DNA from: a virus
DNA length: 28,113 bases
Direction: 5' to 3' (one strand)
IMG/VR virus record: IMGVR_UViG_3300048672_000444
Coordinates: 1 to 28,113 of that record
Part shown: positions 1 to 28,113 of the stretch, piece by piece
How positions within the stretch are numbered: position 1 is the first letter of the stretch
How the letters are laid out: each line of letters opens with the position of its first letter
Notes under the pieces: generated by a model
Told to the model about the DNA's origin: nothing
Databases searched by the model: none
Seen by the model: the letters and a program-made list of their open reading frames with translations, nothing else
Position numbers and translations under genes: made by a program

Positions 1-13
1 GATAGTAGAGTGG

Positions 14-1147
14 TTAGAGGACAGGTATGGGGGTTGCTTTGTAGGAGGTTGTTGGTGAGGTTGTTGGGCTTACCGAAATCGTAGTTACAAGCGTATTGCT
101 TAATACTGCATCTACACTTGCATTGTTATTTGTATAGATATAGATAGCAGAAACAGTACTCAAACTTACTAAAGCACTATATACGGCTATTTTCTTAATA
201 GCCAGAAAATCAGCTTTCGTCATCTTAATAGCCACGTTACTTCCAGAACCTACACTCCTCCAATCACTAGATATCCCTTCTGCTCTTTGATAAATAGTAT
301 TCCAATTACTTACTAAAGAGGAGCTAACTGTTAAAGCTGGGGATACTAAGTTATCACTATCATCTAGGAACTTAATACCGGTTAAATTAACGTTGCTATA
401 TCCGAAGTATAAAGCTACATAGTCTAGGTATGGGTCAGGTGTTAAGCTTGTATCACTAATAGTAACAATAGCACTTGTTGCAAGTATATTACCATCAACA
501 GAACCTTCTCTTAGTTGTAAAGCAAAGGTCTCCTCCCCTTCTGTAAGGGTATCAAGCTTTACAGCTCTGGTTATAGTGCCAGAATCACCAGTAATAGTAA
601 CACTTCCAGTTAAACTATTATCATCAAAATCAATATCACTAATACCTCCAGAGGTTATAGTACTCCAGTATAGTATCGTACCGTCTGTAATACCTGTTGT
701 TGTTACAGTAAACATAACAGAAGAACCTTCACCTACAGAAGTTATAGCAGGTGTAATAGCATAACTCGTAGTAGGAAATGTTATAGCTTCCAGCACTGTA
801 AAGACTGTACTTTCTTTCAAAGAGATACTAGCTGTCCAATGGTTAAATCCATCAAAAGAACTTGTTAAGGAATTAGCTGCACGGAAGTTCTTGTTAGAAG
901 CTTCATAAGGGGGTGTGTAGCTTATAACACCCCAACTTCCTTGCTCATAGAAGAAGCTTTGTAGTTCTTGAAGTTCTTTTAGGGTTAAAGACTCCCAAGT
1001 AATATCCCAAGAGTCTCTAAGAGAGGCTTTTCCTCTTGCAGCCCTCTGCCCATACCCATCTCCAAAGCTTCCGCTTATCACACGCAGTTCAACCTTCTTA
1101 GAAGAACTACGGACTATCTTATTAGCTAAAGGCAATGCAACGCTCAT
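14..1147 (-). CDS. Minor tail protein M-like, fused to a Calx-beta-like domain
   Basis: This 377-residue protein begins with a lambda gpM-like domain (about residues 1-118). The signature FGDGYGQRA (28-36) and the SYTPPYE stretch (76-82) correspond to FGDGYSQRA and WTPPYE in gpM, which is only about 109 residues long. Residues about 128-235 look like a Calx-beta repeat: a VGEGSSVMFTV start, a DIDF motif near 171, and a TEGEETFALQLR strand near 202-213 that ends in VTISDTS. Residues 236-357 are an unrecognised beta-rich region, followed by a Ser/Thr/Pro-rich tail. The start ATG overlaps the stop of the preceding gene (ATGA), so translation is probably coupled. It is the last complete gene of the leftward tail-tip operon. 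gpM works at the tail tip in lambda; an adhesive role for the extra domains is inference. Confidence 0.75.
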   Translation of the reverse strand: MSVALPLANKIVRSSSKKVELRVISGSFGDGYGQRAARGKASLRDSWDITWESLTLKELQELQSFFYEQGSWGVISYTPPYEASNKNFRAANSLTSSFDGFNHWTASISLKESTVFTVLEAITFPTTSYAITPAITSVGEGSSVMFTVTTTGITDGTILYWSTITSGGISDIDFDDNSLTGSVTITGDSGTITRAVKLDTLTEGEETFALQLREGSVDGNILATSAIVTISDTSLTPDPYLDYVALYFGYSNVNLTGIKFLDDSDNLVSPALTVSSSLVSNWNTIYQRAEGISSDWRSVGSGSNVAIKMTKADFLAIKKIAVYSALVSLSTVSAIYIYTNNNASVDAVLSNTLVTTISVSPTTSPTTSYKATPIPVL

Positions 1148-1491
1148 CTAAATACCTCCTGAGCTTCAACACTTATTTTAAAGAAACGCCCATCATTAGA
1201 TACCTCATAAGTCTTGCTGCAAACAACCTTAACTTGCTCTTCTGCGCTAGAAGTCTCTGATATCAAGAAACTATTCCAAGTACCTACAATACTTAGAAAG
1301 GTCTCAACTGTATTCTTCTCTGCTTTTGTCTGCAAGCCTTCCCAAGTTAGCTTATAGTTACGCTTAACCGAGTTAATTCCAAGCTTAATAACTTGTTCAT
1401 CTACGTTAGTAACCTCAGAAGCAGCACTTGTGAAACTAAGAGAAGGTTGTTTATCTACTAGAAGCTTGCAAGGTAATGGTAATGTTTGCAT
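1144..1491 (-). CDS. Second minor tail protein M-like (115 aa)
   Basis: The protein has the length of lambda gpM and resembles its second half: a KLTWEGLQ strand, a TVETFLSIVGTWNSFLI segment matching the ALESFLAEHGGWKAFLW region, and a C-terminal EEQVKVVCSK...ISVEAQEVF pattern matching QIKVTCAK...FSAEFEQVV. It lacks the FGDGYxQRA signature that the next gene keeps in its N-terminal domain. The two adjacent genes therefore look like diverged M paralogues, each retaining different conserved parts. The start codon shares a base with the stop of the upstream 74-residue gene (TAATG), so translation is probably coupled. The expected role is a structural part of the tail tip near gpL and gpJ. The family assignment is from remembered lambda sequence. 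Confidence 0.6.
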   Translation of the reverse strand: MQTLPLPCKLLVDKQPSLSFTSAASEVTNVDEQVIKLGINSVKRNYKLTWEGLQTKAEKNTVETFLSIVGTWNSFLISETSSAEEQVKVVCSKTYEVSNDGRFFKISVEAQEVFR

Positions 1492-1715
1492 TATACTATT
1501 CCTGTAATTATACCGTTAGTAACCGTTACCGTCTTACCATCTACTGTAGTAAAAGTACCTGAAGCTCCTGTAGTTATTATAGGTTCACAGACCTCTAAAG
1601 GATTAGGAAGGTCTTTCCAAGTCAAGTTATCTGCCCAATACTTATTACCTGCACTTACTGGAGTTCGAGTAGGTGTTTCTGTATAAACGGCACTTTGTTG
1701 TGCTGATATTGCCAT
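1491..1715 (-). CDS. Small tail-tip operon protein, unknown function
   Basis: This 74-residue protein lies between the gpJ-like gene (1 base away) and the M-like pair (overlapping by one base). I do not recognise it as a named lambda protein. The first 50 residues carry polar and aromatic residues (NKYWADNLTWKDLPNP). The last 22 form a short beta-rich module, FTTVDGKTVTVTNGIITGIV, of a kind I have seen at the ends of other small phage structural proteins. There is no signal peptide or membrane segment. Tight coupling with tail-tip genes suggests a minor structural or assembly protein of the tip or fibres; this is inference from position. Confidence 0.6.
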   Translation of the reverse strand: MAISAQQSAVYTETPTRTPVSAGNKYWADNLTWKDLPNPLEVCEPIITTGASGTFTTVDGKTVTVTNGIITGIV

Positions 1716-1716
1716 C

Positions 1717-4700
1717 TTAAACCTCTATATAACTATCTGAAGCTTCAACAAGAACAAATACAGTAGTTCCTGCTGGTAAAGCTTCCTGAAAATCGAACCA
1801 TATACTTGAGAAAGACTCCATTGGTAGTAAAGGGTCGAACTTCTTAGTACCTACTAGCGTTGCAGAGCTAGGTGTAAACCCATCTTCTGTGCTTGCATAT
1901 ACGTTAAAATGCGTAACTCCATACCCTTGACAAGAAGCGTTATCTGTAAGAACCTTAAACTGTGAACCTGTATTAGTAAAGGTAAAGCTGGGAGCTGGGG
2001 GTTCTATCTTACTAAACACCGCAGTAGCTGCTGAAGCGGACTTTCTACCCAGTGCATCTATTGAGTAAACACTAATAGTAATACTTCTGTAGGCTGGTAT
2101 TGCAAGGTCTTGAGCCACAGTAAGTCCTATCCAAGCAGAGCCACCTTTAGTGTCTTTATCAAAAGGAACGTAAATGCTTTTTAGTAAAATTTCTCCGTTA
2201 AGAATATCTATAAGATAGGTATATAAGGTATCATTAAGAGCTTCATTAGCTGTATTATAATTCCAAGTTACCTTTACATCAGATTCTGTAAAGGTCGTAA
2301 CAGAGGTATCTTTAACAACTAAATTTGTTGGAGGCAGCAAAGCTGATATACCGCTTGTTGTAAACTCATAAATGTATTCTTTAAGAGCAGAACTTCTCTC
2401 GTTAGTAGCATCAACAACTGCAATGTTAATCTTATAAGTACCAAACTCTGTGTTCTCAATAGTATAGCTTGTAGAAGGTACTTCATGTGTTTCAAAAGTG
2501 CCAGGAGTTTTAGGTCTGCTTATACCAATACTATAGTTAAAGATTCTATTCTCAATCTTCCCATCAAGGGTAATAGGGTTAGTTGGAGCAGTCCATGTTA
2601 CTTCAAGACTTCTAACAAGTTGGTCACTTACAGCATCAATAGCATATCTAGGCAGTACACTTATGCTGTTATCAGGAATAGGCTGGATAACCTCATAAGA
2701 GATATTACCATAGTCCCCACTTGGTTTATTAATAGTAACTGTTCCATCAATGTAGTCGTATTTAGATAAAGTATTTATAATACCATAGCCTAAATCATAC
2801 ACCCCATCATGGTGTTCTATTGCAACTACGTTATAAACATCATCATCCTTTGTTATTTTAATAACCTTGTAAAGCTTGGGTTTAACTTCAGTTGGGTGGA
2901 CGATAAAGGTACTATTAAGAGGTTCAATGCTTCCACTAATAGGAATAAGAAAGCTTGAGAAGCTGTTCTCTCCTGTTGTTCTTGTTAAGGTGACTGATAC
3001 CTGAGAAGCATCAGCTAGGCTAAGGTAGGTTAAAGTGTACTCAGTGTCAACGACAAGGGTAAGTTCTCTATCTAATTTAACCTCCCAATCAGTTCCAACT
3101 TCGTCATGCGAAACAAATATTCCTGCAATAAGGTCTTCTTGATTAAAGTTGTCGCAAACAGAAACAATTTCTCCTATTTTATAAATCATACCTTCAAAAA
3201 GAACCTTAAAGTCAATGATATTATATAAGAAGCAACTGTTATATAAAGCCCATCTTGCCTTACGAATAGCTTGGGCGCGGCTTGTACACCCAACAAGAAC
3301 AAGGTCTAGTTGTTGAAAGCCATACCTACTCTGTGAAGCAATAGCTGCTCTATCAACTGTTGTTAAGCCAACACCATTCTGGTCAACCTCTGGCACACTT
3401 ACGGTGTTGGTTCTTCCAAAAGCAGCAGGGTCGCTAAACGTAACATTAACATGGTTAAACCTTTGTTCTAAGTCAGTCGAACTATAGTTAAATACCCCGT
3501 CTATAATTGTTGCATTAGTTGCTTGCTTGCTTGGTTGTTGATTTTCATTATCCCACATTAGAGAAAGCTGCCCAAACTCATTAGTAGTCCAATTAGCATT
3601 CATAAGAGTTAAGAAATACATGAAGAAGGTATTAAGATTCTCACGGGTGATAAACTGAGCATTTATAGTGTAGCGTGGTTCTGTTCTACTTAAGGTAGAA
3701 GTTCCAATAGTGTTTTGTTGTATAGCATCTATTCTAAAATAAGTAGTATGATAAGTTATATTAAAAGAACTCTCATATACATTAATATAATAAAAAGTAT
3801 AACTCCCTGGTTGTATATTAATAGAAGCAACTAAAGATGGGGTAGGTGATTCAAACGCTGGGTCACTGCTATTAAATATATTATAACCAATAGCAGTGTT
3901 TATATTATTATTTATTGTAAGTAAGTATCTTGCATAATTTAAAGTTTTAGCAGGATACCAAATAGTGGTTACAGTACCATCGGTATAGTAGTAATCTACT
4001 AAAGTTTTAGTAAAAGAAGCGTCAATAACGTCAGGTACTTCATTAATACTAACACTTACCTCGCTAATATCCACAAGCCCATCACAATACTTAGCAAGGT
4101 CGTAGAAAGCAAAGATATCAATACTATCATAATCAAGCCCAAGCCCTACTCTTACATCTGTTAGGCAATGCAGTAAACACCAAGCAGGGTTATCAGTCCA
4201 AGCCTTAGCTGCTGCAAACATACCGCCCCAACCACCATTAATAGTACCTACTCCAGCAGTAGCGTAGTCTCTTGTAGTTGTATCATAATTAGCAGGAACT
4301 TCTACCTTAATACCCTTTGCTTTAATAAGTATCTCAGGGATACTACCCCCGAATTGCTTTGCATCTTTAAGGGTAATACCTAGTAATGCTTTATAATCAT
4401 AAGCAAGATTCTTATAGATAATTCCAATCGCTTGACTAAAGCTTGTTGCATTTTGACTCTTGTTACTTGTACTATCGTCTGTTAAGCGAACTATCTTAGC
4501 ATACCAGACGTTGCCAACTACACCAACAGGTCTAGTAACCGTTACACTAAAAGCATAACCGCTGGAATACTTAGCTGTTATAGTCTTATTAGTTACAGCT
4601 AAACCCCAGTTAGAGCCATCTGTACTTACATAGTAGTCAAGAGAAACAGTATTACTTATTGTATCCCCATTAGCTTCTATATTATATAAAGCATTAATAG

Positions 4701-5073
4701 TCTGAGTAAGAATAACAGCATCGTTAGTATTAGGTACAGCAATAATAACATGATGACCTATCTCATCTCCTTTAGTGATAGCTGCACTTGTAGCTGCAAG
4801 AGGTGCATAGACTTCTGCAAAACCAGATATAACTTCTTGGTCTGGTAAACCTCTCCTAGAAACAATATCAACAGAATATTCTGTAGCTGGCACTTGTTTA
4901 AGGTAAACGTCGCTTGCTTCAAAGCCTTCTATCTCTCCCTCTGAAAGCATGATGAGAAGTTTGGCAACTTGAGTAGAACTTCCAGTATCGGGATATTCAA
5001 CAGGAGTATGCTGCTTAGGAGTCTTCCCACTACCTGTTATATCGTTAAGATTAAAAAGAGTATCTTGTATCAT
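1717..5073 (-). CDS. J: Central tail fibre / host specificity protein J-like
   Basis: The protein has 1118 residues, close to lambda gpJ (1132). Residues 20-50 (KQHTPVEYPDTG...LLIMLSEGEIEG) match the gpJ N-terminus (GHTPREA...VIDAISEGPIEG). Residues 259-333, including PANYDTTTRDY, NPAWCLLHCLTDVRVGLG and a KYCD motif, match the gpJ core (PSNYNPQTRQY, NMAWCLWDMLTHPRYGMG, QYCD). Residues about 775-1010 contain two fibronectin-III-like stretches. gpJ forms the trimeric central fibre and its C-terminal end binds the host receptor. Between the KYCD motif and the conserved TEPRYTINAQF segment (464-474) there are about 125 residues that lambda lacks, and the DNA there (about 3690-4071) is visibly more AT-rich. 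The gene starts 1 base after the upstream stop, with no clear ribosome site, so coupling is likely. Confidence 0.93.
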   Translation of the reverse strand: MIQDTLFNLNDITGSGKTPKQHTPVEYPDTGSSTQVAKLLIMLSEGEIEGFEASDVYLKQVPATEYSVDIVSRRGLPDQEVISGFAEVYAPLAATSAAITKGDEIGHHVIIAVPNTNDAVILTQTINALYNIEANGDTISNTVSLDYYVSTDGSNWGLAVTNKTITAKYSSGYAFSVTVTRPVGVVGNVWYAKIVRLTDDSTSNKSQNATSFSQAIGIIYKNLAYDYKALLGITLKDAKQFGGSIPEILIKAKGIKVEVPANYDTTTRDYATAGVGTINGGWGGMFAAAKAWTDNPAWCLLHCLTDVRVGLGLDYDSIDIFAFYDLAKYCDGLVDISEVSVSINEVPDVIDASFTKTLVDYYYTDGTVTTIWYPAKTLNYARYLLTINNNINTAIGYNIFNSSDPAFESPTPSLVASINIQPGSYTFYYINVYESSFNITYHTTYFRIDAIQQNTIGTSTLSRTEPRYTINAQFITRENLNTFFMYFLTLMNANWTTNEFGQLSLMWDNENQQPSKQATNATIIDGVFNYSSTDLEQRFNHVNVTFSDPAAFGRTNTVSVPEVDQNGVGLTTVDRAAIASQSRYGFQQLDLVLVGCTSRAQAIRKARWALYNSCFLYNIIDFKVLFEGMIYKIGEIVSVCDNFNQEDLIAGIFVSHDEVGTDWEVKLDRELTLVVDTEYTLTYLSLADASQVSVTLTRTTGENSFSSFLIPISGSIEPLNSTFIVHPTEVKPKLYKVIKITKDDDVYNVVAIEHHDGVYDLGYGIINTLSKYDYIDGTVTINKPSGDYGNISYEVIQPIPDNSISVLPRYAIDAVSDQLVRSLEVTWTAPTNPITLDGKIENRIFNYSIGISRPKTPGTFETHEVPSTSYTIENTEFGTYKINIAVVDATNERSSALKEYIYEFTTSGISALLPPTNLVVKDTSVTTFTESDVKVTWNYNTANEALNDTLYTYLIDILNGEILLKSIYVPFDKDTKGGSAWIGLTVAQDLAIPAYRSITISVYSIDALGRKSASAATAVFSKIEPPAPSFTFTNTGSQFKVLTDNASCQGYGVTHFNVYASTEDGFTPSSATLVGTKKFDPLLPMESFSSIWFDFQEALPAGTTVFVLVEASDSYIEV

Positions 5074-5074
5074 A

Positions 5075-5644
5075 TTAAGCTATTTGGTCTGAGGTTACTA
5101 GGGCTGAAGAAAGAAGAACGCCGCTTGCGTAAGGTCTTCCGAAGATAAGAGAGCAGATACCACCTTGCTCTCTTAGCGTACCAGCCCCATTAAAGAGATT
5201 GCTTGTTTCATTTTGTGCTGCAACAGGGTCACTTACAGACAGATTTGGGGCTAGAAGTAAACTAACTCCTATAGATATACCAGCCCAAGCTAGCATTACT
5301 AATGCCTGTACCCACCAAAGCATACCAAAAGTAACTACAGTTAATACTGCTGCAACAGCTATACTTATCCATCTCCAAGCTTCTTGTTTGCCTTCAATAT
5401 CTTGAATAAATAATAAAGTATCAAATTGTTCTAAAGAAACTAAAGGTATTGCTTCTTTTGAAAGACTTAATTGAAACTTTGTAATACTATTAGATGCGAC
5501 AATACAAATAGGTTTCTTTACAAGCTTACTAAAGGTTTCTTCAGGCAAAAGTCTCTTAAGATGATTAAGAATACTTGCAACCGAAGTAGCTATTATATCA
5601 AACTCCTCTTTATCATCTAAAGAATGAATAACTATCACTTTCAT
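5075..5644 (-). CDS. Tail assembly protein I-like, second copy
   Basis: This 189-residue protein has the gpI architecture: a small alpha/beta N-terminal domain beginning MKVIVIHSLDDKEEF with a SILNHLKRL helix, a strongly hydrophobic pair of helices (about residues 93-132), and a conserved C-terminal segment with REQGG, IFGRPY and GVLLSSALVTSD. Lambda gpI ends similarly (GNPVPLCYGKRRIGGAIISAGIY). gpI is needed for tail-tip assembly but is thought not to stay in the mature lambda tail. It is a clear paralogue of the gene immediately upstream: both share SILNHLK, SNL(Y/F)NGA, REQGG and FGRPY. The start overlaps the upstream stop by four bases (ATGA). The function of the second copy is unknown. 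Confidence 0.85.
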   Translation of the reverse strand: MKVIVIHSLDDKEEFDIIATSVASILNHLKRLLPEETFSKLVKKPICIVASNSITKFQLSLSKEAIPLVSLEQFDTLLFIQDIEGKQEAWRWISIAVAAVLTVVTFGMLWWVQALVMLAWAGISIGVSLLLAPNLSVSDPVAAQNETSNLFNGAGTLREQGGICSLIFGRPYASGVLLSSALVTSDQIA

Positions 5645-6219
5645 AAAGATACATCCGAAGTAGTTAAACCAGAACTAAGTAAAACTCCACCACAATAAGG
5701 TCTTCCAAACACTAAAGGACAGACCCCTCCTTGTTCTCTTATTAAAGGTGCTCCATTATATAGGTTACTAATCCCTTTCTGAGAATTAGCAGGGTCGTTT
5801 GCAAACTCAGGAGTAGGGCTGAGAACTTGTATAAGAAACTGCAAGCCTATAGAGATGGCTATGTTGATAGCAGAAGCAACAAACATACCAAGTGTTGTTA
5901 AAGCACCTTCCGCCGTCACCAAAGCTGTTGAACCTATTGCAGCAACAATAGCACCTCCGCTCCCTTCAATATCCCGCAATATCAATAACCCATCAAATTT
6001 ATTAAACTCCTCTAATAACACCTCTTCTCTAAGAGCTATCGGAGTGAACCTTCCAGTAGAGTCAGTTAAAATAAACTTACAAGGTTTTTTCATAAGCTCT
6101 TTAACATACTTAATCCCTTTTAATTGCTTAAGATGATTAAGGATACTTCTTAACTTCGTCTGACTTGTCTCAAACTCAAACCAATCTTCATCCAACTTCG
6201 CAATAATACTAACCTTCAT
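5641..6219 (-). CDS. I: Tail assembly protein I-like, first copy
   Basis: A 192-residue gpI-family protein. An upstream in-frame ATG at 6273 would add 18 residues, but I chose the ATG at 6217-6219 because the protein then begins MKVSIIAKLDEDWFEFE, in register with its paralogue (MKVIVIHSLDDKEEFD), and the overlap with gpK shrinks from 65 to 11 bases. It contains the SILNHLKQL helix, two hydrophobic helices around residues 86-135 with Gly/Ala-rich faces, and the conserved C-terminus REQGGVCPLVFGRPYCGGVLLSSGL. It lies between the gpK-like gene and its own paralogue, as expected for the lambda order K-I-J. The likely role is assembly or chaperoning of the J-containing tail tip. Confidence 0.87.
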   Translation of the reverse strand: MKVSIIAKLDEDWFEFETSQTKLRSILNHLKQLKGIKYVKELMKKPCKFILTDSTGRFTPIALREEVLLEEFNKFDGLLILRDIEGSGGAIVAAIGSTALVTAEGALTTLGMFVASAINIAISIGLQFLIQVLSPTPEFANDPANSQKGISNLYNGAPLIREQGGVCPLVFGRPYCGGVLLSSGLTTSDVSL

Positions 6220-6943
6220 ATACAAGCCTACAATGTATTCTTCCGACAAAGTGTTCCATAGGTTCTTCAACACTCATATCCTTTTGGTGAATAACTATAC
6301 CATTATGATATATCCCTAGATGATTCCTGCGCCCACCATGAATACCGTCTAATAGAAGAAGGTCTCCGTTTTTAATCCCTTCAAGTTTTGCTTCTCTCTT
6401 AAACCCGTAGGATAAGATATGTTCTTCAAACACATCGTCACAATCTCTTATGTCTTTAAAATCTTTGCTTGCCTTATGTGGTGGTAGTTCCACTCCAAAC
6501 TCATTAAAGTAATAATCCTGCACAAGACTATAGCAATCATGTATAAACCAGATGAAAGGTCTACGGAGCAACTCTCCTCCAAGGGGCTTAGGGTATTGCA
6601 AAGCATCTAAGACATTCGTTCCATCTGTGCCAACTATAAGAAAAGGAACACTAGCTTGTTGTTGTGCCTGAATATCCTCACAAGAAGGAGTACGAAGGTC
6701 TAATCTGCTTGGTCTCTTTTGCTTAAGAGTATGACTATGTACTATTGCTTTAATACCTCCAAGATACTGTACAAGTTCTTTTGCAGGTATTCTAAAATGA
6801 TTAAGCCTATCTTCATGGGTATTTTCTATACAGATAAAACTATCTTCAAGAAGAACCCCACACATCTCTTCAGGATAGCAAGCTTTAGCAGCTTTAGCTA
6901 TCGCTTCTTTTTGTTCTTTGTTTAGTTTAATAGCTTGTTGCAT
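6209..6943 (-). CDS. K: Minor tail protein K-like: JAMM and NlpC/P60 two-domain peptidase
   Basis: This 244-residue protein has two peptidase domains, as in lambda gpK. Residues 1-125 are a JAB/MPN metallopeptidase domain with a complete JAMM signature: Glu25 or Glu26 in YPEEMCGVLL, His69 and His71 in HSH, seven residues, then Ser79 and Asp82. Residues 128-244 are an NlpC/P60 domain with the nucleophile Cys137 in HDCYSLVQDYYF, His208 in RRNHLGIYHNG, and a further His219 in IVIHQ. Both active sites appear intact. In this family the NlpC/P60 domain cleaves peptidoglycan peptides; which step the phage uses it for is not settled. The gene starts 3 bases after gpL and overlaps the gpI start by 11 bases. 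Confidence 0.92.
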   Translation of the reverse strand: MQQAIKLNKEQKEAIAKAAKACYPEEMCGVLLEDSFICIENTHEDRLNHFRIPAKELVQYLGGIKAIVHSHTLKQKRPSRLDLRTPSCEDIQAQQQASVPFLIVGTDGTNVLDALQYPKPLGGELLRRPFIWFIHDCYSLVQDYYFNEFGVELPPHKASKDFKDIRDCDDVFEEHILSYGFKREAKLEGIKNGDLLLLDGIHGGRRNHLGIYHNGIVIHQKDMSVEEPMEHFVGRIHCRLVYEG

Positions 6944-6946
6944 AGT

Positions 6947-7537
6947 CTATCCTATATATTTGTTTTTACCAACTCCAGGGTACTCCTCCCATTCCCCGGT
7001 TCTATTAATGTGAGGGTCACAAAGTATCTGATTCTTAGGCATAGAACCTCTTTCACTATCCATCGGATACCTAAGCTCATAAGCAATACCTTTAACATTA
7101 TGAGAAAGCTTTTTACCAATAGTAAAAGTTAGTTCTGGGGCAGTAACCCCTGCTGCTAAGTAACTCATATCATCAAAGGTTCTGATATACTTAACCTTAC
7201 AGCCAACTAAGTCACCATAAGTAAAACTTAGCTTTCCAAAGAACTTATCAACATTAGCTACTGCAAGTTGAGGTCTACTGAAAGAACCGTCTGAATTCTC
7301 CTCCAATCCGCTTATTGCAATAGGATAAGGTACAAAGACTCTTTCGGGAATGTCTCTATTAATGCCGTTAATCTTTTTTGTAGAAACTCCAAGTGTAAGA
7401 CCTTCGGGACTTCTGGTACTATTAGTAAGGTACAGATTAACAAGCCCTATAAGAGATAATTCTATTTCAAACAACTCTATATAAGCAGGTAGCTCTGCTT
7501 CTTTAACAAGAGTTTCTAAAGGTGTTATTGCCGGCAT
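6947..7537 (-). CDS. L: Minor tail protein L-like
   Basis: A 196-residue protein matching lambda gpL over its first two thirds: LFEIELSLIGLVNLYL corresponds to LWEIDLTEVGGERYFF, and FVPYPIAISGLEENSDGSFSRPQLAVAN (conserved PYPI, SGxExNxxGxxxRPxLxVxN) matches gpL closely. gpL links the distal tail proteins in the tip complex. The C-terminus differs. Lambda gpL (232 residues) ends in a cysteine cluster that holds an iron-sulphur cluster. This protein is about 35 residues shorter and has only two cysteines (in LVGCKV and ILCDP), so it cannot form that site alone. The start overlaps the upstream stop by one base (TAATG). Confidence 0.88.
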   Translation of the reverse strand: MPAITPLETLVKEAELPAYIELFEIELSLIGLVNLYLTNSTRSPEGLTLGVSTKKINGINRDIPERVFVPYPIAISGLEENSDGSFSRPQLAVANVDKFFGKLSFTYGDLVGCKVKYIRTFDDMSYLAAGVTAPELTFTIGKKLSHNVKGIAYELRYPMDSERGSMPKNQILCDPHINRTGEWEEYPGVGKNKYIG

Positions 7538-7815
7538 TAGTGCTTACTCATATAAGTTGGAATAGCATACCCTAATAAAGCTCCAATTATAGTAAAAATA
7601 AGCGTACCAATAGGGGCTAGTACCCTATTAATAAAGTCTTCTCTAGCTTTAGCTTCTATCTTATCTTCTAAGAGCTGGGTTAATAGGTTTGAAGAAGCTT
7701 CTTGTTCTTGTTGTAGGTTTTGCAGTTGTTCCTTTAGTAAGGCTACATCAAGAAGCAAAGCATCTTCCTTTTGTCGATTATAGACTTGCAAACTTTCATT
7801 GTGGCTGTCATTCAT
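7537..7815 (-). CDS. Small coiled-coil protein with C-terminal membrane segment
   Basis: A 92-residue protein, first in the leftward operon. Residues about 12-60 are rich in Leu, Gln, Glu and Lys with heptad-like spacing (ALLLDVALLKEQLQNLQQEQ), predicting a coiled coil. Residues about 66-88 form one hydrophobic helix (VLAPIGTLIFTIIGALLGYA) followed by a short basic end, so the C-terminus is probably in or across the membrane. This plan resembles XhlA-type phage proteins, which sit at the membrane and assist lysis; the resemblance is in layout only. A strong ribosome site (AGGAAG, 6 bases before the ATG) and a promoter about 20 bases upstream make this a confident gene. Its position with tail genes could also fit a role in tail-tip assembly or DNA entry. 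Confidence 0.7.
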   Translation of the reverse strand: MNDSHNESLQVYNRQKEDALLLDVALLKEQLQNLQQEQEASSNLLTQLLEDKIEAKAREDFINRVLAPIGTLIFTIIGALLGYAIPTYMSKH

Positions 7816-7836
7816 AGGAAACTTCCTAAACTTTTC

Positions 7837-7865
7837 TTGACAGTTTAACAGAAAGCCTGTATAAA
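7837..7865 (+). promoter_or_regulatory. Rightward sigma70 promoter before the packaging genes
   Basis: TTGACA (7837-7842) and TATAAA (7860-7865) are separated by exactly 17 bases, giving a perfect -35 and a -10 with one mismatch. Predicted transcription start is about 7872, leaving a leader of about 40 bases before the first packaging gene. The core CCTGTATAAAGA is repeated at the second promoter (12755-12766). Confidence 0.8.
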
Positions 7866-7870
7866 GACAA
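7842..7870 (-). promoter_or_regulatory. Leftward sigma70-like promoter for the tail-tip operon
   Basis: Read on the minus strand, TTGTCT (7870-7865) and TAAACT (7847-7842) are separated by 17 bases. It is weaker than the rightward promoter but well placed: predicted start near 7835 and the ribosome site AGGAAG (7827-7822) directly after. The two promoters share the same 34 bases, so each -10 box overlaps or abuts the -35 box of the other. Confidence 0.55.
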
Positions 7871-7913
7871 GAAACTTGGTAAACTTTTATCTTTTCAAAA
7901 ACTTGTTAAAATC

Positions 7914-8486
7914 ATGGAAAATCTTGAAGAAACTCCCAAAATGCACTCGAAAACAAGAGAATTTCTTGAATTTCTTGAAAAACCGGCTGTTAGTGTTGTT
8001 TTTAGAGAGCATATCTTTGTCGGACTTAATCCTAATGAGTATAATAAAGCTGTTAGAAGAGGAGCTACGATTAAAGAAGCTATACAAGACATAACAGTCT
8101 TTAAGGTACAACAAGTTGCTAAGAAAGCTACAAGTCTTATGGACGCAAAGCTTGAAGAGGACATGAAAACAAGTATTGCAAAGAGAAGACTTATTAATTA
8201 TGAGCTTCTTGAGAAACAGCTTAAGGTTGTCGATAAAGAGGAATTAAGACAAGTCATTGCACCAGTCTTTAGTCAGATAGCTTCAGGCTTACAAGGTATG
8301 CAGAGAAGTCCTGAAAGAGTACAAGAGATATTGCCGAAGTTAATAGAGCAACTGCAAAGGTTGGGGAAAGATATGCAACTTGAAGCGAGTGATGTTATTG
8401 AGAACTATATTGAGGGGCTTATGAATGAAGAACTTGAACTTAATATTGATACCGAAGAAGGAAAGGGCTTAAGCTCTTTTGAATAA
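7914..8486 (+). CDS. Putative terminase small subunit (by position)
   Basis: A 190-residue, mostly helical and charged protein, first in the rightward operon and two genes before the large terminase, where phages usually encode the small terminase that recognises the packaging site. I see no clear match to lambda Nu1 or another named family. Residues about 43-60 (EYNKAVRRGATIKEAIQDIT) could form a helix-turn-helix. Residues 85-125 and 135-180 look like long amphipathic helices suited to oligomers. The acidic C-terminus could contact the large subunit. The ribosome site before the ATG at 7914 is poor; an in-frame ATG at 7941 would remove nine residues. Confidence 0.5.
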   Translation: MENLEETPKMHSKTREFLEFLEKPAVSVVFREHIFVGLNPNEYNKAVRRGATIKEAIQDITVFKVQQVAKKATSLMDAKLEEDMKTSIAKRRLINYELLEKQLKVVDKEELRQVIAPVFSQIASGLQGMQRSPERVQEILPKLIEQLQRLGKDMQLEASDVIENYIEGLMNEELELNIDTEEGKGLSSFE

Positions 8487-8521
8487 TAAACTAAATGAGT
8501 AACTAATCAAAGGTGAATAAA

Positions 8522-8830
8522 ATGAATGAACAACAAGTAGAACAAGAGATTAAAGTTAAAGGTTTAACAGCTCCTAGAATTACACCAGAATACTTGGACT
8601 CTATTATTGTTTCTAAGCAGTTTCATGTATTTGAAGGTACTTGCTTTACAACTTGTCTTTTGACATTAACTAATGGTTTTAACGTACTTGGAGAATCTGC
8701 TTGTGCAAGTCCTTCTAATTTTAATAAAGAGCTTGGAGAGAAGATAGCGTTTGATAATGCTAGAAATAAGCTATGGTTACTAGAAGGGTATCTGTTGAAA
8801 CAACGTCTTTTTGAAGATGCAAACAAATAA
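8522..8830 (+). CDS. N4 gp49 / Sf6 gp66 family protein
   Basis: A 102-residue protein matching the phage N4 gp49/Sf6 gene 66 family (PF13876, from memory): ITPEYLDSIIVSKQFHVFEG, the central CLLTLTNGFNVLGESACASP, and NARNKLWLLEGYLLKQRL are the family landmarks. The family is widespread in phages and has no established function. An in-frame GTG at 8513 would add three residues, but it lies within the ribosome site AAAGGTG (8509-8515), so the ATG at 8522 is the likely start. The 3' end overlaps the large terminase gene by 14 bases. It lies between the putative small terminase and the large terminase, so it is probably expressed late with packaging genes. Confidence 0.85.
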   Translation: MNEQQVEQEIKVKGLTAPRITPEYLDSIIVSKQFHVFEGTCFTTCLLTLTNGFNVLGESACASPSNFNKELGEKIAFDNARNKLWLLEGYLLKQRLFEDANK

Positions 8831-10769
8831 CTTCTCCGAAAAACAACTCATCTCAGACCTACTTACCTTCTTCACGCCTATTGAAGACATAAGTACCCGT
8901 ACTTGGTCTGAAAGAGAACTATTTTTAAGTGAAGCAAAGTCTCCTTCAAATCCTGGACGTTACAATGCTCTTGTTACCCCATACATGCTTCATGTTATGC
9001 AATCATGGGATAATCCTGAAGTAGATGTAATAGTTGCTAAGAAGTCTGCTCAAATAGGCTGGTCACAGACTATCCTTAACTGTATCTTTAAGAGTGCAGT
9101 ACATGATAACATGAGTGTCTTACTTGGCTTCCCCCGTGATGGTAGTAATGCTTCTTTCTTTAAAACACAGATACTTCCAATACTTCGCAGTAATCCAGTT
9201 TTACTAAAACAACTTAGTGAACATCTTAATAAGATAAGCTACAAGTTCATCCCTTTTCATAATAGCTTTATCATGTCAGGTAACATGGCAACTCCAGGAG
9301 ACCTTAAGAGTGTAGCAGTTACAAAGGTAGTAATTGAAGAACCGGATGATGCTAAGAAGGATGTAAGTGGACAAGGAGATGCTATTGACCTTCTTCGTCA
9401 ACGTATTAAAACAATCCCTTATGGTGCTAAAATAGTCTTCGGAGGCACTCCTACTAATGCAGAGTTCTCTCAGGTTGACCGTGCTTATAAAAAGAGCAAC
9501 CGTATGCACTTCCAAGTACCCTGTCATAAGTGTGGTGAGTTTCATAGCTTGTCTTTTGATAATCTTAAGTGTCTTGAGTGGGCTGCCAGACGTATTGATG
9601 AACAATATGGAGCTTATGACCCAGAGACCGCTTATTATGAATGTCCTCATTGCACTGCTGTTTGGACAGATGATGATAGAAGAAAGAATATAGTTGAGGC
9701 TCTTAACTTTCATAACTTAGGTTGGAAAGCCGAAGTACCTTCTCTTAAGAATATTGTCGGCTATGCTTTCAATGAGCTTCTCAGCCCCTTCAAGTCTTCT
9801 TCTCATGTTGAACTAGCAAAGTCCATGCTAGAAGCAGAAGTTGCCTACGAACAAGGGCATGAAGGTTTACTGAAGTCCTTTATAAACAACCGTAAGGGAG
9901 AAGCTTATGCTCCTAAAACACAAGGTCTTGGTTTAGAAGAACTTAAAGCACAACGTCTTAACTACACTGAAGGCATTATCCCCAATGAAGGTCTTATACT
10001 AACCTGTGGTATCGACGTACAACGTGGTAAGAACGGAAGGTTTGCAATAGTAGTTCGTGCTTGGGGGAGAAACGGCAACAGTTGGCTTGTTCAATGGACT
10101 GAGATAACAGCAAAGGATGTTAAGAATGGTGGAGATACTGAAGATGCTTCTGACCCTATCTGGGATAAGTTAGAAGACTATCTTGATACCCCCTTTCAAC
10201 ATGAGAGTGGTAAAAAGCTTTATATAGCTGCTGCTGCTATAGATGCTCGTGATGGTGCTATGACAGAAGTTGTTTATCAGTTCGTGCGCAAGCTTAACCT
10301 AAAATGGGAAACACAAGGCAGTGAAAGAACCCTTAGTGCTGTTATGGGTACTGGAGAGCTTAAATATACTACTCTTAATATCTATAATGAACCAGCAGGT
10401 ATGGATTTACTTACTTTTGGGCAACAAAGAAAGAGCCTTGCAGAAAGATATGGTATAGTTGTTTATCAGATAGGAGCTTTCAGAGCGCATGAAGAAGTGC
10501 TACGCAGGTTTAACATTCAGGGTACAAGAGATAGACATTTCCATTGCAAAAGCAATTATCCTGGTTATGAAGAAGGTATCTTGTCTTGTCGGAAGACCTT
10601 TGCAAGTGAAACAGTTAAAGCTATATTTAAACAGATTCCTGGTAAGAAGAAAGAAGCAATAGACTGTGAGAAGATGGCTTTGTGGTGTTCTTACTTTAGA
10701 GGAATTAGAAATATGACTACCCAACAATGGGAAGAAAGAGAAAGACTTATTTATGGGAACAAGGTGTAA
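8817..10769 (+). CDS. A: Terminase large subunit, gpA family
   Basis: A 650-residue packaging motor and nuclease of the lambda gpA type (lambda: 641). Residue numbers are from the ATG at 8817; an in-frame TTG at 8811 would add two residues. The ATPase domain has the family's variant Walker A (AKKSAQIGWSQT, about 74-85, like KSARVGYSK in lambda, without GKT) and a Walker B strand KVVIEEPDD (170-178). A zinc-binding pattern follows: Cys236 and Cys239, then Cys276 and Cys279. The nuclease domain starts at LTCGIDVQRGKNGRFAIVVR, with Asp400 as a metal ligand candidate. The C-terminus (KKKEAIDCEKMALWC) matches the KRRNEALDCFVYAL region of lambda. It cuts concatemeric DNA and drives it through the portal. 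Confidence 0.95.
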   Translation: MQTNNFSEKQLISDLLTFFTPIEDISTRTWSERELFLSEAKSPSNPGRYNALVTPYMLHVMQSWDNPEVDVIVAKKSAQIGWSQTILNCIFKSAVHDNMSVLLGFPRDGSNASFFKTQILPILRSNPVLLKQLSEHLNKISYKFIPFHNSFIMSGNMATPGDLKSVAVTKVVIEEPDDAKKDVSGQGDAIDLLRQRIKTIPYGAKIVFGGTPTNAEFSQVDRAYKKSNRMHFQVPCHKCGEFHSLSFDNLKCLEWAARRIDEQYGAYDPETAYYECPHCTAVWTDDDRRKNIVEALNFHNLGWKAEVPSLKNIVGYAFNELLSPFKSSSHVELAKSMLEAEVAYEQGHEGLLKSFINNRKGEAYAPKTQGLGLEELKAQRLNYTEGIIPNEGLILTCGIDVQRGKNGRFAIVVRAWGRNGNSWLVQWTEITAKDVKNGGDTEDASDPIWDKLEDYLDTPFQHESGKKLYIAAAAIDARDGAMTEVVYQFVRKLNLKWETQGSERTLSAVMGTGELKYTTLNIYNEPAGMDLLTFGQQRKSLAERYGIVVYQIGAFRAHEEVLRRFNIQGTRDRHFHCKSNYPGYEEGILSCRKTFASETVKAIFKQIPGKKKEAIDCEKMALWCSYFRGIRNMTTQQWEERERLIYGNKV

Positions 10770-10772
10770 CCT

Positions 10773-11027
10773 ATGGCTAGAACAGTGACAGAACTCCAAC
10801 TTGAACTAGAGGCACTTAATGCAGCTATTCTAGCTCGCTTGCGTGGTACTCGCTTTCAAGTAACAAGATTCGATAGCGGTAACTTCAGCCGTTACTACGA
10901 AGATAAAACAACCCTTGATGAACTATACACTATCAGAACAAGGTTACAAAATGAACTTGATGCTGCAAGTAATCCCACTGTAGTAGCTTATCGCCCTTCT
11001 TCAACTATGATAACTTGTCGTAAGTAG
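10773..11027 (+). CDS. W: Head-tail joining protein W-like
   Basis: An 84-residue protein between the large terminase and portal genes, the position of lambda W (68 residues). The pattern fits gpW: an N-terminal helix (TVTELQLELEALNAAILARL), a short beta hairpin around RFQVTRFDSGNFSRYYED, then a second helix (TLDELYTIRTRLQNELDA). In lambda, gpW binds the portal after DNA packaging and is needed to join the tail. The ribosome site AAGGTG lies 6 bases before the ATG. The last 18 residues have no counterpart I can identify in lambda. Confidence 0.8.
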   Translation: MARTVTELQLELEALNAAILARLRGTRFQVTRFDSGNFSRYYEDKTTLDELYTIRTRLQNELDAASNPTVVAYRPSSTMITCRK

Positions 11028-11035
11028 GTCAATCT

Positions 11036-12556
11036 ATGTTAACAACCGACCAAACAATATACCAAATCAATCCGTTTGACAAAAGAAGCTTTGAAGGTGC
11101 AAGCACTGACTATAAGAACGGACTTCGTGGGCTTGCTTCTGGAGAACAAGACCAACTTGTTGCAAGAGAGCTTCGTTACCTTCAACAACGCAGCCGTTAT
11201 GCCGTTAATAACAATGCTTATGCTCGTCAGGCTTTTAACACAAGCCTAACCAAACAAGGTTCTATTGAAACACAATGGAAGACACAAGGTAAGCTTTCTA
11301 CAAAAAATAAAGCTTCTAGTGAAGGCTTAATTACCCATAGCTGGATGACTGAAGTTTGGGGTGAGTTTACTGAAGCTCCAAACTACGATAATCTAGGTGA
11401 TTATAATGTCACTCAAAGCCTTAGCAATAGTTCTTTTTTCCTAGACGGAGTAAGTTTCCAACAACTTATGATTGTCCGTTCAAACAATAAGAATACAGTC
11501 CCTCTTAAGATAAAGCAGATACCCGCACAGCTTCACGCTATGTTTGCAGGGTTGCTTGAACCAGCAAAAGACGGAACTACAGTTATCAATGGTATTAAGT
11601 TCGACAGAACAGGAAGACCCCTTAGTTACTTCTTTCATAAGTCTTTTATTGAGAATCAAGTTACTAATCTTAGTGGTATCTTTGACCCAAGTATCTTTGT
11701 TGAAGTACCTGTAGAAGACATGGTACATTACTTTCATAGAGATTATGCGGGACAATGGCTAGGTATACCACAACTTACACCAGTCTTACTAGCTCTTTAT
11801 GAACTTGATGACTTCATCAGTGCAACTGTGCAGAAACAGAAAGTAGCACAAGCAATATCCCTTGTTATTAGTCAAACTCAACAAGCTTTATCTTCTACAG
11901 GTAGGGTATCCGTTGGTGATGTTGAAGGAGTTACTAATAGTGAAACAGGAGAATCTAAATATGTCTTTAAAACAGTAGGTACAAACGTTTTAGACCTTCC
12001 TTACGGTAGTCAAGCGCAGCTCTTGCAAAGTAGCGATGTTGGTAATAACTGGGAAACCCTTGTTCGTACTGAACTAAGAAAAGTAGCTGCTGTTAGCAAT
12101 ATCCTATATCATGAACTTACTGGGGATACAACAGAGTTATCTTTTAGTGCTATTAATGCCTTACTCTTACAAAGTCGTACAAGACTTGAGTATCTTGCAA
12201 TGACAGAAACCATACCCTTAAGGGAAAGAAAGATAGCAAATAGATTTAAAGAAATAGCCTTACTCTATGATACAGAAAAGACTGCTAAAAAACAAGCTGT
12301 TAATGCTGTTCCGGTGTTTAAGCTTCCTAAGTATAGAAGCCTTGACCCTTTAAAAGATACTCAAGCAGCAATACTTGCTTTGCAGAATAATATAGGCTTA
12401 TGGCAAGATGCCCTTACTGAAGCAGGTATTTCTATCGAAGAATGGTTAAGTGATAAAGACTTGCAGAAGTTACATGAGGTAACATTCCAAGAACAAGCAA
12501 CAAGTATGCAACAAGCAAGTAACTCACAGGCTAATAGCAATAGTACGGGAAATTAA
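11036..12556 (+). CDS. B: Portal protein, lambda gpB family
   Basis: A 506-residue portal (lambda gpB: 533). Typical features include an N-terminal region with RYLQQRSRYAVNNNAYARQA (early lambda-type portal helix), the VEDMVHYFHRDYAGQWLGIP strand-turn motif, the ELDDFISATVQKQKVAQAIS helix, and a C-terminal LSFSAINALLLQSRTRLEYL segment typical of the family. Twelve copies form the ring at one vertex, through which terminase drives DNA and to which W and the tail attach. The C-terminal 40 residues are low-complexity Gln/Ser/Asn. It lies 8 bases after W. Lambda-type portals can be trimmed by the head protease; no cleavage site can be read here. Confidence 0.92.
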   Translation: MLTTDQTIYQINPFDKRSFEGASTDYKNGLRGLASGEQDQLVARELRYLQQRSRYAVNNNAYARQAFNTSLTKQGSIETQWKTQGKLSTKNKASSEGLITHSWMTEVWGEFTEAPNYDNLGDYNVTQSLSNSSFFLDGVSFQQLMIVRSNNKNTVPLKIKQIPAQLHAMFAGLLEPAKDGTTVINGIKFDRTGRPLSYFFHKSFIENQVTNLSGIFDPSIFVEVPVEDMVHYFHRDYAGQWLGIPQLTPVLLALYELDDFISATVQKQKVAQAISLVISQTQQALSSTGRVSVGDVEGVTNSETGESKYVFKTVGTNVLDLPYGSQAQLLQSSDVGNNWETLVRTELRKVAAVSNILYHELTGDTTELSFSAINALLLQSRTRLEYLAMTETIPLRERKIANRFKEIALLYDTEKTAKKQAVNAVPVFKLPKYRSLDPLKDTQAAILALQNNIGLWQDALTEAGISIEEWLSDKDLQKLHEVTFQEQATSMQQASNSQANSNSTGN

Positions 12557-12557
12557 G

Positions 12558-12731
12558 ATGTCTAGTAAAGTACCTAAACTTCCTATTAAGTTAGGCAAAG
12601 ACCTTATACAAAGAATAAAGTCTACTTCAAACACTGAAAGAATTTCTTTAAAGCTTAAGGAGATTGATAAGATTATGCAGCATAACATAAAACTCCTAGC
12701 ATATCAAGGTTTATTTGGAGACTCTAAATAA
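12558..12731 (+). CDS. Small basic protein, unknown function (57 aa)
   Basis: An ATG immediately after the portal stop opens a 57-residue frame. The N-terminal half is basic (SSKVPKLPIKLGKDLIQRIK) and the second half is helical (ERISLKLKEIDKIMQHNIKLL), ending YQGLFGDSK. I do not recognise a family. The stop lies 5 bases before the second promoter, so the gene ends the portal transcription unit. The frame is open without rare interruptions and follows the portal at a one-base spacing, which supports it as real, but no clear ribosome site precedes it beyond coupling. Confidence 0.5.
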   Translation: MSSKVPKLPIKLGKDLIQRIKSTSNTERISLKLKEIDKIMQHNIKLLAYQGLFGDSK

Positions 12732-12735
12732 TCTC

Positions 12736-12764
12736 TTGACAAACTTCCAAAAAACCTGTATAAA
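12736..12764 (+). promoter_or_regulatory. Second rightward sigma70 promoter, before the capsid genes
   Basis: TTGACA (12736-12741), 17 bases, TATAAA (12759-12764): the same hexamers and spacing as the promoter at 7837. The two also share CTTGACA at the upstream end and CCTGTATAAAGA at the downstream end, while most of the spacer differs. Transcription should start near 12771, leaving a leader of about 90 bases before the 52-residue gene. This would raise expression of the capsid genes above that of packaging genes. Confidence 0.8.
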
Positions 12765-12860
12765 GAACTAACAAATTAGGTTCAAACGATGCAAAAAGTT
12801 ACAACCTTCATAGTTTAAAACCTAAACAAAATCAACAAGTTACCCAACGGAGAACTTACA

Positions 12861-13019
12861 ATGGATGACTTAACAGTAGAGAAACTTAGCAAGCTTTCAA
12901 AAGAAGAACAGCTTGCTTTGCTTAAGCTTTCAGAAAACAAAGAAGCCTTGCTAACCTCTTTAAAAGACAAGACAAGTTACTCCGCACCTCTTAGAGTTCA
13001 AGCGGAGTCCTCTAAATGA
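12861..13019 (+). CDS. Small helical protein, unknown function (52 aa)
   Basis: A 52-residue frame with a ribosome site (ACGGAGAA) about 8 bases before its ATG. It is highly helical and charged: MDDLTVEKLSKLSKEEQLAL, then a Leu-rich LLKLSENKEALLTSLKDK segment, and a basic end. Its TGA overlaps the start of the protease-scaffold gene (ATGA), so the two are probably translated together. I do not recognise the family. Being first in the capsid transcript, it could be a small scaffold-like or connector protein, or simply provide translational coupling; neither is shown. Confidence 0.6.
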   Translation: MDDLTVEKLSKLSKEEQLALLKLSENKEALLTSLKDKTSYSAPLRVQAESSK

Positions 13020-13978
13020 AAGGGGAAGTCTTAAAGACGCTTGTTTGTAATGCTGCCTGGTTTATAGATGACAAAGGTAATGTTATGACAGATACTTGTT
13101 ATGACAATACTATCTTAGCTAAAGGCAATTCAATCCCTCATATTAAAGACCATGAATGGGAGATAGACGCTCAAGTAGGAGATGTACAAGCAGTTTACAC
13201 TAAGTCTCTTCCACTCCGTACTCTAGGTTTAGATAAAGAAGGTGAAACAACCTGCCTTATTATGGATTCTTTAGTTAAAGAAGTCTATAACCCAACAGTC
13301 TTTGCACTTTACTCTGATAATAAGGTAACACAACACTCTATTGGCTTACGCTACAAGCAAATCAAGCTTGCAATAGACTCTCAAGATGAAGTTAATGCGG
13401 CTGAATATGCTAATTGGCTTGAATACTATCCAAAGATTCTTAATAAAGAAGTAGCAGATGCTAGAGGATTCTTCCTTCTAGTAACAGAGCTTGAACTAAT
13501 AGAGAACTCCTGCGTACTCTTTGGAGCTAACCTCTTAACACCGACTTTAAACAGTAATAACTCTCTTGCCTCAAACAAGAGTTCACAACAACCCAACACA
13601 AGGGGAATAACAATGTCTGAAATGACAATGGAAAGTATATTAGCAAAGAATGTAGAGTTAAGCTCTGCTCTTGCCAATGCTAATGCTTCTCTTGCATCTG
13701 CTGAACAACGAGGCAAGCAAGAAGAACAACAACGTATCTTAGGTATCTTAAAAGCAGGCACTACCTTTGGCATAGGTGCTGTCAGCATCGAAAAAGTTAT
13801 CTTAGCAGGTTTTACAAGTGAACAAGCTACTATGAACTTCGAGATGGCTAAAGAAGCTGCACAAGCTATGCAAACTCCTAATACAGCAGGTACTCAACCG
13901 CTTGGTGCTGTTGCAAGTGCTTCTGCACAAGCTACCGGTTCTCAGGGTAAAATTCAATGGTTACAAGGAGTAATGTAA
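13016..13978 (+). CDS. Head maturation protease fused to scaffold (HK97/S78-like)
   Basis: A 320-residue protein with a protease domain (about 1-175), a linker (176-198), and a scaffold region (200-320). The protease follows the HK97 prohead protease (S78) pattern: His46 in PHIKDHEWEI, Ser108 in THE QHSIGL stretch, and the closing motif VTELELIENSCVLFGAN, equivalent to LxEvSlVtxPAN. His46 and Ser108 are the candidate catalytic residues. The C-terminal part is Ala/Gln/Glu-rich and helical, ending in GKIQWLQGVM, like capsid scaffolds. It would hold the capsid shell during assembly and then be degraded. Lambda's gpC instead uses a ClpP/S49-type fold, so a different protease is paired here with a lambda-type shell. 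The start overlaps the previous stop (ATGA). Confidence 0.8.
   Translation: MKGEVLKTLVCNAAWFIDDKGNVMTDTCYDNTILAKGNSIPHIKDHEWEIDAQVGDVQAVYTKSLPLRTLGLDKEGETTCLIMDSLVKEVYNPTVFALYSDNKVTQHSIGLRYKQIKLAIDSQDEVNAAEYANWLEYYPKILNKEVADARGFFLLVTELELIENSCVLFGANLLTPTLNSNNSLASNKSSQQPNTRGITMSEMTMESILAKNVELSSALANANASLASAEQRGKQEEQQRILGILKAGTTFGIGAVSIEKVILAGFTSEQATMNFEMAKEAAQAMQTPNTAGTQPLGAVASASAQATGSQGKIQWLQGVM
13613..13978 (+). CDS. Scaffold protein from an internal start (Nu3-like)
   Basis: The ATG at 13613, codon 200 of the protease-scaffold gene, is in frame and preceded by a strong ribosome site, AAGGGGAA, at about 6 bases. Translation from it gives a 121-residue scaffold starting MSEMTMESILAKNVELSSAL and ending at the common stop. 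The helical, Ala/Gln-rich composition fits a scaffold. Lambda does the same with C and Nu3. The full-length protein would be a minor species and the short form the main scaffold; this ratio is inference. Confidence 0.7.
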   Translation: MSEMTMESILAKNVELSSALANANASLASAEQRGKQEEQQRILGILKAGTTFGIGAVSIEKVILAGFTSEQATMNFEMAKEAAQAMQTPNTAGTQPLGAVASASAQATGSQGKIQWLQGVM

Positions 13979-13979
13979 T

Positions 13980-14933
13980 ATGGCTGAATATAACGGTCAA
14001 TTAGACCCAAGATATTATGACCAGAACCAACAAGGTGGTGGTCGGGTTGCTGATAGAACACCCTCTTTGCGTAAGTTCTATGGTATAGACTGTCATGAGA
14101 CTACTCAACGATGGATAGCTTCTGGTGTTGTTGCAAAAGCAGGTACTATCATGCAATGTGATAACGCAGGTTACTTAGTACCTCATAGAGGTTTTAAAGA
14201 AAAGGCTGTTGTTACTTTCTTAGATACTTTAACATCTGGTAAAGTAGTAACTATTGCCGGTTTAACCTTTACAGCAGGTTCTTCAGGTTGTACAGTAGCT
14301 AATTTAGTTAAAGCTTGGTCTTCTATTCCAGCAAGTACTGGATATGTTGCTGCGGCGTCTGCGGCTCTTGCTGCTGGCATCACTGCTAGAATGGGTACTT
14401 TCACAGCAGGTACTTTAACAAATTACTTGACAGACGAAATCACTGTAGGAGATATCTCTCCTAATGCAGTAGCTTTTGTCTACATAGGAACAGACGTTGA
14501 CCCTGCTAACCTAACAGTAATAACTGACAACGTAGCAAGCTTAACAACAGTTGATATTATCTTAGCACTTCAAAACTTCCAAAAGATTGAAGGTGTACTT
14601 GCTGTTGATGTAGATAATACTTCTGCGGCGGCTTATGCTCCTATTTTTGAGGAAGGTACTTTTTTTGCAGACGATGATGGTAGAAGTTTCTTACGTTGGA
14701 TTACTGCTACTTCAGGGTCTGTCCCAGACAGCGAGAAAGTTTACAACCCTATTACTAATACGTATGTACCTTGTACAGCTTATAATACAGGCTGCTATGG
14801 TACTACCGAAGCTGCTAAAAGAGCTAAACAACGATTTGTTACTGGTTCTGAAATTGACATCTACTTGTTCCAAACAGGGGCAAACGTAGGTATGGAAGAT
14901 TTAACTAACGCTCTAGTAGGGAGTCCGACATGA
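13980..14933 (+). CDS. Head decoration protein (gpD-like) with inserted domain
   Basis: A 317-residue protein between the scaffold and major capsid genes, where lambda encodes gpD (110 residues). The N-terminal half has a gpD-like stretch (IASGVVAKAGTIMQCDNAGY), and the C-terminal part (about 205-317: EGVLAVDVDNTSAAAYAPIF, then FVTGSEIDIYLFQ) looks like the closing part of a decoration domain. In between, about residues 76-190 form an Ala/Thr/Gly-rich beta domain with TIAGLTFTAG and MGTFTAGTLTNYL. That domain recurs in the tail-tube protein. Decoration trimers bind the expanded shell and stabilise it. The insert would presumably sit on the outer surface. The stop overlaps the major capsid start (ATGA). 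Confidence 0.7.
   Translation: MAEYNGQLDPRYYDQNQQGGGRVADRTPSLRKFYGIDCHETTQRWIASGVVAKAGTIMQCDNAGYLVPHRGFKEKAVVTFLDTLTSGKVVTIAGLTFTAGSSGCTVANLVKAWSSIPASTGYVAAASAALAAGITARMGTFTAGTLTNYLTDEITVGDISPNAVAFVYIGTDVDPANLTVITDNVASLTTVDIILALQNFQKIEGVLAVDVDNTSAAAYAPIFEEGTFFADDDGRSFLRWITATSGSVPDSEKVYNPITNTYVPCTAYNTGCYGTTEAAKRAKQRFVTGSEIDIYLFQTGANVGMEDLTNALVGSPT
14205..14549 (+). repeat. Shared beta domain, copy in the decoration protein
   Basis: Residues about 76-190 of the decoration protein. Its segments TIAGLTFTAG...LVKAW and GTFTAGTLTNYL align with LKLGGLTFTA...LAAW and GAFTSGTLANYK in the tail tube. The DNA GGTTTAACCTTTACAGCA (14259-14276) matches 18799-18816 at 17 of 18 bases, which suggests fairly recent shared ancestry. 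Confidence 0.65.
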
Positions 14934-16114
14934 GTGTACTAATTAGTGATGTATATGGTGTTAATGCGGTCTTAGACGGTATTCAGAAAGCCAGAACAAT
15001 GAAGAGACCTTTGTTCTTCCAGAGTTTTACTGGTAATAGAGGCTTATCTGACAGTGATAACATCCGTATGGATATTGAGTTCGCAGTTGGTAACCCAATG
15101 GGTCAACCAGTTAATCCTGACGTAGAAGCACCTGAACTAGATACACCCCAGTACGGTCATAGATTTTATGAATGGACTTATGTTAAGGAACTTGTATCTT
15201 CTCGTATGGATGCAGACTTCCGCAGACGTATTGGGGAAGTTATTGGTGCTGGCGGAGACCCTGTAGTAGCTTTGCAACAAGACTTCTTATCAAGACAAGT
15301 CCTTTCACTTAATGCAATGGACAACTATGAAGAGTTGTTTGCAGGTGATTTGTTACTATATGGTAATCATTTAAGTAAGTCTGAGTTTAGTAATACTGTT
15401 TACTTCGATTTCTTCCGACCAAAGGTTACTACTGACGCAGAGTATCTTGCAGGTGATTGGAGTTTGGCTAACTTGACAGGAACAGATGTTATTAAGAATG
15501 GTTTAACTATTCCTAAGTTTAATGGTAACGGTGGCATTGGTAAACGTGCTTGGAACGCTACTGGTGGTACTATTGCAGTTGACCCTGTTCAAGACATGAA
15601 AACATGGTGTCACTGGGCTTCTCGTGACGAAAACATCGAAGCCTGTCTTATGAGCTTTGATGCTTATGAAGCTTACTATACTATGAAGAATAGTGATAAG
15701 TATAAAGCCTTAAGAGACTTAACTATCAATGTCTCTCCTAATGATAGATTATTAGAAAATCTATCAGCCCCAATGGAAGAGTATGAAGGTGTTACCTTGC
15801 AAACAGTTGACTATATTAATGGTCATTGGATTCCAATCTATACGTATGACGGCAAGTACACTTTGCGTAATGTAGCTAATGTTGGTAAGCAAGCTTTCAT
15901 GCCTAATGGTTATGTTATCTTGATTCCTTCAAAGGATAACCAAGTTAAACGATATGGACGCATCCAACACTTCAAAGCTGGCTGGGCTGCTATGCCTCTT
16001 TGGATTAACCAAGCAATGAATGAGTGGACTGGTGCTTACAAGCAAGAATTCCATAGAGCTTTATTTATGGGCTTGAAACAACCTAATAGGGTTAAAACTA
16101 TCAAGGTTATGTAA
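14930..16114 (+). CDS. E: Major capsid protein, lambda gpE family
   Basis: A 394-residue shell protein (lambda gpE: 341) with the HK97 fold expected of this family. It overlaps the decoration gene by 4 bases. The N-terminal region (MKRPLFFQSFTGNRGLSDSD) has the conserved aromatic/Gly pattern, and residues 45-75 (NIRMDIEFAVGNPMGQPVNP, then APELDTPQYGH) resemble the start of gpE-type proteins. The C-terminal region, YGRIQHFKAGWAAMPLWINQ, has the hydrophobic strand layout of the axial domain. It follows portal, protease-scaffold and decoration, as in lambda. Hundreds of copies form the icosahedral head. There is no obvious N-terminal cleavage region, consistent with a separate scaffold. Confidence 0.85.
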   Translation: MSVLISDVYGVNAVLDGIQKARTMKRPLFFQSFTGNRGLSDSDNIRMDIEFAVGNPMGQPVNPDVEAPELDTPQYGHRFYEWTYVKELVSSRMDADFRRRIGEVIGAGGDPVVALQQDFLSRQVLSLNAMDNYEELFAGDLLLYGNHLSKSEFSNTVYFDFFRPKVTTDAEYLAGDWSLANLTGTDVIKNGLTIPKFNGNGGIGKRAWNATGGTIAVDPVQDMKTWCHWASRDENIEACLMSFDAYEAYYTMKNSDKYKALRDLTINVSPNDRLLENLSAPMEEYEGVTLQTVDYINGHWIPIYTYDGKYTLRNVANVGKQAFMPNGYVILIPSKDNQVKRYGRIQHFKAGWAAMPLWINQAMNEWTGAYKQEFHRALFMGLKQPNRVKTIKVM

Positions 16115-16141
16115 TATTATTGTTGCTCCAGCAATAGGCTG

Positions 16142-16161
16142 GCAGCTTGCCTTAAAGCTGC
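16142..16161 (+). other. Small hairpin after the capsid gene
   Basis: A 7-base perfect stem (GCAGCTT, 16142-16148; AAGCTGC, 16155-16161) with a 6-base loop, followed by GCTTGTTTCTTT. The trailing T-tract is interrupted, so this is at best a weak terminator. It may instead protect the capsid mRNA's 3' end or reduce readthrough into the connector genes. Confidence 0.35.
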
Positions 16162-16183
16162 GCTTGTTTCTTTAGAGAAGGCT

Positions 16184-16765
16184 ATGACTGTTAAGATAGA
16201 AGGTTTAGAAGAACTACTAAAGGCACTTGAAGGTACAAGCTTAACTATGTCTTTTAAGAAAGCATCTGTAGGTTTCTCTAAGGAAGTAAAAGATAACTTA
16301 GCCTTTTTGGTTAATGAAAGATATGCAATAAGTAAGTCAGAACTTAGTAAGAGCTTCTTAGGAAAGAGTGAAAATGTTAATGGAAGTAGTTTAACTATTC
16401 AACTTGATTATCAACATAACCCTACAACTCTTGGTGCAAGATATAATAGTCGCTTTTGGGGTAATATTAATCCCGGAGCTAAGAGAGAAGGTCAAGTACA
16501 CCTTGTTCAAGTAAGAAGAGGGAATAAGCTTATATCCTACGGTAGAGAACAGCGTGGGGGCTTTATGTCCCCTAATAAAGCTGTAAAAGGGCAGAATATG
16601 TATGAGAGAATAGGTAAAAGCAGGAAGTCCTTAAGACTCTTATTTACCATGTCTGCTGCACAAGCTACAGAACAAGTCTTCTTAAAGAATAAAGATTTTG
16701 ATAATTACCTAAACCTACTTAGTGATAAGCTAGTTTCTAAAACTTCTGAAACACTGTTTACATAA
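16184..16765 (+). CDS. Z: Minor tail protein Z-like
   Basis: A 193-residue protein of lambda gpZ length (192). It starts MTVKIEGLEELLKALE, like MAIKGLEQAVENL in gpZ, and has a basic central region (NPGAKREGQVHLVQVRRGNK), a GGFMSPNKAVKGQNMYERIG segment matching the gpZ run IPGAFIQQLKNGRWHVMQRV, and a final helical stretch with TEQVFLKNKDFDNYL. gpZ helps complete the head-tail junction, positioning DNA at the tail's proximal end. It ends on TAATG, sharing its last base with the next start. Confidence 0.75.
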   Translation: MTVKIEGLEELLKALEGTSLTMSFKKASVGFSKEVKDNLAFLVNERYAISKSELSKSFLGKSENVNGSSLTIQLDYQHNPTTLGARYNSRFWGNINPGAKREGQVHLVQVRRGNKLISYGREQRGGFMSPNKAVKGQNMYERIGKSRKSLRLLFTMSAAQATEQVFLKNKDFDNYLNLLSDKLVSKTSETLFT

Positions 16766-17136
16766 TGCTAGAATCTCCTGAACAAATAGAGTGTGCCTTA
16801 GCCCTTGCAGGAGAACCTATGGTCTTTCCAGCAATAACTTCAACAGACACTAACAACGTAGTCACTATACTTCGAGAAGAATTCACTCTGCAAGGTATAC
16901 CAGGACAGGTAGTTTACAACATACAAGGCTATGAAAGCCCTGCTGATGCTGATAAACAAGATATTATTTTCCTAGTAGCTGAAAAAGATGTAATAACCTT
17001 TGGCTTAGAAGAACAAAACCTGTTTACTTATATGCAACCTAACTCAACTAAGACCTTTACCTTTAAAGTAAACTCTTTCTTCCTCGACTTTACTGGTTGG
17101 GTTCGTTTACGGGTAACGCTTAAGGAGATTGCTTAA
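16765..17136 (+). CDS. Probable head-tail connector, FII-like
   Basis: A 123-residue beta-rich protein in the position of a head-tail connector. The layout, an N-terminal helix, GEPMVFPA strand, TILREEFTLQGIPG, the DIIFLVAEKDVITFGLEEQN pair of strands, and a closing FLDFTGWVRLRVTLKEI strand, fits lambda FII (117 residues) and related proteins, where the last strand reads similarly. FII binds the portal-W complex and receives the tail. The assignment rests on order and predicted fold rather than on clear sequence identity. Confidence 0.5.
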   Translation: MLESPEQIECALALAGEPMVFPAITSTDTNNVVTILREEFTLQGIPGQVVYNIQGYESPADADKQDIIFLVAEKDVITFGLEEQNLFTYMQPNSTKTFTFKVNSFFLDFTGWVRLRVTLKEIA

Positions 17137-17137
17137 G

Positions 17138-17551
17138 ATGATGTATGATGAAGGCTTACTTGTTGCTTACCTTAAAGAGAACACAAACTATAGTATCTTC
17201 TTAACAGACGATACAGTAGGTGTTCAAACTAAGCTTAACTCTAATGAAGTTAAGATATACATTGGACATATTGGACATACTGTAAGAGATATTCAACAGG
17301 TCTGGGCAAATAGCTATAATGAGTTTGATAATGAGCTTCTCTTAAAGACCCAAGTGCTTATCCTTTGTAAAAGAAGCGATATAGTAACAGTTTGGAATAC
17401 TATTAATCCTCTACTTAGTTTGTTTACTCCCTTCATTGGAGATAGTACTTATTCTTGTATGACTTTACTTGAATCAGGTCTTCAAGCACAAGCAGATGAT
17501 AAAGTATTCTGGACAGCCCATTATGGTTTAGTAGTCCCAAGAGTTTCATAA
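17138..17551 (+). CDS. Probable tail terminator/completion protein (U-like)
   Basis: A 137-residue protein between the FII-like gene and the tube module, the usual place of the tail terminator. The frame opens with a TTG at 17129, but the ribosome site AAGGAG (17122-17127) fits the ATG at 17138 (10-base spacing), or the adjacent ATG at 17141. The sequence has alternating strands and helices (EVKIYIGHIGHTVRDIQQVW, LLLKTQVLILCKRSD). The pattern of an N-terminal helical segment, a central sheet and a helix before LESGLQAQADDKVFW is compatible with terminator proteins that cap the tube. I cannot confirm the family by eye. Confidence 0.5.
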   Translation: MMYDEGLLVAYLKENTNYSIFLTDDTVGVQTKLNSNEVKIYIGHIGHTVRDIQQVWANSYNEFDNELLLKTQVLILCKRSDIVTVWNTINPLLSLFTPFIGDSTYSCMTLLESGLQAQADDKVFWTAHYGLVVPRVS

Positions 17552-17564
17552 ACAGGAGAAAAGA

Positions 17565-17783
17565 ATGGCACGATACACTGTTGATGAAGCTGGTAACTTC
17601 ATCCCAAAAACTACGAGTAAGCCTCAAGAGGCTTTACTTAAAGAACAAATGGAACTAGCTGGTTTAAAAATACCAAAGGAAACCACTTGTGGTAAAGTTA
17701 ATCTAGCTAATCTAAAAGAAACAGCAACCAAAGCAACCAAAGCAACCTTAGCAATCAAAGAAGAAGGAGTAAGCAATGAGTAA
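17565..17783 (+). CDS. Small protein before the tail tube, unknown function
   Basis: A 72-residue protein with a strong ribosome site (ACAGGAG, 17553-17559). The C-terminal third is low-complexity and charged: KETATKATKATLAIKEEGVS. It overlaps the tail-tube gene by 8 bases. No family is recognised. The N-terminal RYTVDEAGNFIPKTTSKPQE could be an extended segment that binds a partner. By position it may be a tail assembly factor or a minor tube component; there is no direct evidence for either. Confidence 0.6.
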   Translation: MARYTVDEAGNFIPKTTSKPQEALLKEQMELAGLKIPKETTCGKVNLANLKETATKATKATLAIKEEGVSNE

Positions 17784-19905
17784 TACAAAGTTTCACAAAA
17801 GAGCTACGGTCATCTATGCTTGTAAACAGAAAACAAGAGGTAGTAGGGTTACTGTTAGTACGGCTGATACTGTAGGCACTATTTCCGTTTCAGGGACAAC
17901 TGTTACTGGCACAGGTACAAGTTTTATAACACAAGCAACAGAAGGGGCTTATCTTTATGATGCTAATGCTTATGAAGTTGGTAGAATATTAAGTATTAAT
18001 TCTGATACCTCTATTACTCTGTATGAAAGCATCCTTGCAACGTCTATTCTTGCAACTGCTACTAATACTAAAAGAGCTGGGACAAGTGCAGGAACTGGGG
18101 TTAATACCGGAGCTTCTGCTTTTGATGGTTCTAGCTATAGCTTCGGCTTAGGTAATGCTAATGCTATCCGTGTTAAAGAAGGTATGAAGTTTACTTTTGA
18201 AACAGAAACAGGCGCAGCTACTTATACTGGAGATGAGTTAGATAGATACGAACAAACTTGGGTTAAAGACGAGTTTGTAACAGTTGACTTTGAAACCTTT
18301 GTACCTATTTTAGGCGCTGTCTTTAGTAATGTTATTGCAGATAGTGACTTACCTTTACCAGACTTATACGAAGCTTGTGGATTGGGTGTTGTTTCTACAA
18401 ATACAAATGTAGCTTACACTAATACTGTTGCTTCTAATGAGTTCCTTGAAGTAGAGTTTAGACTAGCAAGCCCAGACTTAACAGTAACTGCCCCATACTC
18501 TTCTACAGAAAAGGTTTATGTTGGCTATGACTTAGTAGGTACTATTGATGCGGATATAGCAGATATAGGTGAGCGGGGTACTTTCAAGTTCATGCTTAAA
18601 GGTAATACTGCTGGGGTTGTTATGCTTCCTAAACGTGTACCTGACTATAAGCTACAGTCTTTAGAAATTGCAGAACCTTTTAACTCAAGTCCTGTTAATT
18701 CAAATATCCGTCTTGTTGCTTTAGACTTATTATTGCAGCAAGCTAGTTTGACATTTGACGCTGCAACGGCAAGCATAGGGGAGACTCTTAAACTAGGAGG
18801 CTTAACCTTTACAGCAAACGATAATATTACAAGAGGGCAAGCTTTAGCCGCTTGGTCTGATATAGCTAGTGGGAGTGCTTACGCAGATATTAACCCTTTA
18901 ATAACTTCTGTTGCTACCTTTGGTGCTGCTGTTACGACTGCTTCTAATAACTTAACCTTTTCATCAGATATGGAGGCTACACTTCCGGTAGGTTCTATGT
19001 TGTTTAGAAACTTTGACAACGCTTATATAGGTACTATTGCAACTATAGCAAGTGGAGGTTTAACCGCTACTTTAACGTCTAATGCTGCTGTAGCTTCTAA
19101 CAATGGTACTGTCTTTAAGTACATTACTAAGACTGCTTTAGTCTATGGAACAGGTAACTTAACAGTAACTTTAGGAGGTTCTTCTGTTACTTTTGTAAGC
19201 GCACAGACTTTAACGGCTGGTACTGCTTTATTTGATAATGCAGGTACTTTTGTAGGTGTATTAGCTACTGTAGCTGCTAACGGTCTATCCGGTATTTTAA
19301 AGTATCCTGCTGAAGTAGCAGTTGCGGGTGCTGCTTTTAACTACACAACTAACTTCTTATCTGCCTTTAACGGAGCATTTACTTCTGGTACTTTAGCTAA
19401 CTATAAGACAGCAGTTATGGATGCTACCCATGTCTTAATAACTGCTGTTAAGATTAAAGCCAACTTAGAAAGTTTAAACTTAACCGGCACAGCAACACAA
19501 ACAACGGTAACTCCTTTAGCTTCTGTTGATACCTATGCTTACCGTACTAAACCAACAGTAAGTAACCTTTGTATTGGTAAACTTAATGCTCCTAATATAA
19601 CTGGTTTAGACCTTCAACGGTTCAAGTTGTCTTGTGAAACAGGTTTTCATCAAGGTGCTGTTACAACAGATATTACAGTCAGTGTTAAAGAAGACATTGA
19701 AGGTATCTTCTTTGAACCTAATAGTCATGTTGGGGTAGAAGCTGCACTATGGCTAGAATGGGGACAACCTTCTAAGAACTCCTTAGTTCAATGGAAGTTC
19801 AGTATTGTTACTATATCAAAGGTAAGCCCTTCTGAGATTGGTAACTTCCGAGCTTATGATGTAACATTAAGAAATATTGGAAAATTCACTATGACACTTT
19901 CATAG
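17776..19905 (+). CDS. V: Tail tube protein with large nested insertions
   Basis: A 709-residue protein where lambda encodes the 246-residue tube protein gpV. Tube-like sequence surrounds the inserts: residues about 110-320 (YSFGLGNANAIRVKEGMKFT, DLVGTIDADIADIGERGTFK) and 575-709 (ending FRAYDVTLRNIGKFTMTLS). Between them, about 324-572 is an insert. Its two ends (324-375 and 528-572) match the inserted domain of the decoration protein, and the middle (about 385-523) holds two copies of another beta repeat; a third copy is near the N-terminus (33-96). The inserts, probably on the tube's outer surface, would give a tail studded with beta domains. It ends just before a strong terminator. Confidence 0.75.
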   Translation: MSNTKFHKRATVIYACKQKTRGSRVTVSTADTVGTISVSGTTVTGTGTSFITQATEGAYLYDANAYEVGRILSINSDTSITLYESILATSILATATNTKRAGTSAGTGVNTGASAFDGSSYSFGLGNANAIRVKEGMKFTFETETGAATYTGDELDRYEQTWVKDEFVTVDFETFVPILGAVFSNVIADSDLPLPDLYEACGLGVVSTNTNVAYTNTVASNEFLEVEFRLASPDLTVTAPYSSTEKVYVGYDLVGTIDADIADIGERGTFKFMLKGNTAGVVMLPKRVPDYKLQSLEIAEPFNSSPVNSNIRLVALDLLLQQASLTFDAATASIGETLKLGGLTFTANDNITRGQALAAWSDIASGSAYADINPLITSVATFGAAVTTASNNLTFSSDMEATLPVGSMLFRNFDNAYIGTIATIASGGLTATLTSNAAVASNNGTVFKYITKTALVYGTGNLTVTLGGSSVTFVSAQTLTAGTALFDNAGTFVGVLATVAANGLSGILKYPAEVAVAGAAFNYTTNFLSAFNGAFTSGTLANYKTAVMDATHVLITAVKIKANLESLNLTGTATQTTVTPLASVDTYAYRTKPTVSNLCIGKLNAPNITGLDLQRFKLSCETGFHQGAVTTDITVSVKEDIEGIFFEPNSHVGVEAALWLEWGQPSKNSLVQWKFSIVTISKVSPSEIGNFRAYDVTLRNIGKFTMTLS
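17872..18063 (+). repeat. Beta repeat in the tail tube, copy 1
   Basis: Residues about 33-96. Core: tsF...(A)GaYLYDANAYEVGRILSI, then a DTSITL strand. It shares with copies 2 and 3 a strand with bulky hydrophobics (L-F/Y), a short polar turn, then (I/V)G-x-(I/L)-x-(S/T)-(I/V). Confidence 0.5.
18928..19125 (+). repeat. Beta repeat in the tail tube, copy 2
   Basis: Residues about 385-450: NNLTFSSD, then LPVGSMLFRNFDNAYIGTIA, TIASGGLTATLTSNAAVAS and GTVFKY. It aligns with copy 3 (LTAGTALFDNAGTFVGVLAT, VAANGLSGILKYPAEVAVAG, AAFNY). Confidence 0.6.
19129..19344 (+). repeat. Beta repeat in the tail tube, copy 3
   Basis: Residues about 452-523, directly after copy 2. GNLTVTLGGSSVTFVSAQ leads into the L-x-AG-x-xLF...VGVLATVAANGLSG core shared with the other copies. 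Confidence 0.6.
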
Positions 19906-19934
19906 GTTTTTGCAAGGTTTTTGTGGTAAAATAC

Positions 19935-19968
19935 AAGGGAAAGTTGAATACAGCTTTCCCTTTTTATT
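19935..19968 (+). terminator. Rho-independent terminator after the tail tube
   Basis: AAGGGAAAGTTG (19935-19946) pairs with CAGCTTTCCCTT (19951-19962) in a 12-base stem with one T-G wobble and an AATA loop, followed by a T-rich tract (TTTATT). It lies 30 bases after the tube stop, before the chaperone genes. Partial termination here would give many tube transcripts and fewer for the chaperones and tape measure. Confidence 0.85.
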
Positions 19969-19986
19969 AAATATTGGAGCAACAAA

Positions 19987-20565
19987 ATGGCTAAGAAAGT
20001 TTTTTATATTCAAACAATTAAACCAGTTGAAGAAGTTGAAGTTAAGCCGGAAGGTTCGGTTGAACAACCTGTTATCGTTGGTTTTAAGGTACATGGGATT
20101 AAAGCAAGAAAAGAACTTGCAGAGAAGTACGAAGGTAACAGGGCTGACTATGTTAAGCTTATGACTGAAGTACAGAAGCTAGAGGCTGTTGCTAAGACTA
20201 AAGAAGCAGAAGGTGCAGAACTTTCAGAGGAAGAAGCAGCGCAGATGCAGAAGCTTATTGAAGATGTGTATAAAGAGATTGATAAGCTAGAAGTTGTTAG
20301 TCTTGAGCTAACAAAAGCAGACGTCTTGTACTTCAAGAACGTAACCGCTGTGGATTATGATGACTTAGGTAATCAAGTAGGGGTTATCGCTGTGGCTAAT
20401 ACAGCTAAAGCAGAACCTTCTGACTACTGGGATACTCCCGAAGAGTGCTTACAAGGCTTCATCGAACAGTTCTGTGATAATAAAGCTTGGCTTGATGCTA
20501 TTAAAGCTGCGCATACAGAAGTAATGCAGAAGGACTTTAAGGAACTGCAAGTAAAAAACTCTTAA
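19987..20565 (+). CDS. G: Tail assembly chaperone G
   Basis: A 192-residue protein lying between the tube and tape-measure genes, as lambda G does (140 residues). A ribosome site (TTGGAGC) lies 7-8 bases before the ATG. Residues about 55-105 are a charged helical region (ELAEKYEGNRADYVKLMTEV and a KEAEGAELSEEEAA run), which suits a chaperone that binds a long coiled tape measure. The gene ends in an A AAA AAC slippery sequence just before its stop, so a fraction of ribosomes make the longer GT form. The name rests on order, the frameshift, and overlap of GT with the tape-measure gene, rather than strong sequence identity. Confidence 0.85.
   Translation: MAKKVFYIQTIKPVEEVEVKPEGSVEQPVIVGFKVHGIKARKELAEKYEGNRADYVKLMTEVQKLEAVAKTKEAEGAELSEEEAAQMQKLIEDVYKEIDKLEVVSLELTKADVLYFKNVTAVDYDDLGNQVGVIAVANTAKAEPSDYWDTPEECLQGFIEQFCDNKAWLDAIKAAHTEVMQKDFKELQVKNS
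20553..20559 (+). promoter_or_regulatory. Programmed -1 frameshift site (A AAA AAC)
   Basis: The G frame reads GTA AAA AAC TCT TAA, so A AAA AAC is in the correct zero-frame phase for a -1 slip. After the slip the ribosome continues CTC TTA AAG GTA and runs open to 20996. A ribosome-site-like AAGGA (20539-20543) lies 9 bases upstream, the usual kind of stimulator for bacterial -1 sites. Confidence 0.9.
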
Positions 20566-20996
20566 AGGTAGGCGAGTTACTAGCGGAACAAGAGGATGTT
20601 TTGTACTTTGAAGCAAAGATAAAGAAACAAGCAGAAAAGGAAGAAGAGTTTGATGACCTTCTTCCTGGTTTTGTTAGTAAATTAAAGAAAGACCTACCGA
20701 TTGAAGAAGAAGTAAAGTATATTGGAATACCCTTGTGGGAAGCTAATACGGATATTTGGAATGTTTATAAAGTAGTTAGGCAGTATCTTAAGCCTGTGTT
20801 TGCAGGTATGGGAGGTCTAGTTAGTGAAGAAGTAGATACAACAGTGTTGTTTGAGCTTTGCAAGGTTATGAAACTGAGGAAGAAGAAGGTTCTTGACGTA
20901 GTGGAACTGTTACCGTATTTGCATAATACTGTGCTAAGTAGGAAATTAAAGAGAGAGGCTGAAAGTAATGACCGCAAAGAAAGAGTTGAAGATTGA
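20559..20996 (+). CDS. T: T extension of the GT chaperone, made by -1 frameshift
   Basis: Entered from A AAA AAC at 20553-20559, this frame adds 145 residues (LLKVGELLAEQEDVLYFEAK...) to the first 191 of G, giving a 336-residue GT protein. There is no ATG near its beginning; the first possible internal start, TTG at 20601, has no good ribosome site, which supports frameshifting. The T part is helical with a conserved-looking IPLWEANTDIWNVYKVVRQY core and a basic end. It overlaps the tape-measure gene by 29 bases, as T overlaps H in lambda. GT is thought to bridge tape measure and tube subunits during tail assembly. Confidence 0.85.
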   Translation, partial: LLKVGELLAEQEDVLYFEAKIKKQAEKEEEFDDLLPGFVSKLKKDLPIEEEVKYIGIPLWEANTDIWNVYKVVRQYLKPVFAGMGGLVSEEVDTTVLFELCKVMKLRKKKVLDVVELLPYLHNTVLSRKLKREAESNDRKERVED

Positions 20997-23900
20997 GCTA
21001 GACTTTAAGCTTAAAGGAGCTATTGAGGCTTCTACAGGTATAACTAAGCTTGGTAAAGACGGTATTACGGCTGCTAAAGATATGGAGGAGGCTCTTAATA
21101 AAGCTGGAAAGGCTTTAGAACGCTTCTTACGGGGTGATAAAACTAAACTAGACCCTTTTAATATGGGTGGCTTCTCTGCTTCTAAGTATTTAACAGACTT
21201 AAAACAATCACAAGAGCAGGAGCTTAAGCTTTTAACAGAAGCTAAGGCTAATGCTAAAAAGATATTAGAGGACTTCAATAAAGAAAGAGCTGCTAATCAA
21301 GCTAAAGTTAATAAAGTAATAGAGCAACAAGAGAAAGAACTCTCTAGCTTTTTGTCTAATCTTGAGAAAGAAAGACTTGCTAAGGCTAAAGCTATTAGGG
21401 AGAAGTTCCTTGCGGAAAAAGCAGCCTTAGAGAAGTCAGACTATCAAAGAGTGGCAGCAGAGGCTAATAAAGAACTTGCACTTCAAAAGAACAATGATAA
21501 GATTATAGCTACTAAGTTAAAAGAAAATGAACTTCAACAAAAAGCTATAGATAAGATTAATGAGGCAAAAAAAGCTGAAGAAGCTCTTTTAAAATCAGTA
21601 TTAGATAGGCTTAATGCAACTAAAGCAAGTCTTTTAACACAGCAGTCAAACCTATCAGCTAAACGTACCGCAGATTACGAAAAGAAGCTTGCTGAAGAAG
21701 TAGGACTTCGCAAACAACAAATAGAGCAACAGCGTTTACAATGGAAAGAACAAGCAGAACTTACAGTATCTCAAAAACTAGAAGCTATAAGCAACGCAAG
21801 CTTACAAAGGTTACAAGATTCTGATATAAGACGATTAGAATCTATTACAGCAAGAGAAGCCGAACTTGCTAGAAAAAGACAAGAGTTTGGGGAATTAGCT
21901 AATAGCAAAATCTTAGCCGATTATACAGCTAAGTTAAAGCAAGCCTATCTAAGCTTAGGGGCTTCTGCAAGACTTACAGACCCTGCAAAAGGTTTAATCC
22001 AACATCAAGGAGCTAGTTACGGAAAACCTATAACTGCACAAGATACTACTCTTCTGGTCAATGAGATGAATCAACGTCTCGCTCTTACTGATAAAGAGTA
22101 TCAAATAGCTTCTGCTAAGACTAAGTATGGAGCAGATAGCGTACAGATTAAAAGACTTGAAGCGCAGAAAGAACTTACAAGACTTGAACAGCAATTTGCA
22201 AAAGAAAGAGAGAAGATAGAATCTTCTAACAAAACATCTTGGGCTAAAGAAGAGGCTATTAAGAAGCTTATCCATGAATATGAAGGACTTATTGCAAAAC
22301 AAAAAGAACTAACCCGTTCAACCGAACAACTTAAAACAGCCCATATAGACCTTTGGCAGTTCATTGGTAAGTCCATGCTTATCTGGAGAGCTTATAACTT
22401 CTTGCTAAGTGAATCAAGACAGCTTCTTATGTCTATACCGAAGGTTGGTATGGAGCTTGAGACAAGTAAGAGTATCTTGTCAGCTACTATGGCTGATTCT
22501 AAAGGAGAAGGGGGTAAAGCTGGAGCTGAAGTAGCACTTAGAGGCTTGCATGATGAAGCAAAGCGTACCGGTATTGCTATTGACGCTTTACGGGAAAATT
22601 GGAGAACCTTTAGTGCTTCCACTACTATTGCTGGAGAAAGTGTAAACACTTCTTGGCGTATCTTCACAAATATGAATACTGTTATCACTGCTTTGCATTA
22701 TAGCAGTGATAAGGCTACGCATATCTTCATGGCTCTTGCACAGATGTTTAACAAGAGTAAGGTACAAAGTGAGGAGCTTGTTAAGCAACTTGGTAATTTA
22801 CTTCCAGGTGCTTTTGCAGCCTTTGCACAAGCTAATGGTAAAACTACCCAAGAGCTTGCTTCTCAAATGAAGAAAGGTATCGTATTTGCACATGATACTA
22901 TTGAGAAGTTTACTATCTTCTATGCTGAAAGGTTTAAAGGGGCTTTTAATACTGCAAGTCATAGCCTTAATGCCAACTTAGGTAGAATGAACACTGCCTT
23001 TATAGAACTTGGAGAAACTATCTATACAAGGGTTAGTCCTAATTTAACAGCCTTAGCTATTTACTTTACAGAAGCTGCAAGTGCTGGTGGGGGGTTAAGT
23101 AATGCTGTATTGGTATTAATGGAGGCTGTAAAACCTTTAACTGTTATGATAAGTAGTATTGCAGCTTTTAAAGGTCTTTCTTTCTTATTTGGAACTATAG
23201 AAGCAGGGGCTACAGTAGCAGGAGTTACGTTAGCAACAGCTTCTACTGGGTTAGCTACATTCTTATTAAGGCTTAAAGCTTTAAGGCTCTTTATGGGGGG
23301 TCTTGGGGCTGCTGGTATTGTGGGGGCAGTTTCAGTTGGAGTCTATTGGTTATATAATAAGGTCAAAGAGAACTCCTACGAAGACTTCTTTACAAAGTTC
23401 AATAAGGACTTAGAAGAGTTTGATAATGCTGTGAAAGCTAAACAGCCTGAGTCTTTAGAAGTTAAAATAACTAAAGACTCAGAAATTATTAAGTTTACAG
23501 ACCATGCTATTAAAGCTAGAGAGAATACAGAGAAGCTTCAGTTTGCTTTAAAAGAGTTTCAATTATTAGTTACGAAAGGCACAAGAAACAAAGTAGATAC
23601 TTTTACAGTTGATGGAACTCCTTATAGTATAGCTTCTGCTAAAGTAGCTTTAGTACAGTACAGAGAGGCAGAATTACAAGCTTGGGCTAGGTTAAAGCAA
23701 CAAAGAACAGAACTTCGCAGCATAGACTTAGAAGAAACAACTAAAGCTGCGTCAGAATCTTCTAAAGCCTACAATGAAGCTCTTGAACGCTCTGGAATAG
23801 CTCATCTTAAGAACTCTAAAGACCTTAAAGAAAAAGAACTTGGTTTAATAAGAGAGTTTAATGAAATAACTAGACAAAATGATGTTGCCGCCGCTGAAGA

Positions 23901-26298
23901 TAAAAGAACCCAGCTTGTTAAGCAGTATAACTTGCTGTATGGAGTCACTAAAGACCAAGAAGACAGAATAGCACAACTTAAGAAAGACTTTAAAGAAGGT
24001 AAAGTAGGTGTTAATAAAGACTCTATTGAAGGTGCTGAGAAAGATTTAAAAGACTTTAAAGCGAAAAGTGCTGTTTTAAGAGCTAATGCTAAGGACTGGA
24101 AGGCTCAATATAATCAACAAGTAGAGGATGTTAAAGAGAATAACAGCTTACTGGCTAATTTAGACGAAGAAAGACGCAAACATATTGAACAAGGCTTACA
24201 AAAGCAAGAAAAGGCGCAAGAAGACTACGCTAGTAAAGTCCTTGTTAATGCTAAGAAGTTAAATGATGCTAGGGTTAAAGATGCTGAAGAGTTTGCAAGT
24301 AAGGAACAAAACCGGATAGATAAGGAACTTAAGTTCTTAAGCAAAACAGAGCTTGATAGGACTGTTGAAGAGAATCAGAGAAGCCGTAATGCTTTACTTG
24401 ACCAACAAATAGCTATACAAGATAGGCTTATTGCACAACTTAAAGAGCTTAATAAAGAACAAACAGGTATGGCTTCTTTAAGTAGTACAAGTGAAGCTAA
24501 AAGTAGTAGAGGTATTTGGCTTGATTTAGAACTCCTTAAGGCTAGTAAAAGCAAGCAACATGGTTTTGACTTTGACAAAGTAGATGCTGCTTTTAAAGAA
24601 GCTAGTAAGACTTCTGGGGTTGATGAATATATTATCAAAGCACTTGCTAAACAGGAAAGCACATTTAATAGAAACGTTAAAAGCCCTGTAGGTGCTGAAG
24701 GTTTTACACAGTTTATGCCTGATACGGCTAGGCAGTATGCAGTGAATGTCAAAGATGAAGTATCAAGTATATTAGGTACTGGAAGGTATCTTAAAGATGC
24801 TATGATTAAGTTCGATGGCGATATTAGGAAAGTAATAACCTCCTATAATACTGGAATACATAATGTAGCTACACATGATATTAACCTTATATTGTCAGAT
24901 AAATGGGCTAGAAACAAGAAGACAGGTGTTGGACAAACTAAGCAATATGTTCAAAACGTCTTAGCTTTTGCTAGTAAAGATAGGGGCACAAACCTATCTG
25001 ATGATAAAGAGTCCTACGCTGCTAACTTAGCTACGCAAGAGAAGAAGCGTGAAGACCTTATAGCTCAAAGACAGCTTAGTGATGAAGAAGGACTTAAACT
25101 TCTTAAAGAGCGAGTCTCTGTTGTAACTAAGATGCAAAATGCTTATGAAGCTGCTTATGGTATCATTAGTTCTGCTAGTGATAAGTTCTATGCAGAGACA
25201 AAGTTAGAAGCAGAACGTATATTACTTCTTTATGAAGAAGGGGATACTGCTTTAACTAAGATGGCTGACGGTTATTTTAAGAATAGAGAGGCTGTTTTAG
25301 CCTTAATGAAGGCTAAGGAGAATCTTGCAGAGATAGAGAACAGAAGTGTTGTTAATCTTAATCAGTATAAAGTAGCTTTACAAGACTTAGATAGACTTCA
25401 AAATGCTGGTATGTCTAGTGGTATCTCTGCTATGCTTGAAAGAGATGCAGCTAATAGAGCGCAAATTCCTGACTTACAGGCTAAACTTATAGCAGAACAA
25501 GGTTTACTTGATAGCGGTAAGTTTGGTTCTATTGGAGGAGATGCTTATACAGAACAGTTTAAAAAAGTAGAAGCTCTTAAAGCAAGCATTAAAGACCTAG
25601 CCATGACAAGTCAAAGCACTATGCTCTTTGCTGCACAAAGTGTCGGAACCGCCTTTGATACAACTTTCAGAGGAGTTCTTGATGGAAGTATTAAGGCTAA
25701 AGATGCCTTTACAGCTTTTGGAGTAAGCGTTCTTAAGACACTTCAAGACATTATCCTACAGGAGCTTAAGAGTCAGATTATTAAACTAGCATTTAGCACT
25801 ATAGGGAGTCTTGCGGGTGGCTTTGGTGGAGGTTCTACCACACCTACAGCGAATCTAGGTGGTGTCTCTTCTACTCAAGCTATGTCTAATAGTATTACTC
25901 CTAGTTTTGGCTCTGGTAAATACGCCAAAGGTGGTGCTTTCGACCCTTCCGGTATTATTCCTTTCGCTAAAGGAGGTATAGTCTCCTCCCCAACCTTGTT
26001 CAAGTTTGCTAAAGGTACAGGTCTTATGGGTGAAGCTGGTGCAGAGATGATAATGCCAGCCGCCAGAGACTCACAAGGGAGGCTTGGAGTACACATAGCT
26101 GGAGGAGCTGCCGCACAAACTAATATAAGTAACGTCTATAACATAACAGTTACCCAAGCTAAAGACGCAACAGCAGATGAGACAGGTGCAGCAGTTCTAA
26201 AACAAGTTAAGCAGTATGTAGAAAGTACAGTAGATGGTAAGATTGCCAAAGCAATACGCCCGGCTGGTCAATTAAATAGAAGTACAAAATTCAGTTAA
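20968..26298 (+). CDS. H: Tape measure protein with lytic transglycosylase domain
   Basis: A 1776-residue tape measure, about twice lambda gpH (853). Residues about 70-460 are long charged coiled coil. A tape-measure core follows from about 462 (LWQFIGKSMLIWRAYNFLL). Residues about 705-800 contain hydrophobic segments (AVSVGVYWLYNKV near 787) that could enter the membrane. Residues about 1195-1300 form an SLT-type transglycosylase domain: catalytic Glu1230 in AKQESTFN, then GAEGFTQFMP and SYNTGIHNV. The C-terminus (about 1650-1697: KGGIVSSPTLFKFAKGTGLM, GEAGAEMIMP) matches the lambda H end (FFAFAKGAGVMGEAGPEAILPL). It sets tail length and is ejected with DNA; the enzyme domain would open peptidoglycan. 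Confidence 0.95.
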   Translation: MTAKKELKIELDFKLKGAIEASTGITKLGKDGITAAKDMEEALNKAGKALERFLRGDKTKLDPFNMGGFSASKYLTDLKQSQEQELKLLTEAKANAKKILEDFNKERAANQAKVNKVIEQQEKELSSFLSNLEKERLAKAKAIREKFLAEKAALEKSDYQRVAAEANKELALQKNNDKIIATKLKENELQQKAIDKINEAKKAEEALLKSVLDRLNATKASLLTQQSNLSAKRTADYEKKLAEEVGLRKQQIEQQRLQWKEQAELTVSQKLEAISNASLQRLQDSDIRRLESITAREAELARKRQEFGELANSKILADYTAKLKQAYLSLGASARLTDPAKGLIQHQGASYGKPITAQDTTLLVNEMNQRLALTDKEYQIASAKTKYGADSVQIKRLEAQKELTRLEQQFAKEREKIESSNKTSWAKEEAIKKLIHEYEGLIAKQKELTRSTEQLKTAHIDLWQFIGKSMLIWRAYNFLLSESRQLLMSIPKVGMELETSKSILSATMADSKGEGGKAGAEVALRGLHDEAKRTGIAIDALRENWRTFSASTTIAGESVNTSWRIFTNMNTVITALHYSSDKATHIFMALAQMFNKSKVQSEELVKQLGNLLPGAFAAFAQANGKTTQELASQMKKGIVFAHDTIEKFTIFYAERFKGAFNTASHSLNANLGRMNTAFIELGETIYTRVSPNLTALAIYFTEAASAGGGLSNAVLVLMEAVKPLTVMISSIAAFKGLSFLFGTIEAGATVAGVTLATASTGLATFLLRLKALRLFMGGLGAAGIVGAVSVGVYWLYNKVKENSYEDFFTKFNKDLEEFDNAVKAKQPESLEVKITKDSEIIKFTDHAIKARENTEKLQFALKEFQLLVTKGTRNKVDTFTVDGTPYSIASAKVALVQYREAELQAWARLKQQRTELRSIDLEETTKAASESSKAYNEALERSGIAHLKNSKDLKEKELGLIREFNEITRQNDVAAAEDKRTQLVKQYNLLYGVTKDQEDRIAQLKKDFKEGKVGVNKDSIEGAEKDLKDFKAKSAVLRANAKDWKAQYNQQVEDVKENNSLLANLDEERRKHIEQGLQKQEKAQEDYASKVLVNAKKLNDARVKDAEEFASKEQNRIDKELKFLSKTELDRTVEENQRSRNALLDQQIAIQDRLIAQLKELNKEQTGMASLSSTSEAKSSRGIWLDLELLKASKSKQHGFDFDKVDAAFKEASKTSGVDEYIIKALAKQESTFNRNVKSPVGAEGFTQFMPDTARQYAVNVKDEVSSILGTGRYLKDAMIKFDGDIRKVITSYNTGIHNVATHDINLILSDKWARNKKTGVGQTKQYVQNVLAFASKDRGTNLSDDKESYAANLATQEKKREDLIAQRQLSDEEGLKLLKERVSVVTKMQNAYEAAYGIISSASDKFYAETKLEAERILLLYEEGDTALTKMADGYFKNREAVLALMKAKENLAEIENRSVVNLNQYKVALQDLDRLQNAGMSSGISAMLERDAANRAQIPDLQAKLIAEQGLLDSGKFGSIGGDAYTEQFKKVEALKASIKDLAMTSQSTMLFAAQSVGTAFDTTFRGVLDGSIKAKDAFTAFGVSVLKTLQDIILQELKSQIIKLAFSTIGSLAGGFGGGSTTPTANLGGVSSTQAMSNSITPSFGSGKYAKGGAFDPSGIIPFAKGGIVSSPTLFKFAKGTGLMGEAGAEMIMPAARDSQGRLGVHIAGGAAAQTNISNVYNITVTQAKDATADETGAAVLKQVKQYVESTVDGKIAKAIRPAGQLNRSTKFS

Positions 26299-26325
26299 TC
26301 CTTATTATTAAAACAGGAGAAGAAG

Positions 26326-27564
26326 ATGCAAAATGTAAGATTAGTAGTAAACATTGATGATGAAATTATCCAAACAGGAGAAGGTGGTAGAAAAGCTGTT
26401 ACAGAAGCTATGCTGACTGGCAGTGGTACAGGAGCTACAGTGGCTACTGTAGATAACATCGTTATGAAAGATACGGACGGTACACTGTTCTTTAAAAGAG
26501 TAACAAACGACACCCCACCTGTTCTTACAAATTGGAAGCTATCAGATGGAAGTTCTTATACAATTACAGGAAGTCCTGTTCCTTATACAGTATCTACAAC
26601 AAACATAGAAGGTACTGTTGAGATAACTAATGACACTGGTAATGCTATTCCTGTTTCTGGAACTTTTTGGCAAACAACACAACCTGTTTCATTTACTTGG
26701 AGTGGTTTGACAGATGCAGAGCTAAGAGACTCGGCTGTCCCTGTTAGTTTAACTAGCACAACCATCACAGGGACAGTAGCTTCAACGCAATCGGGTACTT
26801 GGAGTGTAGCTGCTACTCAAAGCGGGTCATGGTCTATTGGTAATACGTCTTTTGGTATTAGTGGTACTCTACCTGCTTTTACAAGTATACCTGCTTTTAA
26901 AATAGACCAGACAACAGATGGTACTACTAATCTTGTAGCTGCAAAACAGAATGGCACTTGGAACATTGGAAGTATTACAACACTCCCCGCCTTAGCAACT
27001 GGTTCTAATATTATTGGTAGTGTTAGTATAAATCAAACAACTATGGGTACTACCAATGCAGTTGTTGGCAAAGCAAGATACCAAGCTAGCAGACCAACCT
27101 TATCAGACGGAACATATAGTGAGCTTCAATTAGACAACGATGGCTCTTTGATAGTTAATATTGCAGATAGTTCTGCTATAGGGGCAGTAGAAGATGCTCA
27201 AGCAACAGACGCTGCATCTTCTTGGAGTTTGGTTGCACTTGTTAAAGGCTTATTTACTAAGCTTGTTAGCTTAATTAGCCTACAAACAGTTACACAGACG
27301 GCTACTCAGGTTATTACAATAGCCGGTACTTCTGCTCAAAGCTCTGCTGTAGGGAGTACAACAACAAGGGTCATTTTGGGAGCTACAACGGATTGCTGGA
27401 TATCTATTGGTTCTAACCCAACGGCTGTCTTGCATGGAAGTAACTCTTTCTTTCTAAAGGCAGGTGCTTCTAGTTACCCTATGACTGTCATAGCAAGTAC
27501 AAGTAAGATTGCAGTTATCCAAGATAGCGCAGCAGGATACTTAAGCATCCTTGAGAGCATATAA
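26326..27564 (+). CDS. Repeat-rich virion structural protein, possibly a fibre
   Basis: A 412-residue Thr/Ser/Gly-rich beta protein, with a strong ribosome site (CAGGAGAAGAAG) right after the tape measure. The N-terminal 50 residues (RLVVNIDDEIIQTGEGGRKA) look globular. Residues about 150-250 carry repeats of the form Q-S/N-G-(T/S)-W-(S/N)-(V/I) at QSGTWSV, QSGSWSI and QNGTWNI, and a second pair DQTTDGTTNLV and NQTTMGTTNAV. The C-terminal 85 residues (SSAVGSTTTRVILGATTDCW, then GSNSFFLKAGASSYPMTVIA) form a jelly-roll-like domain I associate with phage structural proteins. Trimeric fibre or collar are the likely roles. No enzymatic motif is seen. Confidence 0.65.
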   Translation: MQNVRLVVNIDDEIIQTGEGGRKAVTEAMLTGSGTGATVATVDNIVMKDTDGTLFFKRVTNDTPPVLTNWKLSDGSSYTITGSPVPYTVSTTNIEGTVEITNDTGNAIPVSGTFWQTTQPVSFTWSGLTDAELRDSAVPVSLTSTTITGTVASTQSGTWSVAATQSGSWSIGNTSFGISGTLPAFTSIPAFKIDQTTDGTTNLVAAKQNGTWNIGSITTLPALATGSNIIGSVSINQTTMGTTNAVVGKARYQASRPTLSDGTYSELQLDNDGSLIVNIADSSAIGAVEDAQATDAASSWSLVALVKGLFTKLVSLISLQTVTQTATQVITIAGTSAQSSAVGSTTTRVILGATTDCWISIGSNPTAVLHGSNSFFLKAGASSYPMTVIASTSKIAVIQDSAAGYLSILESI

Positions 27565-27565
27565 A

Positions 27566-28113
27566 ATGATGCCGATGATGAATGCTTCAGCTAGGAAAGG
27601 AGCTAGTTCTTCTCCATCAGCTCCAATTATTGCAATAGGGCAGTCCTATCAAGGGGGAACAATTTTTTATGTGGATGGAACAGGTCAACATGGTCTTATC
27701 GCCTATACAGCCGATTTATCTGCAAGCACTTGGTTTATAACAAAAGGAAATGCAGGTACATCAGAAACTTTTGGAACTGGTGCATCTAATACTTCACGAT
27801 TTAGTACATCTTATGCTATATGGCATAATCTATCTTTATTTAATGCAAATAGTCCAGGCGGGCATAATACTTGGTTTATTCCAGACATTGCACAACTTAT
27901 GACCCTTATTCCTCTTTTAACCAGGAGTTTAGATAGTTCTGACAGCCTATACCAAAAATTTGGTACAGTTACAAGCGGTGTAAGTCTTTGGTCTTCATCA
28001 GAATACTCTGGATATCCCAGTGATTATGCGGATATAGGAATTATCAGTTCTAATTCACAAAGTTTAGCCGATAAGACAGGAACTTGGTTAGGAGCTCGTC
28101 CAGTTTTGGCTTT
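27566..28113 (+). CDS. DUF1566/Lcl-type lectin-like protein, partial (right edge)
   Basis: An ATG (27566) just after the previous stop opens a frame that runs off the window after 182 residues. After a short Ser-rich lead (MMPMMNASARKGASSSPSAP), the sequence has the DUF1566/Lcl signature: IGQSYQGGTIFYVDGTGQHG, LIAYTADLSASTW, a GHNTWFIPDIAQLMTLIPL helix, LWSSSEY, and the closing GARPVLAF. These domains occur in bacterial adhesins and phage tail fibres and have a C-type-lectin-like fold. It is probably a receptor- or glycan-binding tail component. The stop should lie just past the window, since RPVLAF is usually near the domain's end. Confidence 0.75.
   Translation, partial: MMPMMNASARKGASSSPSAPIIAIGQSYQGGTIFYVDGTGQHGLIAYTADLSASTWFITKGNAGTSETFGTGASNTSRFSTSYAIWHNLSLFNANSPGGHNTWFIPDIAQLMTLIPLLTRSLDSSDSLYQKFGTVTSGVSLWSSSEYSGYPSDYADIGIISSNSQSLADKTGTWLGARPVLA

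Follow-up and report, generated by a model that had tools for sequence, protein, structure and literature searches.

The window, by which we mean the whole stretch of DNA analyzed here, covers positions 1 to 28,113 of the virus record IMGVR_UViG_3300048672_000444. Its head genes lie on the plus strand and include a single open reading frame (ORF) in which a head protease is followed by a scaffold-like tail. The features that matter for what follows are these:

8811 to 10769, plus strand: terminase large subunit, gpA type (PF05876, PF20454)
11036 to 12556, plus strand: portal protein, lambda family (PF05136)
12736 to 12764, plus strand: candidate promoter TTGACA-17-TATAAA, read by eye, which would serve the protease-scaffold, decoration, and capsid genes
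12861 to 13019, plus strand: ORF of 52 aa, overlapping the protease start by ATGA
13016 to 13978, plus strand: fused head protease-scaffold ORF, 320 aa, with GGAG before its start (pairing score -3.7)
13016 to 13561, plus strand: protease domain, residues 1 to 182, T4 gp21/herpesvirus-type fold in a predicted model, H46 and S108 invariant
13562 to 13612, plus strand: linker, residues 183 to 199, pLDDT under 50
13600 to 13605, plus strand: candidate ribosome binding site AAGGGG, 7 nt upstream of the ATG at 13613
13613 to 13978, plus strand: 121-aa ORF nested in frame and opening at codon 200, corresponding to the helical scaffold-like tail
13980 to 14933, plus strand: possible head decoration protein, 317 aa, in the gpD position, with a weak hhalign match to gpD types
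14930 to 16114, plus strand: major capsid protein, lambda gpE type, 394 aa

The order of these genes (portal, protease-scaffold, D, E) is that of lambda, the window adding small ORFs between portal and protease. The identification of the capsid as lambda gpE type, which a preliminary description of this DNA had proposed, is supported by profile comparison: hhalign against an alignment of 11 gpE-type proteins gives 97.5% over 296 columns, and the phage family phrog_29, which the window capsid matches at E 1e-11, is matched by lambda gpE as well. Against Pfam at E 1, the same capsid draws no match. The possible decoration protein reaches 16.9% over 28 columns against gpD types. Single-sequence searches of viral contigs returned one weak match for the capsid and none for the portal or for the protease protein as a whole. 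The candidate promoter between the portal and protease genes is a near-consensus sigma-70 sequence (11 of 12 bases, 17-nt spacer) that could be the source of a separate head-gene transcript; the promoter scan demands a final T and hence omits it.

The nature of the protease domain is the first element on which the interpretation depends. An AlphaFold2 model of the 320-aa protein, built from an alignment of 42 sequences, has block means of 90 to 98 pLDDT over residues 1 to 180, falls under 50 at residues 183 to 202, and places tail helices at residues 205 to 249, 258 to 263, and 268 to 285. The first six matches of the model in a Foldseek search of the PDB are herpesvirus proteases (E 0.015 to 0.5). 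After realignment with VIA, the best match is T4 gp21 (Z 10.0, rmsd 2.4, 124 residues), followed by varicella-zoster protease (Z 9.1, rmsd 3.2, 118 residues) and by many other herpesvirus proteases, nearly all with Z between 6.0 and 8.4 and one at 4.8; these herpesvirus scores lie mostly under 8, a range that VIA describes as common. The best row outside the T4 gp21/herpesvirus group has a Z of 4.8. The structure of HK97 gp4 does not occur in the fold-search listing, and its absence there carries no weight. Among the BFVD matches, the top one is an uncharacterized phage protein, and the named ones include several prohead proteases and COG3740 (1e-10 to 1e-7). The residues that do not vary across the 42 aligned rows include H46, H107, S108, E158, and E163, and we take H46 and S108 to be catalytic by analogy with the herpesvirus and T4 sites. 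The model therefore supports the assignment of the domain to the herpesvirus/T4 gp21-type fold.

This bears on two proposals of the preliminary description. First, it held that the protease has a different fold from that of lambda, whose gpC is an S49 protease. At E 1, a Pfam search does not bring up S49, which together with the predicted fold argues that the domain is not S49-like. Second, it called the protease S78-like. By fold, with T4 gp21 and the herpesvirus proteases as nearest structures, the term is apt; by profile it is not, since Pfam S78 (PF04586) is not reached at E 1 either. A relative, in L001, comes close to PF04586, reaching 15.6 bits where the cut-off is 21. HK97 gp4 scores 9.4 bits against the family model built around the window's protease, over 34 residues only, and lambda gpC, Mu I, and P2 gpO do not match that model.

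The relatives of the protease domain occur mostly in another setting than a gpE-type module. A tblastn search with the domain found 66 phage records, 46 of them from Flavobacterium, 17 from Polaribacter, two from Olleya, and one unassigned; Olleya phage Harreka_1 is matched at 2e-24. In the three records that were opened (Olleya Harreka_1, Polaribacter Danklef_1, and Flavobacterium tooticki), the protease gene lies between the portal and capsid genes. Their proteases are 25 to 35% identical to the window's over residues about 7 to 170, but they have about 60 more N-terminal residues and no scaffold tail, and the capsids of Danklef and tooticki are noted as HK97-type rather than gpE-type. A profile scan of viral contigs yielded at least 80 loci, which reduced to 58 distinct complete ORFs and to 42 after removal of those more than 90% identical; 41 of the 42 entered alignment A2, L059 being dropped for an X. 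A scan of genomes added 16 matches, whose titles name Bacteroidota (14), Chlorobiota (one), and Alphaproteobacteria (one). The last, L263, is a contig of an Alphaproteobacteria-labeled MAG whose protease branches with that of the Olleya phage, and it is probably misbinned.

The genes that adjoin these proteases are mostly those of HK97-type capsids. Of the 100 family loci among the matches listed, 82 have a complete next ORF, and 70 of these ORFs are distinct; 61 of the 70 match the HK97-type capsid family PF05065 and four match PF25209. When such capsids were scanned singly, matches spanning most of the profile began at about residue 140 to 170, and the room before this point fits an N-terminal scaffold domain as in HK97. 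In these HK97-type phages of Bacteroidota, the capsid protein itself probably supplies the scaffold, as its N-terminal portion. Scanning of the same 100 listed loci, on one strand and with some loci short, gave no match at E 1e-3 to the lambda-type portal, gpE, or S49 models. Among the listed matches the protease relatives, counted over 94 complete ORFs in the 100 loci, have C-terminal extensions with a median of 32.5 aa; the longest, at 87 aa, is that of L263 and contains a masked run. Measured in this way, the window's extension comes to 138 aa. In the tree, the window falls within a starred clade of 13 rows (99/93), with L007, L008, and L022, among the matches listed. Its branch is long, at 1.8 changes per column, which makes its exact position unsure. 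The sole named host in this clade is Muricauda (L265), the other rows besides the window being viral contigs, and for L007 and L008, which are its nearest rows, the capsids that adjoin the proteases have no Pfam match at 0.001.

The small ORFs between portal and protease are also a feature of the Danklef_1 and tooticki phages. The 52-aa ORF was considered as a split-off version of the N-terminal extension of the relatives and was rejected in this role: against a profile of the N-termini of the 42 relatives it scores 1.4 bits and ranks 13th, behind unrelated frames of the window, and when joined to the first 15 protease residues it still ranks only 11th.

The window also differs from the phages of its protease relatives in how its genes begin. 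Shine-Dalgarno cores precede 19 of its 27 starts but only 2 of 32 starts in the three Bacteroidota phages (0/9, 1/9, and 1/14 singly), which are thus nearly free of such sites; comparison phages gave 17/17 (Sulfurimonas phage SNW-1), 17/23 (Marinobacter phage PS3), and 7/9 (lambda). A cruder count found 3 of 24 in L007 and L008 together against 12 of 23 in the window, and it runs too low, as it credits lambda with 1 of 5 where the main count gives 7 of 9. From this contrast, which is one of sequence signals, we conclude that the phage of the window probably infects another kind of host than do the phages of its protease relatives.

The converse question is which proteases accompany lambda-type modules. 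Relatives of the window's terminase were found at at least 80 loci, many of them short, of which 66 have a clear portal match and 43 a complete ORF next to it. Among these 43 ORFs following the portal in the listed matches, 14 match Pfam S78, 13 S49, and 10 Clp protease, with overlaps possible, so S78-type proteases do follow lambda-type portals. A gpE-type capsid match occurs in 9 of the 80 listed loci, and all 9 also have an S49 match; no S78-type protease paired with gpE was seen among the listed terminase relatives, and the window's own protease family has no match in these 80 loci, many of which are short. In two named phages with lambda-type portals, the next genes are annotated as protease-capsid fusions. 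Separately, five of the lambda-type terminase/portal relatives (L180, L181, L185, L187, and L190) have a MAR-type capsid match, and the three of these that were scanned singly (L180, L181, and L190) have a ClpP-family protease after the portal.

The preliminary description had read the nested scaffold start beside such a protease as implying either convergence or domain replacement upstream of a kept scaffold. Of these two, domain replacement is favored by the sequence comparisons because the window's protease nests, in the tree, in a family that mostly adjoins HK97-type capsids. True convergence would require that a lineage of herpes-fold proteases had always resided in lambda-type modules and had evolved a nested scaffold independently. 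In its favor, herpesvirus proteases of this very fold also have a C-terminal scaffold; both the HK97-type surroundings of the family and the departure of the window's phage from it in Shine-Dalgarno use speak against it, and we consider it very unlikely. A nested scaffold need not in any case signify convergence on lambda, given that the strategy is also known in Mu and KS10 and that herpesvirus proteases are described as having a C-terminal scaffold.

The second element of the interpretation is the internal start. The preliminary description placed AAGGGG just before an in-frame ATG at codon 200 that would open a 121-residue ORF, and this is exactly what lies at 13600 to 13605 and 13613, in frame with the 320-aa ORF. 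By the modeled boundaries, this ATG stands at the end of the linker, just ahead of the first tail helix. Site strength was measured by a spacing-limited pairing score in kcal/mol and compared with that of 27 gene starts assigned by hand from the ORF list. AAGGGG with ATG 13613 scores -5.3 kcal/mol and the gene's own start is weaker (-3.7); 7 of the 27 assigned starts are at or above the strength of ATG 13613. By the same score, sites at least as good occur at 4 of 124 in-frame internal ATGs, ATG 13613 included, and at 10 of 355 out-of-frame ATGs, giving 13 of 478 other non-start ATGs in total; by a looser duplex score, it ranks fifth among the 124. The surrounding RNA is also comparatively open, with a folding energy from -35 to +35 of -8.9 kcal/mol, where gene starts average -7.8 and internal ATGs -13.0; 11% of the 124 in-frame internal ATGs reach this openness. 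The signal is real, start-like, and above the typical background; it is suggestive and falls short of proving initiation.

It may be instead that the fusion alone is made, as annotated for P2 gpO, and that a single polypeptide is cut after assembly, the AAGGGG and ATG having come together by chance. There is room for such a coincidence: the gene has nine in-frame internal ATGs, and arithmetic from 13/478 gives about one gene in five with an equally good site somewhere among that many. This phage moreover makes ordinary use of the codons AGG (42 of 315 Arg) and GGA (151 of 589 Gly), and P2 gpO is annotated without a nested gene. What makes the fusion-only reading unlikely in our estimate is where the site falls and what it resembles. 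It sits at the linker, where there are three ATGs (codons 200, 203, and 205) and the chance of such a site at one of them is about 8%; it is more open than most internal ATGs and beats the gene's own start; and nested starts are annotated in both Mu and lambda. On the strength of the start-like signal, we consider that translation probably does begin at ATG 13613, with roughly two chances in three as a fitting description of our confidence.

The third element is the origin of the tail. It is a 12.5-kDa segment, rich in Ala and Gln, with a pI of 5.1; modeled alone, it is predicted with low confidence (mean pLDDT 55.7) to form one long helix followed by short helices. The tail has no match at E 10 in the phage collection, and no relative sharing it was found when the whole protein was compared with viral contigs and the tail with the phage collection. 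These results leave room for a tail that is new or came from elsewhere, rather than being a kept lambda-type scaffold, with the nested start as a local invention; this reading is compatible with the others. Two profile tests also lean that way. An HMM of 73 distinct S49 C-termini gives the tail 6.2 bits, a score that one of 200 shuffles exceeds (8.0) and the others do not reach, this HMM being so insensitive that it reaches the phiAP1 scaffold only at 0.0028; and in an iterated scaffold-core HMM, 39 of 2000 shuffles equal or beat the score of the tail. On the other side, hhalign of the tail against lambda-type scaffolds gives 26.1%, the maximum among 100 shuffles being 11.2%, and a comparable tail occurs in none of the 94 complete protease relatives among the matches listed. 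The outline of the tail resembles that of a lambda-type scaffold core, in which RI.GIL is followed about 28 residues on by S/T..E/Q.A. The pattern R[ILVC]..I then [ST]..[EQ].A is present in the tail and in 74 of 90 scaffold-core ORFs as against 17 of 3398 other ORFs, in 9 of 20 nonredundant core fragments, and in 32 of 20,000 shuffles; because the pattern was devised after the tail had been seen, we do not count it as a test. The kept scaffold of the preliminary description thus has weak sequence support. Retention of the tail from a lambda-type scaffold is nevertheless plausible and somewhat better than an even bet, and another origin, while possible, seems to us the poorer guess.

Taken together, these elements suggest an account to which we assign a probability of about 0.6, in which one frame gives two products, with a protease domain acquired by recombination and a lambda-type scaffold behind it. 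The full-length protease-scaffold fusion would be made from the gene's own start and the tail alone from ATG 13613, the latter probably in larger amount. Within a gpE-type shell, the free scaffold would assemble together with a smaller number of fusion molecules, and the protease would then cut away the scaffold and itself ahead of DNA packaging. Recombination would have brought in the protease domain from a family whose other members work with HK97-type capsids, for the most part in Bacteroidota phages where hosts are named; the domain would now occupy the place usual for S49 in gpE lambda-type modules, ahead of a scaffold suited to the gpE capsid. The most specific form of this account is a natural domain swap within one gene, which joined the herpes-fold protease of a Bacteroidota HK97-type phage to a lambda-type scaffold in a phage of a Shine-Dalgarno-using host and kept the internal start; we hold this form more tentatively, at a little under even odds.

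Among the nearest known systems is lambda itself, where the Nu3 scaffold ORF is likewise nested in frame in the 3' part of the protease gene and is followed by the decoration and gpE genes; the annotated start of nu3, judged by eye, has no clear Shine-Dalgarno sequence at the usual spacing, whereas the window has AAGGGG. Mu I/Z and KS10 gp28/gp29 have an internal in-frame scaffold start in the protease gene with a purine-rich site upstream, and the KS10 authors call a nested scaffold usual in many other phages. Mu differs from the window in its protease, which belongs to PF10123 and lies outside the window's family model, and in its major head protein, T. P2 gpO (284 aa, PF05929) resembles the window in holding scaffold and serine peptidase in a single polypeptide, and differs in lying outside that model. 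In herpesviruses, viruses of eukaryotes, the scaffold gene UL26.5 is nested, and the nested product comes from its own transcript. The herpesvirus protease-scaffold precursor (UL26) shares with the window a similar protease fold, as predicted here, and a scaffold fused at the C terminus of the protease, a feature reported in PMC8537868. For tailed phages, PMC5694885 cites Liu and Mushegian 2004 as the source of the finding that herpesvirus-like and Clp-like protease genes displace one another.

The strategy and the displacement of the protease are thus both already known, the former from lambda, Mu, and KS10 and the latter from PMC5694885. We found no description of a protease-scaffold fusion of this kind in the literature searched, which took in few subscription papers. 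What the window adds is to bring the two together, with a domain border that can be seen and with evidence on the source of the protease; rather than a new kind of system, it is an instructive mosaic of separately known tricks. A single gene may here display where the exchange took place, since the join falls in a linker that is predicted to be disordered and that also holds the candidate start of the scaffold. This suggests that swaps may work because a capsid-matched scaffold can be made independently of the protease fused to it, and it makes the window a case for how a capsid accepts a foreign protease. If the account is true, head proteases would be exchangeable across folds, capsid types, and host phyla while the scaffold stays matched to the capsid.

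Two observations concern other genes of the window. The genes at 14 to 7815 are read from the minus strand, in contrast to the head genes from 7914 onward, and include a J-like tail protein (1717 to 5073) whose closest likeness is to the J-like proteins of Rhizobium and enterobacterial phages. Finally, the product of 13980 to 14933 (residues 74 to 122) and that of 17776 to 19905 (residues 321 to 369), a protein in the tail-tube position, have in common a GLTFTA-type segment (BLASTP pair E 0.004), which is perhaps a surface domain inserted in both.

Follow-up and report, generated by a model that had tools for sequence, protein, structure and literature searches.

Two structural proteins of one virus, a head decoration protein and a tail tube protein, each carry extra sequence within their fold, and an initial annotation made from the DNA alone had claimed that the extra sequence is the same inserted domain in both. 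The questions raised by this locus are whether the two inserts are homologous, how each copy reached its carrier and what such a domain might do on the surface of a virion. The window, meaning the whole stretch of DNA that was analyzed, is a 28.1-kb virus contig that is siphophage-like, with a lambda-like head and tail-tip module. The genes of the module encode terminase, portal, protease, decoration protein, capsid protein E and tube, a tape measure protein containing an SLT domain, and tip proteins in which minor-tail, NlpC/JAB and J-type domains occur. The features under discussion are listed in Table 1.

Table 1. Coordinates in the window of the two carrier proteins, their inserts and the major capsid protein
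Feature	Position	Strand	Evidence
Decoration protein of the head (lambda gpD/SHP type), 317 aa including the insert	13980..14933	+	Fold and gene order
GLTFTA-type inserted domain in decoration protein, residues ~74-197	14199..14570	+	Profile match; loop empty in relatives; AlphaFold
Major capsid protein, lambda gpE type	14930..16114	+	PHROG phrog_29 E 9.9e-12; homologues carry the annotation "major capsid protein E"
Major tail tube protein, 709 aa, with inserts; two fused tube domains as in T5 pb6 / P74-26	17776..19905	+	VIA-align
N-terminal tube insert, residues ~33-96, small separate domain family of related tubes	17872..18063	+	Alignment; family profile
GLTFTA domain, first half in tube, residues ~319-376	18730..18903	+	Decoration-only profile iE 2.5e-6; hhalign E 2.1e-7; MAFFT
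Nested module R1, residues ~386-449, within split domain	18931..19122	+	Tandem similarity to R2
Nested module R2, residues ~464-526, within split domain	19165..19353	+	Tandem similarity to R1
GLTFTA domain, second half in tube, residues ~524-582	19345..19521	+	Decoration-only profile iE 1.5e-4; hhalign E 5e-4; unsplit L134

The carriers proved to be the proteins that had been named, a gpD-type head decoration protein (Z about 10) and a tail tube (Z 20-21), and the gene order runs protease, decoration protein, major capsid protein. In an AlphaFold model, the core of the decoration protein (residues ~30-72 and 198-298) gave VIA-align Z scores of 9.9-10.4 to 1c5e, 8xqb, 1td0, 1td3 and 6xgq. The gpD (beta-tulip) fold was recovered with Z 9.9 and 2.2 Å over 94/95 residues of 1c5e, and at 2.2-2.6 Å across the matches. 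Its gene is flanked by those for the head protease and capsid protein E, an order also seen in phages SNW-1 and phiAP1. Lambda gpD and phage 21 SHP have the same core fold and gene position, but they are proteins of about 110 residues without an insert in the loop, to which the window protein adds ~120 residues. The tube model (residues 5-709) gave Z 21.5 to the P74-26 tube 8ed0 (294 residues) and 20.7 to the T5 tube 9iny (300 residues), and the double tube domain, with ~300 residues aligned, is common to the window tube, T5 pb6 and P74-26. The window tube carries its extra domains in internal loops, whereas the extra domain of pb6 is an Ig-like one at the C terminus (PMC8718954). The N-terminal insert of the window tube matched the profile of its own family, in which this copy is included, at iE 3.5e-23. 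That family has the motif TG.GT.F....G.Y......G...SI.SDT...L, occurs in tandem in L021 and is missing from other tubes.

Elsewhere in the window, a 52-codon ORF at 12861-13019 overlaps the start of the protease ORF at 13016-13978. Since the protease of L009 is a single longer ORF with ~70 extra N-terminal residues compared to the window, the overlap may reflect a frameshift, a split gene or an assembly error. On the minus strand, at 5075-6273, two adjacent tail proteins of 189 and 210 aa resemble tandem paralogues by eye, and a common C-terminal motif, LREQGG.C.L.FGRPY..GVLLSS.L.TSD, was likewise seen by eye. Prophage relatives were sought as a clue to the host, and a portal search of 121 genomes of the Polynucleobacter genus returned only one weak match.

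The short matches on which the claim of a common domain had been based are all present. GLTFTA occupies decoration residues 94-99 and tube residues 342-347, KAW at decoration 111-113 corresponds to AAW at tube 358-360, and GTFTAGTLTNYL at decoration 139-150 is paired with GAFTSGTLANYK at tube 533-544. The claimed extents stood as a match, with the borders refined to those in Table 1. An 18-base DNA segment had also been put forward, and its two copies do agree at 17/18 bases; as extra evidence this adds little, since the six shared residues and the codon usage of the phage give such agreement or better with P=0.03. BLASTP of the decoration protein against the tube gave E=0.004 for one half and 0.006 for the other. 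Smith-Waterman alignment of the insert gave p~6e-7 with the joined tube halves, which were picked after the match was seen, and p~1e-3 with the unjoined tube. The independent test was a profile of 21 decoration domains with the tube left out. This profile matched the tube at E=1.7e-7, while 0/500 shuffled tubes and the reversed tube did not score. The profile-profile comparison that had been proposed as a check was made with hhalign and gave E=2.1e-7 and 5e-4 for two collinear halves, so the match does not fall below chance. MAFFT, unprompted, distributed complete decoration domains between two stretches of the tube, residues ~319-376 and ~527-582. With bacterial rows only, MAFFT did not place the second half at tube residues ~527-582, so the case for that half depends on the decoration copies and L134. 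A profile made from the window's two copies alone matched L009 (49% over 79 residues, E 2e-14).

Another explanation for the likeness is convergence of Thr/Ala/Gly-rich sequence with no homology. The composition of the inserts is indeed biased and the plain pairwise E-values are modest at 0.004-0.006, but the composition-matched shuffles, the collinear order of the two hhalign matches and the strong unsplit copies in the tubes of relatives (L031 iE 1.1e-17, L134 1.3e-10) all speak against it, and we regard convergence as extremely improbable. That the two inserts are homologous and cleanly inserted is, in our judgment, close to certain.

The arrangement of the tube copy was then defined. The two tube stretches are, by alignment, collinear halves of one domain that are parted by two tandemly duplicated modules, R1 and R2, of ~63 residues each (shuffle p~2e-5). 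The border between R2 and the second half is approximate, with an overlap of a few bases in the coordinates given. Kinship of R1 and R2 with the N-terminal tube domain was considered and was not significant (iE 0.4-0.5). Since split and unsplit versions of the domain share one site, site C, in the tubes of relatives, the window copy is best read as a domain at site C with the R1/R2 pair inserted later into its post-helix loop. Insertion of one domain into a loop of another is known from FliD (PMC5072837).

The two structure predictions used alignments without shared domain rows, which keeps them independent. Because of this choice, the model of the tube insert is of low confidence, with a second half below pLDDT 50 and only a strand-strand-helix at 337-364 visible; thus, that the split copy closes into one fold is an assumption based on sequence. 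The decoration insert, which lies between residues 73 and 198 of the modelled protein, was modelled with high confidence (pLDDT about 90-96 over residues 81-140). It consists of strands, two helices (106-113 and 122-131) and further strands. The best fold matches to insert residues 73-198 were the extra domains of tail sheaths, at VIA-align Z 5-7.9, and the T4 gp11 domain scored Z 5.6-5.9; for these sheath accessory and gp11 domains (8kee, 9khy, 8foy, 1el6) no sequence similarity was found. FliD D2-D3 (Z 3.1-4.2) and flagellin 4nx9 (Z 4.0) resembled the insert weakly. All of these fold matches have middling scores, under Z 8, and could stem from an arrangement that is widespread. A profile link to the native FliD D3-like region had an hhalign probability of 0.1%, which is no better than the reversed control.

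The failure of the initial annotation to recognize the domain is borne out by the libraries. Sequence searches of both proteins against Pfam, PHROG, NCBIfam and the PDB gave nothing significant, and neither did searches of 26 domain copies against Pfam, PHROG and the PDB. No Pfam Ig family was matched among the 26 members at E 0.1, and Ig folds were not found among the matches listed for the insert, which is not proof of absence. Searches of phage and plasmid records by tblastn with the domain or the decoration protein returned nothing significant, and scans of viral contigs that used either protein as a single sequence gave no match. The GLTFTA-type family is therefore defined here by its own alignment (A5), and the window's decoration copy, itself part of the profile, matches it over the full length, 1-118.

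Scans with the domain alignment yielded 22 viral and 8 bacterial loci, and a tube scan yielded 44 tube loci. In the decoration proteins, the insert always occupies one fixed position, a loop that follows a GK.IAH.G strand and precedes.KIAGVL.DVDA. About 30 related phages have the domain in this loop and six do not; the carriers number 21 in the first set and 20 in the second, partly the same phages, and all six phages without the domain belong to the second set. L151 is without it, and its core is identical to that of the carrier L024 at 118/159 residues (74%). The decoration insert is a clean plug-in at a fixed loop. A second type of decoration-like protein (L028-L030 and L033-L036) has the domain as well.

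The domain is rarer in tubes than in decoration proteins. Most related tubes are without it, so a tail can function in its absence. In plain tubes, site C holds ~36-45 residues. The L134 tube has the whole domain, unsplit, at this same site as the window; this tube (L134:8983-11349) also has further inserts in its first tube domain. Split versions at site C are found in the window and in L037, L038 and L040, where the decoration-only profile gave E 3e-8 for L040, 4e-4 for L037 and only 0.08 for L038. In the L031 tube, the domain lies at another site, site B. A second group of tubes has ~104-123 residues at site C, and in L009 and L025 these form a different domain of HGL..YNG type. The HGL..YNG domain (L009:9416-10891 and L025:4061-5536) is weakly DUF5666/E1_FCCH-like and has a second copy at another tube site. 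Across proteins and organisms, copies of the GLTFTA domain conserve the motif GLTFT...G.(F/Y)(T/S).G.L.

The bacterial carriers were assigned by Pfam to FlgE, FlgK, FliD, flagellin and RTX/DUF4214, with counts in this sorting inflated by overlapping loci. The domain is thus found in the flagellar hook, hook junction, cap and filament, and the RTX/DUF4214 carriers have three to four tandem copies. It occurs mainly in Polynucleobacter, a freshwater genus, where 20/121 genomes of the genus, including named Polynucleobacter, were positive; wider samples gave 7/249 genomes of the family and 4/398 of the phylum, and two of the matches in the phylum sample are in proteins that look S-layer/RTX-like by eye. 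One FliD carrier (L062:1-2577) also has a C-type lectin domain (Pfam E 2.5e-9), which suggests an adhesive flagellar cap. L015 contains identical 842-aa FlgK ORFs at 1299-3824 and 4513-7038, each with two domain copies, in opposite orientation and a few hundred bases apart, which is either an inverted duplication or an assembly artefact. Because the same domain is present in phage virion proteins and in bacterial flagellar proteins, phages and bacteria would take such exchangeable surface parts from a common pool.

The initial annotation had also concluded that the domain spread to both the capsid and the tail of one virion. Its presence in both proteins stands, but need not have come about by copying from head to tail. 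Recent copying between the two genes at the DNA level was not supported by codon use, as identical codons at shared residues were near expectation (10/17 compared to 7.4, and 8/21 compared to 8.5). In a tree of the domain copies, the one from the window's decoration protein fell among the decoration copies with support 96/92, although with more rows this set was no longer starred, and the tube copies were not joined to the decoration copies. A sister relationship of tube and decoration copies within a genome was rejected for L031 (p-AU 0.013) and L134 (p-AU 0.008), so copying within a genome is not the rule and the same virion can acquire the domain twice. For the window it was not rejected (p 0.32-0.40), because the window's copies have long branches. 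We infer that the family moves by recombination between phages and the surface proteins of freshwater Burkholderiales, and not from head to tail within a genome.

Promiscuous phage surface domains are known mainly as Ig-like folds. On tailed phages, Ig-like domains have been described on T5 pb6 and pb10, T4 Hoc and lambda gpV (Fraser et al. 2006, as cited in PMC10684548 and PMC9230969), and weak adhesion to carbohydrates has been suggested for them (Fraser 2006, as cited in PMC9230969; PMC7602432). T5 has such domains on both its tail tube protein, pb6, and its head protein, pb10 (PMC8718954, PMC7602432); pb6 forms 40 trimeric rings with the Ig-like domain on the outside (PMC8718954). The GLTFTA domain resembles the phage Ig-like domains in being optional, exchangeable and found on head and tail proteins. 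It differs from the all-beta Ig sandwich in its two helices and the lack of a Pfam Ig match, and it sits inside loops, unlike Ig-like domains at a terminus. In Vibrio phage XM1, an insertion domain of the sheath resembles FliD D3, and gene exchange with the host was proposed by its authors (PMC10457771). There, too, a domain with a link to the flagellar cap is placed in a phage tail protein. However, the XM1 link is at the level of fold only and concerns the sheath, whereas the domain described here has sequence-level homologues in FlgE, FlgK, FliD and FliC, and on the phage side it is carried by a capsid decoration protein and a tail tube.

We think it reasonably probable that the family is a self-contained, exchangeable surface domain of ~115 residues that is suited to loops of proteins forming repetitive surfaces. 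In this virus the domain sits in one loop of the gpD-type decoration protein and also in a loop of the tube protein's second tube domain, and the tandem modules R1 and R2 would later have entered the tube copy in the loop after its helices. As gpD and tube proteins build many-copy structures, hundreds of domain copies would stud the head and tail. These copies could then provide weak multivalent adhesion to cells or glycans and so raise the chance of infection, as has been suggested for the Ig-like domains of phages. This last is the least certain step, and we propose adhesion only tentatively, though it is the best supported function: it is favored by the analogy to Ig-like domains and by the other carriers, which are exposed surface polymers and include one FliD with a C-type lectin domain. 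No ligand-binding motif was found in the domain.

Another possible explanation is that the domain is a neutral or stabilizing passenger that recombination dropped into tolerant loops of abundant structural proteins, and that it stays because it is harmless or packs against neighboring subunits, as happens in the tube of phage YSD1, where domain 2 packs against its neighbor (PMC8718954, PMC7385642). Its patchy presence in close relatives such as L151 and L024, the unrelated domains that the same tube site takes and the tolerance of the tube copy itself for R1 and R2 would all fit. A passenger would not be expected to be kept in most decoration proteins of the phage group (20 with the domain and 6 without), to conserve its motif across proteins and organisms, or to recur in surface polymers and not at random; we hold this explanation to be possible though not likely. 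The domain could also bind nothing and instead carry O-linked glycans or surface charge that hide virions and flagella from grazers and antibodies or keep them from aggregating. Flagellar proteins are often glycosylated in other bacteria, the domain lies in the outer part of flagellar proteins and its sequence is rich in Ser, Thr, Gly and Ala throughout, but composition alone is weak evidence and such a role seems rather unlikely to us. Less likely again is that the domain recognizes itself or the same partner, in which case a phage studded with it might bind to host flagella or cells on which the domain is displayed, or be carried along with them.

Optional Ig-like domains on the head and tail of one phage (T5) and the insertion of a FliD-D3-like domain in the XM1 sheath were already known, and among open-licence papers no description of the present domain family was found. 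What is new is a family that is named in no library used here and is present in both a gpD loop and a tube loop, with sequence-level homologues throughout the flagellum and with pairs of proteins that have or lack the domain, or have it split or unsplit. The finding marks a gpD loop that tolerates inserts of 120 residues, and offers a case of domain-in-domain insertion for which an unsplit relative is available for comparison. Because natural pairs with and without the domain exist at a fixed loop, the long-standing question of what optional domains do on the virion surface becomes testable. An unnamed domain family thus reaches the capsid, tail tube, flagellar hook, hook junction, cap and filament, which is evidence at the level of sequence, beyond that of fold, for surface parts common to phage coats and bacterial flagella.
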